Origin: Marchantia polymorpha subsp. ruderalis | Taxonomy: Eukaryota > Streptophyta > Marchantiopsida > Marchantiales > Marchantiaceae | DNA: 64,000 bases | Reading direction: 5' to 3' | NCBI GenBank assembly: GCA_037833965.1 | Contig: AP031352.1 | Location: forward strand, 7,916,501 to 7,980,500 | Shown: positions 1 to 64,000 of the stretch, piece after piece | How positions within the stretch are numbered: position 1 is the first letter of the stretch | Layout: each line of letters begins with the position of its first letter | Made by a program: the position numbers and the translations under genes | Notes under the pieces: model-generated | What the model was told of the DNA's origin: nothing | Database searches by the model: none | Seen by the model: the letters and a program-made list of their open reading frames with translations, nothing else

Positions 1-2894
1 GGCGAGCGAACCCCAGGAACGCAATGACGAGACCGAGCAGATTGCGGATGGTGCCACTTCGCCTGCCGCAGAACGGGCTGCGCGCTTTTGAGGAGCGCTT
101 AATAGCAAGAAAGCTCGATTTCTTGCTATGGGGATGGAATTACATCTGTGCGAATATGGTGCGCGAGTGGCTAGAGCCACAGGGACCACCCTCGCGCGGA
201 TTGCGTCCGCATGTTGACCGGTGGACAGTCCAAGATTGGGCGCAGGCGTTGGGAAGATGTGCTGGCATGCCAGGGCATCTCCTTTTCGACAGTGAGAGCA
301 TCAAGGTGACCAAGCAAGAAGAGGCGCAATTTGTGGAGCTGTTCAAGACCGGGAGGTCTACCAAGAATGGGTACAGGACCCGTGATTACAAGGATCGATT
401 TCGCCGGACTTTGTCCGCGGCGCTGATGCAATTACTGCAGCCGCACCGCGCCTGCTACATCACATTGTGGCAGGTCTCTTTTGTGGAGTGCGTCATCGAG
501 GGAACTCCAATTCACTGGGCGAGCATCCTGCACAGGGTGATGCGACAGCACGCGTTTGAAGAGAAGGGGGGAACTCTAAACCATCTTTCTCCTTTCCTCA
601 TCAATTTTTATCAACAGCGGAATTGTTTGACAGCGGCGGAGCTTGAACATTTTCCGCCATTGTCCATCGACCATCCCGGGAAGTATGTGCGGGAGAACGA
701 GGTCGACACTGATGCAGAGGAGTCTCCGACTTCTACCCCATCAAGACGGAGGGACGAAGGGAGACACACTCCTGCAGCACGAGTGCCGCGGAAGCGGCGA
801 TGGAGGGAAGAGTCTGAAGAGGAGCAGCATCAAGAACCCTCTGCTCCCATTCGACCGCGGCCGCTGTGCGAGCCATACAGCCGGCCGAAGCAGAAGGCAC
901 GCACACTGGTGTTACCAGCCGACAGTGCGGACACGGCGACAATTGCGACGGAGATAGGAAGTGCGTCGCCAGAGAGGCAGGAGGAAGCGCGGACGACTGC
1001 AGGAGCAACGGGCCACGCTGCAACCTCGACGGGAGAGAGGCCGCCTACGGGCCAAGGGCCTCCGGAGTTACCACGTGCGATGCGGACAGATGTTCCGTTT
1101 GCGCACAGACGAGCCTCCGCGGACGGACGAGCCTCCGCGGACCGGCGAACACAAGTGGACGTGGATCTACGCTTACGCGTGGGAAGGAGCAGTCCGCCTG
1201 TGCACAGGCGCTCGCCTGTGCACAGGACGCCTCCACACGTGCCGCCTGTGCACAGGCAAGAATCACCCCCGTTCCAACGTAGGAAGGGGAAGGAGCCGGC
1301 GGAAGAACCGCCTACGAGACACCGGCCCTCGGGGCCAGACCCTCCGGCGCACCACGCGCCGCAATTTGCGCCTTCGGCGCCAGGGCCTTCGAGCAGAGGA
1401 GATACGAGCAGAGAGCGTGCGGAGGCCGCACCATCGGCGGGAAGTCCGCCGATAGATGCGCCTTCGGCGGTAGGGCCTATAGGCCAAGGAACATCGGGCG
1501 TGCGGCCCCCGGCCATGTCGCCTTCGGCGATAGATGTCCGCGGCGCTACGCCTGCGGCGGACAAGGCGCCGGCAAATGCGCCTGCGCACGGGCCGGGCAC
1601 AGCCCCCACGGACCGATCAAGGGAGCAGCAGACGGAGGAGCGGAGTGACTGTCCGCGGGATGAAATTTCGATGCGCGATGCGCAATCAAACCCCGCGCAG
1701 TCACCCTCCGCTCGATCGCCTTCGGCGGCGGACGACGGCGGCAGAGAGGATGCGGTAGACAATCAACAAGCGAGAGACGGGGATGCCGCACGGGTACATT
1801 CGCCTTCCGCCTTAGACATTTTGGCGACGAGTAGCGAGGCTGCAGCCGTGCCTTCGCAGGCAGCACACGTCGACGACGTGCAGCCCCACTCGGGGCAGTC
1901 GCCGACGCAATCAATGGCGACTGAAATTCTCCACTCGGATGATGACGACGGAGGCTCCACGGAAGAAATGTCAGGAGCAGAAGACACCGAGGAGGAGGAG
2001 GAGGAAATTGTTGGAGCGCCGGCGGCGGCGCTCTCTGAGCAGGTGATTCCGTTGCTGCGGTACTTGGATCGCAAGGTCGATAAATACGCCGACCCACTCC
2101 AGCCGAGATCTTACATCGAGTTAGTGCGCAGGCGGACTCGCACTAAAGTCCACACCAGCAAGCTATTAGCTAGAGTGGACCAGGAGTTGAAGGAATTGAA
2201 GGAGAAGCATGCGTGCTTGTGGGGTCAGTACAAGCTTAATCAGAAATTCTACAAGCACACCGAGAAGATGAAGGATGAGAAACTGGGCGAGCTCACCAAG
2301 GAGCAGGTGAAGGTCAAGGAAGCACTCAATTCTGAGCAGGCCCAGAATCGGATTTTGTCAGAGGAGCTCGTGCGACAGACGCGGTTGTTGGAACAATGTC
2401 AGCTCGCACGGCAGGCGGATGAAGAGTTAATCCGCAGGTTACAGTCAGAGTGTGGCGAATTGAGAGCGCAACGTGCTGAAGCCGAATCGCAATTAGTGAT
2501 AATTGAAGAGGATCGCAGGAAGGAGGCGGATCGCACGAAGGTGGAGACGGCGAGGCGAGTCGCCCACTGTCTCAAGGGCTACGCCCACTGGGAAGTGAAG
2601 GCGCAGGAGAAACTCACTCTGCGTGAGTTTGAATTGCGCGCAGTCGGGTTGTTGTCAGGCGACAGTAGGAGTCGGCGGAAGGTAGCAAAGAAGCTCGATG
2701 CCTTTCTGTCGAAGGCACAGGATACCATGTCCGCCCTCGAAGGGGAGGTGTCCGCGGCGTTGCAGAGGTTGGGACTGCGCAGTCGAGCGGAAGATTGGCA
2801 GGGTAGGGAGTTAGTGCGCGGCAGTCGGCCGCGCAGGAGACGTAGTACAGGTTCCGCGGAGTGTAGTGTAGCGTGGTTCCGTGCAGGCGTGTAG
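1..2894 (+). CDS. Large gag-like or unknown coiled-coil protein (copy A), 5' end probably outside window
   Basis: I do not recognise the family. The frame is open from the window edge; the first ATG is at 24, but homology with copy B (28563 onward) continues upstream of it, so the true start is probably off the window. From ATG the protein has 956 residues. Residues 1-210 look globular and rich in Trp and Leu. About 220-620 is disordered, rich in Pro, Arg, Ala and Ser with SPSA/APSA repeats. About 630-665 is a strongly acidic run. A conserved block (LLRYLDRKVDKYADP) follows, then a coiled coil from about 720 to 930. No enzyme motif is visible. The ORF sits directly before an LTR-like region, which suggests a structural protein of a non-autonomous LTR element; a host gene family is the alternative. 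GC content is far above the flanking DNA. Confidence 0.7.
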   Translation, partial: RANPRNAMTRPSRLRMVPLRLPQNGLRAFEERLIARKLDFLLWGWNYICANMVREWLEPQGPPSRGLRPHVDRWTVQDWAQALGRCAGMPGHLLFDSESIKVTKQEEAQFVELFKTGRSTKNGYRTRDYKDRFRRTLSAALMQLLQPHRACYITLWQVSFVECVIEGTPIHWASILHRVMRQHAFEEKGGTLNHLSPFLINFYQQRNCLTAAELEHFPPLSIDHPGKYVRENEVDTDAEESPTSTPSRRRDEGRHTPAARVPRKRRWREESEEEQHQEPSAPIRPRPLCEPYSRPKQKARTLVLPADSADTATIATEIGSASPERQEEARTTAGATGHAATSTGERPPTGQGPPELPRAMRTDVPFAHRRASADGRASADRRTQVDVDLRLRVGRSSPPVHRRSPVHRTPPHVPPVHRQESPPFQRRKGKEPAEEPPTRHRPSGPDPPAHHAPQFAPSAPGPSSRGDTSRERAEAAPSAGSPPIDAPSAVGPIGQGTSGVRPPAMSPSAIDVRGATPAADKAPANAPAHGPGTAPTDRSREQQTEERSDCPRDEISMRDAQSNPAQSPSARSPSAADDGGREDAVDNQQARDGDAARVHSPSALDILATSSEAAAVPSQAAHVDDVQPHSGQSPTQSMATEILHSDDDDGGSTEEMSGAEDTEEEEEEIVGAPAAALSEQVIPLLRYLDRKVDKYADPLQPRSYIELVRRRTRTKVHTSKLLARVDQELKELKEKHACLWGQYKLNQKFYKHTEKMKDEKLGELTKEQVKVKEALNSEQAQNRILSEELVRQTRLLEQCQLARQADEELIRRLQSECGELRAQRAEAESQLVIIEEDRRKEADRTKVETARRVAHCLKGYAHWEVKAQEKLTLREFELRAVGLLSGDSRSRRKVAKKLDAFLSKAQDTMSALEGEVSAALQRLGLRSRAEDWQGRELVRGSRPRRRRSTGSAECSVAWFRAGV
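1085..1730. repeat. Cluster of short GC-rich palindromes inside the disordered coding segment
   Basis: The 14-base palindrome GCCTGTGCACAGGC occurs at 1196-1209 and 1244-1257, with a 13-base version at 1214-1226. The palindrome CGCCTTCGGCG (RC CGCCGAAGGCG) recurs at about 1369, 1459, 1519 and 1717. A GCCTCCGCGGAC motif is repeated in tandem near 1110-1142. They encode the repetitive Pro/Ala/Ser-rich part of the protein. Confidence 0.75.
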
Positions 2895-3911
2895 CGTAGT
2901 GCAGTGTAGTGTTAGGTAGGACTTAGAAGGTATAAAATAGTTCCAGGCGTTTTGCCTGGGGTTCTTTCCCATCAGAAGTGCAGATCAGGAACCCATTTCC
3001 TTTGCGTGTTTGTGTCCTTGAGTTCTGTCACCACGCACGAGGAGTTACAACTTAGCGTTCCGCATTTTGTAGCTGAAGGCCTTCGGCCGAATGTTCAGAG
3101 CTAGTACATTGGTTAGAGACTTGAGTAGTTCGGATCTGCACCTGCGGGTGACTGCCGATGCTCAGAGCCAGTGACTAGTTAGATACTTGAACAGTTTCGC
3201 CCCTACACCTTCGAGTGTTTCTTTCTGATTGTACTCCTTTGGGATTTTTCCCCTGAATGCCAAAGTGAAGTTTTGCTACTTCGTGTAAGCCTTGGTTGTA
3301 AATTCAGGTTACGCTGCAGCAGGTGCCTTGAGGGTAACCCCTGTAGTATTTCTGGGAATGACAAGTGCCTGAGAATTCAAACTCTTCAATAGACTGTTGT
3401 TGTGTTACTGGAAAGTTTCACTGTGAGTCCTTCAGTGCGGACCTGTGTTCTCTGCGCGTTTTGTGAGTTGAGAGTGTTGTTCACCGCGTATGAGTGACTT
3501 CGATCCGAAGTAGGCAGTCCAAACCGGGTTTCCTACACTAGCAGCAAGCTAGTGGAAGTGTTGTAAAAGCCGGAGTTGGAAGTCACTGCCCGCAGCTTTT
3601 GCCGAGTGTACTCTTGAGAGACTTTCCCCCTGAAATCTTGAAGTAGAGGTCCTAACGGATCTCTGGGTTGTGTTTCTGTAGTTTCAGGTGTGTGTGTGTG
3701 TGCGTGTTACGCTGCACTGTGCGACCTCCGAGTGCGCTCCGAGTGGACACTTGCAGTATTTCTGGGAGTGACAGTCGCCTGAGAATTCAAACTCATCAAT
3801 AGTCTGTTAAAACGTGACACTTTATACCCTGTGTGTTCCTCTGTCCCTGTGGGTTCGACCTTTCTACCACTATATTGCAGTTTTAGCCTTTAGTGGGTTA
3901 TTACACACCCA
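2889..3911 (+). repeat. Putative 3' LTR of the copy A element
   Basis: This non-coding block begins with TG just at the end of the 956-codon ORF and ends in a TTACACA context. It contains a TATA box at 2931-2938. Near its end, at 3844-3861, is CCCTGTGGGTTCGACC, which resembles a motif common near the LTR ends of plant Tat/Athila-type gypsy elements. It holds two diverged modules about 397 bases apart (3308-3400 and 3705-3811), both with the string CTGAGAATTCAAACTC. The partner LTR is not in the window, so boundaries and identity are inferred. Confidence 0.45.
2931..2938 (+). promoter_or_regulatory. TATA box in putative LTR
   Basis: TATAAAAT lies about 40 bases inside the putative LTR, downstream of the large ORF stop, where a U3 promoter would be expected. 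Confidence 0.45.
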
Positions 3912-4704
3912 CTTCTATTCAACTCGAGATCTCCAAACCATTGGATCAGATTGAATTCCGAAACACTACAATGGATTCCAAAACCAGGAGAGCTGAACTA
4001 ACTAGTTGTTAATTTCAAATGAGCAGAACATCTGAACATCAGTTACGATGTATTTTCTCGAGGACAAAATTGAAAAAAAAATTGTTGGGGCTGTTGATTT
4101 GATAGCTTTGATGGATAGTAACATCGTGTCCCTCCTTCCAGGTGCATACAAATACATGTACATATGTGGAATGGCTGTTGATTCTGCATATAAGTAGACC
4201 ATACATACATACACAACCTAGAACATATCCATACTAGAACACCTACTAGAATCAGCGACGGCACACCGTCTGTGGGGTCCCATCAGGTAAATTGAGTTGA
4301 TGGGTTCCATCAAGCAATTTACGTTTGGATGGATTTCCATCAAGCAAATATCTCCATTTTTTGTGAATTTTAAAATTCATATCTTCAAGCATCATAAATC
4401 ATTTTTGAGCATAGCATACTATAAGCATAAAATTTTTGAGACACATTGATTAGACTAGCATTAACATCCTTGATGTCAGTATTTTTTACTTGACCTTCTT
4501 GTCACATTTCCAATATTTTCAATATTTCATTGTTGTTTTCAATTTTTGTTTCTTAATTTATGTTTAAATTTAAATCTAACATAGTTGTCATTTTTTCACT
4601 TTTTTAAAAATGATCAAGTTTAAATCACATTCAGCGCTATGTTTAAAAAATAAATTGATGGAAGCACCAACTTCAAATTCTATTATAAATCATTAGTTTA
4701 CATA

Positions 4705-5680
4705 GCACTTGCAGCTTTTGTGATAAAATTGTTGCTCAAGAGACTCAAATAGTAAAGTACAATGATCATACTCATGTAATTGTTCTAGAAACAGAATGTT
4801 ATAAATATAAAATGACTATGTTTACAAAAATTCTTTCAATCTTTGTTGTTGTAAATGAAAATTTTGGCTTTACTTTTTGATTATATTTACAGTATTTACC
4901 TTATCTTTGAATTGTCTCTCCTAGAGCAAATAGTCACCACATTCATTGTACTTGACATTTTCATTTTTGTCTATGCGAGACTTTGTGGTCGTCATCTTGT
5001 TCAATCAAATAGTTGAAGTTGCATCTTTGTGACATTCAAACAAATGTGTCTTTTCCACATTTATATATCACTCTCAACAATTGTCTTACTGTAGGTCATT
5101 CATCAACAAAGCACTTACAACTTCATTGTAAATGCTTCTATGTCTATAAGAATGAAGCAACACAAAAAATAATGATTGGTAAGATGAGAGGGTGAATTTA
5201 GAAGAAGAAGAATTTTTCTCTCATCAATGATCTACTATCTAAAATTTTGTAGACAATTACAAGATCATCAAATGCATTGATATGATATATGATTTTTGTT
5301 TCAGAATCTTTGATGTTGAAGCTCATCAGCTTTAAGGAGACATATAACATATTTTATAGCTCTTTGCAATAAAAACGTTGCTCAAAAACTTAAAAAATAT
5401 TATACACTTGTCATATTCATCTATTTGCCAGAGAATCAAAGGTTGCAAATAAAATATGACTTTACTCTTTGTCAAATATTGGATGTTTTTCCACAATTGT
5501 TGTTGTATGTGGATGATTTTGACCTTAGCATCTTGTTTAAATCCAAAATCTTCAGCTTGCCCTACACTTCTTTATTCTAGAGCAGATAATCATCATGGAC
5601 GTCATATTTGACTATTTTGTATCATATTTACTTAGACTTTGTGATTGCCATCTTGTTATATCAAACACTTGAAGTTGTAA
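4705..5680 (+). repeat. Diverged direct duplication, about 310 bp, offset about 655 bp
   Basis: 4705-5035 and about 5360-5680 align in order by eye. Shared landmarks are GTTGCTCAA near 4731 and 5381, a TTGTTGTTGTA-like string, TCTAGAGCA near 4920 and 5577, GACTTTGTGGT/GACTTTGTGAT, and CATCTTGTT followed by GAAGTTG. The copies are strongly diverged. The function is unknown; they may be remains of a tandemly arranged element. Confidence 0.45.
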
Positions 5681-7479
5681 TTGATATTGTTTGAATAAAG
5701 ACTTATTTTTTTTCCATGAAAAAGAGAACTTTTTATTCAAACAATTCTCGTTCATCTCTGATATCACGGATTAAATATTTTTAAAACAAAACGTTCAATT
5801 GAAGGTGATATATTATGTTGAGTAGAATAGTCCAACGATTAACAACCATCGTTGACGGTACTCAATCCTTTGTACTTTTTTCTTGTCAATCTAGTTATAT
5901 TAGTACTTATTCTTGCTTTCTATGTGATGTTTGTACTGATGAAAAACCTATTTCCAAAAATGTTTGATATTTTCCAGTCTTTGACGCTATTGATGTTTAA
6001 AAAATTTTGATATTAGACATAGATGTTGGAGTTGGAGGTGTGGGTCATTTCTTCATGCTTCCGGTGCATCAAAATATATTATAGAATGAGAATGATGAAC
6101 CTTTGTTGTTGATAACAGTGCTTCATGTACTTTAGTTGCCTACTATACATGTGTTTGTTCTTCAATCAAAATGTTAGAGGACTTAGTCTTGATAATTTTG
6201 ATCATATTCAAAAATTTGTTTGAGTTTTTGTCTAGACTGGCACTAACTTTCTTGGTAGATGAAGCATTGACTTTGTTTTGAGAGTTTTGTATGTTGGCAA
6301 TAATGTACACCGGAGCAATGGCCTACTTCACTTTGCTTGGTCGTCGATCTTATGATTAGTGTCTTGCCACTCGGGACTCTCTCCTGCCCTGTTCTCGTTC
6401 GCTCATTGCATGTTATAAAACACACAATAACTTTCAATCAAGCTCGCAGAAAACAAAAAATAGATGCGCTGTTGTCGTTGATGTTGTGGTTGTACAATTC
6501 AACAGCAATTGATAAGAATGTGATAAATACACAGTGAAATTCAGTCAGGAAATTCCGAGATGTTTACTCAAATAATGATCACGCAATGAAAAAACTTGAT
6601 GTGTTAAATAATCTGCCAATGGAAGCAATTGTAAACCTTAGTAATTCTTGAATGTCAAAAATTCTCACTCTCATCATATATCCTAAACTTTGACAATGCA
6701 CTATCACTAACATTTTTTTCCTTCTTTCATTGAAAGAAATAATTGCCGTGGACTAAATTTTGACAATTATATTGAGATTTAAAGATGAATCCAATGTTGT
6801 GCTCTCTTTCAAGCAAGCTTTTTTGCAATCTTAATACATATATAAAAAATGATGCTTTGATTTGCACTCTAGCATACGGTGGCGCTTTTTGTTTTGCAGA
6901 CTTCCTTCACATATATGTAGCAACAAACAACGTTGTATTTTGTAGCCATATTTTGTTTGCAAAGTTCTTTGATCCAAGTATCTACTCAAATTATATGACT
7001 TCATGATTATTATTTTTTGCATCTTTCTTAACATCGCTTCTACCACAACCAACATTTGCTTTGATACCAATTATTTTACCAAATATCAAATTCCATGAAC
7101 ATAAAAATTTGCATTTTGAATCTGAACGTGGCTTACCATATTCTGGCTATGTTTATAAAAACAACAAGATTTTCATTGAAAAAATTTGCAAATTGTTCAA
7201 AATAAGTTAATACTTGTCATTATATATTTATAAAATAGCAAAATCTTTAGCTCTAAATATAATTCTAACTCAAATTAGGTTAACCATGGTTTTATTCAAA
7301 AATTGATTTGATATTAATATTAAATAATCAATTTTGTTATAAAATGTATGTAACATTTGACACAATATATATATATACATAACAAATTTTTTTTATGTAA
7401 GCATAATACTTAGTATTTTGTTAAACTAACTCTATCTTGGATTAATTTCAATTAGCAATAATCTTGATTACGGAAGTTA

Positions 7480-7720
7480 TTTGTGGTTAGGTTAGCTATG
7501 ATGTGCACCTTATTTCTTCTTGTATAGAAGAGAGAAAGAGTCATTCACTATGTACAATTCAAAATTGCACTTTGAGAATGAGCAAGAAGGAGTAGAGTTT
7601 GGCAATGAAGGCTGTGTGAAGTGAAGTTTCTACTCTTGCCCGTGGATGTAGCTTGTGGAAGTTGAACCACGTTTTGATGTTGTGATTGTCGTGTATGCTG
7701 ATCTATCTAGATTGTTGGGC
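7480..7720 (+). repeat. Possible Ty1/copia LTR remnant
   Basis: A TTGCCCGTGGATGTAGC string followed shortly by GAACCACGTTTTG (about 7636-7675) resembles the conserved U5 region of plant copia LTRs. The orientation would be plus, the same as the copia remains at 12290-16620, but 4.5 kb of unrelated DNA lies between. No LTR ends could be fixed. Confidence 0.35.
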
Positions 7721-8675
7721 CTTACATATTTTTGCTTCTTGAAATAAGGAAATTTTTGTCAAAACAAATTTTTTAAGACATTTATATTGCTTATAAAACT
7801 TGTCTACTTTGTGCAAATATTTTTTTTCTAGTTGATTATCAAAGTTTTGATTATACATTATTTCACAAGTTGCAATTTGTGGAAGCTAGCATAAATGATA
7901 CCTTGTCTTGATGGACTTGAATTAATTTGACTATGTGTAGGTAGACTAGGATAGATACCGCTATATAAAATAAATGCAAAAGCTTTCTAAAACACATCTG
8001 AATTTTGTTGTTCATTTTGTTACAAAGGGATAGATCCATACTTAAGATGTCATTCTGATTGAGTCAACATAACCATTATAAAACTAATCACATATGTATG
8101 TATTTATTCTGAACATAACCATACTAAATACGAATCACATATCTATGTATTTCTTCAATTTAAGTTCCACATGAAGTTTGGATTTGATATCAAATATAAA
8201 ACATAAAGTTATTCTTTTAACCTTACAATAGTCATTTCATGTGATGACCTAGATGTCTAACTAGTTAATGGACATGAGATTTCACTTTTGTAATCCACAT
8301 GTAGTTATGAAATTTAATATTACCCTTATCAAATCTACAAATGTAATCTGGACAATTAAGTTTATACATAGTACGTTTAATTGTACATGATCTTTTATAT
8401 GAAGATAGTACAACACAAATATATACCACTCATTCATACATTCAATTCACGCAACTTGAATGTATAGTTCAAAAACATGTAGTTAACACGTTGTAATTTT
8501 CTTGTATAATCTGAGGGAAAAATTGGACAAGTAAAGTAAAATGAATGACAAGAATTCATGCAATTTTGGTATATACGAAGAGCATTGCCATGGATATTAC
8601 TTTAAATGTGGATCGTAAGTAGTTAGGAAGAATCCAAGTGGGATAGATCTGATTTATCATATCATTTAATTAAAC

Positions 8676-10191
8676 TTGAGAGTCCGCCGATGCGGCTGGT
8701 ATGTGTTTACGTCAATGTGTCACATGTACATTTGCGAGCGAGTTGCCGAAGTCCTAAGTCTACAGTGCGAAGGAAAGCGAGTACATACAATCTGGATCTG
8801 GACGTTATTAAGGAGGCGGGTCGCGGGATTGGATCGGGTAGAGGTTGGGCGACAAGGTGGGGACGGTGAGGTCAAGGTCAAATCATTTCAATTGATTCGA
8901 TTCGATGGCAATTTTCCATTCGTGTAAGTCAAGGCAGTCAAGCGTTCTGAGCGTGACGTCGTATGGACACCTAACGGTCTGAAGCAAAAGTCTGCACCGG
9001 CGGGATGGCATTTCAAGTGCATCGATGATCGCTGCAAGAGGAGTTGAGGCGCTGTTGTAGAGTGCTGAGAACGTCACACGTGGTGACGAACGAGGAGAAG
9101 AGATGCTGAGCAACGGGCAACACGTGAGATTCACGTGGATCTTCATCAGAATACGGTGGATGTTCAGGAGGCAGTAGCTCGATGTGAGTGGCCCGCTGCC
9201 ACGTGCTGAGAACACCCATGCCCCGGCACACATGGGCCCCGATCGCATCTCCCTTGGGTACTGGCAGAGTGACTCGTACTGTCTCCAATTAATTACACCT
9301 GCCGTTCCATACTCTGAAGGAAGATCCCGCATCCCACCCCCTACCCATCGCCCATCGCCCTTGCATGCTCCCATATTAGGCTAGTTGGCGTCTCCAAAAT
9401 GACCACACGACATCCACCCGAGGAGCACTAGGAATGTTCGAGTATCCGAGTGGGCGGGGAAGTGGGAGCCGGTGAAGGGAGGAAGAGGTAGGAAAGAAGT
9501 CAGCGACATGTTTGCTTGCGCCCCCATGGGGCAAATTCTTGGCGTACTAAAACTGTTCTTGGTGGTGCACACTTCGATACGCACCTGAAACGTGCACGCA
9601 GTGTGTCGTGCCGATGAAACGGGTGCAAAGCATGGATTTCAGAGGGAGCAAAAACCGCACTGAGCTTTATGTCTTAAACGTACATGTACTGTGTGCTAAC
9701 ATTGCCGATGAAGTGCGAGTGAGAGGCGTTAAGCCCTCGTCGTTTCTCTGTTGAGAGCCGGGAGCTTGGAACACTAGCACGCAGTCATCGATAGGACAGG
9801 CGTGAAGATCTGACAAGAAGGAAACTCGCGAAGCTCAGCGTGCTGCAGTCAATGTTGGTTAGTAAAGATCCCAGGATTGAAGAGACAGGGAACGTTTTTT
9901 CAATGCGGGTTTTGGTAGAACTGGGCACGTCATTGCAGGACTTTAAGATAGTGTCTTCGCAGTATTTTCCAGGTCGGAGTTAAGGATCAACTTCCATATA
10001 CTCAGGTGCAAGCATCATATTTTAAGACATATTCTCCACAACTATTTGATTTGACGAGCCAGCAGTCAACCGCGCCTTTTCTTCAGTTTATCTTCAGATT
10101 ACAGCAATCACCAAGAGCATTGTATCTTGGCCAGGTAAGGATTCGCACTTATCTTGTGGTGAGATTTGGAAAATTGAGCTGAACATGTACA
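8676..10191. other. GC-balanced island without a recognisable gene
   Basis: Base composition changes sharply near 8680 from AT-rich to balanced and stays so to about 10730. Open frames exist on both strands (for example a minus-strand frame 8883-9374), but none shows a family motif. The part from about 9700 to 10190 could be promoter and leader of the small gene that follows. A consensus-like splice donor CCAGGTAAGG lies at about 10132-10141. Confidence 0.4.
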
Positions 10192-10732
10192 ATGAGTGAC
10201 ATAGAAAAGGTCCGCATTGTCCTGTATATTCTCTCAAGGAAGAGTATTGAACTGATTGACTCGTTACGCAATTTGACAGCCGGTGGTTTCCAGCTTGAAG
10301 CACACATTGAGTCAACAACCAAGGACGAGCAGCTTCTCGGGTGTTCCTTCGAGGCGAACTCCTTATATTGGAGGAAAGCTGATGACGATTGCAAAGTCAC
10401 ATTTCAGCACTAACAAGTGCAATTCTCATAGGGGACGTAGGAAAAATTACAAACACATGCTTGTCCGCCCTTCAAGTGTACCCGCTTACGTTCTTCGCCG
10501 AACGAGATCGATCTACTTGGATTACTTTAAGCTTTTGACTCCATCAATTAGTCTGCAAGATTTCAATTATCGACTGTGCAAGCTTCTTGATCACCACAAC
10601 CAGATGATGACTCTGTGCATGAGCTTGCCTGAATTTCGTGACGAACAGAGGGAGATCATTAGTCACCACTATCAGTTGCTGGCGTCAACTATGTGCGTTT
10701 TGTCCTACGTCAACTCAACGAGTTTACCTTAG
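10192..10732 (+). CDS. Possible two-exon gene for a 149-aa protein of unknown function
   Basis: Two adjacent open frames in different phases can be joined by one intron. Exon 1 would run 10192-10340 and exon 2 10432-10732. The intron 10341-10431 starts with GT and ends with AG, with a CACTAAC branch-like string about 20 bases before the acceptor. The join keeps the frame (two bases of a codon plus one). The product would be MSDIEKVRIVL... followed by a basic linker and a helical segment with LDYFKLL and LCKLLDHHNQMM. I recognise no family. Composition is unlike the neighbouring repeats, so this is one of the few candidates for an ordinary host gene. An alternative is two unrelated chance ORFs. 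Confidence 0.4.
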
Positions 10733-12285
10733 CACATTCATATGTCTAAACGACAGCATCAAAAGTACTCGGCATTTATGTGCTTTTAGTGAGAAACTTG
10801 ATACATGAATTAGGCATTAGGCAGATTGCAGCCGAGCCCTGTCAAGTGATAAGCTTGTAATTTAGTGAATCCACAACTCATGGCTATGACAATCTATGTG
10901 GAACATTATACAGCTTTTCTTCATTGGGGTGTGGCCATAATTAAGGTGTATATAGGTCTGTGACTCTTTCTGATGTGAGAAGAAAAAGTAGATGTCAATG
11001 AGAAGTAGAGATTAGCTACGTGATAAACTTTGCTGCTTATTGAGAGGATGACGTAGAAGTAGCATGTAGCTTTTGAACTGGGAATGTTTTACCGCCGATT
11101 GATGTAAAGCTGTGACCAATGATCTCGTGCAACAATAGACCTTTTTGAACAGGACGCACCCACAGGAGTAGACTTGTCCGCACAGTCTGACATATCCCTT
11201 CTCAATCCCATATATGGACTTTATTTGCGATGTTTGGCAGCTTGCTACAGAAAAGGTAAAGCGTATCGATAAATGATCCTATAAATGGAAATTAAAGTTC
11301 CCAGCACTGCTTTTCAGTGTGCGCATTCCCTTACTCTCAGCTGGTTTTGAAAATGTGCATATTTTTTACTGCTAGCGAATTGGTGTATCCTCTAACTTTA
11401 CGTGACGTCTCTGGACTTCATTCACTTCATCCTTCATGCAATCAAACGCTGAAGGCTTTCAATTGCCTCTTTCTGTAGGGAATCGTCGGAAGGGTTCATC
11501 CGGCATTCGAATTGATGGAAGCTACAATGTACAGTACTGCCTTTCGAAGTGTTACCATAAAAAGCACTTCGATCGTATGCTGGAGTTGACCAGATTTGTA
11601 AATCCGTAAAGCAGTACCTCTGTTGGTAGGCTGGATAACCCCCAGCGTTTCTGAAATTGGTGAAGGAACTGACTTCGCCTTCCTGTTCTTCCTATTATCA
11701 AACCCCAGTGTGTACCACACTGCATTACCATACGATTCTCTACTTCGTTGTGCATACCGCATATCTGATACAGTTTCCTTTTCTCCTTTTTTTTTCCTAA
11801 GATATAGAAGCACCAAAGATTGTATGAAACAAAATCTCCTAAACCACCACCACAAGGCCAGATAAAACAATAAACAGTAAAAACGTGAAGCCTTACCCGA
11901 GAACTTGGGGAAGATAATTAAGCAATCAATCATTCTGTTGAAACCTAGCTATTGAATTTCAGTAGTATCATCACGATAAATACATGATGAAAATAGCAGT
12001 GTAAAGAAATTTTTCTTCCTCTATGTGTTACTTAAAACTATAATTTAGTATCAGCGGCCACCTTAAAATTAGCAGCCTCCATTAATCTTAAGTTTTAGGT
12101 TCTTTAAGAGTAGCTCCAAGTATGAGCCGCAGATTTATATATTCCTTGCACATCCAAGGGAAAGTCATTTTTTTACAATAAGTTATGCTGTTGAGACGAC
12201 GACATCCGAGGGTAACTTGAGAGCTAGTGTAACAGCTTATGTGCCATCCAATCAAGTTTTGTTCAGTATACTTCTGAATATCGAA
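10733..12285. other. Stretch downstream of the small gene; no recognised gene
   Basis: Mixed composition, turning AT-rich after about 11900. A minus-strand open frame 11496-11933 (145 codons) shows no family motif and overlaps a plus-strand frame, so I do not call it. There may be a 3' untranslated region just after 10732. Confidence 0.4.
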
Positions 12286-12289
12286 AGGT

Positions 12290-13010
12290 TATGGTCCCTC
12301 ACTGGGCTGGTGAGCTTGATAGGATTATGAAACTTAAAACCCAGAATTACAAGGAATGGGCAATTGAGATTGAAGAGAGTTTGAGATTTTATGGCTGTTA
12401 GAAGTTCTTGTCAAAAGCTTGCAGACATTGAGGAGTGTATTGAAATGAGAAGATCATTTAACAACACATGAAGACCAAGAGGTTAATAAGGAGAACTTTG
12501 GATCAGTTCAACAAGGACCTGGTAGCAGATATCTCATGTGCTTGAGATATTTGGGCCATGTTGAAAGTTGTAACAAAGATTGGTATCTTCGCTGATGCTA
12601 GGCTGAAATGGACAAAGACTTTTAGTTTGAAGATGAAGATGTTGGTAGTGTAATTGCACATATGGCCAAGTTGAAGCTCTGTTTGTTAAAGTTTTGTGCA
12701 TCAGGCACAACCGTTCATACTCATTTTAAGGTTGCGCATCACCTAAGTAGTTTTCCTCAGAAGTTCGAGCCTCTTATTTTTTCTCTTGATGCTTTCAATT
12801 GAAACCAAGTAACATGGAATGATACGCACAACAAGATAGTTACATTTGCTATAAGGTGTGAAGGGAAGACAAGGAAGCTGATATGGCTACTACTCACAAG
12901 CAGTATACAGATAAAGAAAGTCGGTCAGCAAAGGTCAAAGAACATTGGAATTGCTACAAGTGTGGTGAAAAAGAACATATGAGTTTTTTGTGCCTAAAGT
13001 GATAAAGCAA
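12290..13010 (+). pseudogene. Copia gag remnant with zinc knuckle
   Basis: Translation near 12290-12400 gives KLKTQNYKEWAIEIEESL, matching the usual 'KL-x-NY-x-W' opening of copia gag. At 12945-13003 a knuckle CYKCGEEHM-type (C-x2-C-x4-H-x4-C) follows. The frame is broken by several stops. The product would have packaged element RNA into particles. Confidence 0.6.
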
Positions 13011-13419
13011 GAAGAAAGGTGATTTTAATTCTTTCAAGATTGAGGATAAATAACGAAGAGAATGCAGTTTTTGTTGAAGAATCTTCAAGTAATAAAAAGA
13101 TGTTGGATTACGTAGAAAATGAAAATGAAGGAACACATCAATCCTTGGTAAACAAAGAAAATTTTTTTGCAATTTGTTGGAGGAGTGAACAAGGAATACT
13201 ATCACTCTACAATAGTGCAAAAAGTCAAGTATGAACTTCATTTAGTTAGAGATCTGATATCAATGAGCAAACCTACTTAAACTGGAATTTATGTGCATTG
13301 TTGAAAACATGTTTGTACCATAGAAAAAGATGAAAGAGTTATAGGCTATGGAGTACCTGATTGATACTTTTTTAAGCTATTGGGAGTGAAGTACCAAACA
13401 TCAGCACATGTTTACCTTG

Positions 13420-16400
13420 CATACGACCATTCAATGAGGTTGTGGTATAGAAGATGGGGACATCTTTATGAACCTAACATTGAGAATCTTGGAAGAGTGA
13501 TGGAAGGTGTGAAGTTCTCCAGATAATCGTTACAATTACGTGAGCTTCGTACTATCGGTAAGTCACAAAATATTATATTTTATAAAAAATCATCAAATAG
13601 ATAAGGAGAAACGTTGGAACTCGTACTTTCAGACATTTGTGGTCCAATGGCTTACAGGTGGTGCATACAAAGCATACAAAAAAGTATACAAAGTGGAGAG
13701 TGTTACCTTAATCTCAATAAAGACAAAGGTTAAAAGAGGTTTGTTTACTTGCTGAAACACAAATATGAGTTATTGGTAAGATTCAAAGTCTTTGTAAACA
13801 TAGTTAGGACTCAAACAAGAAAGGAAAAAAAATCATGTCAAATGGAGTCACAAAATACATAAATCACGAGCCTGATGATATATGGAAGATTTTGATGGAT
13901 GCGATAGGTGGAAGTAGTACATCATATAGGAACGTTGCAAAAATATTGAATATGAATCCTAAGGACAAAGCTATGAGCATGATAGCTCATACTAGTTTCT
14001 AGATACAATTTTATGAAGTAGCTTTGAAGATGGCTAACTACATTGAAACCAAGAGCTCTTCTTGAAGGTTGAGGGATATCACATAAGCTTAAGCGAGAAC
14101 ATATAAAAAAACCTGATCTTATGATGTTGAGAATTCAAGCTTAGGCTAACATATCCAAGAAGCAAAAGAAAAAATTAAGGATGAAAGGTTCAACATTCAT
14201 ATTCATTGGTTATAAAGAAGTATTGAAAGTGTATGTTCTGTTCACCCTACATACCAACAGAAAAATTTGGAGTAGAGATGTAGGTTTTGAAGAGTAAATG
14301 ACTTGGGTAAATGATAAAAGATCTAGCATTAAAAAATCTGTAACAATTGCCTTAATTCTTAAAGTACATGTTAAATTACCAATTCCTTGTAGTGGTGATG
14401 ATAAAGAAATATCATCATCTAAATCATAAGTTTTTCAAAAAACCAAAAAAGTCAGAGATTTTTCAGTCTAAAAGTTAAAGTAATAATTAGCATCATAAAT
14501 ACTAGAGAAAGATGAATAATTCAGAAGAAGCGGATACTTGATCAAGATTTAGCTTCATCTCTTGGTCATGTCTATTTGAGTGATCATGCAAAGCAAATAA
14601 AACGTCAAAAGGTTTCCTAGAAGGTTTCAAGAATTAAAATCTCAAAGAATAAAATTAGAACTTATCGAAGAGTTTGGACAAGCTAAAGAAGTAGTTTCTA
14701 GAAGGTCAAAAAGTTAGAATCTCAAAGACAAAATTTGGGGATTATGACAAAGGCTGCCCATTTCTCGATGTTGAATGATATTACAATAGATAAAGCTGTA
14801 TCTAAATTGAAGTATGATGAAACTTCTTTTTATGCTCAAATAGCTGATAGACTAAATTATAAGAAGTGGGAGCAAGCCATACAAGAAAAGATTCATAATT
14901 TCAAAGAATTTTTCATAGAAAATGATACATGTTTCACTTAAAGAAATATTATTAGATTCACGTGGATTTTCTTAATTAAATAGAGGAGGCACTAGGGAGA
15001 TTCTCACGTACAAGGCGAGATTAATGGCCAAAGGGTATAGTTTAAAACAAGTATCATTTATCATGAAACTTATGCTCCAATAGCAAAGTATGGCTCAATC
15101 AAAATGGTATTAGCTTTAGAAGTTAAAAATGATTGGAAAATAGACCTATTATATCTCCGTACAACTATTTCAAATGGAGATTTCACCAAAAAAAACTCTA
15201 AGTGACTATACCTTATGCTTACAATCTTTCAAATTGCTGTTGAAAAAAATACTTTTTTAGCTTCTAGGATCTAGTAGGATGAGGTATAACTAGCTGCTAC
15301 CTAAAACAATAGTGTAAAGATGGGGGTCGTTATCAAATAAGAGAGGTTATTGATTTAGGCACGCTCATCCACTCCACTGTGCCATTGTATACCTATTCTT
15401 ATCACTGTATAAATAAAGAAGTATGTTTGCTGATGATGCTAACGAATTGGACGGCAGTCAAGAAGTCGCTCTAGTGTCGACTAATGAAGCCAGAAACATG
15501 CTGCAGTCTCTTAAGACTTTCGGGCTCCAACACGACGGTGATGATACAGTGTTTATCTTGTTGAGGCGCATGCAAGAAAAGATCAAGATGTTTAGATCCC
15601 GTCAAATGCCACAAAAGAGCATTCATGACTTTCAGCTAGTTTAAGGAGGTTTGCAACGATTGTATAGCTTTTTATTTTGTGTTTTGTAGGGTGTATTGAC
15701 TTACAAAATTTTTGGCACCACATAAAGTTATTGAATATTAGATTAGAGCATTTTATTGAATTAAGTATTGGCTCAAAGTTGGGACCGGATGCTGATATTG
15801 TATTACGGAGTTTTTTTTTGCATCAGACAGTACTGTATTGTTTTAGACAAGTTCCACTGTAGTTTTCTGAGTAAACAAGGCGTCAAAGAGAGCACACTCA
15901 TGTTTGAATGTAAAGATGGTATACTGTACATTGCAGTCAATATAGAAGATCTGCTATTGCGGTTAAGAGAATTAAGGCAATACAAAACACTATACGCTAT
16001 ATTTGTTCAGTATCTGATATGACCAGCTAAGTTTTTATTAGAGATCTACATTGAAAGTAACATAAAGAAAGAGTATGCATTAGGGTCAACGAGACCAAGT
16101 ACATTGAAAGCACTCTATAAAGAGATAAATTGAAGATAGAAAAGGAAGATCTCAATACCTGTTGCAATGCCTTTGAATACAAATTGCATACTCATGTAAG
16201 ACATAGACAAAATCAGGAAACAGATAATCAAGGATCTACCATTTCTTTATCAAAATGTTGAAGGATCAACGATGTTTGTTATGGTTTGTATTAGATCAAA
16301 AATTGTGGAGCTTTGTTAAAATACACTTGTTCAGTTTATTTGAGATGTGTTAAAAGAGTGCTAAGGTTCCTAAAGGACACTCAAAATATTTACTTGGATC

Positions 16401-16620
16401 ATATGAAATCTAAATATTGTGGAGTTAGTTGGAAAGATGATTATGATAAAAGTAGATCTACAAATAGATATCAATTTATTCCTAGTTGTGGAGCTATCAT
16501 TAAAAAGATGTAATGTAAAAATGAAAACAATAGAATTCAATAGTTTCATCTACTGCAGAAGCTCAGATAATGACTTTTTTGTTAGACTCTTGTAATGAAA
16601 GACAATTACCAAGATGAAGC
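13420..16620 (+). pseudogene. Copia pol remnant (integrase, RT, RNase H)
   Basis: Recognisable blocks: LWYRRWGHLYEPNI (gag-pre-integrase, about 13440); FIFIGYKEVLKVYVLF plus a SRDV-like block (about 14200-14290), typical of the region before RT; KKWEQAIQEKI (about 14870); YHETYAPIAKYGSIKMVLAL (RT, about 15055-15125); an IEDLLL block near 15945 at the position of the YVDD loop; and VKRVLRFLKDTQNIYL with RSTNRYQF (RNase H region, 16330-16480). Many stops and frameshifts make it non-functional. Confidence 0.65.
15423..15644 (+). pseudogene. Possible pogo/Tigger-type transposase C-terminal fragment
   Basis: A clean 73-codon frame inside the decayed copia RT. Its pattern, with an N-terminal 'NEARNMLQSLKTF', then 'VFILLRRMQEKI' and a terminal 'KSIHDF', resembles the C-terminus of pogo/Tigger-like DDE transposases, which often end in a short 'TTIxDFF'-like motif. 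No terminal inverted repeats were found. It may be only a chance similarity. Confidence 0.3.
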
Positions 16621-16852
16621 ATAATGGTAAAGATCCGATTCCACGAGGACAAAAACAAGTCCAGAGAATCAAGTAGTGTCACGAATCAACATTCTATTGA
16701 AGAGTTTTACTTCTTAGACACATGTCATTCATAGAAGATACTACAATTCTTAAGGCCGAAGGCAGCACATTGCAGCATGAAATCACACTTGAATTCTAAA
16801 ATTTGGTCAATAAGTTCCTACAGAAGTCAAACGCGACTCTGCAATTGATATT

Positions 16853-16885
16853 GGGGGGGAGGAGGGGGGGGGGGGGGGGGGGGGG
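16853..16885 (+). repeat. Poly-G tract
   Basis: Seven G, then A, GG, A, then 22 uninterrupted G. It lies next to the left arm of the fold-back element. The exact length is likely to vary or be misassembled. Confidence 0.9.
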
Positions 16886-17501
16886 AATTTTCCAAGATTA
16901 CACTCTCACCGAGCTTCAGTATCTTCGACAAACTGAAGCAATTCACGCACGGTGTCAAAAGGCACAGTACACTTTTGCGAGGAGGAATGCAGACTTAAAA
17001 CTGAGAAATCAACTAATGAAAAAGTTCCCTAGGGGCAGAGCCTTGGGCCTTTTTATTCCTAGATAACATCTGGACACATGAACATATTCTAAGATTACAC
17101 TCTCAGCCAGTTGTACAGAGATTCCAATGTACAGATTTGCTTAAATCTTGAGCTACACTATGAACCATTCAAAACATATTAATTGGACTCTCTACTTAAG
17201 ATGCAGTATCTTTGACAAACTAAAGCAATTTGCACACAGTGACAAAACGCACAATACACTAATGCGAGGAGGAATGCAAACTGAAAACTGAGAAATCAAC
17301 TAATGAAAAAGTCCTCTAGGAGGTAGAGCCTTGGGCCTCTTTATTCCTAGCTAACACCTGGAGACATCACTCGCTAAGATGCAAGCTCCCAATGGGCGCA
17401 ACGCTCGTTGGAAGCTTGCATACCGTGCGCGAATTGCTTAAGTTTGTCGAAGATACTGCATCTGAAGTAGAGAGTCCAATTAACATGTTTTGAATGGTGC
17501 A

Positions 17502-17530
17502 TAGGGTTTAGGTTTTAACCCTAAACCCTA
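17502..17530. repeat. Telomere-like (TTTAGGG) motif pair
   Basis: TAGGGTTTAGG and, 8 bases on, CCCTAAACCCTA form an inverted pair of Arabidopsis-type telomeric motifs just before the C-rich tract. Confidence 0.6.
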
Positions 17531-17639
17531 CCCCCCCCTTCCCCCACCCGGGCCAATATCAATTGCAGAGTCGCGTTTGGCTTCTGTAGGAACTTATTGA
17601 AGCCGACCCGGCAGTTATCAGGCTCGCTTAGTTCCTATC

Positions 17640-18188
17640 TACTCCTATCATACTCAAAACGGTTGACATTTCTAATTCTAATTTCTCCTCCGTCTTCTTC
17701 AAATCAAAGATGAATAAATTGAGCTTCCTACCTAATTGCCGCTGCACCGCTAGCTCCCAATTCTTTCACTCGACGCTCTAGCTCCACCACGCGCTTGAAT
17801 TCTCTCTCAAATTCCTTCTAAGACAATTCCAATTTGTCCCGAAGTACTTCCTTCTTATTCTTCACAATGTAAATTTCAATCCAAAGTCCCTTCTTCTTCA
17901 AATCCGAGGGTATCTAAGGCCAAAGTCCAAAGGCTGAAGATGTCTAAGGCCGAAGTTGTTACGGCCGAAGGCGCTAAGTCCGAAGGCGCTACGGCCAAAG
18001 TTACTTCTTTGATCCATACTAACCACTTCCAACACCCATAACTCGGTGACCCCTTATCTGTTTCAAAAGTTTTTGGGCTCATTGGAACAAGCACGCCAAG
18101 CTCTATCTATTGAAACCCTGCGTAAGGCAAAATACTTATAATTGAAAAAGTAATGAACCATTTACTTTTATGGATTATAACTCATTCT
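17640..18188 (-). pseudogene. Possible remnant of a coiled-coil, GAAGGC-repeat protein
   Basis: On the minus strand, a degraded segment translates to a charged helical stretch (KEFEREFKRVVELERRVKEL near 17745-17830) preceded by several CCTTCGGC-type repeats (17940-18000). The combination recalls the repeats and coiled coil of the 956-aa protein at 1-2894, but the order and identity are uncertain. Confidence 0.25.
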
Positions 18189-18594
18189 TGTAGCACTAGG
18201 GTTTAAAGAGAAGTTCACTCAAAGATAGAAACGTAAACTCTGAAGATTAGAAATACCAACAATTGTTCTTCTCTCTCTTATATAGCTCTCACCAACAAGT
18301 ACAAAAAGATAAGATCTTATCTCCATCATCCATCTTACTTCTAATGGATGGATGACATGGCGGATAACCCTAACAAGCACACGGAGTGTTGACGTTGCGC
18401 TCCCAACTAACACACTCAATCCTTACCTAAGCACACGAATTGCTGACGTGGAACTATCAACTAACACACATACTCTCTACTTACCAAGTGCGCGGATCGC
18501 TGACGTGGCACCTACGACTAGTGCCCGCTAAAGTATCTATATCAACATTTAGAGTAATCCCTACTTTAGTTCTAACTAAGTAAAGATCGTTACA
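18189..18594 (-). repeat. 3' LTR of the old chromovirus
   Basis: TG...CA bounded block of 406 bases. It carries three diverged tandem units with TGACG(T)-type motifs, whereas the 5' LTR has two. A purine-rich AAAAGGAGGGAG on the minus strand abuts its start, as expected of a 3' LTR. Confidence 0.7.
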
Positions 18595-18654
18595 AAACTC
18601 CCTCCTTTTAAGATGCAACGTCCTTGTTGCACATACTTTCAAACTGATGACCTA

Positions 18655-18815
18655 TCAAAAGTGCATTTGCTAAATTTTTAGCTCGTTCTGAGGTTGATTC
18701 ATATGATAAATAACATTTCCATTGAATCAAATTCTATACTTTGGGATATTTATGATCTCAAATACGTTTCTTGAGTATCTTTTATACCTCAAACTCCTCA
18801 TGATCTGCTATCAAG
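18655..18815 (-). pseudogene. Chromodomain remnant at integrase C-terminus
   Basis: The minus-strand translation gives DHEEFEV-KILKKRI and then LIQWKCYLSYEST-ERAKNLANA, matching the chromodomain pattern 'EYEVEKIL...YLVKWKGY...TWEP..NL'. Stops interrupt it. In chromoviruses this domain guides integration to particular chromatin marks. Confidence 0.6.
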
Positions 18816-18880
18816 GTTGGAAGAGAAGGTGGTGTTGGTTAGTTTTTGATATGTTTTGGTTGTGGTACATGTGTTTGCAA

Positions 18881-19873
18881 TCATGACACATGAAATACTA
18901 GATGTATTTTCATAGGTGATGAAAGTTCCATCTTATATGACAGTTCATCAACACGCTTCAACACTAAATATGGACTAATGAATCTAGGGTTCAACTTTGG
19001 TGTTCCTACAAGAGACAAATTTGTTGTAGATAACCAAACATGATCTCCTATCTCAAAAATCACTTCTCTACAGTGAGCATCGGCATGTTGTTTTTGTCGA
19101 TTTTGATCTATCACCAACTTCTTCTTGGCCTGATGTAGTCCTCGGTGAAAATGCTCCACAAATTTGTTGACTGCTGCAACTTTGGTCAAAAACTCCTCTC
19201 CTTTTGGAAGACTCATTAAACTTGAATGAGTTATAAGATGAGCTCCATACGTAAGAAAAAATGTATACTCCTTTGTGGATGCATTAACATAATTGTTATA
19301 TGCAAATTCCACAAGTGGCAAAAGGTTGTCCAATTCTTCTTGCTCTTCTAATGTGAATGCTCGTAGCATATCCTCTATAATTCTATTTGCCCTCTCCGTT
19401 TGTCAATCAGTTTGAGGATGATAGGCCGTTGACGTAGCTAGTTTTGTTTTGAAAAAACTAAACAAATTTTTTCAAAATAAACTTGTGAAGTGAGTACCTC
19501 TATCTATGATTAACACTTTTCTTAAGCCATGATTCATAGAAACTGCATCTAGATACAATTGAGCTAGTTTTGAAGATGTTATCATTTTTGTGGTTGGCCT
19601 GATGTGAATTATTTTGCTCAATTTGTCCACAAAAACCACCACACAATCATGTTTTAACAAAGTCTTTGGTAACTCACATACAAGATCTATTGTGACATGT
19701 ATCCACCCCTGTTCAGGAATAGGAAAAGCTTGTAATAAACCCGCTGGTTTTTGATTACTTGCCTTGTTTTGTTGACAAGCAACACAAATTTGAACATAAA
19801 GCTCCACATTCTTATGTATTTTGAGCCAATAGTACACTCGTTGTATACTCTCCATGGTTTTCTCTACTCCCAC
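18881..19873 (-). pseudogene. Integrase of the old chromovirus
   Basis: The minus-strand frames 19873-19472 and 19369-18881 give the zinc-binding C-x2-C (CVACQQNKA), the core Asp in TIDLVCELP, the second Asp in LIIDRGTHF, and the catalytic Glu in QTERANR after an in-frame stop. A GPY/F-like tail (KLNPRFISPYLVL ... HLVFHVS) follows. A frameshift near 19470 and a stop near 19410 break it. Insertion of G1 separates this part from the HHCC histidines, which lie beyond 26602. Confidence 0.75.
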
Positions 19874-19875
19874 AT

Positions 19876-19879
19876 GACC
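19876..19879 (+). repeat. Target-site duplication GACC, left of G1
   Basis: GACC immediately precedes the TG of the 5' LTR and is repeated at 26599-26602 right after the CA of the 3' LTR. Confidence 0.85.
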
Positions 19880-20650
19880 TGTAAGACCAGATATTGCATG
19901 TGTGAATTAAAACTAGAATTAGCCAAGGAGTTAATCATGGTTAGGATAGTTATGACTAAATCTAGCTAGTTATGACTAAGTCTAGCTAGTTTAGTTATAA
20001 TGTCTATACTTGGCGGAATAACTAGAGAAGTTCTAGAAGATTTGAGTGAGCACTTCTATTTTGTCTTGTAAAAAAGTCTAGATTCCAAGAGAAAATACTT
20101 TTGAACTTCATGTTTAGTTTTGATTGGTTTGACTAAAGTAAGGAGTATTCCATTGGTTAGACTAAGTCTAATGTTGACTTAGTGGAAAGTGGAAAATCTA
20201 GAAGTTGGAAAGGCACAAATGGCATGTCGCCACCTCAATCTAGGGATTAGTAAACATTTAGAAGGTTTAGGGGGCCAATGGCATGTTGCCACATATTGAT
20301 AACTAGTCAACCTTACTATGGTTTATCTTCGTAAAAGTAAGTTAGATAGAAATTACCATTTGTTACTATGGTAAATTCTCAAGTAGTATATATAGAGAGG
20401 TAGGGAAGAGCCTCTCAAGCAAGTTTGAAGAGTTCATATGTAGAAACTTGTTTCATATATGAAAGAGTGACAAATTTTCAGTACCTTGGAGTGTCGATGA
20501 GTGTATGAGTTGGAGTGATACTTTGAGAGATTGTGTGAGATGGTGTTTAGGTTATGAGTATGATGCGGAATACTAGTCTTCTAGAATCATGATGAGCTAC
20601 CGAAAAGCCATCTGAGGTAAACCTGAGTGAGAGTCAACCCGAAGGTTGCA
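19880..20650 (+). repeat. 5' LTR of G1 (771 bp)
   Basis: Starts TGTAAGACC and ends GGTTGCA. Same length as the G1 3' LTR and the solo LTR at 40194-40964. Confidence 0.9.
20386..20394 (+). promoter_or_regulatory. TATA box in the G1 5' LTR
   Basis: A TATATATA string precedes GAGAGGTAGG and lies about 260 bases before the LTR end, suiting a U3/R promoter. The same site is present in the 3' LTR and the solo LTR. Confidence 0.55.
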
Positions 20651-20654
20651 TTTT

Positions 20655-20671
20655 TGGTTCCGTTGCCGGGA
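20655..20671 (+). other. Primer-binding site of G1
   Basis: TGGTTCCGTTGCCGGGA lies 4 bases after the LTR and has the form of a complement to a tRNA 3' CCA end. It differs in two or three positions from the Asp-type PBS common in plant Tat/Athila elements; the exact tRNA should be checked against host tRNAs. Confidence 0.7.
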
Positions 20672-21328
20672 CCTCAATCTAGAAGGCGGAATGTTTAGGA
20701 TTCGATTTCTAGCTAGAGAGAAAGTATCCATGAGGGATCACTTGGTGTTAACATTGGGGAATGAAAGAGCGGAGAGTGTGCTTGAGAGCAAAAATCCCTT
20801 TGTTTATCCAATAGTCTCATTTGATAGCTTAGAAGTGATTTTGTACGTTTTGTACACGTAAATAGGTCTTTTTGAGAGAAAAGTGATCTTAGACACCAAA
20901 AAAATATTTTTGAAGGTATTTTTCAAAGTTTTTATTGATTTTAGAGTGGAAGATAGAAAACATTTACGTTTTTGTTTCAGGTCCAGATCATGTGTTAACA
21001 GAAAGATATGAGAGTTAGAAGTTGAGTGGGTTTTCACAGGTACCAAAAGTTTGCTCTCTAGAAAGTTTGTACAGAGTAAATTACTTTTTGTGTATTTCAA
21101 TTTAGGCTTTGAAACTTCGTACGCGTGTGTATTTGAAGATTACCTACGTGTGAGTCAAAAGTTTACTGAGAGATCACGTCTAGAGACGAAGTTATGATGA
21201 TTTGAAGTTTAGGGGGTACAAAATCAGGATAAGATAGCAAAAGTTTGGGGTTTCTTTATTTGAAGTTTTGGCCTAGTAGATAACGTTTCTGGGAGAGACC
21301 TTTTGAGTGGTCTTCACCTTATGGAAAA
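20672..21328 (+). other. G1 untranslated leader with a short conserved ORF
   Basis: The 5' leader between PBS and the first long ORF. A small frame beginning MFRIRFLAREKVSMRD (20691-20861) is present almost unchanged in G2 (46753-46923). Whether it is translated is unknown; the rest shows no coding signal. Confidence 0.5.
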
Positions 21329-21772
21329 ATGAGTGATCAAGGGGGCTGGAAGGTTAATTTATCCAAAGTACCTCAAGGCTTGGATGTTATAGTGTCTTTA
21401 GACTCCAATACAAGAGAATTCAAGGTGGAGTTTGAAGAAAGAGTAGTTAGTCAATCCCCAAGAGTGAAACGTGAGAATTGCTTTTATTGTGGAGAGGAGG
21501 GACATAAGGTTGTCAATTGTTCCCTGCGGAACAAGGATAGAAGATTAAGGAGCAAGAGGACCTTGGGAGATTTGAAACTTCACTTGGGACCATCATCGCC
21601 ACATGAATCCCAAAGTGCAACATTTTGTGACAATTGCGGAGTGATTGGACTACAGGCGGGACACGAATGCAGCGGAGTGAAGGCGCTTCTAGAATCACTG
21701 GTGGAAGGGTTTGACGGCAAGCTAAGTGCTGAAACGGAGAAAGTGACCTCAGCGGGTTCAAGCTCAAACTGA
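21329..21772 (+). CDS. Extra zinc-knuckle protein upstream of gag (G1), 147 aa
   Basis: An intact ORF of 147 codons separate from gag. It contains a CCHC knuckle CFYCGEEGHKVVNC (C-x2-C-x4-H-x4-C, residues about 51-64) and a second Cys/His cluster CDNCGVIGLQAGHEC (about 100-114). The G2 copy (47393-47836) has the same length and differs at about 7 residues. It stays open in both elements while gag-pol is broken. An acidic tail continues in another frame after the stop in both copies, so frameshifting or splicing may extend it. A role in RNA binding is inferred from the knuckle only. Confidence 0.65.
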   Translation: MSDQGGWKVNLSKVPQGLDVIVSLDSNTREFKVEFEERVVSQSPRVKRENCFYCGEEGHKVVNCSLRNKDRRLRSKRTLGDLKLHLGPSSPHESQSATFCDNCGVIGLQAGHECSGVKALLESLVEGFDGKLSAETEKVTSAGSSSN

Positions 21773-21994
21773 AGATGGAGATCATCATTCAGATGATGAA
21801 AAAGATGATGATGAGGGTAGGACTCATTGTATGCCTAGGGGAGGAGAGAGCTTTGGCTATCTTGGAGCAACCAATTCCTTTTGTGTTTCCTTTGATGAAT
21901 TACTCAAGGATGGAGTTTATGTTGTTTGTATTGTACTAAGGAGTCCCATATAAATTTCCAATAGAAAAAAAGAAGATTATAAAAAAAATATTAG

Positions 21995-23446
21995 TTGGAA
22001 ATGGGGAAGCTTCCGGTGTTTTATGGGAGGGAAAATGAGGATGTAGAAGCCTTTGTTAGGGACTTCAAGAGGGCTTGCATAGGAAACAATGAAAGGAAGA
22101 AGGTTGAGTGGGCTATGCTTTTGCCGGATTTCTTGGAGGATTCTGCTCTCAAATGGTACCAAGAGTACAAGAGAGAACATGTGGAGGAGGACACTTGGGA
22201 GACATTGACGGAGAGCCTCATCGAAAACTTTCTTCCCAATGAAAGTTATGAAAAGCTGATGTGTGAGGTCACCTTCTTGAAACAAGGAGAGAACGAGAAG
22301 ATGAGGACATATGTGGAGAGAACTGAGAAGTTAGAGTCGAGGTTCCACGTGGTGTTGAGGAAGGGTGGAGACGAAGTGGATGCTACAATGGTGGGGATAC
22401 GAGCAATGCTCACGAAGAACTTTGTCGGAGGTTTGAGACCCGAGATTCGAAGTAAGGTGAGATATGAGAAGCCTTCTTCTAAAGCTGAAGCCATTTGAAT
22501 TGCTATTAGAATGGAGGAAAGCTTAGAAGATGATGATTCTAGCTTGGTGGCTAGAGAAGTAACTCCACCGGTTGTAGGAAGATCCATGGGTTCAAATCTT
22601 GCTAGTTCATCCACAATGGTGAATCCTAATGTAGATTTGCAAAATGAGTTGAAATCTATTACGGAAACTCTAGCAGACCTCAAGATCAATGTAGTACAGT
22701 TGTGGGAGAAGAGGAATCAGAATGTAGGAGGAAGTTCTAGAGGGTATGGAAATTATCCTCCAAGAGGAAATCCACCTCCAGGAAACTTTGCAGTTTCTTG
22801 TTTTACTTGTGGCGGTCCTCATTTTCAGCAAAATTGTCCTAACCCTCGACAACATGATGGAGTTCGGCACAACAACAATGCACCGGCCACACAACAAGCC
22901 AAGGATAAGGGAGTAGCATCCATTGATGTATTTCCTCATCAATGCACCTTTGAGAAAGGAGAGAGCTCAAAGTCGAAGGTGGATATCCTTGCACATGAGA
23001 AAAAACGTGCTCGATTTGCAGATGAGTCAATTTCCATGGAGGACATGCCAAGTCGGAGTACACGATCAAGTGGAGTTAGTCAACCAAGAGTACCAAGAAA
23101 AAAGTTGGGCATGAATGACTTTTCCATTTCATCTTCTCAAGCTAAGTATGACGTGGTGGAAGATGTAGGAAGTCAGAAGGCCAATATCACAGTTGGCCAA
23201 GTCATTGCTTTAAATCTAGCCATACGGAAGGAGTTGAGAGGAGGCCTTAGCTCCACAAGGATCAAGAAGCGAAGATCCAAGGGAAAGGCTCACATGACTA
23301 ATGTGGGAGTTGGTGTGGTGGATGCTGCAACCTCGGAGGTATGTACACATGCCTCAAAAATCGAAGTGAGGATCGATGGGCATGATGTTTCAGACGTGCT
23401 AGTAGATGGCGGTTCTGCTGTAATGCAATGTCTGAAAGATTGTTGA
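21995..23446 (+). pseudogene. Gag and protease of G1
   Basis: One frame with an in-frame TGA at 22496-22498, where G2 has CGA, consistent with C-to-T change at a CpG. Retrotransposon gag domain at about residues 1-170 (WAMLLPDF, LKWYQEYK, ENFLPNESYEKL), CCHC knuckle CFTCGGPHFQQNC, and the protease active site VLVDGGSAV close to the end. A single-base deletion near 23425 shifts the frame before the protease is complete; the frame starting at 23428 continues it. Confidence 0.8.
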
Positions 23447-24621
23447 TGAAGTTGGGGATGCGAATTTCCAGACCTTCAAGTATAATTGTTGGTATGGCCA
23501 ACAAACAGAAGGTAAAACCACTTGGTGTGGGTGACAAAGTTGTGGTAAGTGTGAGAGGTGTGCAAACCTTACTTTCCTTCCAAGTACTCAAGGAAGCTAG
23601 TTATGATTTGCTGTTGGGACGTCCTTGGTTGAGGGCGGTGAGAACTACTGATCGATGGTACAATGGCTATTTGAGGATAGGCCCAAAGAACCATCGGGTG
23701 AAGGTTCCTTTGACAGGAGGAGGAAGTTCTCTTACCGACTCAGATAGACCAACCGACGAATATTGGGAATCTGAGAGTGAGGAGAGTGGCAGTTTTTCAG
23801 AAGTTGACACCGACATGTCAACTGCTGATCAAGAAACATCGTCAGACGACTCTTCACATGATGATGTACAAGTTCAAGTGGTTGCTGCCATGGAGTTGCT
23901 TCTTAGACCGGGGGTGAAGAAAGATCCGGACAAAGTGGAGATGACCGAGGAGGAGGTGTGTCGAAGACTTTCCACCCTCAAGTTTGGTCCAAATGTTACC
24001 ATGGAGGAGAAGGCAAGATTTTTGGATATATTTCGCAAATATATCCATATCTTTGCCTTTAGTTACAAAGATTTGAAGCATGTGACACTTGAAACTCATC
24101 ACATTGAGTTGAAGGAGAAAGCTCGCCCTATTCGGCAGAAGCAACGACGAATCAATCCTCCTACAGCTGTGGTGGTAAAAGAGGAGATTGACAAGCTTAG
24201 GGAGGCTGGCTTCATCTATGAGGTAGAAAATTCGGAATGGGTGTCTCCTATTGTGATAGTGAAGAAAAAGAATTGTAAACTACGTGTATGTGTAGATTAC
24301 AAGAAGTTGAATGCTGTCACAAAGAAGGACTACTATACTTTAACTTTTATAGATGAGATTTTAGAAGAGGTAGCAGGCCATGAGTGGTATAGTTTTGGAG
24401 ATGGTTATAGTGGCTATAACCAAATCCAAATTGCTTCAGAGGATCAATTGAAAACTACCTTTACCACACCATGGAGAACTTTTGCCTTTAGAGTAATGCC
24501 ATTTGGTCTAGGAGTACAAGGAGATTTGGGAGTTCATTTCCAAAGGAGAATTTCCTCAAGGTATGCATTCAAGAGAAAGGAATGCATTGGTAAAAAGATG
24601 TCATTCATATATGATCATTGA
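23428..24621 (+). pseudogene. Protease end and truncated reverse transcriptase of G1
   Basis: The frame carries the rest of the protease (LLGRPWLRAVRTTDRW), an acidic linker, and RT from FIYEVENSEWVSPIVIVKK through FAFRVMPFGL. It then jumps near 24512 directly into sequence that in G2 lies after RNase H. The DD catalytic loop and the whole RNase H are therefore missing, and the last 40 residues are out of frame. This copy cannot reverse-transcribe on its own. Confidence 0.85.
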
Positions 24622-25804
24622 GAAGGTGTTATTTCATCAAAGAGCTGACGGTCTGCTACGACGAGCTGTTGGAAGAGGCGAAGCATTGCAACTCATGAAG
24701 GAGTTTCACGAAGGTGCCGTGTGTGGAGGACATTTTGCGGAGAAGGTAACAGCCTTCAAGATCCTTGATGCTGGATATCATTGGAAGGGTATTTTCAAAG
24801 ATTGTGTGGAATTTTGCAAGAGTTGTGATGTGTGTCAAGCTTTTGCTAAAAAGTCCATGAAAACACCTCCTTTGATTTCAGTTCCAATGTTAGGTCCTTT
24901 TGAAAAATGGGGGATAGATTTTGTAGGTCCTTTGAATCTTACTCCTCGGGGAAATAAGTTCATTGTGATAGCTACAGATTATCTTACCAAGTGGGTAGAG
25001 GCTAGGCCACTAAAATCTACTAATGAGAAGGAGGTTGGTAGGTTTTTGTATGAGAGAATCATAACCAGATTTGGTTGTTCTTTGGAGTTAGTGTCGGATA
25101 GAGGAGGAGAGTTTGTGGGAAGTATGATCCAAGCAATGTTAGATCATTTTTCCATCAAGTCTCGAGTGACCACTTCCTACAAACCCAATGCTAATGGGTT
25201 GGCGGAGCGGACCAACTACACTCTTTGTATGATGTTGGCCAAGGATGCAGACATGGACGGGAGCAAGCAAAACTGGGACAAGAGGTTGCATGTTATCTTG
25301 TGGGAGTATCGAACGACTTGGAAAACATCTACCGGATATTCATCTTTTCGGATGATGTATGGAGTTGAGTCAAAGCTCCCAATACAATTTGACTTGACTA
25401 CTTTCATGACAATCCAGCAAAGGTTGAAGAAATCAAATGGTGTAGAAGCCATCAAGTCTTGCCAACAACAATTGATGGAGTTGGAGGAAGCTCGAGCACT
25501 AACCATGGTACGAGTGGAGCGGGCTCAACAGTTGCAGAAGAAGTATCACGACAAACGAAGTGGAAACTAGAACTTGAAGCCGTTCAAGGAAGGTGATTGG
25601 GTGATGCTCTTTGATGCAATTAGATACAAGAGAGCTAGGAAAAAGTTTCTTCCTAAGTATTTTGGACCTTTCATAGTTGAGAAGATGTGGGGAAACTTTA
25701 CTTATGATATCAAGGAGTTAGGAGTACGTCACTTCGATCGAGTCAACCACGACAAGTTGAAATTATTCCATCGAAGATCAGATTCTTTCACTCCGAGGGC
25801 GTAG
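24563..25804 (+). pseudogene. Integrase of G1
   Basis: Zinc finger H/H/C/C (FHEGAVCGGH ... CKSCDVCQ), core Asp in GIDFVGP, second Asp in LVSDRGGEF, Glu in NGLAERTNY, then a long C-terminal tail ending HRRSDSFTPRA. No chromodomain follows. One in-frame TAG at 25568 replaces CAG of G2. The catalytic triad is complete. Confidence 0.85.
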
Positions 25805-25814
25805 TGAAATCTTG

Positions 25815-25827
25815 GTCTGGGGGTAAA
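25815..25827 (+). other. Polypurine tract of G1
   Basis: GTCTGGGGGTAAA directly precedes the 3' LTR; the matching G2 site has GTCCGGGGGTAAA. Confidence 0.6.
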
Positions 25828-26598
25828 TGTAAGACCAGATATTGCATGTGTGAATTAAAACTAGAATTAGCCAAGGAGTTAATCATGGTTAGGATAGTTA
25901 TGACTAAATCTAGCTAGTTATGACTAAGTCTAGCTAGTTTAGCTATAATGTCTATACTTGGCGGAATAACTAAAGAAGTTCTAGAAGATTTGAGTGAGCA
26001 CTTCTATTTTGTCTTGTAAAAAAGTCTAGATTCCAAGAGAAAAGACTTTTGAACTTCATGTTTAGTTTTGATTGGTTTGACTAAAGTAAGGAGTATTCCA
26101 TTGGTTAGACTAAGTCTAATGTTGACTTAGTGGAAAGTGGAAAATCTAGAAGTTGGAAAGGCACAAATGGCATGTCGCCACCTCAATCTAGGGATTGATA
26201 AACATTTAGAAGGTTTAGGGGGCCAATGGCATGTTGCCACATATTGATAACTAGTCAACCTTACTATGGTTTATCTTCGTAAAAGTAAGTTAGATAGAAA
26301 TTACCATTTGTTACTATGGTAAATTCTCAAGTAGTATATATAGAGAGGTAGGTAAGAGCCTCTCAAGCAAGTTTGGAAAGTTCATATGTAGAGACTTGTT
26401 TCATATATGAAAGGGTGACGAATTTTCAGTACCTTGGAGTGTCGATGAGTGTATGAGTTGGAGTGATACTTTGAGAGATTGTGTGAGATGGTGTTTAGGT
26501 TATGAGTATGATGCGGAATACTAGTCTTCTAGAATCATGATGAGCTACCGAAAAGCCATCTGAGTTAAACCTGAGTGAAAGTCAGCCCGAAGGTTGCA
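25828..26598 (+). repeat. 3' LTR of G1 (771 bp)
   Basis: Same ends and length as the 5' LTR. GACC follows at 26599-26602. Confidence 0.9.
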
Positions 26599-26602
26599 GA
26601 CC

Positions 26603-28199
26603 TGCAATGGCTGTGTCATGACTTTTGATCAAAATCATTGTGCGCAAATGTTGATCTTGTGGAATCCATATACGCTGTTTGTCAAATGTCAAACCTTAAG
26701 ATTTCTTCGCCCTTCCAGTTTGTAGTGCTCGAGTGATCTCTTCATCATCCTTTGTGACTTGTGTCATCTTGCTCCACCAATCAGCCTGAATTTTCACTTC
26801 TGCAACATGATTCAAACAAGGCATGTGTGTGAGAGAATCTGTAATTTGCTTCTTCCCCTCCACGTACAAAATCTTCATGTTGAAGCGTTGATGCCACTCT
26901 GCCAATCAAATTTGTCGTTTAGACATATGCTTCTGAGTTTCCAAATAAACCAAGGGTTTATAATTGGTCTTCACCACAAACTTCTTATCAGCCAAGTAAT
27001 GATTCCAATGTTTGGTTGCCAACACAATGACTAACTTCTCCCGTTTTGTTGTGTGATAATTTTGTTTTGCCGCCATCAACTTTTGAGAATAGAAAGCAAC
27101 TGGATGCCATCCATCCTTCCATTCTTGTTGAAGTATGTCACCTACTGATATACCTGATGCGTCAGTAGCCAACTTGATATGATGGTTATGATCATACCAC
27201 TTGAGGATAGGTGCGTGTAACAAAGCATCTTTCAATGCTTGAAAAGCTAACTCTTGAGTTATTTCTCATTTCCATTTTTGACTTTTAACCAAGGTCTGAG
27301 GTAGGCGAGCAAAAACTTTCACAAATCTACGATAGAATTGAGTGAGCCCTAGAAAAGTCTTCAACTCAGTTTGATCGTCAGGTGTTGTTCATTTATGAGA
27401 GACATCTATCTTCTCATTCATCACTTGGATTCCTACGGCTTTAATTCTATGATCAAAGTAATCTACTTCCGACTTGCCAAATTCACATTTTGAAGCTTTA
27501 GTATACAATTGATTGTCTCTCAAAAGTTGAAGTATACATCGTTAATGACTTCTATGATCACTCAAAGTTTTGCTTTACAACAATATATCATCTAGAAAAA
27601 CAATGACAGATTTATCTAGATAAGTGCAAAAGATATCATTCATCGATACCATGAATGTAGCTGGTGCATTAGTGAGACCAAAAGGCATCACTAGATACTC
27701 AATGTGACCATACCTAGTACAAAAAGATGTCTTGTGGACATCTTCATCTACAATTCGAATTTGATTGTAGTCTCTTCTCAAATCTAGCTTGATGAAGTAC
27801 TTTACTTCTTGAATTTCAAACAAACAAATCATTCATACAAGGTAATGGATATTTGTTTTTCACCATTTGTTGATTCAACCCCCGATAATTGATACATAGT
27901 CTCATGGATCCATCATTCTTCTTTACAAAGAGCATTGGAGCTCCATAAGGTGAAACACTTGGTTGAATGAATTCCTTTCTTAAGATCTCATCCACTTGAG
28001 CTTTGCATTCTTCCAATTCGTTTGAAGCCAAACGATATGGAGCTTTGTAAGTTGTTGTACTTCCAAGTATCACCTCAATATTGTGATCTATTCTCCTCTT
28101 TGGTGGTAATCTTGCAGCTAGATCATCTAGAAAAACATCTTTATGCTCCATAAAAATGTCGTTCAAGAACTCCGGATGTAAAGTTTGTCCGTTGTGATA
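26603..28199 (-). pseudogene. RT and RNase H of the old chromovirus
   Basis: Minus-strand [43 protein letters not shown], then [21 protein letters not shown] and the catalytic loop [10 protein letters not shown] (near 27575-27605). RNase H follows with LATDASGISVG (about 27150-27180) and KREKLVIVLATKHWNHYL. Next come the spacer and the histidine half of the integrase finger up to the G1 insertion. Stops and shifts near 27830, 27540, 27240 and 26640 disable it. Confidence 0.75.
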
Positions 28200-28311
28200 G
28201 GTAAGTTTTTTTGTTTTTCCGAAAATAGAATAGTAGGTTGGAAAATTGAGGTCGTTTTTAACCTTTTAGGGTAGAAGTAATTAGATTAGAATAGAATAGC
28301 TTTGTTATGGT

Positions 28312-28533
28312 GTGAGAGGAGGTAGTAGTAGCAATCTGGAGGGACCTTCAGATGCAGCGATGGCCCTCAAGAGGGTGGCGAGATCCGAATCCGGAGGGAC
28401 AGATCAGGAAGAAGTAAGACTTACCTTCTTTGAGTATCTAGACATGTACTCAGGAGAGGGTACTCAGCATGCACAAATGAGAACTTCAGAGCTTCACGAT
28501 CACATGAACGGTGAAGGACACCCGTGGACGTAA
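28312..28533 (+). pseudogene. Upstream ORF of copy B
   Basis: A 73-codon acidic frame (MRGGSSSNLEGPSDAAM...) before the conserved block. It may be the N-terminal part of the copy B protein, which the window edge hides in copy A. No family recognised. Confidence 0.35.
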
Positions 28534-28562
28534 AAGATAGTGCCGCACGGGAAAGAATTTGA

Positions 28563-29300
28563 ATGGCGGCACCTTCAATTCACACGCATGGTAAACCGTT
28601 GCGACGGCGGGGTGTATCCAAGGAGCCGAAATCTCGACGCTCGCATTCCACAAACACATTGCGCAATCAACACGGAATAGAGGCGCGGAGACGAGAACGA
28701 AGAAAACGAGCGATGGTGCGATTGATGAAATTGCATGCTCTTCGAGTGCCCGAAGTCGGACTACAAGCTTATCGCCACGATTTGATCCTCACAAAGATGG
28801 ATTTCTTGTTGTGAGGTTGGAATTTGATGAGCGATGCGATCATTCAGGAGTGGGATAACAATGAGTTTCCGAAGCCACCGGGCTATCGAGGCAATCCCGA
28901 TACCTGGCAAATCTGAGACTGGAAGAAGGTCCTTGGTCGGTGCGTAGGTGATGACGGTGATTTAACATTCGATGGTGAGAGTGTGTGAGTGACGAGAGAA
29001 GAGGAAAGAGCTTATGTCGACATGTTCAAGCATCGCTGCACTGGATAGAATTGTTATCGCACAGTGTGGTATCGTGACCGAATGAGACGGAACATCGCAA
29101 TAGCTTTGATGCAGATTCTTCGGCCGTCTCGACCAACCTATATGATGACTTGGCAGGTGGGATTCATCAAGAGAGCATTGCGAGAAGATCGTATTCATTG
29201 GGCGCGTATCTTCCGGATAGTCACCCGGCAACACATCGGGCTGATTCAGGAAGGCTCCTCCTGTTATTTGTCTCCGTTCTTGATTAATTTCTATAGGGGT
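28563..29300 (+). pseudogene. N-terminal part of copy B protein
   Basis: From 28563 the frame gives a basic stretch and then a block parallel to copy A: LTKMDFLL, a stop in place of Trp, DTWQI, KVLGRCVGDDGDLTFD, RPTYMMTWQVGFIKRAL, IHWARIFRIVTRQHIG and LSPFLINFY. At least four stops interrupt it, several in Trp or Lys codons. Homology ends exactly where element M begins. Confidence 0.7.
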
Positions 29301-29301
29301 A

Positions 29302-29412
29302 TGTGTCGTGCGACTCGGTATCGCCATACATCATACATCGCTGCCATGCTCTACTCACAACTCACACATACATAAACAAGGAACGAGAGTGTCCACACAC
29401 AAAGGTATCACA
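29302..29412 (-). repeat. Candidate short 3' LTR of element M
   Basis: Begins TGTGTCG and ends TATCACA on the plus strand, directly at the end of copy B homology. On its inner side the minus strand reads AGCTAGGGGGGCGAG, a plausible polypurine tract. No second copy was seen near 36765-39480, so this remains a guess. Confidence 0.35.
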
Positions 29413-29577
29413 ACTCGCCCCCCTAGCTGGCGGTCAGGTCCCTCTGACTCCCAGGTAGCCCTATCTACAACTACATGCTATGCACCTTCGTGGGTGCGCG
29501 AACCAGTAGGCCGGGTGCTATGTCGCCCCATCGTTAGTCGCCTATCTGCAATTCATAACATGTGAAGATCAAGTCAT
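29413..29577 (-). other. 3' untranslated stretch of element M
   Basis: Between the end of the polyprotein frame and the candidate LTR. Contains the G-rich tract and no gene. Confidence 0.4.
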
Positions 29578-31976
29578 CTACCCTCTGAAGTACATCGAGG
29601 ACAAACCCACCGTCAAGTAGGAACAACATCGATAGATGGAGTCAAGCACGACATGTGCCATCCCCTAGAACACCTATCAAACACCAACATATGGGCCGCC
29701 TGATCAGTTGACCCACATAACATGCACCTCAAGCCGGCACGTACAATCGCCAAGCTTGGGTCCATAGTACCATCCACGTTTGGGAGGTGGCATGGCGCAC
29801 AGTTGCGCACATGATCCTTCCAAACGACACCGTCACGACCCTCCAACATGAGAACTCCAGAAGGTAACACCTTTCGCACTCGCAAGATAGTGCGTCTTGC
29901 CGTCACATCCAACGTAGTCGGTGCAGTCTGCTGTAGATAGACGTAGTCTCCCACACGGAACCTACGAATCGATGGTTGATAACCTCCTCCTCGAATAGTT
30001 GCATACCGCAACGTATCCCGGTGCTGAGCAATCGCAAGGTTCTTAAACGCTGCAGGCATAACTCTCCGAAAGAGCACTGCACGTTGAGAACACACTCTCA
30101 CCCACATATCTGGATCATCAAGGTTCACCACCTCGCTAGACTCACGACGAATCGCTGCAGGCAAGTCTGGATCTCGGCCGTACAATAGAAAATATGGTGA
30201 AAACGAAGCCAAGGATGCTTGACGACTGAATCGATATCCCATTGCCAACCATGGTAACTGAATATCCCAGTCCCCAAGATGCCCCTTCTGTAGGCCATAC
30301 TTGCGCAACGCTCTCTTCACCGTCTGTACCATCCGCTCAGCCAAACCATCCGCCTCTGGATGATCTCGGGAAGTAGTCCGGTGATCAATCAGCGTCTTGT
30401 CACACAAGACCTGAAACTCACCCTGAAACTCTGTCCCCTGATCGGTCAACACCTCAGCTGGTGCACCAAAGTGACTAAGCACCCTGTCAAGGAAAGCATA
30501 TGCTACTCCCTCACTCGCCTTGTCAGGTAATGCCACCAACTCAATCCACTTGGAGAAATGCTCCACCATCACCAACACATACCGATGATGTCGTGTAGTC
30601 AAAGGTAGTGGTCCAGCAAAGTCCAAACTCCAACGGTAACCCAATCCCATGATAGGTAAGGGATGTAACTCTGGTGTCGGGGCATTGAACGATGTCCTCA
30701 CTCGATCACAAACCATGCAACGTGATACCAACTGCTGCACCTGCGTATGCATACCACGCCACCAATACTTACCTAGTAGTAAGCTGTACGTACGCTTCAC
30801 TCCAAAATGTCCCAACTCCTCATGAGCATGCCTCACAATGCGTGCTCTCTCAGTTGGATGCGGTACTACCCGTACCCTACCGTCCTCCCACACTCGGAGA
30901 ACATGTGCTCCCTCCAATCGGTATCTCTTCGCCCTCTGGAGAACACGATCTCGCTCCTTGGCACCCACTGTGCCTGGCACCATACTGGTCCGTAGGAACT
31001 CCAACACTAACGCATCATCGTGAACATCCCGCTGGTCCACACCACCATCCTCAACCTCAGGATCTGAAGACTCACTATCTACTCTCTGACTAGAGTAAGA
31101 TGTCAAGTGATCCTCACTGCTAGAGGCTCCACAAAACCAACACATGAAGGCCGATGCATGCCAACCGGGCACCATCTCCTCATCAACCTCACCATGCCAC
31201 CTAGCTCTAGTGTCATCCTCCTGGCTAGTGCATGGGTTCCGACTCAAACCGTCGACATCCAGGTTCGCAACTCCAGGCCTATGCACCACCTGAAAGTCGT
31301 ACTCCTGTAAGATGAGAGCCCACCGTGCAAGCTTCCCTGTGAGCTTGTCAGACTCCATTAACCACTTGAGCGGTTGATGATCGGTAACAAGGGTAAACTG
31401 CGTACCAAACAAGTAACACCTGAAGTGTGCCACAGCCCACACCGCTGCCAAACACTCTCCCTCGTACGAACTATACCGCGACTCTGCTGCATTGTTCGAA
31501 CGACTAGCGTACGCAATCACAAACTCCTTGCCCTCATCATCACACTGCGTCAACACCGCTCCAAGTCCCAACATACTCCAATCAGTGTGCAACTGGTATG
31601 GTCGACCTCTGATAGGTCTCCTCAAGATGGGAGCGGCCACCAACCTGGCCTTGAGCTCAACAAAAGCTCTCTCCTGCTCATCTCCCCATTGCCACTCCTG
31701 ATCCGACTTCAACAACTGGTTCAAAGGCTTCGCTATAGCACTGAATCCCTTCACATATCTCTGGTAATAGTTCGCCAAGCCCATGAATGCACGAACTCTA
31801 CTCACATCCGCTGGACGAGGAATGCGTGCGATAGCCTCCACCTTTGCCTGCTGAACTCCCAAACCACCTGGGTAGATCACATGACCCAAGTACTCCACCT
31901 TCTCCTGGAAGAAACTACACTTCCTAGGATGTAACCGCAGACCATGAGCCCTCAACCGCTCAAGCACAATCTGCAA
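29578..31976 (-). pseudogene. RNase H, integrase and PHD finger of element M
   Basis: A 787-codon open stretch continuing the RT frame after a TAG. It starts with the RT thumb (LHPRKCSFFQEKVEYLGH), then RNase H (YQLHTDWSMLGLGAVL, ESRYSSYEGECLAAVW, DHQPLKWL). Integrase follows with HHCC (HAHEELGHFGVKRT ... CMVCDRVR), core Asp in SLDFAGPL, second Asp in LTDQGTEF and Glu in EADGLAERM; all catalytic residues are present. The C-terminus carries a PHD-type finger instead of a chromodomain. The frame halts at TGA 29613 within that finger. Confidence 0.85.
29588..29725 (-). pseudogene. C-terminal PHD finger of element M
   Basis: Minus-strand reading: CMLCGSTD, then MLVFDRCSRGWHMSCLTPS, VVPT, a TGA, then RWVCPRC. 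This follows the C4-H-C3 order of PHD fingers, including the GWH-x2-C core and the final C-x2-C. The third Cys ligand is Phe here (MLVFDRC versus the usual MLxCDxC) and a TGA sits where Gly is usual. PHD fingers generally read histone H3 tails; use in integration targeting is inference. Confidence 0.7.
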
Positions 31977-31982
31977 ATGTAT

Positions 31983-32705
31983 CTAGTGTTGCTCCACCGT
32001 GTCGCTAAACACCAAGATATCATCAATGTAACATCTGACGAAATCCAGCCCCGCTAGAATCCTGTCCATCACTCTCTGGAACTCGGCAGGTGCATTCTTC
32101 AACCCAAAGGGTAAGAATTGCCACTGATACAAACAATCCCTGCCGTGGGAGTTGACACCCCAAAACGTTGTCTTGGCCTTGTACTCCTCCCGAATCGGCA
32201 ACTGATGGTATCCCGCCCGAAGATCAAAAGTACTAAAAATTTTCGCATGTCCCACCACATCGAAGATCTCCTCACGTGTAGGCATGGCATACTTATCGGC
32301 CTTCGTCTGCCGATTGATAGTACGGTAATCCCCACACATCCGCCTATCCGTGTAGTTGCCATGTACATCCTTCTTCGCTGGCATAACAGTGGCTGAAGCA
32401 TACTCACCATGTGACAACTCCACTAACCTAGCCTCCAATAACTCCAACGTCCGACTCTTAATCAAGTCCCTTTCCATATCACTATATCGATAGGGACGGC
32501 GGAAGATTGGCGTATCACTAGCCAACTCTATCCGTATGTCGGGTCCAAACAAAGTACCCAACTCCTTCATACTGAAGGCAAAACAACTCCTATAGTCACG
32601 TAGGAATTGTATCAACCGTCGCCTCTCTCCTCCGGTGATCTGAGAACCAATCGATGGCTCCCACTCCTCCTCCATGGACCCACAAGAGGGAGCCGATACT
32701 GTCAC
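31983..32705 (-). pseudogene. Reverse transcriptase of element M
   Basis: Same reading frame as the methyltransferase and integrase parts, bounded by in-frame TAG codons at 32712-32714 and 31983-31985. Motifs: RRPYRYSDMERDLI, GEYASATVMPAKKD, MCGDYRTINRQT, DKYAMPTREEIFD, FSTFDLRAGYHQLPI, FLPFGLKNAPAEFQRVMDRI and the catalytic loop RCYIDDILVFSD. The polymerase core appears intact. Confidence 0.85.
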
Positions 32706-32984
32706 TGGTTGCTATGACACCTCCTCCAAAGGAGGGTTCTCTGTACTCTCCTTCGTAGCAACCTCCCCGTGACCAACATCTCCAACTGCATGGGCGTCTA
32801 CTCTCGCAAGTCCTCTCGTCACGTACCATGAACTCCAAGGATGACGAATATCTCGCAAGTCGCCCCCAGCCATTGCCACTACCGTCCCGGTAGGCAATGA
32901 GCTAATAAGTGGTGTAACAACCACCAAATCTGCGCGCAAACGGCGTTGCTCAGCCAAACCCAAGCTCACAATCCACGTAAAGCA

Positions 32985-33920
32985 GTTCAGGTCCATAGCC
33001 TGACCCAAAACCTGACGACGCGATGCCTCTGAAACTGAAGAAGCCGCGGTCACACCAGTAAGAAACCCCATCGCACGCTTTTCTCTCATCAGCGTTGGGC
33101 TCCACTAACTGATGTAGGGTACTGTCCCACAGTAGTCCAGGTCCCCCATCACGATATGCATGTGATGCCGGATAACTGACCAACGTAGGCAAAGCCATCC
33201 GAGGCTGACCTACGTGGTTCACCAATGCCATGGGTGATCTATCCGCCACTCTCACCACCTGAGAGTATCGAGAGACATCCAAGATCCTGTCAACGGTGAG
33301 AGTAGGATCACGATGCACAGAATCATACGCATGACGCAGGATATCTCTCGTGATACAAGGTTGGTCCACCACAAACGTGCACGATGAGCACGTGAACCAA
33401 CCCTCGCAGCATCCAACAACACTGCTGATCCAATCCATGCCCTGACCTCATGGACACTCGCCATCAACTGGGCCCGAATGTCACCCAACAATGGTACGTT
33501 CTCTAGAATGTATGCGGGAGAACGTGTCTGCTGCTCCTGGAGATGACGTAACACTCGTAGCATCTCCCAAAACATCCGAGATCTCGGGTCATGTAACCCT
33601 GCTCCATGCCCAGCGCGTGTGTGCCCCTGACATGGCCATCCCGCAATCACCAAATCGATATGTCCAACTCGATCGAGGTCTGGCGCCCCCAGCAATGAAA
33701 TGTCTGAAGGCAACGCCTTCTGGTATCCTCAAACAGCTGATCGCGGCAACAACAAAGGAAAACGCTGCATCAACTGTGTAACATGTCGTGAAGAAACCCG
33801 ACGTGCAGTCTCGTCCTTCTCCACGTACAAGTATCTACGTACAAGAATACCTGACTGCAACACTGCAGCCAAACCCGTGTTGATCCCTCCAAAAAGATCT
33901 AGCAAACAAACACCCTCTGG
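32985..33920 (-). pseudogene. Cytosine-5 DNA methyltransferase domain of element M
   Basis: Reading the minus strand: motif I CLLDLFGGINTGLAAVLQSG binds S-adenosylmethionine; YVEKDETARR follows; motif IV IAGWPCQGHTRAGHG holds the catalytic Cys; motif VI YILENV holds the ENV Glu; motif VIII GSRAHRARLWWTN; and LGQAMDLN at the end fits motif X. Motifs are in the canonical order over about 310 residues. A TGA at 33729-33731 lies between motifs I and IV, and the frame shifts near 33350 and back near 33085. It sits between protease and RT in the polyprotein. Retrotransposon-borne C5 methyltransferases are known, from memory, in dinoflagellates and charophyte algae. Catalysis by this copy is unlikely. 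Confidence 0.85.
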
Positions 33921-36764
33921 GGAATACTCCCATACGATAGGTGTAGTGACTAATGGTGATAGGGTGCTAAGACCACATACTAGCCGACCATCTGAGACTC
34001 GCTCTGCCTCTGCTGGTAAAGAGGCCTCACTCCAAGCCTTCTTCACCAACCTATCAGCCTCCTGCTGTAATGCGTGGCAAGAATCCCAAACTGGAACATC
34101 CAAAAATGATGACACTGCCGCTGCGAGACTCACCATCTCCTCCACCTCCTCATAGACTGGAGTATCCTCGGCTGACCTGTTCCCCTCCAACAAGTCATCA
34201 AGCCATGTGAGCACTCCAATGAAACCCGCAATAGAGGCTAAAACTGCAGGAGAAGATCCAAGAGGTCGATCTTGAGAAATGAACCTCACAGGCAGCTCAC
34301 TCATACGTCCATCACCGGACTCCCAACTAGGGCGATAAGCTGCCGTCTCCGTCCAATAATCCATCCGAAATCCCATCGGATATAACACCGCTCCACCAAC
34401 AAGCACATCATATGACTCTGCTGATGTAACCACCGCTCGAACTCCAAACTGCGAGCTATCCTGAGCATGTTCATGCCTCAACTGCACTGATATGCGCTCT
34501 CTGGTCATCCTGTAAGACCTGTCGCTGGTGCTACCGAGTGATGTCTGAATTTGGAACGGACAAGGCTCCAACTCGGACCTCCGAACTCCCAAACTAATGC
34601 AGGCAATCTTGCCCAACATCAAAGGCTGTGCACCAGAATCCAGCAACACTTTGGCTGGGACATACACCTGCCCTGTAGCACTCACCAAGCAAAATACACC
34701 GCTCCGGTTGTCCACCATACACACACCAGGGACAACCCTCTCCAGATTAATGGCTGGTCGGGCTGGCAAGGACTCCATCCGTGCCGCTGCCGCCTGCCAT
34801 GTCGACTCATCGTTCAATGGAGTCGTAGAGGATAGCTCCTCACCAATAGTCTCGCCTATCTCGGCACTCGTAGCAGTGATACTCCCACGTTCACACAACG
34901 TGGCTGCTGCACGAAAAACCCGAGCCAAGTTGATCCCAGAGTCTATCAGCTCCATAGCTGAAAACAATGGAGATCTCATCACTGAGCTAGCCATCCGCGT
35001 CACTGCACTAGATGGTGTGTCCGTGTCCACCACACGTGACGTAGATGTCTCAGTCCTCCCACTAAGGTCACTAGGTGGTACAGGCCTCATAGATGAAGTA
35101 CTGCCCACCTCTGACAACAAAAACGACTGGGGAAGTCTGGCCTGACGCCCACCCTCACCCCTCTGAGGATCCAACTCCCCTGTCGCACCGCGTGGCTCTA
35201 GAGCTCGAGCTGCACCTCTAGTCACTGCAACCGATGCCTCCACCTGTGCTGCACTCGCTAGATAAGGGAAATACTCTTCCACGTAAGAGGTGGAAGTGCT
35301 CGCCCCAGACGTCGCCATAGCAGCAAGCCTCTGCTCCAACTGCTCAATCCGAGCAGCCATCGCGCTCTCTATGGACGAAGTAGCACTCGCTACAGGACGT
35401 CCAACTACACCGGCACCTCGACCACCTCTACCAGCACGGCCACCTCGGCCTCGAGAAGCATCACCACCACGACCTCTACCACCAGATGTCAACTCTGGAT
35501 GAAGATCAAAACATCGATCTCGAGTATGATCTGCTCGACCACAGTGGTCACACACCACCTGTGCTGACTGGGGTCTGGCCTGTGAACTCTGACCTCCGGC
35601 CTCCTGGGGACAATCTCTCCGCCGATGATCCCCTCCACATGTCCAACATGCTGGTCCCTGCTGCTGGCCAGCAAACGACGGCACTAGTGCACGTGCCCCT
35701 GTATCTCTAGCGGCTGTCTGGTGTCGTGTCTGCACTCCGCGACCCCCACCACTACCACCACCAAAGGGTCTAGACTGTGCCGTGCTCTGCGGGACACGAG
35801 AGGTAGTAGCTGCGTCTCTAGCGAATGAAGAAGTCACCACTTTCTCCTCCACTATGTTAAGCTCAATCTTCTCAGAAAGAGCAAACACATAGGCCAATGT
35901 CGGTGACGCATCGCTCAAGAGGGTAGCATCTCGAACCCTCCGCCGTAGCTCTTTGTCCAGTATCCTGTACCAATACTGGACCGCCTGTGCCTCAGTTACA
36001 CCGTGAGTAATTGAGATCAACCGCCGCATACGCGTGTATGCCTCCCGAAGACTCTCACCAGTCTTCCGCTCAAACTCCAGGAGACTCCTCAACTTCTCCG
36101 TCCTCACCCCCTGATAGTTCTTCCTCAACCTCTTGAAGAACTCAGGAATGGGGCTGAACGAAGGTACGCCAGTAGTCTCTCCACTCGTGCTGGCAACGCC
36201 AACAGCACCGCTGGTGGTACCTGCTCCACTAGTACCATCGGTGATGCTACCACTCGCCCCTCCACTGGTACCAACACCACCCTGGATGATCGACGTATAC
36301 TTTGGAGACCAATGACGCCTCCATGCGTCAATCTCCACAGCATACTCTCTCCCAAACTCATGGTAGTCATCCATGGGAGGCCTCTCCAGATGCTGAAACA
36401 ACCCCTTCCATGCGAAGAAGGGTGTAAACAACGTGGGGTTACGCAAGAACTGCATATCGCACCACGTGTCAAACTCATGGATGAAATCATCCAACTCAAT
36501 GGTGCCCACTGCACCAGAGTACCGCCGTGGGCCCTTCATGGCCCCGTACATACCGTCCATGTCCCCAGTCCACGAGTGTGGGACCCTAGATGATATCACC
36601 ACCAAAGATCCGCTATCTGCCACATTCCACGCCTCTACAACCACTGATGCGCTAGGATGAGGTAGCCGATACCTCAACCCACTCCGCGTAAATCCTCCAT
36701 GGTCCTCAACGGAACCCCCAAACTCCTCCGTGATGACTGACTCACCAATCGGCACCACTGCCAC
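33729..36764 (-). CDS. Gag-protease-methyltransferase N-part of element M, 1011 aa
   Basis: Long intact minus-strand ORF. Gag region near the start (TIELDDFIHEFDTWCDMQF, REAYTRMRRL). Two zinc knuckles follow: CWTCGGDHRRRDC (about 35615-35655, C-x2-C-x3-H-x4-C) and CDHCGRADHTRDRC (about 35510-35551). Arg/Gly-rich repeats lie between the knuckles and the protease. The aspartic protease active site is LLDSGAQPLML (about 34610-34650). The ORF ends 51 residues after methyltransferase motif I at a TGA; the same frame continues beyond. The start at 36764 is the first ATG of the frame and suits a GC-rich leader upstream. Confidence 0.85.
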   Translation of the reverse strand: MAVVPIGESVITEEFGGSVEDHGGFTRSGLRYRLPHPSASVVVEAWNVADSGSLVVISSRVPHSWTGDMDGMYGAMKGPRRYSGAVGTIELDDFIHEFDTWCDMQFLRNPTLFTPFFAWKGLFQHLERPPMDDYHEFGREYAVEIDAWRRHWSPKYTSIIQGGVGTSGGASGSITDGTSGAGTTSGAVGVASTSGETTGVPSFSPIPEFFKRLRKNYQGVRTEKLRSLLEFERKTGESLREAYTRMRRLISITHGVTEAQAVQYWYRILDKELRRRVRDATLLSDASPTLAYVFALSEKIELNIVEEKVVTSSFARDAATTSRVPQSTAQSRPFGGGSGGGRGVQTRHQTAARDTGARALVPSFAGQQQGPACWTCGGDHRRRDCPQEAGGQSSQARPQSAQVVCDHCGRADHTRDRCFDLHPELTSGGRGRGGDASRGRGGRAGRGGRGAGVVGRPVASATSSIESAMAARIEQLEQRLAAMATSGASTSTSYVEEYFPYLASAAQVEASVAVTRGAARALEPRGATGELDPQRGEGGRQARLPQSFLLSEVGSTSSMRPVPPSDLSGRTETSTSRVVDTDTPSSAVTRMASSVMRSPLFSAMELIDSGINLARVFRAAATLCERGSITATSAEIGETIGEELSSTTPLNDESTWQAAAARMESLPARPAINLERVVPGVCMVDNRSGVFCLVSATGQVYVPAKVLLDSGAQPLMLGKIACISLGVRRSELEPCPFQIQTSLGSTSDRSYRMTRERISVQLRHEHAQDSSQFGVRAVVTSAESYDVLVGGAVLYPMGFRMDYWTETAAYRPSWESGDGRMSELPVRFISQDRPLGSSPAVLASIAGFIGVLTWLDDLLEGNRSAEDTPVYEEVEEMVSLAAAVSSFLDVPVWDSCHALQQEADRLVKKAWSEASLPAEAERVSDGRLVCGLSTLSPLVTTPIVWEYSPEGVCLLDLFGGINTGLAAVLQSGILVRRYLYVEKDETARRVSSRHVTQLMQRFPLLLPRSAV

Positions 36765-37290
36765 AACTCCACCTGCCCTCGTCCCTGCACTAACCTGCTC
36801 TAGCCCTACTGACTATGGGTATGGGCAACCTAACCTGTCATCACCGCAAGAAGACTCTCCTGGTCCACTGGTCATCACTCCAGTCTCACCATGAGAGAAA
36901 CAAAGATAGGCGCCGGTGATCAAATCCAGCCGCACTATCGACAGCACACTGGAGTAAAACTACTCCGGAAATCAACGTCAACCCAGACATGGGCGCGCAT
37001 CAAGAAGCCAGACTTGAGAGGATCCAAACACAAGAAAAACGGCTAGCAACGACTCTCCAGCCGAAATGAAACACAGCACAGAACAACACAACACACGGGA
37101 CATCGCCTCGCATCGCGACCCCGAGTCGAACTCCATCGCCCCCTACGACCTTCCGTCTCCAGCGCCTGCAACGCCATCCCGTTCATCCCATCGCAAAGAT
37201 GATATCCACGCCGAGCTGTCCCGTACTTCACCTCATACCTCCAGTTCACGCTTCAACCAGGGGCAAGGAATATAACAAATAGGAAAAACC
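36765..37290 (-). other. Leader of element M
   Basis: GC-rich, without long ORFs, upstream of gag on the minus strand. At about 37270 the composition changes to AT-rich. No primer-binding site with a TGG start next to an LTR end was recognised. Confidence 0.4.
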
Positions 37291-37795
37291 TATCTACCCT
37301 AACTGTTCCACATAGACAAAAGTAATAATGATAAAACCATTATTTTCACAACTGAAAAATCATAATAAATGAGACCGAGTGCAAATTTTCAATCTCTCCA
37401 AAATTTAATTTTTTTTTTCTTTTCTCTTTGATTTTTTTTTTCAAGTGAGATCTTCAACATCCATTCTAAAAAATAATTGAAGTCACATTTCAAGAACTTA
37501 TCAGGCTCTCAAGGTCGAGATTCCGACAGAATAAGCCCGACCTGCATAGGGACTCGTAATGGCAGCATTCACAACTCTAGGGGAACTACAGACCAAAATT
37601 ACGAGATCGGAGAAAGAATGTCTGTAACGAGTTCTAAAAAATACGTGTGGCCTGGACCCTAGGTCTAAGTTTTTCTCCTTCCAAGGGGTAAATTACAGCT
37701 GAAAGTGTACCTACAATAGCTTCATTGAAAGGGAGAAAAATCTGAAATTCGGTGAAATGAAGTGCGAATCGAAAGCACCGTGTTTGCTCTCCTTC
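37291..37795. other. AT-rich linker
   Basis: Contains long T runs near 37410-37445 and no gene that I recognise. It may include intron or 3' sequence of the captured helicase fragment. Confidence 0.4.
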
Positions 37796-37799
37796 TAGT

Positions 37800-38385
37800 A
37801 TATAATTTCATCCCTTTCTGAAAAAGCTCCTCCACGAAAGCTTTCCAAGTATGCAAGCAACCAGCATGATGAGCACCATGGTTCAACAGCAGACTATCGG
37901 ATGGCCTCTGGAAGCTGAAATTCAGTTATAGCTTCCCTAACCTGCATAGACTCTTCTTTTGGGAGTAACCAAACAATCTGTTAAATATTTCACCACTGTG
38001 TAAAAACCAGATAGCTGGCGGCATATCTCTCGTGAGCAGCTGATGTAATATGTCTCTCAGCAATACTGATACTGCGCAGTAATCACCAGAATGGCAGCGT
38101 CTTTGTTGTCTGCAGCATCCCGGGTAAGAAGCCCGATTTTGGTATCACCAAAGACTTTTCTAAACTCATGCTTCTGGTTTGAGAAAGCTTTCATTGGTAT
38201 GTAGAACATTTGTCTTCAGCTGGCTAAGGTTGCCACAGCTGCAGCTTCTGCTATGAGTGTCCTCCCACTACTAGTGGGAGCACAAACTACAACTGACAAA
38301 CCGACAAACCCTTCAAAGATCCATCAGTAGGCATCCTTTGAAACTTATCGTAAGGAAACTCGTAGAGATCTCCAATGTCTCTCGC
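37800..38385 (-). pseudogene. ISE2-like DExH RNA helicase fragment
   Basis: The minus-strand translation in changing frames gives DLYEFPYDKFQ (helicase entry), APTSSGRTLIAEAAAVATLA (Walker A, with Lys of GKT changed to Arg), MKAFSNQKHEFRKVFGDTK, IGLLTRDAADNKDAA, RDMPPAIWF and HHAGCLHTWKAFVEELFQ. Order and spacing match the Ski2-like plastid helicase ISE2, but the segment from motif II to RDMPPAIWF is deleted and stops or shifts are present. The parent gene acts in plastid RNA processing. This is a dead, internally deleted copy. Confidence 0.7.
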
Positions 38386-38729
38386 AGTAACTGTAACTCC
38401 ATCACCTGCTTGTACTCTCGCAAAACTGAGCCATCAAAGCGGACGTGCTTTCCGTTCTTCAATTTTGACACAACTACTCACTCAACAGCACCAAAACGTG
38501 CACTCTGCGAGAAATGGAGATCGACGCTCTAAGAAAAACGCCGACCGCCCTGACAACAGCAAGACGACTTGATCGCATCATTCTCCGCATCTGTAAACCC
38601 CTCCGCTCCTGAAAAAAAACCCGACACCCAGAGTTAACTTTCAGACGCGAAAGTCAACTTCCTGATTTGGAATCAGGAATCGCAAGCAAGCCCAAGTGCT
38701 CGCACGATCGTAGCTCTTCTCCGCCACGC
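38386..38729. other. Linker between captured gene fragments
   Basis: No motif recognised. A minus-strand frame runs on from the gamma-chain fragment (to 38641) but no longer resembles it; the rest may be intron or rearranged sequence. Confidence 0.35.
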
Positions 38730-38915
38730 GCACACACTTCTTGACGGGTCTGATCTGGGTAAGGGGAATGTTGATGTCCTCGGTCTGCCGCTGCGACTTC
38801 ACATTGAAGAGATCCTTCACGAGATTCTCCAAAAAGGGGCAGCTTGCATGACATCAGTGATCTTCTGAGTGATTTTCATGGTGTCGATGCGGTCTTGAAG
38901 ATCATTTAAGCTGTC
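38730..38915 (-). pseudogene. Plastid ATP synthase gamma-chain fragment
   Basis: The minus strand gives LNDLQDRIDTMKITQKITDVMQ and, after a frame change, PFLENLVKDLFN ... TEDINIPLTQIRPVKK. This matches the N-terminal helix and following region of the nuclear-encoded chloroplast gamma chain (pattern RDRIxxVKNTQKITEAM ... PFxExLVxVLYN ... PLTxVRPVKK). About a dozen residues are deleted between the blocks. It covers only the N-terminal region; the rest of the gene is absent. Confidence 0.65.
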
Positions 38916-39469
38916 CTAGCGGCTCTTGCCCACTTTGCTGTCAACGCGCTCCACAACAAAAACACCGAAGCGTACCACGCGCGCAGATAAACAAACCCTC
39001 ACACCTACTAGTATATCACACTCTGTTGAGCCCTCCGAGCCTTCGATGAGGGAGTGATAAAACACAGACACGACCACCGGAGAATGAACCAACGAACACC
39101 ACACCGACACTGACGTATTTGGCACCAGAAACAAGAACACAACACGAGACGCAGTTCTTTGAGTAAAAGGAATGTCGAAACACAAATCCACGAAGAGTCG
39201 AGCCAAACTCACTACTCGTAGGTAGACTAAAAGTCGAAGCTAAGGGGAAAAACCCCGACGCGTAAGGCTCAACTCGAAGAATTGACAGTTTTTCGAGTTC
39301 GCCACGAATATAAACCTGTAAAGTTGACCTAGCCTATGCTCCGCGTCTCAACGTTAGCCGACTTCCAACGTTCCCCGACTCACGCTCGAAACCAACGTGT
39401 GTCTAAACTCAAATCGACAACAACGTCGATCTGCAACTGCACTAACGTGCATACACATGACATATGGGA
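38916..39469. other. Unassigned sequence right of the captured fragments
   Basis: A minus-strand frame (39212-38916) runs into the gamma-chain fragment and could be the former transit-peptide region, but I see no clear similarity. It ends where copy B homology resumes. No LTR for element M was identified here. Confidence 0.35.
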
Positions 39470-40189
39470 CTCTTGACTCACGTAGAGATTGAAGCCTTTC
39501 CATCACGAGCGATACTACGGGAAGGAGAAGAAGTGGTGTTGGCTAACGAGGTCAACTCGGACCTTGAGGACGAACCGCGGAACTCACCCAAGCAAAAGAG
39601 AAAGCGGTTCCGAGGCCGGCAAGACTCATAGCCGAGGAAGAAACGAAGAATCGATGAGGCCGCCGTACTAGAGGACAGGTTACGACGTACGGCTCTCATT
39701 AAGATGCGATCATCAGACTTTCGGGCCAGGTCGAAGATGAAGGCCATGAGGTTGAATCTGGAAGAGGATAGTAGCACAGAGAGTAGGAGGGTTGCATTGA
39801 GAGGTCGTCATGTGCAGGAAGCAAGGCCAGCGGTGATGGCAGTCAAAGAGAAGGAAAAATTTGTGGAGAAGAAGCCCCGAATCATAAAAGAACGGTCGAC
39901 GCCCGTTAAACCACAACCGGCTTCAAAGAAAGACAAGGGGAAGGCGATCTTGATTGATGAAGTTCCCTTGAGGTAGAATGAGGTTTCTTCGGAGAGCATC
40001 CGGATGAAGGTTCCTCGGGAACGGGCCGCTAAGATACTGACAATGTCATCAGATACTGACGAGGACCCTATGGCATTGGAAGAAGTTGCGGCGAAGGCCG
40101 TAGAAGACGTAGCAGCAGCCGAGAGTGGACTGCTGAAGATAGCCTCACCCTGGACCTCCATTGACACAGTCATACTAGAGACGGGTGAG
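39470..40189 (+). pseudogene. Central acidic/basic part of copy B protein
   Basis: The plus-strand translation LTHVEIEAFPSRAILREGEEVVLANEVNSDLEDE follows the order of copy A (LTAAELEHFP...ENEVDTDAEE). Then come a basic KQKRKRFRGR cluster and a Lys/Glu-rich stretch. It is shorter than in copy A and lacks the Pro-rich palindrome repeats. Stops near 39630 and 39976 break it. Confidence 0.55.
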
Positions 40190-40193
40190 GAAC
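40190..40193 (+). repeat. Target-site duplication GAAC, left of solo LTR
   Basis: GAAC before the LTR is repeated at 40965-40968 after it. Confidence 0.8.
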
Positions 40194-40964
40194 TGTAAGA
40201 CCGGATATTGCATGTGTGAAATAAAACTAGAATTAGACAAGGAGTTAATCATGGTTAGGATAGTTATGACTAAATCTAGCTAGTTATGACTAAGTCTAGC
40301 TAGTTTAGCTATAATGTCTATACTTGGCGGAATAACTAGAGAAGTTCTAGAAGATTTGAGTGAGCACTTCTATTTTGTCTTGTACAAAAGTCTAGATTCC
40401 AAGAGAAAATACTTTTGAACTTCATGTTTAGTTTTGATTGGTTTGACTAAAGTAAGGAGTATTTCATTGATGAGACTAAGTCTAATGTTGACTTAGTGGA
40501 AAGTGGAAGTTCTAGAAGTTGGAAAGGCACAAATGGCATGTCGCCACCTCAATCTAGGGATTAGTAAACATCTAGAAGGTTTAGGGGGCCAATGGCATGT
40601 TGCCACATATTGATAACTAGTCAACCTTACTATGGTTTATCTTTGTAAAAGTAAGTTAGATAGAAATTACCATTTGTTACTATGGTAAATTCTCAAGTAA
40701 TATATATAGAGAGGTAGAGAAGAGCCTCTCAAGCAAGTTTGGAGAGTCCATATGTAGAGACTTGTTTCATATATGAAAGAGTGACAAATTTTCAGTACCT
40801 TGGAGTGTCGATGAGTGTATGAGTTGGAGTGATACCTTGAGAGATTGTGTGAGAGGGTGTTTAGCTTATGAGTATGATGCGGAATCCTAGTCTTCTAGAA
40901 TCATGATGAGCTACCGAAAAGCCATCTGAGGTAAACCCGAGTGAGAGTCAGCCCGGAGGTTGCA
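40194..40964 (+). repeat. Solo LTR of the G1 family (771 bp)
   Basis: Nearly identical in sequence and length to the G1 LTRs, without internal sequence, and flanked by GAAC on both sides. It arose by recombination between the LTRs of a full element inserted into copy B. Confidence 0.9.
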
Positions 40965-40968
40965 GAAC

Positions 40969-41800
40969 CTTCAACGGAAGAGACACAACCGCCAGTCCTA
41001 GGTGCCGTCGACTTGTTTTGTGTGCAGGTACTTCCGTTGCTCTAGTACCTCGATTGGAAACGTGAGAAGTATGTAGACGGCCGCACCGTTGAGTCCTACG
41101 TGGATATAGTGCGTAATCGGACACGAACCAAGGTAGCGGTGACGGCTGAGGTCGCCGCGAAGGAACGTAAGAGTCAGCCAACAAAAGCAAAGTACCAAGC
41201 ACTTTAGAAGAGGCTGGCTGAGGAAGTTGACAAGTGAAGACAGTCGGAGCAAGTCGGCGAGTGTCTTTGCAAGGATGTGGAGAGAGCCAAGTGCGCAAGT
41301 GTGGACCTCTTGAGCAGGCTAGAGGCATGTAGGACCGCGTACGACGCCGAGTCATTGAAGGTGGATGAGTTGTCGGCTGCCGCAAAAGAGAAGGAGCAAG
41401 AGTACCAATCGAGTTGGCGATGAGGGCAAAGAAGCTGGCCGAGTATGAAGCTGCGCGGATCTCGAACCTAGAGCTGATCGAGAAGTTAGAAGCGCAGTGC
41501 AGTGAACTGAGGACGCAACGGTTGCAAGTTGAGAAGCAGTTATGCGAGGTGGAAGCAAAATTGACGGAGGCCGAGGGGAAGAATCGGCAGTTATCAAAGG
41601 AGACTCGTGATGTGTTAACTACAAGAGTGGAGCGGTGTTTGCGCGGGTATGTTTTGTGGCAGATCGAATCACACAACGGACTTCAGTTATGCGAGATTGA
41701 GCATTATGCAGCAAAATTGATAGCGCAAAGCGGACGGAGGCATTGCCGGTTATCTAAGAAGCTTGAGTCGTATCTTACAAGATCGGCTTCCAACTATTGC
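40969..41800 (+). pseudogene. C-terminal coiled-coil part of copy B protein
   Basis: Translation begins LPLL-YLDWKREKYVDG and SYVDIVRNRTRTKV, parallel to copy A LLRYLDRKVDKYADP and SYIELVRRRTRTKV. The coiled coil follows, and from 41414 an open frame gives LEAQCSELRTQRLQVEKQL, VERCLRGYVLWQIE and SKKLESYL, matching the copy A C-terminus. Several stops disable the first half. Homology fades near 41790, the junction with the chromovirus gag. Confidence 0.7.
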
Positions 41801-41858
41801 CTTCTTCCAACCTCGTCTTTTCTTCACTTTGTAGAACCAGTAAGGCCGCGAGGCAAGT

Positions 41859-43243
41859 TTACAGATGATATTCATTTTCCAAAGCTTCTTCCTCCACCTC
41901 TTCATACTCTATGCCCTCCATGTGGTTGAACGGTTGTCGCTGTATGGGACGTCCTCCTTGTGGTGTCGGCCGAATCCGACAAAACTTGGCAATGTGATCC
42001 ATTTGTCCACATGCATAGCATTGACAATTGTTACGAATGCCAGCTCCTCCTTGAACCATTCCGTTATTTGCATAACCTTCTTGCAAATTTGAAACTCCTA
42101 GTCATTGAATCTCACCTCCAAATCTTGGTGGTGGTACTCTTGTTGGTGCAAAACCTTCTATACGTCAAAGGTTTCCCAACTTCATCGGTGTTAGACTAGA
42201 TGGATCTTGAAAATTGCTTACTGGTTCACTGTGTGTGACACCAAAAGCACCCAAAATTTGTTGAGCAATTGCGAGTGCTTCATTTACAGTAGATACATTG
42301 CTCATCATCACCTCCTTTCAAATTCGATCCTTCAAGCCTTGTTTGAACACGTCTAAGGTTTCTGCTCCACTCATATCCATGATGAATACTTGAAAATCAC
42401 AAAATTCTTCAATAACTCATGAATACTTACTTTCTGCTTCAAATCCCACACTTCATTCTCGATGTTTGAAGAGAGTACACTGCTTGAAAATTTGCAGAAG
42501 TCTTTCGTGCATTCCACTTCACAAAATGGTAGCACCTCGTTCTGAAAGCATTATCTCCCATGTTGTGTATCATGTGAGAGCCTTATCCGTAAGATAAGAT
42601 CTCATGAACATTCGTGCAATGTAATCAGAAACATGAAAATGGGATAAATGAATATTCATCATCATTATACATCTCTCTAACACTCCCATCGTTCTACTCC
42701 CATTGTAAGCTTCCACCTTACAAGATTTTTCCATTCGAAGCAAAAGATTTGTTTGATCTTCAATTTCTTGAAGACGTCTCCTATTTGCCTTTGCTGCATC
42801 TATAAGAGTTGATTCTGGCTGAACTTGGTAAGCTTGAACTTGAGTTTCAACTTCCATTTCTCTAACTCTTGCTCTTTCTACTTTCTCACTCTCTAATGCA
42901 AAGATTTTATCTTCCATGGCTTGTTGCTTGGAATGGCCATCTACTACCGCTTTTCTCAACTCCTTCATCTCTGGCATGATTGCGTTGAGAATCTCATCCA
43001 TATCGATTGATGTCCCCATGCTTTCTCGCATTCACTCTAATACAATGTGAGTATAATCATTATCTGACCTCTCCAAAAAGGAGCCACAAAAGGTATAGGT
43101 GATTCTATCAAAGCTCTATAGTAATTTTCTCCATAATTCATCACAAGAAATTCTTTCCACAATCTCTTATGTTGGTATACTGTTCTAATCTCTACAGAAG
43201 TGTTGAACCAAATCGGGACGGAAAGTTTGCTATTCAAATCCAT
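41859..43243 (-). pseudogene. Gag of the old chromovirus
   Basis: Minus-strand frames give an N-terminal region (43243-43037: FNTSVEIRTVYQHKRLW), a helical charged domain (43031-42570: ILNAIMPEMKELRKAV, KANRRRLQEIEDQTN) and a zinc knuckle CYACGQMDHIAKFC (42020-41980, C-x2-C-x4-H-x4-C). A stop separates the first two. The region 42090-42560 between them is broken. Its order relative to the PBS and 5' LTR fits the chromovirus. Confidence 0.65.
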
Positions 43244-43616
43244 GAAACATTCAGTCTAGATAGTATATATTCAGTCCCAAGTTTCTTCATAAGTAACTAT
43301 TGGAAGAATGAGTGACACTCTCGACTCCATCACTATAGTCATAAAATCTGCACTCTAACAAGCCACAAGGTACATTCAAAAATGATATTTCTCCATGCAA
43401 TGAAGGTGGATATCGAATAATTTTGGATTTGGCCAGTGCGGTACTGGATTTTTGGCAAGCCCGTCCATATCTACAAAACCACAATTTCCCTCCTTCCACC
43501 TCTCTCTATATGCAGATCAATGACCTCAGCCAACCTCTATACATTCTCAAAACTACACTCCACCATCACTCACTTGCTATTTCATAAGGGGTAATCCACA
43601 CTCAAGGATAGAGCAA

Positions 43617-43632
43617 GGTCGCTTTGATAACA
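43617..43632 (-). other. Primer-binding site of the old chromovirus
   Basis: On the minus strand, TGTTATCAAAGCGACC follows the LTR end by one base. It differs by two bases from the initiator-Met tRNA complement TGGTATCAGAGC in the shared part. Confidence 0.6.
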
Positions 43633-43633
43633 T

Positions 43634-43963
43634 TGTAACACTAGGCTTTAGAGACAAGTTCACTCGAAGATGAAAAATATCAACAATAGTTCTTCTCTTT
43701 CTTATATAGCTCTCATCGACAAGTACAAGGAGATATGATCTAATTTCCACCATCCATCCCACTCCTAATGGATGGATGACATGGCGGATAATCCTAACAA
43801 GCACACGTATCGATGACGTGGCATTGTCAACTAACAAACTCACTCTCCACACACTAAACGCGCGGATCGCTGACGTGACAGCTACGACTAGTGTTCGCTA
43901 AAGTATCTATATCAACATTTAGATAACCTCTACTTTAGTTATAATAAACTAAAGATGGTTACA
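43634..43963 (-). repeat. 5' LTR of the old chromovirus (330 bp)
   Basis: TG...CA block homologous to 18189-18594 but shorter by one tandem unit. It includes TTATATAGCTCTC near 43704 and two TGACGT-containing units near 43815 and 43873. Adjacent to the PBS, hence the 5' copy. Confidence 0.7.
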
Positions 43964-45618
43964 ATAAATTAGAGTAGATTGGTCTAAGCCACAGATACAT
44001 CCTAAGTAATGGTATTATCCTGATGATATATTGTAAAGTAAGCTAACTTAAGGTTTGCGAGATCTAAGTGATTTTATGATCAAATTAATGGTTTTTATAG
44101 AAATGATCGACTATACTGATTACTTTTCATTATTTTCAATAATAATAATTATTAATCAAGAGATTGATCTTATACATAAATTATTTTTTTATTTTTATAT
44201 ATTGACCGGGCGAAGCATATAGCTTGTACTCTCTTAGTTGATCATTAAAATGATTTCAACTATAATTTAGAAGACTCTTATGGATATATATTAGATTATA
44301 TTGGACTTTGTAGTTTGACTTAAGGAGTATCAAGTTTGATACCTCAAGTTTAATATAAACCTTATTGTTATTGATAAATCAAGTGGAAGTGTGTTATAGA
44401 TGACTCAGATTTAAGATTTTTTACTAGGTTTAGGATATGCTCTTACAACGGTATATGACTATGAGATGAATTTTGCCTTGATGAATGTTTTAGATCATGC
44501 CAGTAAAATATTTTGTTTTCGTGGCCGTAATCAAAGGCAAGCCACCTATTGATGACATCAAGTTTTTGTGCGAGTGTCATTTTTTTAATTTAATTTTTTA
44601 ATTTTTTTAACCTAAAATTTAAGATGTCTAAAATGTTCACAATATACATATGAGATGTATGAACAATGTAATCTATTTGTTAATAAGCCCACAATCCAAA
44701 ACTTTTTTTAACTCAAATTTTTTATTGATTTGAAAAAAAAATTTGGTGCAAAGAAATAATTTGAAGTTTATTCTATGTCAAAAATCTAAAATTGCAACTG
44801 CTTATCACAAATTTAGTTTAGTAACTATACTTTTTGCTATAAAATACCTTTAAATTAAATAAATTATAAACTTTAATTTTTCATATATATTTGTGTAAAG
44901 TTTGAAATTGGAAAAAAGTAATTTAATAAAATTTTAAAACTAGAAATTTATGTTCTCTTGTGATACAGTAAATTGAAATAGAAAATTTTTTAAAAAGTTT
45001 GATAGATTTGAATTGTAGTTTTTGATGATTTAAATTTATTGATCTGATTATAGAAAATTACTAAATTACTAAATTTGGATGATTTTTTTGCATGATTATA
45101 TAATATTACTAAATTTGAAAAATTAAAACTTACTAAGTGGTTTTTGTAAAAAAAAAAATGTAAAAATTAGATTTCAAAGATCTTCAAATGTATGAACATA
45201 ATTATTAAAAATTTCAAACAAAAATTAAAAATTATAATTTTGTTATGAACAAATTCAGCTAAGAATTTCATATTTGATTCAATAAATAAATCATGTATCA
45301 AAATTTCATTTACAAATCAATTTTTTTAAATCAAATATTGAATATTTAATCAAGAAATTCTTTCATAACATGACAATATTTTACTAAATGAAAAGATTTA
45401 ATTGATTAGACTATACATCAGTTTGACTAAATGAAAAATGTGTTTCTAGAAGATGCAAGCTTCTGATATCATGTTGCCATGTGAACAAAAGTACAAAAAA
45501 CTTTAAATTTTTTTACTTATAATAATTTTTAAATAAATTTTTTACCTTTTTTTAACACTAATCAATGATAACTATAAAGATTAATTTAATGAAAATAATT
45601 TATAGTTTAATTTTACTA
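43964..45618. other. AT-rich intergenic DNA
   Basis: Very AT-rich with many A/T runs; no gene, RNA or intact repeat recognised. Confidence 0.6.
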
Positions 45619-45626
45619 GTTATCAT
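45619..45626 (+). repeat. 8-bp target-site duplication GTTATCAT of the hAT element
   Basis: Repeated exactly at 56087-56094, right after the other terminal repeat. Confidence 0.85.
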
Positions 45627-45646
45627 CAGGCCTCTTAAGCTTAGGC
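45627..45646 (+). repeat. Left terminal inverted repeat of the hAT element
   Basis: CAGGCCTCTTAAGCTTAGGC; its partner on the opposite strand differs at two positions. Confidence 0.85.
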
Positions 45647-45871
45647 TTTCTATTAATAGACGCCTAATCTTCCTAATACTAAAATTTCCAAAAGGCTAAT
45701 TCTAACATATGCCTAATTTGTCTGAAAGTTGCCAATTTGACCTTAAATGTTTTCAATTAGACGTAAGCACCGTACCAGGGTAAACCTTGATAACAAAGGC
45801 TTTGAATCCGAGGGCAATCCATTGCCTTCACGGAGTCTGTCACGCAACCCCTGTTTCGTTTCGCGAGACCA

Positions 45872-45884
45872 ATGCCGCCTGTAC
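45872..45884 (+). pseudogene. First codons of the hAT transposase, cut by G2
   Basis: An ATG at 45872 starts a frame MPPVP... that continues, after removal of G2 and one target copy, as PKKRKK at 53712. The PKKRKK string resembles a nuclear localisation signal. G2 thus landed within the first five codons. Confidence 0.55.
45881..45884 (+). repeat. Target-site duplication GTAC, left of G2
   Basis: Repeated at 53708-53711 directly after the 3' LTR. Confidence 0.85.
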
Positions 45885-46712
45885 TGTAAGACCGGGTGTT
45901 GCACATATGTACTAAGTCTTAGAAGTGGTCAAGGGAATAAGGATGATTAGCCAAGGCATAGCTAAGACTAGCTAGTCATGACTAAACTAGTTAGTTATAA
46001 CTAAGTTTATCTAGTCATGACTAAGTTTAGCTACAATGTCTATAGTTGGCGGAGTAATTAGCGGAGTTCTAGAAGAATGGAGTGAGCACTTCTATTTTGT
46101 CTTATACAAAAGTTCTAGATTCCAAGGGATTAGATATTTGACTAGAAGCTTGGATTTGATTGGTTTGACTAAATGTATGAAAGATGATTGGCTAGACTAA
46201 GTCTAATGTTGACTTAGTGGCTAGGAAGCTTGTAGAAGTTTAAAAGCTTCCAATGGCATGTCGCCACCTCAACCTTGGATTCCGGAAGCTTCTAGAAGGT
46301 TTAGGTAGGCCAATGGCATGTTGCCACGTAGAGGGGGTTAGTCAAACTTACCTAGGTAAAAGTAAGTTAAGAGAGATTACCACATGTTACTATGGTAACT
46401 TCTCAAGTAGTATAAATAGAGAGGTAGAGTAGCACCTCTCAAGCAAGTTTGAGAGTCATGTGTGAGGACTTGTTTCAAGAATGAAGGAGTGAAGTTTTTG
46501 AGTATCTTGGAGTATCGACGTGTGTTTGCGTTTATGTGAAGAGAGTGACGTGAGGAGAGTTTGTGTGTGAGTTGGAGTAATACATGGCGAGTTTGTGAGA
46601 GAAGGTGTTTGGGACATGAGTGAGAGGATGAATCCTAGTCTTCTAGAAGCATGATGCGCTACCACAAAGCCATCAGAGGTAAACCTGAGTGAGAGTCAGC
46701 CCGGAGGTTGCA
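45885..46712 (+). repeat. 5' LTR of G2 (828 bp)
   Basis: TGTAAGACC to GGTTGCA. Shares the start, many internal blocks and the end with G1 LTRs but is clearly a different subfamily. Confidence 0.9.
46411..46419 (+). promoter_or_regulatory. TATA box in the G2 5' LTR
   Basis: TATAAATAG followed by AGAGGTAGAG, at the position equivalent to the G1 TATA site. Confidence 0.6.
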
Positions 46713-46716
46713 TTTT

Positions 46717-46733
46717 TGGTTCCGTTGCCGGGA
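46717..46733 (+). other. Primer-binding site of G2
   Basis: TGGTTCCGTTGCCGGGA, identical to G1, four bases after the LTR. Confidence 0.7.
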
Positions 46734-47392
46734 CCTCAATCTAGAAGTCGGAATGTTTAGGATTCGATTTCTAGCTAGAGAGAAAGTATCCATGAGGGAT
46801 CACTTGGTGTTAACATTGGGGAATGAAAGAGCGGAGAGTGTGCTTGAGAGCAAAAATCCCTTTGTTTATCCAATAGTCTCATATGATAGCCTAGAAGTGA
46901 TTTTGTACGTTTTGTACACGTAAATAGGTCTTTTTGAGAGAAAAGTGATCTTAGACATCAAAAAAACTTATTTTTGAAGGTATTTTTCAAAGTTTTTATT
47001 GATTTTAGAGTGGAAGATAGAGAACATTTACGTTTTTGTTTCAAGTCCAGATCATGTGTTAACAGGAAGATATGAGAGTTAGAAGTTGAGTGGGTTTTCA
47101 CGGGTATCAAAAGTCTTCTCTCTGGAAAGTTTGTACAGAGTTAATTTATTTTTCTGTATTTCAAGTTAGGATTTGAAACTTCGTACGAGTGTGTATTGGA
47201 AGATAAGCTACGTTTGAGTCAAAATTTCACTGAGAGATCACGTCTAGAGACAAAGTTATGTTGATTTGAAGTTGAGGGGGTACAAAAGCAAGATAACAAA
47301 GCAAAAGTTTTTGATTTCTTTATTCACAGTTTTCGTCAAGTAGATGGCGTTTCTGGGAGAGGTCTTTTGAGTGGTTTCTACCTTATGGGAAA
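46734..47392 (+). other. G2 leader
   Basis: About 660 bases closely related to the G1 leader, with the same short frame MFRIRFLAREKV (46753-46923). No other coding signal. Confidence 0.5.
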
Positions 47393-47836
47393 ATGAGTGA
47401 ACAAGAAGGTTGGAAGGTTAGGTTATCCAAAGTACCTCAAGGCTTGGATGTTATAGTGTCTCTAGACTCCAATACAAGAGAATTCAAGGTGGAGTTTGAA
47501 GAAAGAGTAGTGAGTCAATCTCCAAGAGTCAAACGTGAAACTTGTTTTTATTGTGGAGAGGAGGGCCATAAGTTTGTCAATTGTTCCCTGCGGAACAAAG
47601 ATAGAAGATTGAGGAGCAAGAGGAACTTGGGAGATTTGAAACTTCACTTGGGACCATCATCGCCACATGAATCCCAAAGTGCGACCTTCTGTGACAATTG
47701 CGGAGTGATTGGGCTACCAGCGGGACACGAATGCAGCGGAGTGAAGGCACTTCTGGAATCACTTGTGGAAGGGTTTGACGGCAAGCTAAGTGCTGAAACA
47801 GAGAAAGTGACCTCAGCGGGCTCAAGCTCCAACTGA
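47393..47836 (+). CDS. Extra zinc-knuckle protein upstream of gag (G2), 147 aa
   Basis: Intact copy of the G1 147-aa protein. The knuckle CFYCGEEGHKFVNC and the second cluster CDNCGVIGLPAGHEC keep all Cys and His. It precedes gag by about 215 bases, in which an acidic stretch (GEDDDEG) is readable in another frame. No family is recognised beyond the knuckle. Confidence 0.65.
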   Translation: MSEQEGWKVRLSKVPQGLDVIVSLDSNTREFKVEFEERVVSQSPRVKRETCFYCGEEGHKFVNCSLRNKDRRLRSKRNLGDLKLHLGPSSPHESQSATFCDNCGVIGLPAGHECSGVKALLESLVEGFDGKLSAETEKVTSAGSSSN

Positions 47837-48052
47837 AAATGGAGATCATCATTCGAATGATGGAGAAGATGATGATGAGGGTAAGACTCATCGTATGCCT
47901 AGGAGAGGAGAGAGCTTTGGCTATCCTGGAACAACCAATTCCTTTTGTGTTTCCTTTGATGAATTACTCAAGGATGGAGTTAGTGTTGTTTATTTTGTAT
48001 TAAGAAGCCCCATATAAATTTCCAATAGAATAGAAGAAAAAAAAAAAATTAG

Positions 48053-49678
48053 TTGGAAATGGGGAAGCTTCCGGTATTTTATGGGAGGGAGAATGAGGAT
48101 GTAGAAGCTTTTGTTAGGGACTTCAAGAGGGCTTGCATAGGAAACAATGAGAGGAAGAAAGACGAGTGGGCTATGCTTTTGCCGGATTTCTTGGGGGATT
48201 CTGCTCTCAAGTGGTACAAGGAGTACAAGAGGGAGCATTCGGAGAACGACACGTGGGAGACATTAACGGAGAACCTGATCGAAAACTTTCTTCCCAGTGA
48301 AAGTTATGAAAAGTTGATGTGTGAGGTCACCTTCTTGAAACAAGGAGAGAACGAGAAGGTGAGTACCTATGTGGAGAGAACCGAGAAGTTGGAATCTAGA
48401 TTCCATGTGGTGTTGAGGAAGGGCGGAGACGAAGTGGATGCTACAATGGTGGGGATAAGGGCGATGCTCATGAAGAACTTCGTTGGAGGTTTGAGACCTG
48501 AGATTCGAAGTAAGGTGAGATACGAGAAGCCCTCTTCTAAGGCTGAAGCCATTCGAATTGCTATTAGAATGAAGGAGAGCTTAGAAGATGATGATTCTAG
48601 CTTGGTGGCTAGAGAAGTAGCTCCACCGGTTGTAGGAAGGTCCATTGTTTCAAACCCTTCTACTTCATCCACGATAGCGAATCCTAGTGTGGATTTTCAA
48701 AATGAGTTGAAATCTATCACGGAGACCCTAGCAGATCTCAAGATCAATGTAGTACAGTTGTGGGAGAAGAGGAATCAGAACGTAGGAGGAGGCTCTAGGG
48801 GGTATGGAAATTATCCTCCAAGAGGAAATCCACCTTCAGGAAACTTTGCGGTTTCTTGCTTTTCTTGTGGAGGTCATCATTTTCAGAGGAATTGTCCTAA
48901 CCCTCGACAACATGATGGAGTTCGGCACAACAACAATGCACCGGCCACGCAACAAGCCAAGGATAAGGGAGTAGCATCCATTGATGTATTCCCTCATCAA
49001 TGCACTTTTGAGAAAGGGGAGAGCTCAAAATCGAAAGTGGATATCCTTGCTCATGAGAAGAAGCGTGCCCGATTTGCGGACGAGTCGATTTTCATGGAGG
49101 ACACGCCAAGTCGAAGTACACGGTAAAGTGGAGTGAGTCAACCAAGAGTACCAAGGAAGAAGTTGGGCATGGATGACTTTTCCATTTCATCTTCTCAAGC
49201 TAAGTATGACATGGTGGAGGATGTAGGAAATCAGAAGGCCAATATAACAGTTGGTCAGCTGATTGCCTTGAATCCAGCCATTCGGAAGGAGTTAAGAGGA
49301 GGTCTTAGCTCCACAAGGACCAAGAAGCGGATATCTAAATGGAAGTCTCACATGACCAATGTGGGAGTTGGGGTGGTGGATGCGGCTGCTTCGGAGGTAT
49401 GTACACATGCTTCAAAGATCGAAGTGAGGATCAATGGACATGATGTATCAGATGTGTTGGTTGATGGTGGATCGGCTGTGAATGCCATGTCTGAGAGGTT
49501 GATGCAGAAGTTGGGTATGCAACCTTCTAGACCTTCTAGCATAATTGTTGGTATGGCCAACAAACAGAAGGTAAGACCACTGGGGGTGGTAGATAAAGTT
49601 GTGGTTAGTGTGAGGGGAGTGCAAACTTTGCTTTCCTTCCAAATTCTCAAGGAAGCTAGTTACGACTTGCTGTTGTGA
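48053..49678 (+). pseudogene. Gag and protease of G2
   Basis: One frame from ATG 48053, broken only by TAA at 49124-49126 (TCA in G1) and TGA at 49676-49678 (GGA in G1). Gag domain in the first 180 residues, a Pro/Gly-rich linker, knuckle CFSCGGHHFQRNC, then the protease site VLVDGGSAVNAM and the flap-like LLSFQILKEASYDLLL. The same frame continues into RT, so the intact element would have a single gag-pol frame. Confidence 0.85.
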
Positions 49679-49687
49679 CGTCCTTGG

Positions 49688-51769
49688 TTGAGGGCGGTAA
49701 GGACTACGGACCGATGGCACAAGGGCTATTTGAGGATAGGCCCAAAGAACCATCGAGTTAAGGTTCCTTTGACGAGAGGAGGGGAATCCACCACTGACTC
49801 AGATAGACCAACTGACGAGTATTGGGAATCTGAGAGTGAAGAGAGTGGTAGCTTTTCAGAAGTTGACACAGACATCTCAACTTCTGATCAAGAAACATCA
49901 TCAGAGTACTCTTCTGATGATAATGTTCAAGTACAAGTCATTGCTGCCATGGAGTTGTTGCCTAGGCCTGGAGTGAAGAAAGATCCTGACAAAGTGGAGA
50001 TGAGCGAAGAGGAGGTGTGTCGACGACTGTCCACTCTTAGGTTTGGTCCCAAGGTTACCAAGGAGGAAAAGGCAAAGTTTCTGGATATATTTCGCAAATA
50101 TATTCATGTTTTTGCCTTTAGTTTCAAGGATCTTAAGCATGTGACGTTGGAGACTCATCGCATCGAGTTGGAGGAAAAAGCTCGTCCTATTCGGCAAAAG
50201 CAATGCCAAATAAATCCACCTACGGCTCTTGTGGTGAAGGAGGAGATCGACAAGCTCAAGGAGGCTGGCTTCATCTACGAGGTAGAAAATTCTGAATGGG
50301 TGTCTCCAATTGTGATAGTGAAGAAGAAGAATGATAAGCTACGAGTGTGCGTAGATTACAAAAAGTTGAATGCTGTCACAAAGAAAGATTACTATCCCTT
50401 GCCTTTCATAGATGAGATTCTAGAGGAGGTTGCTGGCCATGAGTGGTATAGTTTTGGAGATGGTTATAGTGGCTATAACCAAATCCAAATTGCCTTAGAA
50501 GACCAACTCAAAACAACTTTTACCACTCCATGGGGAACCTTCGCTTTTAGAGTGATGCCGTTTGGTCTATGTAATGCTCCTGCCACTTTTCAAAGGTTCA
50601 TGAATAAAGTGTTTGAACCTTTCATTGGAAAGTTTGTAAGGGATTTCATAGATGATTTTTGTGTTTACGGGAGGAAAGCGGATCAATTTGATCATTTGAT
50701 CAAAATACTTCAACGGCTGGAGGAAGCTAAGGCTTCATTCAATCCAAAAAAATGCATTTTTGGATGTGAGGAAGGCCTATTGTTGGGGCATATCATCTCC
50801 AAGAATGGTATAGCAGTGGATCCAGAGAAGGTGACACGGATCATGGAGTTACCTTTTCCGGCGACTCTTACCAAGTTGAGGCAATTCCTTGGTATGGTGG
50901 GGTACTATCGACGGTTCATCTTGTCCTTCTCCAACAAAGCTCATGCCTTGACAAATTACATGAAGAAGGGAGTGGAGTACAAACTCATTTTCAAGGATGA
51001 AGCTGCAAAGACGGCGTTCGAAGTTCTCAAGAAGGCGTTGGTGACGGCTCCAATTTTGGCGAAACCGGATTGGGGTAAACCTTTCATTCTCTACACAGAT
51101 GCATCAAATATTGTTGTAGGATGCACCTTGAGTCAATTAGATGATGAAAAACATGATCATCCAATTGCCTATGCTAGTAGACAAATGGTTCAAGCGGAGA
51201 AGAACTACTTAGTGACAGAGAGAGAGGCCTTAGCTGTAATCTTCTCACTTAAGAAGTTTCGACATTATTTGTTGGGTGGGAGATTCACTATAGTGACTGA
51301 TCATAAGGCTTTGAAATACATTTTCAACAAGCCTAATGCTGAAGGGAGGATAGCTAGATGGAAGCTACTACTAGCAGAGTTTGATTATACCATTGAGGAT
51401 AGATCTGGAAAGAAGCATGCTAATGCGGATTTGATGTCGAGAGCATATGATGATGGAGGAGATCAGTCAGTAGATGACACCTTTCCGGATGAGGACTTGC
51501 TAGTCATGGACACGGTGACAACAGTACCGGAGGAGTACAAGGAAATTTGGGATTTCATCTCTAGAGGAGAGTTTCCTCAAGGAATGCATCAAAGGGAGAA
51601 AAATGCATTAGTGAAGAGATGTCAACCTTATATGATCATGGAGAAGGTACTTTTTCATCAAGGAGCTGACGGACTTCTACGAAGGGCGGTTGGGAGGAAA
51701 GAGGCACTACAACTCATGAAGCAGTTTCATGATGGTGCAGTATGTGGAGGACATTTTGCGGGAAGGTAA
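49688..51769 (+). pseudogene. Reverse transcriptase and RNase H of G2
   Basis: 693-codon open stretch. RT: VSPIVIVKKKNDKLRVCVDY, YSGYNQIQI, FRVMPFGLCNAPATFQRF and the catalytic loop RDFIDDFCVYG (Asp pair near residue 322). RNase H: FILYTDASNIVVGCTLSQ and TEREALAVIFSLKKFRHYLL with DHKALKYIF. It ends in the first half of the integrase zinc finger (FHDGAVCGGH), where one base is missing near 51762. Residues 30-100 form a Ser/Asp/Glu-rich linker after the protease. Confidence 0.88.
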
Positions 51770-52824
51770 CTGCCTTCAAAATTCTTGATGCTGGTTATCA
51801 TTGGAAGGGTATTTTTAAGGATTGTGTGGAATATTGCAAAAGTTGTGATGTGTGTCAAACTTTTGCTAAAAAGTCCATGAAAACCCCTCCTATGATTTCT
51901 GTACCAGTGTTAGGTCCTTTTGAAAAGTGAGGAATAGATTTTGTAGGTCCTTTGAATCTTACTCCTCGAGGGAATAAGTTCATTGTGATAGCTACAGATT
52001 ATCTTACGAAGTGGGTAGAGGCAAGACCACTTAAATCTACTAACGAGAAAGAGGTTGGTAGATTTTTGTATGAGAGAATCATTACTCGATTTGGTTGTCC
52101 ATTGGAGTTAGTAACAGATAGAGGAGGAGAATTTGTGGGAAGTATGATTCAAGCAATGTTGGAGCACTTCTCCATCAAGGCTCGAGTGACCACTTCCTAC
52201 AAACCTAACGCTAATGGGTTGGCGGAGCGGACCAACTACACTTTGTGTATGATGTTGGCCAAGGATGCAGACATGGACGGGAGTAAACACAATTGGGACA
52301 AGAGGCTCCATGCTATCTTATGGAAGTATCGCACAACATGGAAGACATCTACCGGATACTCACCTTTTCGGATGGTGTATGGAGTTGAGTCAAAACTTCC
52401 CATACAGTTTGACTTGACAACATTCACAACAATCCAGCAAAGGTTGAAGAAATCAAATGGAGCAGAAGCCATCAAGTCTCGCCAACAACAATTGATGGAG
52501 TTAGAGGAAGCTCGAGCACTAGCCATGGTACGAGTGGAGCGGGCTCAACAGTTGCAGAAGAAGTATCACGACAAACGAAGTGGAAACCAGAACTTGAAGC
52601 CGTTCAAGGAAGGTGATTGGGTGATGCTCTTTGATGCAATTAGATACAAGAGAGCTAGGAAAAAGTTTCTTCCTAAGTATTTTGGACCTTTCATAGTTGA
52701 GAAGGTGTGGGGAAATTTCACTTATGACATCAAGGAGTTAGGAGGACGTCACTTCGATCGAGTCAACCACGACAAGTTGAAGTTATTCCATCGAAGATCA
52801 GATTCTTTCACTCCGAGGGCGTAG
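51742..52824 (+). pseudogene. Integrase of G2
   Basis: The frame after the base loss gives CKSCDVCQ, a TGA at 51928 in place of the Trp found in G1, then DFVGPLNLTPRGNKF, LVTDRGGEFVG and NGLAERTNY with the complete D-D-E triad. The tail ends HRRSDSFTPRA just before the polypurine tract; no chromodomain. Confidence 0.85.
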
Positions 52825-52834
52825 TGAAATCTTG

Positions 52835-52847
52835 GTCCGGGGGTAAA
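52835..52847 (+). other. Polypurine tract of G2
   Basis: GTCCGGGGGTAAA directly before the 3' LTR, matching G1. Confidence 0.6.
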
Positions 52848-53707
52848 TGTAAGACTGGGTGTTGCACATATGTACTAAGTCTTAGAAGTGGTCAAGGGAA
52901 TAAGGATGATTAGCCAAGGCATAGCTAAGACTAGCTAGTCATGACTAAACTAGTTAGTTATAACTAAGTTTATCTAGTCATGACTAAGTTTAGCTACAAT
53001 GTCTATAGTTGGCGGAGTAATTAGCGGAGTTCTAGAAGAATGGAGTGAGCACTTCTATTTTGTCTTTTACAAGGAGTGAGCACTTCTATTTTGTCTTATA
53101 CAAAAGTTCTAGATTCCAAGGGATTAGATATTTGACTAGAAGCTTGGATTTGATTGGTTTGACTAAATGTATGAAAGATGATTGGCTAGACTAAGTCTAA
53201 TGTTGACTTAGTGGCTAGGAAGCTTGTAGAAGTTTAAAAGCTTCCAATGGCATGTCGCCACCTCAACCTTGGATTCCGGAAGCTTCTAGAAGGTTTAGGT
53301 AGGCCAATGGCATGTTGCCACGTAGAGGGGGTTAGTCAAACTTACCTAGGTAAAAGTAAGTTAAGAGAGATTACCACATGTTACTATGGTAACTTCTCAA
53401 GTAGTATAAATAGAGAGGTAGAGTAGCACCTCTCAAGCAAGTTTGGAGAGTCATGTGTGAGGACTTGTTTCAAGAATGAAGGAGTGAAGTTTTTGAGTAT
53501 CTTGGAGTATCGACGTGTGTTTGCGTTTATGTGAAGAGAGTGACGTGAGGAGAGTTTGTGTGTGAGTTGGAGTAATACATGGCGAGTTTGTGAGAGAAGG
53601 TGTTTGGGAAATGAGTGAGAGGATGAATCCTAGTCTTCTAGAAGCATGATGCGCTACCACAAAGCCATCAGAGGTAAACCTGAGTGAGAGTCAGCCCGGA
53701 GTTTGCA
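52848..53707 (+). repeat. 3' LTR of G2 (860 bp)
   Basis: Same as the 5' LTR but with a 32-base tandem duplication of GGAGTGAGCACTTCTATTTT plus flank near 53040-53102. Confidence 0.9.
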
Positions 53708-53711
53708 GTAC

Positions 53712-55951
53712 CAAAGAAGCGCAAGAAGGCGACTGAACCGCGCAAGGGTGGCTTCAATAAGAAGCACACAGTTCTCTTTGGACTTAAACCGATCTCGGAT
53801 TTGTCTAGGGATCCTGCTGCTGCGATTGACTGTTGATTTTGTATCGCATTTGGGCGCGAGATCAAGAAAGGCGCCAAGAAAGCACCCATCAAAACTACCA
53901 AGCAGTTCTTGCCGCCGTATCGAAAGGAAAACTTTGAGAAGCACCTTACCATTAAACATAGAATTGGACTACGTACCTGTCCTTGGCGGAAGATGAGAAG
54001 GCCGTGTTCTTCATCAGCGGGGTGCCATTTGAGAACACGTTGCATGCGTACTCCGATCACAACGTAAAGTCTTTCGAGGTCGTGTTCGAAGCCAAAATTA
54101 TCGACAAGCTGGTTGGCAAGTATATGTGGAAGAAGGCATCAAAGGTGAACTCAACGAGACTCGCAAAAACGCACTACTTAATTTTAAGAAGGTGAAGCCA
54201 GAGCGTGCGGATGACGAAGAGGATGACATCGAGGAAGACGAGGACGTGGCTCACACGCATTACAAAGTAAAGATTGCCTTGGACATCTCCTTCAACCTCA
54301 TTACGGACTACGTCGGTATCGGCATGAGCCTGAAGCAGGCGACTCGGGCCCTCGAAGTCACCAAGGAGCGCACTCGCGACAAACGGATGGGATATCCGTC
54401 GCAGGTGCAAACACATGCGTTCGTGCGCGTCGCATCTGCCGTCACATTTCATGTGCTGGCGGATCTGATGCCACAGCTGTGGATGTTTCCGATTAGTGTC
54501 GACGCGTCGACCTGCTTCTGTACCAGCTATCTTGACTTGTGCGTCCGTCTCGTGTGGTTGGGCCGCCTGTACAACTTGCACGTAATCGCGCTACCGATGT
54601 CAGGCTGCCACACCGGGCTTTACCAGTTCAACTGCCTCGCCAATGTACTGGATGTGCTCTGCCTGCCTTGGAAGATGTCCCTGATCTGCGTTACGAAGAA
54701 CAGCGCTCGCGACATGACAGGGGGAATCCAAGGGCTCGTGACCAGGATCAGGCAGGTCGTCTCGCTTGGATTCCTCCGTGTGTGGTGCCTGCTACACCAG
54801 CTCGACATCTTGATGTAGGAACAGTACCATTCTTTGAACATCGGCCACTATTGGGCTACAATAATCAACACGGTCGGTCATTTACGATGCCAATACAAGC
54901 TGATCGACTCGATGGGCGTCACTTGCCCGCTGTTGAAAGATACGCGCTGGGAGTCCAAGCACGGGGTGTTGGATTTCATGGACAATCTTCGCCATGAAAT
55001 CATCCCACACTACGCCGAACTGCGCAAAATGCATCGGCCTCGGCGTTCGAGCTGTCGATATTGTGGTGGATCGTCAACTCGGCCGTGTCGTCACTGTCGA
55101 GAACCTGACCCGTAACATGCAAGGCAAGGGCGCCCTCATGTCGCAGCAGGACGAGGCTGTCGAGCAGGTTTGCTCCGAACTGCTTGTAGAGCTTCAGATT
55201 GGCTACGACGTGATCCATCCAGAGCCGGCCGACGACCACGACAAGGACGACATTCTCCAGCACGGCCTGTTTGGCGTGTCAAAGAAGAAGGTCGTCGAAC
55301 ATATCGAAGGTCTCAACTTCTGGTGCATTCAAAACTTCCCATTGCTCGATGAAGCTGGCAATTCCAACGTTGTGAATTGCGTCGGTTAGCTATTCATGGA
55401 GGTGGTCGAAGGGATGGGCCAGATTGTTTTGTTGCAGGACGACAAGAACGATGCCAGCCACCAGGCAATTCTGCCGGCGTTGCCACAAGAGTACGCCGAA
55501 TTATCGTTGCGTGAGTTGTTCCAAATGGTCTTGTCAATGAATGAGCGTCTACTTTTCACCCTGGCCGGACCGAATTCCGCCTCAATGCCATCTACAAACA
55601 GTGCAAGATGCTTGTGACTGAGGCGAAGCAAGAACTCGTGGCGAAAGCCCTGAAGGATTGCCACAAGGGTCACTTTTCATTCATTGACGCGTGGGCGATT
55701 CCCTGCCTGGACGACAAGTACAAGGATCTCGTAGAATTTTCCGACGGCTTCGCATCTTGCTTTCCCAACACTTCTACAATTGAGGCCGACTTCTCCCATC
55801 TTAAGTACGAGAAGGAAGTCTGGCGCAAGTGCCCGTCCGACCTGACCCTCCAGAACATCCAACACTGCCAGCAGTACCCCTCATCCAGAGCATTTCCATC
55901 AAGCTCTCATAGGCCCATAGCCTGCCCTCACCTCCCAACACGTCTTCAATA
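53712..55951 (+). pseudogene. hAT transposase
   Basis: Continues the frame begun at 45872. N-terminal PKKRKK basic signal; BED-type finger C-x2-C (with a TGA between) ... HLTIKH near 53835-53958; then LDISFNLITDYVGIGMSLKQA, FPISVDASTCFCTSYLDL (near 54490, catalytic-domain start), RVWCLLHQLDI, CPLLKDTRWESKHGVLDFM; finally SDGFASCFPNTSTIEADFS, the C-terminal dimerisation region. Shifts near 53970, 54180, 54815, 55040 and 55590 and stops at 53841 and 55387 disable it. It would cut and paste the element through the terminal repeats. Confidence 0.8.
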
Positions 55952-56066
55952 AACCGAACCCGTTGCCAAACCAAACGAAACATGTTTTTAGAGCAATTTT
56001 GTGAGACGCCTAATCTTATATTCTACAAACGCCTATTCCTGGTAGAATTAGGCAAATTAGGCATAC

Positions 56067-56086
56067 GCCTAACCTTAAGAGGCATG
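56067..56086 (-). repeat. Right terminal inverted repeat of the hAT element
   Basis: Reverse complement CATGCCTCTTAAGGTTAGGC, followed by GTTATCAT. Confidence 0.85.
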
Positions 56087-56094
56087 GTTATCAT

Positions 56095-56471
56095 GAGTGT
56101 TAGTGTATAATACTTTAAAAAATATTTCAAAAGATGTATTTCTGAAAATTTATTTGATCAAGAAAAACTTAATTTTGAAAAGAAAATTGAGATGTTTTTG
56201 CACAGTAGTATCGAAAGATGAATGAAAAAAATTATATGATAAATATTTGTTGTCAAACATACGTTTGACAACAAAAATTTAAAAACCAATGTTTTGAGCT
56301 ACCATAAAGCCATTTGAAATAAATTTGACTAATAGTAAACCTAAAGGTTACAATTCAATGAAGTAATAGATCATAACATTATCTTCATACAAAAAATAAA
56401 AAAATTTGATATTCTATCATACAATTGAATTTTTTTAAAAAAGTCTTAAGTATATGTACAAAATTTGGTAA
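56095..56471. other. AT-rich spacer
   Basis: No gene or repeat recognised. A string similar to the G-family LTR end (GAGCTACCATAAAGCCATTTG, cut here to its core GCTACCATAAAGCCAT) lies near 56297 and may be a trace of an older related LTR. Confidence 0.4.
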
Positions 56472-56860
56472 TGTACCACTGAAATTTAAGAGAGTGTTTC
56501 AATCGAAGATGAAACACAACTCCTGAAGTTGAGAGACACACAAAATGATTATACTTTGCCTTATATAGATTCTAACAACAAAGATACAAGAAGATAGAAT
56601 ATAATCTTCAACATACAATCCAATACTAATGAATTTATGACTTGATGAATAATTCTAACAAACACATGTATTGATGACATGTCGTTCTCAACCAACACAC
56701 AGAGTAACAAATTCAATACTTATCCAACAATCATAAAAAGTGCTGACGTATTGTTGTCAACTGATACAATTAATTTCTACCTACTAAGCACACAATGCTC
56801 ACATGATTTGACATTTTTCAATTCACCTTGTGAAAAGCTAAAGTAATATCATGCCCTATG
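56472..56860 (-). repeat. Decayed chromovirus LTR remnant
   Basis: Same block order as 18189-18594: TGTA start, a CGAAGATGAAAC-like block, CCTTATATAGATTCT, AACAACAAAGATACAAG and tandem TGA(C)-type units. Many C-to-T and G-to-A changes. The end is eroded. Confidence 0.55.
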
Positions 56861-56999
56861 CATACCATTAAATACATGAGGCTGTTCATAAGTAAATTGT
56901 AGGTTTTTGATGATATTTTTCCTTTTTTTTAATAACATTGGTTAGACATTGAACTCCAAAGTATTTATATATGTTGCCAAATGAGTACATGCTTCTTCA

Positions 57000-58640
57000 A
57001 AATTTTCATGTTGAATCTTTAAGTGTTGAACGTACTTGATTAGATTCATTCATAGCAATTTTCTTCTCCAAATTCATATCAATATTTATTTTTAATGTTT
57101 TCTTAGATTCTTTCAAATTTTCATCTTAAATATAGACCAGTTCTTGCATCTGTTGACATGCAGATTGATTTTTCTTCAAAATGAGTATGTCATTCACATA
57201 GATTGCTATAACAATTAATATAAAATATCTTTAATCATTTTTTTCATGTATACACATGAATCATATACACTTAGTGATATTTTTTATGCTTTTGTGAACT
57301 CATCAAACCTTGCGTTTCACTTCCTATGAGCTTGCTTTAATTTATATAATGATATTAGCAATCTACAAACCAATGTCTTTTAAACTTTCTTATTAAAGTC
57401 TATTAATTATCTCATGTAGAATTCTTTTCTAGAATTCTATAGAAGATTGCAACAGCAACATTCATCCCATTTATAATTAAATCAAATATAGCAAGAAGTG
57501 CACAAACTAGTCAAATTGTAGCATACTTTGCTATGGGTGAAAATACTTTGTTATAATTCACATATCTATTTTTATCAACCTTTAGCCATCAATTTGACAT
57601 TGAAGATTTTTATCTTGTCATGTGTTAGATTGTACTTCAGCTTGTAGATACATCTGCAATAAATCAAAGCTTGATTCCTTTGAAGCTTCACTAGTTTCCA
57701 AATCTTGTTATCCATTAGAGACTAGATTTCACATTTTATAGTAGTAAATTATTAAACTTTATTGACAAATGTTTATGATTTATTAAAAACACTTTATATT
57801 TTTTATCAAAATATACGCAATGTCATCATAATTCTCTATATCTATATCACAATCTTCAAGATTGAATGAATCAGCCCATAATTCATATCTTACAAGAGCC
57901 GAATAAATCTAATTCAATAATTTGCTAATAGAAAATTTTGATTGATTTCTTTTGTTTGATGCAAAAACTTGAGTCTCATCAACAATAAACTACTCATATG
58001 ATTAATGCTCTTTAAAAACTTGCTAGATCTGTATCGGAGCTTACTCTTGTGACATATCATTAATCTCATGATGATCAATCTCTCTTTTAATATTATATGT
58101 GAGTGGACATTTTTTCTTGTCATTACCGGGAGCCAAGAGCTCTTTTCATCTTTACAAAAACCTGCAGAAACTGCAATAAAACTCTTTTCATAATTCAATG
58201 ATATGGGGTTATTACAAGCAACATTGCTACTTATAGTTACTTTACATGCTACTAGATTTCATAACCTTTAATCCTTCACATCACTAGCATATCAAAAAAA
58301 CTACACATCTTGGATGTGATATCTCACTTGATTTTATTCTCCTTAGATATGAAATGATATGTTGTAGAACAAAAAAATTTCAAATGATTACAATTAGTCA
58401 TCTTTTTGTGACTCAATTTAAACAGTGTTAAAAAAATTATTGCTTTGAAAAGTGAAAGGTTTACCAAATGCACTACGACATGAATAGCTTTAGCTCAAGT
58501 TTCATATAGTAAATTTGATTGAATTAACATACTGTGCGTCTTCTCAAACATTGTTTGATTAAATTTCTCAAAAAAGCAACTTATTACGAAGAATAAACTA
58601 TGAGAAGATGATGAATAAGTTCAAAATTATTAAAAAATAT
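57000..58640 (-). pseudogene. Decayed Ty1/copia pol, minus strand
   Basis: Minus-strand readable blocks in order: integrase EKTHSMLIQSNLLYET-AKAIHVVVHLVN (58580-58440); RT IWKLVKLQRN, KIKIFNVKLMAKG, FSPIAKYATI-like and NGMNVAVA-like (57700-57440); YDSCVYMKKMIKDI (57300-57210); and IYVNDILILKKNQ, the polymerase loop with Asn for the first Asp (about 57170-57210). Stops in nearly every block. No LTRs of its own were fixed; it is flanked by two chromovirus-type LTR remnants, perhaps by chance. Confidence 0.6.
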
Positions 58641-60449
58641 ACTCACTGCTATCATCAGTATGTCAAAATCTCACTTTGTGTTTAGTCTAAATCTCAACTT
58701 GAGCTCTCTAATTTTTGAAAGTTTAAACATCTTAGACTTATGTGTAAGAAAATGAACACACAAAATTGTTGAAATATTATCCATAAATGATATAAATTAT
58801 AATTTCCCTGAGATTGAAACTTTTGGAGAATGTCTCCGCATATCATTATGTCAAACGGATTATTAACGTGGTGACTATAGATTGTACACTATAATGCAAT
58901 TATATCTTCATCTTAATAAGTCTTCACTCAAGTTTTAACTAAATTAAGATGATTACATCAGAGTTTTATTTACAGATAAATGTATTTATTTTATTAAATT
59001 TTTATGTAATTTAAATTTTTTAAGTTTCTTTTCAAAATATTACAAACAATGCAAACAGTCTATTATACTTAAACAAATGATCAAACAAAGAGTCAATGGA
59101 GTGGATACATATGCTACATGCATTAAAGTTAGAAGTGCAATAAGATCAAAAAAATCATTCACCTCTTGTGAAATTTGATGTATGATTTTGTTGATATATA
59201 ATTAAAAAAATTAATATCTTAATGTAAAATATCATATAACTCAAACATGTTTCATAATACTTTCAAAAATAAAGTTTTTTTTATCAAAGTTGTAGCTATT
59301 AACAAATTTGTGAAACATAGTCAAAGAAGTCTGCATCACTCAAAGAAAAAATTTTTGATTGTTCAAAATTGACAAATACATATAAATATTGATTGCAGAA
59401 GATTGATATCCGAAGTAGAAAATCACATTTAATTTTTTAGGAATTTTTTTTTCTTGTAATGATCTTAAAGTTTATTCTTATGTTTATGTTCTCTTTATAA
59501 TATTGAAACGTATTGATGCAATGTCACATATTTTGTACCTTTGTTTTAATATAAAAACACATTATGTTTTGTATATGTCATTATGGCAAAAACATGTATC
59601 AAAATCAAAACATTTCATCAATTCAATCAATCTTTATCAATCTTACGAATAGATAATTAAAAATGTGAATTAATAAATATAATGAAAAAATATACTTTAA
59701 GTCATGATGATATATTCAAATCAAATTTAATTACAGTGGAATTTATCATATGAATCAAATCAAAAATTGAATAGATGCAATGTATCTTAAAAGTTAGAGA
59801 TATTTGTGATTAGACTTAGTTATAACTAAGATAGAGATTATTTAAGATGAAATTTGCAATTAATTTATAGTACTTCTATATTAGCAATTCATATGCTTGG
59901 TATATAAAAATTGAACATGTTAGTTGAGAACAATTTTTCAACAATCCATATACTTGTTAGATAAAAATATAATATTATAGATACACAAAAAGTGAAACTA
60001 ACAATGAGTATAAGATATTATTTCCTTATATGTTTTGAAAAAAATCTATATAAAGAAAAAAACAATCTAGTTTATTTTTATATTCAAAGTTTGTGTTTTG
60101 TAATGAATTTTTTGTATTGAATTCATAATATTGTGCGCATATTGATAATTTATAAATGAATAGTTGATTTGATAAAAAAATGTACAATTTTTTAAAATAT
60201 TTAATGCGTTGATTCAATAATAAAAAGTAATTTATGATTCAATTTAAATCTTCATTGTGCTAAAATATAGCAATATTTGTGTAGAATTTCATGTCATTGA
60301 ATTTGAGAATAAAATTATTATTTTTTTATATTGAAATTAATGAAGAAAACATGTATACATTTTACGAAATAATGCTTAGACTTTAAACTTTAGTTGAATT
60401 ATATTCATTGTGTGCTAAATGAGCATCATTTTTGGATTTAATTCATAAT
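58641..60449. other. AT-rich decayed DNA
   Basis: May include the gag end of the minus-strand copia, but no block is convincing. Long A/T runs; nothing else recognised. Confidence 0.45.
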
Positions 60450-60716
60450 TGTAACACCCAAATTTAGAGAGAATCTCAATCAAAGATAGAAACATAAATT
60501 ATGAAGATGAGAGATACTAACAATGTTTATACTCTCTCTTATAAAGTTATTATCAACAAGTACAAGGAGATGAGAGCTTAACCTCACCATCTATCCCACT
60601 CCTAGTGGATAGATAACATGGCGGATAATCCTAATAAGCACACGGATTGCTAACATGACTATATAAATATTTTGAATAACCTTTACTTTAGTTCTAACAA
60701 ACTAAAGATGTTTACA
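60450..60716 (-). repeat. Chromovirus LTR, probably solo, with internal deletion
   Basis: TGTAACACC ... TTTACA ends as in 43634-43963, with shared blocks AGAGATACTAACAATGTTTA, ATGGCGGATAATCCTAA and CTTTAGTTCTAACAAACTAA. It lacks most of the tandem TGACGT units. No PBS or polypurine tract adjoins it. Confidence 0.65.
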
Positions 60717-62779
60717 ATAGCTAATGTTTTTATAATATTTGTAATATGATGTATAAGATTTATAAATTTAGATATAACAAATTTCACATAAATTTTACCA
60801 ATGATACTTTGAGTTTTCTTTAAGCTTATTTTTGCATGAGAATTTTTGGAGTATTTGTCACTTTTAAGAGTTGAAAATTCCATGTTGAGACTTAGATTAA
60901 AAAAATGTGAGATTATTGCAAGAAAAAACAAAAAAGATTACACTTTTGAGTATTTTGATTTACATTATTTTCTTTAAAATATTAGTTATTTCACTGCAGT
61001 ATATACTTTTCACCAAATTGACGTTATCCAACAACTCAATCTAACATAATTATAGCAAAGCAAATGTAAATTGAGCCAATAAGATTTATTACATACATTT
61101 TGATCCAATAATTTAAACACAAAATATTTTTGATTTTTTTAAGTAATAAATTAGATGATATTATTTGACTTGAAATTAAAATTGCTTGCCAACCGTTTAT
61201 ATTTGTTAGATGTAATAGATATTCGTTCAAACCTGATTGCATAAAATTTCTAAACTAGAATTTATGTATCAAATTATTAAACTTTTTTTGTGTAACTGAA
61301 CACATCAAAATGATATTAAGTATTACAAGTTGTAAAATATACTCAACAATGTGTTGATTGTTGATAGTGATGTTTTGTCAACAAATCTAAATCATCAAAT
61401 GAGGGAAAAAAACTCAAGATATTTATGTTGATATAAAATATCATATTATAATTATTTTTGAAGTAAAATCCATTATGAATGTTATTATAATAAGATATTA
61501 AGATTAAAGACAGTATATCACATATCAAAAGTCCAAGAGTGTCAAAATTTGCCAAACTTGCACACAAGTCCATTCATGTGGATTAGGCAAAATCATCAAA
61601 TAAGGATGTGTATATTCCCATTTGTAACTTTGAATGGCAAAGAAAAGTTGAACAATGTCATCAACAAGTGACAAGTCTAAAGGTTTTATTGGTGATTTTG
61701 AATAAAAAAATATTTTGAGACAATTAAATCAGTAGATGATGATATTTTTTGATGACTTTGATTTAGAAATAGAATAATGAGGTGCATAATTTATAATAAA
61801 AATTTGATTGAAATTGAGTAATATGAAATTATTAATTGATAATAAGATTTGGAATCTAATGAAGTGATAAAAAATTTAACAGTTTTTGGATACAATGTGG
61901 ATACAAACTGAAGTATAACCTCATTTAGGGTTTAGATGATAAAAATTTTTATCATATGTTACACCTCACATTTCTTTCATTTCGCTTTTAAAGTTATGCA
62001 AATAATCTTTTTTTAATCGTTTTAATATAGTGTTTTGATTCTAACGTATGCACTTATGTGTGCGGTCAAGATATATGACCACCTACATTCAAAGGTAGAT
62101 CTAGATACAGCTTGAGCATATCTTGGCACGTTGATATTTTAACGCAAAGGTTTGCCACACAAGATGCTAATGACAACGGTTACACCTTCCACAAAAGAGC
62201 AATTATATATCTTAAATTAGCAATCACAGTTTATCCCGTGAAGTCCTAATGCTGGACTTAACTTTGTTTTAGATATCCATACTTCTCATATATGTACCTT
62301 CTTATAGAGAAGTACATATTTTTCTTATTTTACCCAATCCTCCATTCAGAACCTTTTTCTTTGTTGATGTGTTGGCCACAAACTCGCCGGAGAGACATTA
62401 TTGCAATTGTAGAGAGGCGATCATATATCCAATAAGAGATAGTGTTGCTAGGTTAACGCTGCTGCTAAAACATGCAAGCATCGAGAATTAGGTGATGTAA
62501 ACATCTTCATTCCCTTTGATTTTGGATAAAGTGTGCGGCTGAAAAATTCCTATAGATCCAAACTCGTGGGAAATTTAGGGTGAAACATATTTCGATAAAA
62601 TGTCAAATATTTTGAATAATTATGATTATGTTTATATATATTCCCATTATATAATCTTATCACTATGTCGAACCCATCTTATCAACACTTTGCACTTTGC
62701 ATTTTGCATAGTTTACAAAAGGGATTTCATATCCTTACGATGTGTTTTAGCCTCTCCAAATCAAGGAAGATGTTTCGGT
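60717..62779. other. AT-rich intergenic DNA
   Basis: Short AT-biased frames only. Composition becomes more balanced after about 62000, but no gene is recognised. Confidence 0.5.
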
Positions 62780-63340
62780 TGATTTTCGCAGTTTCATGTT
62801 TGTGAATCTTCTTCCTCTCCGGGTCGAGGCTTGAGCCAGATACATGAAAAATCTATGCGTTTCTTCCTAAGTGCACACAGAAGCTTCTAAGCCCAATGTT
62901 CACAAAAGGGGCCAAGTTGCCAAAGGATTGGCGACGTAAGGAACGTCTCGGCCTGGTGAAATAATTGGAAGCACTCGCAGCGCGTGCTTTGCAGCAAGGG
63001 ACCGATGGGAGATTTCCTTCAGACTCATGCGGCATACAATTTCAGCGCTAGCCTGGCAGGAACACGACTGCAAAAGCTGTTCGAAGCAAGCCTTGACGTC
63101 GGACCATGTTCACCTCATGATAAACGCAAGGATTTTCAAAACATTTCGCAGTGCTCAGACTTTTTTGAACAATCAGACTTTTTCTCACGTACTTTCCATG
63201 TCACCTCTGGGGATAGTCAGCTCCGCTCCAACAAGTTCAGTCTCTTACGGGGTGATACAGGCGCCAGTCCACCGTATGGAGTCTTTACAGATGTCAGGCC
63301 CAATTTTTATGGTGGTATGGTGGTATGAACAAGCATGATG
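62780..63340 (+). other. GC-balanced stretch, possible exon material
   Basis: The plus strand translates to KCTQKLLSPMFTKGAKLPKDWRRKERLGLVK and then LEALAARALQQGTDGRFP with one stop near 62965. The mixture of charged and hydrophobic residues is protein-like, but I recognise no family. An overlapping frame 62984-63328 has no motif. It could be a gene fragment or chance. Confidence 0.25.
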
Positions 63341-64000
63341 TCAAACTTTTAATACAAAATTATTCGATAGTTCCAACGGCGTCATACATTAGCTTCTCCT
63401 CAATCAGCCTCTACAAGGAGCTGAGTCTCATAACCTTTGGACACTTCATCGAACCTTTTCAGTACAGGGTCGACTAGCAATAGTTGCTTCGTGGCCATTA
63501 CATTGATGTTAATGGAGGCCTAGCATTAAGCATGTGTTATAGAAAACAAATCCTCAAAAACTGCTCATCTACATACCGAATTCTATAAAGTCATCCAAAG
63601 CTAGCCATGAACCACGAAACCGTTTTCTAGAACCATGTTCGAGAAAATCGAGTCGATTTCATAGTCAAGGAAAACTTCTGGATTTAATCTCTTCCATCGT
63701 GAAATACTGTTGAAAAGATTCAGCATGGCTCGAGCAAATCCAAACAAAAATAAGCTATCAGTTTTGTGTTTTTAAACGTTCAAGCTGACCAGTCGAATCA
63801 CAAACAGTGGCAATTGCTTATTGATGCATGCATAGTATTGTACACAAAGTCCTCGTTTTCGACACCTACTTCAGTAGAGACTTCAGAACGTCTTCTATCA
63901 TTTGCCCGCTAGGAGTGTCACCAGACGCCTTATTGTGCTGCATAACATTAGCACGAACAATCAGTAATGAGCTGGAATCAAGTACTTTTGTTTCTTGCCG
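63341..64000 (-). other. Possible minus-strand exons at window end
   Basis: The minus strand near 63500-63408 reads MATKQLLLVDPVLKRFDEV plus SKGYETQLLVEAD and a stop. Near 63690-63610 another open block reads RWKRLNPEVFLDYEIDSIF. Both look protein-like, but splice sites, start and family are unknown. Confidence 0.25.

What the first reader, a model, noticed from the sequence alone, without database searches (positions are those of the whole stretch)
29302..37290. Gypsy retrotransposon that carries both a DNA methyltransferase and a PHD finger
Seen: minus-strand polyprotein order gag, CCHC x2, protease, C5-methyltransferase motifs I, IV, VI, VIII, X, RT, RNase H, integrase with full D-D-E, PHD-like finger. 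Known: C5-methyltransferases have been described in some eukaryotic retrotransposons; chromodomains and PHD fingers occur at integrase ends. Inferred: the element could write cytosine methylation (perhaps on its own DNA, to pass as silent or to avoid toxicity) and read histone marks for integration. I do not know of this writer-plus-reader combination having been characterised.
Basis: partly seen in the sequence, partly recalled or inferred. Interest (0 to 1): 0.93.

Follow-up and report, generated by a model that had tools for sequence, protein, structure and literature searches.

The report
DNA-methylating retrotransposon with histone-reading finger
The window holds a worn-out copy of a common liverwort retrotransposon that encodes a DNA-methylating enzyme and, on its integrase, a predicted histone-reading finger, and the same pairing recurs in a green alga and in many metagenomic relatives.

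Summary
The window, from Marchantia polymorpha, carries a minus-strand Gypsy-type element at 29304-39462, longer than reported and flanked by a 4-bp target duplication (CATA). Gag, two CCHC knuckles, protease, C5-methyltransferase, RT, RNase H, DDE integrase and PHD are all there, but this copy is broken in methyltransferase, RT and PHD. The family is large: 24-mer probes find 265 methyltransferase, 292 integrase and 316 PHD sites. The methyltransferase is DNMT3-like in predicted structure and under purifying selection (dN/dS 0.13 between subfamilies). It ends in a conserved leaky-type stop, UAG-CAA-YYA (18 of 18 copies read; UAG at 183 of 190 sites), so it should be made with Gag, and RT-IN-PHD only by read-through. 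Ends are split repeats (A..B-A-B). Of 104 homologues with an integrase, mostly metagenomic, 90 have a PHD-like finger after it. All 40 element methyltransferases in a tree form one clade, apart from Marchantia's own DNMT3. DNMT-bearing Gypsy elements with such repeats were known (KnitGypsy-Dnmt3). New, as far as the held library shows: the PHD partner, the leaky stop, the breadth and the land-plant abundance. Enzyme activity, read-through and histone binding are untested.

The parts
29304..39462 (-). whole element, first to last base
   Evidence: ends TGTCATG...CACGACA found by comparison with family copies
29300..29303 (.). target-site duplication CATA (3' side)
   Evidence: 4-bp TSD in 6 of 6 testable copies
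39463..39466 (.). target-site duplication CATA (5' side)
39152..39462 (-). A1 terminal repeat (5' end)
   Evidence: 39152-39427 matches A1 and A2 of L024 at 83-84%; the last 35 bases by the end motif
37254..39151 (-). variable 5' stretch, differs between copies
   Evidence: pairwise comparison of 19 upstream regions, 8 of them only 2.2 kb long; patchwork of matches elsewhere in the genome
36813..37253 (-). conserved leader before ORF1
   Evidence: 97% identical to L024
35805..36563 (-). gag
   Evidence: tblastn; weak Retrotrans_gag hit
35472..35651 (-). two CCHC zinc knuckles
   Evidence: and sequence
34338..34727 (-). aspartic protease (DSGA by eye)
   Evidence: weak RVP_2 hit in L017
33012..33917 (-). 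DNMT3-like C5-methyltransferase, broken here by one stop and two frameshifts
   Evidence: open homologue modelled
32712..32714 (-). leaky-type UAG followed by CAA CCA, end of ORF1
31812..32426 (-). reverse transcriptase (premature stop in this copy)
   Evidence: RVT_1 69.1 bits
31287..31691 (-). RNase H
   Evidence: RT_RNaseH 123.2 bits
30687..30875 (-). integrase zinc-binding domain
   Evidence: Integrase_H2C2 59.1 bits
30312..30656 (-). integrase DDE core
   Evidence: rve 53.6 bits
29757..30311 (-). integrase C-terminal part; five strands predicted, barrel-like by eye
29586..29741 (-). PHD finger, degenerate here (one Cys lost, internal stop)
   Evidence: intact C4HC3 in 13 of 13 copies with full-length ORF2
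29304..29415 (-). B terminal repeat (3' end); the internal A2 and second B are absent here

Best explanation
This is a decayed copy of a large family of Gypsy-type retrotransposons in Marchantia polymorpha. The family belongs to a lineage, seen in bryophytes, green algae and metagenomes, that carries a DNMT3-like methyltransferase and, as a rule, an integrase-borne PHD finger. Shown by sequence: the architecture, its conservation, purifying selection, the conserved UAG-CAA-YYA stop, split direct repeats and 4-bp target duplications. Inferred: most ribosomes stop at the UAG and make Gag-protease-methyltransferase, so the methyltransferase is packed into particles at Gag-like levels; a few read through and add RT-RNase H-integrase-PHD. 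In the particle the methyltransferase puts 5-methylcytosine on the new double-stranded cDNA before it integrates, so that the insert arrives already marked like resident silent elements. The PHD then holds the integrase on nucleosomes whose H3 tail is unmethylated at K4, steering insertion to chromatin without active-promoter marks.
For: Family-wide presence: PF00145 matches at 123 scored places of 290 candidates, a few of them host genes; 24-mer counts MT 265, IN 292, PHD 316 with 0 in reversed controls. In 40 of 40 element rows the catalytic Cys and the ENV Glu are kept. AlphaFold model pLDDT 94.1, pTM 0.90; all 50 listed PDB matches, of 192 at E <= 0.001, are entries of DNMT3A, 3B or 3C, some with DNMT3L. 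dN/dS between two subfamilies (8 and 3 copies, 24 pairs): MT 0.132, PR 0.148, IN 0.089, PHD 0.149, RT 0.050, against 0.465 for the linker after the MT. UAG-CAA-YYA in 18 of 18 copies; UAG at 183 of 190 sites with the following context. PHD-like finger downstream in 90 of 104 homologues with an integrase. Nearest solved PHDs include CHD4, PHF21A/BHC80, KDM5A/B, ATXR5, UHRF1, BAZ2A, several solved with H3 peptides by their titles. TSD of 4 bp in 6 of 6 testable copies. Related element DNMTs (SymbioDIRS-Dnmt3) methylate CG de novo in yeast (PMC5890265, section 10 read).
Against: No activity, methylation, read-through or binding data here. The Gypsy-type DNMT that was assayed (KnitGypsy-Dnmt3) gave no methylation in yeast, called inconclusive by its authors. 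CpG observed/expected is 0.70-0.74 in the element and 0.71 in the rest of the window, so no extra depletion; singleton C-to-T rates are highest at CG in two of four data sets and at CHG in the other two, on small counts. Within one subfamily (8 copies, 28 pairs) dN/dS is 0.243 for the MT, close to the linker (0.284), and 0.511 for the integrase core, so recent constraint is not distinct there. Six homologues with long tails after the integrase lack the PHD pattern, and the named Cymbomonas and Sphagnum records show none (short tails). In type B relatives the methyltransferase sits between RNase H and integrase, so Gag-like dosage is not general.
Confidence: 0.55

Rival explanations
1. The methyltransferase acts in trans: it silences related copies or competing elements, or dampens host defence, as copy-number control or superinfection exclusion, rather than marking its own cDNA.
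For: Made upstream of the leaky-type stop, hence probably abundant; large family; DNMT3 enzymes act on chromatin DNA in animals (recalled).
Against: In the homologues it lies inside the retroelement polyprotein, in two layouts, which points to a particle-bound role; purifying selection between subfamilies is what a cis-acting function predicts.
Confidence: 0.2
2. The methyltransferase works on RNA, or protects cDNA from degradation or deamination, and has no lasting epigenetic effect.
For: Motif IV reads EC instead of PC in 14 of 40 element rows, so some enzymes depart from the norm; no extra CpG depletion; KnitGypsy-Dnmt3 gave no 5mC in yeast.
Against: The Marchantia rows shown keep PCQ, ENV and HRAR motifs; fold and sequence are nearest to DNMT3, with the tRNA enzyme DNMT2 much weaker.
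Confidence: 0.15
3. The PHD finger is an assembly or host-factor contact, not a histone reader.
For: Histone binding is not testable here; some PHDs bind non-histone partners (recalled).
Against: Zinc ligands, the Asp after the third Cys (28 of 28 rows chosen for reaching past the integrase) and the late Trp (25 of 28, Phe in 3) are kept as in H3-binding PHDs; it sits where chromoviruses carry a chromodomain (recalled).
Confidence: 0.2
4. One-off insertion, assembly chimera or chance similarity.
For: The window copy is broken and its PHD falls below Pfam's cut-off.
Against: Hundreds of sites in the genome; annotated Marchantia, Sphagnum, Monoraphidium and Cymbomonas proteins and many metagenome proteins with the methyltransferase in a retroelement polyprotein.
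Confidence: 0.01

Closest known systems
KnitGypsy-Dnmt3 of Klebsormidium nitens (PMC5890265; sections 9 and 10 and passages read)
   Same: Gypsy-type polyprotein with an unrearranged Dnmt3-type domain, DIRS-like repeat layout, purifying selection on the DNMT.
   Different: The paper's main text holds no 'PHD' or 'frameshift' and no 'Marchantia' (count); figures not seen. Here a PHD on the integrase, a leaky-type UAG after the DNMT, hundreds of sites in a land plant, and a wide set of relatives. Its sequence was not in hand, so kinship is untested.
SymbioDIRS-Dnmt3 of Symbiodinium (PMC5890265, passages)
   Same: Dnmt3-type domain in a retroelement with A..B-A-B repeats.
   Different: Tyrosine recombinase instead of DDE integrase; no PHD mentioned.
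Chromoviruses (chromodomain Gypsy elements; recalled)
   Same: Chromatin-reading module at the integrase C-terminus.
   Different: Chromodomain, not PHD; no methyltransferase.
UAG-CAR-YYA read-through of tobamoviruses and gag-pol stop read-through of gammaretroviruses (recalled); Tca2 with a UGA between gag and pol (PMC2194720, start of abstract in listing, where the bypass is called unclear)
   Same: Gag-side product ends at a stop and Pol lies behind it.
   Different: Here the product upstream of the stop includes a DNA methyltransferase.
Animal DNMT3A/B (recalled)
   Same: DNMT3 catalytic fold linked with a finger that reads H3 unmethylated at K4 (ADD domain).
   Different: Here the finger is on the integrase at the far end of the polyprotein.

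Membership tests
Ty3/Gypsy retrotransposon | Order PR-RT-RNase H-integrase with DDE core | tested here: met
   protease only by position, motif and a weak hit
Ty3/Gypsy retrotransposon | Two identical long terminal repeats | tested here: not met
   A1 ... B1-A2-B2 split repeats in the 5 copies with both ends read; joint GCACGACAGCTGTCATG 169 times in the genome
Ty3/Gypsy retrotransposon | Short target-site duplication made by integrase | tested here: met
   4 bp in 6 of 6 testable copies
DIRS/PAT elements | Split direct repeats | tested here: met
DIRS/PAT elements | Tyrosine recombinase, no TSD | tested here: not met
   no such Pfam hit in ORF1 or ORF2 of L017 and L025, rve found; the 5' leader was not scanned; TSD present
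KnitGypsy-Dnmt3 type | Dnmt3-type domain in a Gypsy polyprotein with DIRS-like repeats | tested here: met
   definition from PMC5890265
KnitGypsy-Dnmt3 type | Sequence clade with the K. nitens elements | not tested
   no K. nitens element was named in the lists; the K. nitens DNMT3 P0176 was dropped from the tree for coverage
DNMT3 methyltransferases | Unrearranged motifs with catalytic Cys; DNMT3 fold | tested here: met
DNMT3 methyltransferases | Nests with cellular DNMT3 | tested here: inconclusive
   element rows form their own clade on a long stem (1.59) in a 67-row tree with midpoint root
PHD finger | C4-H-C3 zinc ligands | tested here: met
   13 of 13 copies with full-length ORF2; lost in the window copy
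H3K4me3-reading PHD | Cage Trp two residues before the His | tested here: not met
   0 of 89 homologues matched by a pattern; the cage rule is recalled
UAG-CARYYA read-through | Conserved UAG in that context between in-frame ORFs | tested here: met
   18 of 18 copies; 183 of 190 sites; the motif rule is recalled
UAG-CARYYA read-through | Measured read-through | not testable with these tools
   needs a reporter or ribosome profiling

The most novel reading that the evidence does not exclude
The two domains are one working unit: a mobile, split version of the DNMT3 writer-reader. The particle methylates its cDNA and the integrase finger selects nucleosomes unmethylated at H3K4, so each insertion lands where DNMT3-type methylation is tolerated and brings the mark with it. 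This would be an old self-camouflage strategy running from green algae to bryophytes, and a route by which retrotransposons seed new methylated chromatin in host genomes.
Probability: 0.3. Interest if true: 0.9.

Novelty: new variant of a known kind. Interest (0 to 1): 0.72.

Why it matters
Why a transposon would carry the enzyme that normally silences transposons is an open question. This lineage shows the enzyme kept under selection, paired with a predicted chromatin reader and placed before a leaky-type stop, in a haploid model plant with published methylomes (for example PMC5784723, passages read). That makes the self-methylation idea directly testable. [quoted passage not shown]

Tried and rejected
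One-off insertion: rejected by family counts. Origin from Marchantia's own DNMT3: not supported, since MpDNMT3a and MpDNMT3b group with plant DNMT3 and all 40 element rows stand apart. The stop between methyltransferase and RT as decay: rejected. Nested-insertion dating from the flanking repeats at 25828 and 40194: only about 0.8 kb of repeat aligns, so there is no empty site. LTR dating of this copy: impossible, it has a single A and a single B. CpG depletion and singleton C-to-T context as a methylation footprint: mixed, no conclusion. Viral contigs: 2 stretches matched a pattern, none a relative. Rfam: no hit at gathering score. The phmmer label PHD can mistake the linker for the finger (P0034); I therefore use the pattern counts. 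In one search I chose 73 rows by hand and six (P0144, P0045, P0176, P0214, P0225, P0230) fell out for coverage, leaving 67 of the 242 domain sequences; the labels 'dino' and 'bac' are partly my guess. In one search P0011 and one type B row fell out, leaving 34. One search stopped with an error at its last motif; one search completed the counts.
Full report
What the window is. The window is G000:C3:7916501-7980500 of a 241-Mb, 9-contig assembly. ORF1 of another copy in the same assembly (L017) is up to 96% identical, over the searched region, to Marchantia polymorpha subsp. ruderalis records, and contig C6 has the same length (31,446,154) as the longest contig of the record MpDNMT3b. So the host is this liverwort.

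The observation. The ends were found by comparison with other copies: the element spans 29304-39462 and is flanked by CATA on both sides. The copy is decayed: a stop and two frameshifts in the methyltransferase, a stop in RT, and a PHD that has lost one Cys and contains a stop.

The family. I fetched 18 other copies of 10 kb, chosen for long open frames, so they are not a random sample. All 18 have an ORF1 of 1351-1365 codons open from stop to stop, ending in UAG-CAA-YYA. In 13 of the 18 ORF2 is open over its whole length (1042-1045 codons) in the same frame, and all 13 keep the C4HC3 PHD. Genome-wide, the stretch after the stop occurs 190 times and UAG stands before it in 183 (exact matches to a pattern built from these copies). 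Probes of 24 bases with up to 2 mismatches find 265 methyltransferase, 292 integrase and 316 PHD sites, with none for the reversed controls. The methyltransferase is therefore a regular part of the family. PF00145 itself gave 123 scored places of 290 candidates, a few of them host genes; the ORF2 protein search scored 44 of 4738 candidates.

Ends. Ten copies were read further on both sides. A repeat A (254-295 bp as aligned) was found at the 5' end of five of them: L013, L017, L019, L024, L025; in the other five it was not within reach or is missing. At the 3' end the B-A joint stands in 9 of 10, and B-A-B is complete in 8 (B 112-119 bp, 85 in L017); L018 runs on into a second unit, and L012, like the window copy, has a single B. 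The joint GCACGACAGCTGTCATG occurs 169 times in the genome. Ends are TGTCATG and CACGACA, and the flanks carry exact 4-bp duplications in 6 of 6 testable copies: window, L013, L017, L019, L024, L025. So an element with a DDE integrase and DIRS-like repeats integrates with a short duplication. DIRS-like repeats with Gypsy domains were noted for KnitGypsy-Dnmt3. L018's head-to-tail arrangement suggests a circular or concatemeric intermediate (inference).

Methyltransferase. The nearest solved sequences are DNMT3A (E 2.7e-9), with HaeIII methylase far weaker (1.5e-4). The domain of L017 (ORF1 residues 961-1261) models with pLDDT 94.1, and the 50 listed structural matches (of 192 at E <= 0.001) are all DNMT3 entries (best E 5.3e-17, TM 0.72). 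In 40 element rows the catalytic Cys and ENV Glu are invariant; motif IV is PC in 26 and EC in 14. Between two subfamilies (8 and 3 of the 18 copies, 24 pairs) dN/dS is 0.132 for the domain, similar to the protease (0.148), above RT (0.050) and below the linker that follows (0.465). Within the larger subfamily (28 pairs) the contrast is gone: 0.243 for the domain, 0.284 for the linker, 0.511 for the integrase core. So the evidence for constraint comes from the older split. In a 67-row tree the 40 element rows form one clade (100/100) apart from plant and animal DNMT3 and bacterial rows. The rows came from word-sharing searches and were chosen by hand, and the stem is long, so a single capture is supported only for this sample; no K. 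nitens sequence is in it.

Relatives. Two searches gave 145 homologues (one search scored only the 7992 candidates that share most words). Named hosts are Marchantia, Sphagnum fallax, Monoraphidium neglectum and Cymbomonas tetramitiformis; most are metagenome proteins without a host name. Two layouts exist. Type A, as here, has the methyltransferase between protease and RT: 10 homologues show it before RT and 33 more show only PR-MT. Type B has RT-RNase H-MT-integrase: 79 homologues, 72 of them with a PHD-like finger after the integrase. Type B is one clade in the methyltransferase tree (100/98) and in the RT tree (100/100). Whether type A is a clade or surrounds type B is not settled: the deep forks are open and the RT root rests on one long outgroup row. 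The domain most likely changed place once; the direction is open.

PHD. Of 104 homologues with an integrase, 90 have a PHD-like pattern after it; of the 14 without, 8 end within 132 residues (among them the Sphagnum and Cymbomonas records) and 6 have longer tails. Among the five type A homologues with MT, RT and integrase, three have it (P0045, P0142, P0144) and two do not (P0034, P0036), besides the Marchantia copies. Monoraphidium (P0087) has PHD by its precomputed Pfam. The nearest solved PHDs are CHD4, KMT2D, PHF12, PHF21A, DPF2/3, KDM5A/B, ATXR5, AIRE, UHRF1; structural matches include BHC80, ATXR5 with H3, and BAZ2A with unmodified H3K4 peptide, but also double PHD fingers with acylated H3K14. 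The model of this part is weaker overall (pLDDT 77.2, pTM 0.39) but 83-92 over the finger. The residue two before the His, a cage Trp in H3K4me3 readers (recalled), is Trp in 0 of 89 and Gly in 74. I therefore predict a reader of H3 unmethylated at K4. Animal DNMT3 carries such a reader in its ADD domain (recalled), so the element pairs the same two functions at opposite ends of one polyprotein.

Mechanism. The leaky-type stop lies after the methyltransferase. The main product would be Gag-protease-methyltransferase and the minor one the full polyprotein. That dosage, the position inside the polyprotein and the selection favour action on the element's own cDNA within the particle. Steps shown: anatomy, conservation, stop context, target duplications. 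Steps inferred: read-through, packaging, methylation of cDNA, histone reading. Against: no extra CpG depletion (0.70-0.74 in the element, 0.71 in the rest of the window) and mixed C-to-T contexts, and no activity of the K. nitens domain in yeast, which its authors call inconclusive.

Literature. PMC5890265 was read in sections 9 and 10 and in passages; PMC6338049, PMC12344493, PMC6453930, PMC5784723, PMC8226300 and PMC9998398 in passages. [quoted passage not shown] PMC9998398 found no DNMT3 in MMETSP green algae. The figures are not held, so I cannot exclude that Fig. 4c of PMC5890265 draws a further domain. Ten searches listed no paper whose title or abstract start describes a DNMT-PHD retrotransposon or such an element in Marchantia; several lists were cut (for example 20 of 1,629), and most subscription papers are not in that library.

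Verdict. A real and well-conserved element. It is a new variant of a known kind (DNMT3-bearing Gypsy elements), with a new partner domain, a likely dosage device and a wider host range than I found described in the held library.

Noticed in passing
window 37254-39151; L017, L019 and other copies upstream of ORF1: The stretch between the A1 repeat and the conserved leader differs from copy to copy (L017 and L019 share A1 and leader at 98% but show no match in the roughly 2.7-2.9 kb between). The window's version is a patchwork, with a 375-bp piece 99% identical to a site on C9.
   Followed up: partly
G000:C1 (5.6 Mb, probably the sex chromosome by size): 14 of the 169 B-A joints lie on this contig, which is 2.3% of the assembly, about 3.6 times the average density.
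   Followed up: no
L018 (G000:C2:20746000-20755999) and beyond: Two units stand head to tail, joined at the B-A joint; in the second unit A directly abuts the leader.
   Followed up: partly
G000:C3:16767000-16795000: Four copies, 98-99% identical to L017 in ORF2 protein, in alternating orientation; probably a segmental duplication or palindrome.
   Followed up: no
window 19880-26598 and 45885-53707: Two related elements, Gypsy-like by eye, with LTR pairs (46079 and 53073 100% identical over 300 nt), and a third LTR copy at 40194; the finding's element lies between the repeats at 25828 and 40194.
   Followed up: partly
window 16807-17600: Nested inverted repeats of 75-86 nt (85-90% complementary), possibly a DNA transposon or foldback element.
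   Followed up: no
P0208 (Chytridium lagenaria): A chytrid protein with DNA_methylase, PHD and GATA-type fingers by precomputed Pfam: a writer plus PHD outside a retroelement polyprotein.
   Followed up: no
P0111: A full type B polyprotein deposited in a MAG labelled Minisyncoccia bacterium, most likely a eukaryotic contig binned wrongly.
   Followed up: no
homologue methyltransferases, motif IV: EC in place of PC before the catalytic-loop residues in 14 of 40 element methyltransferases, both layouts.
   Followed up: no
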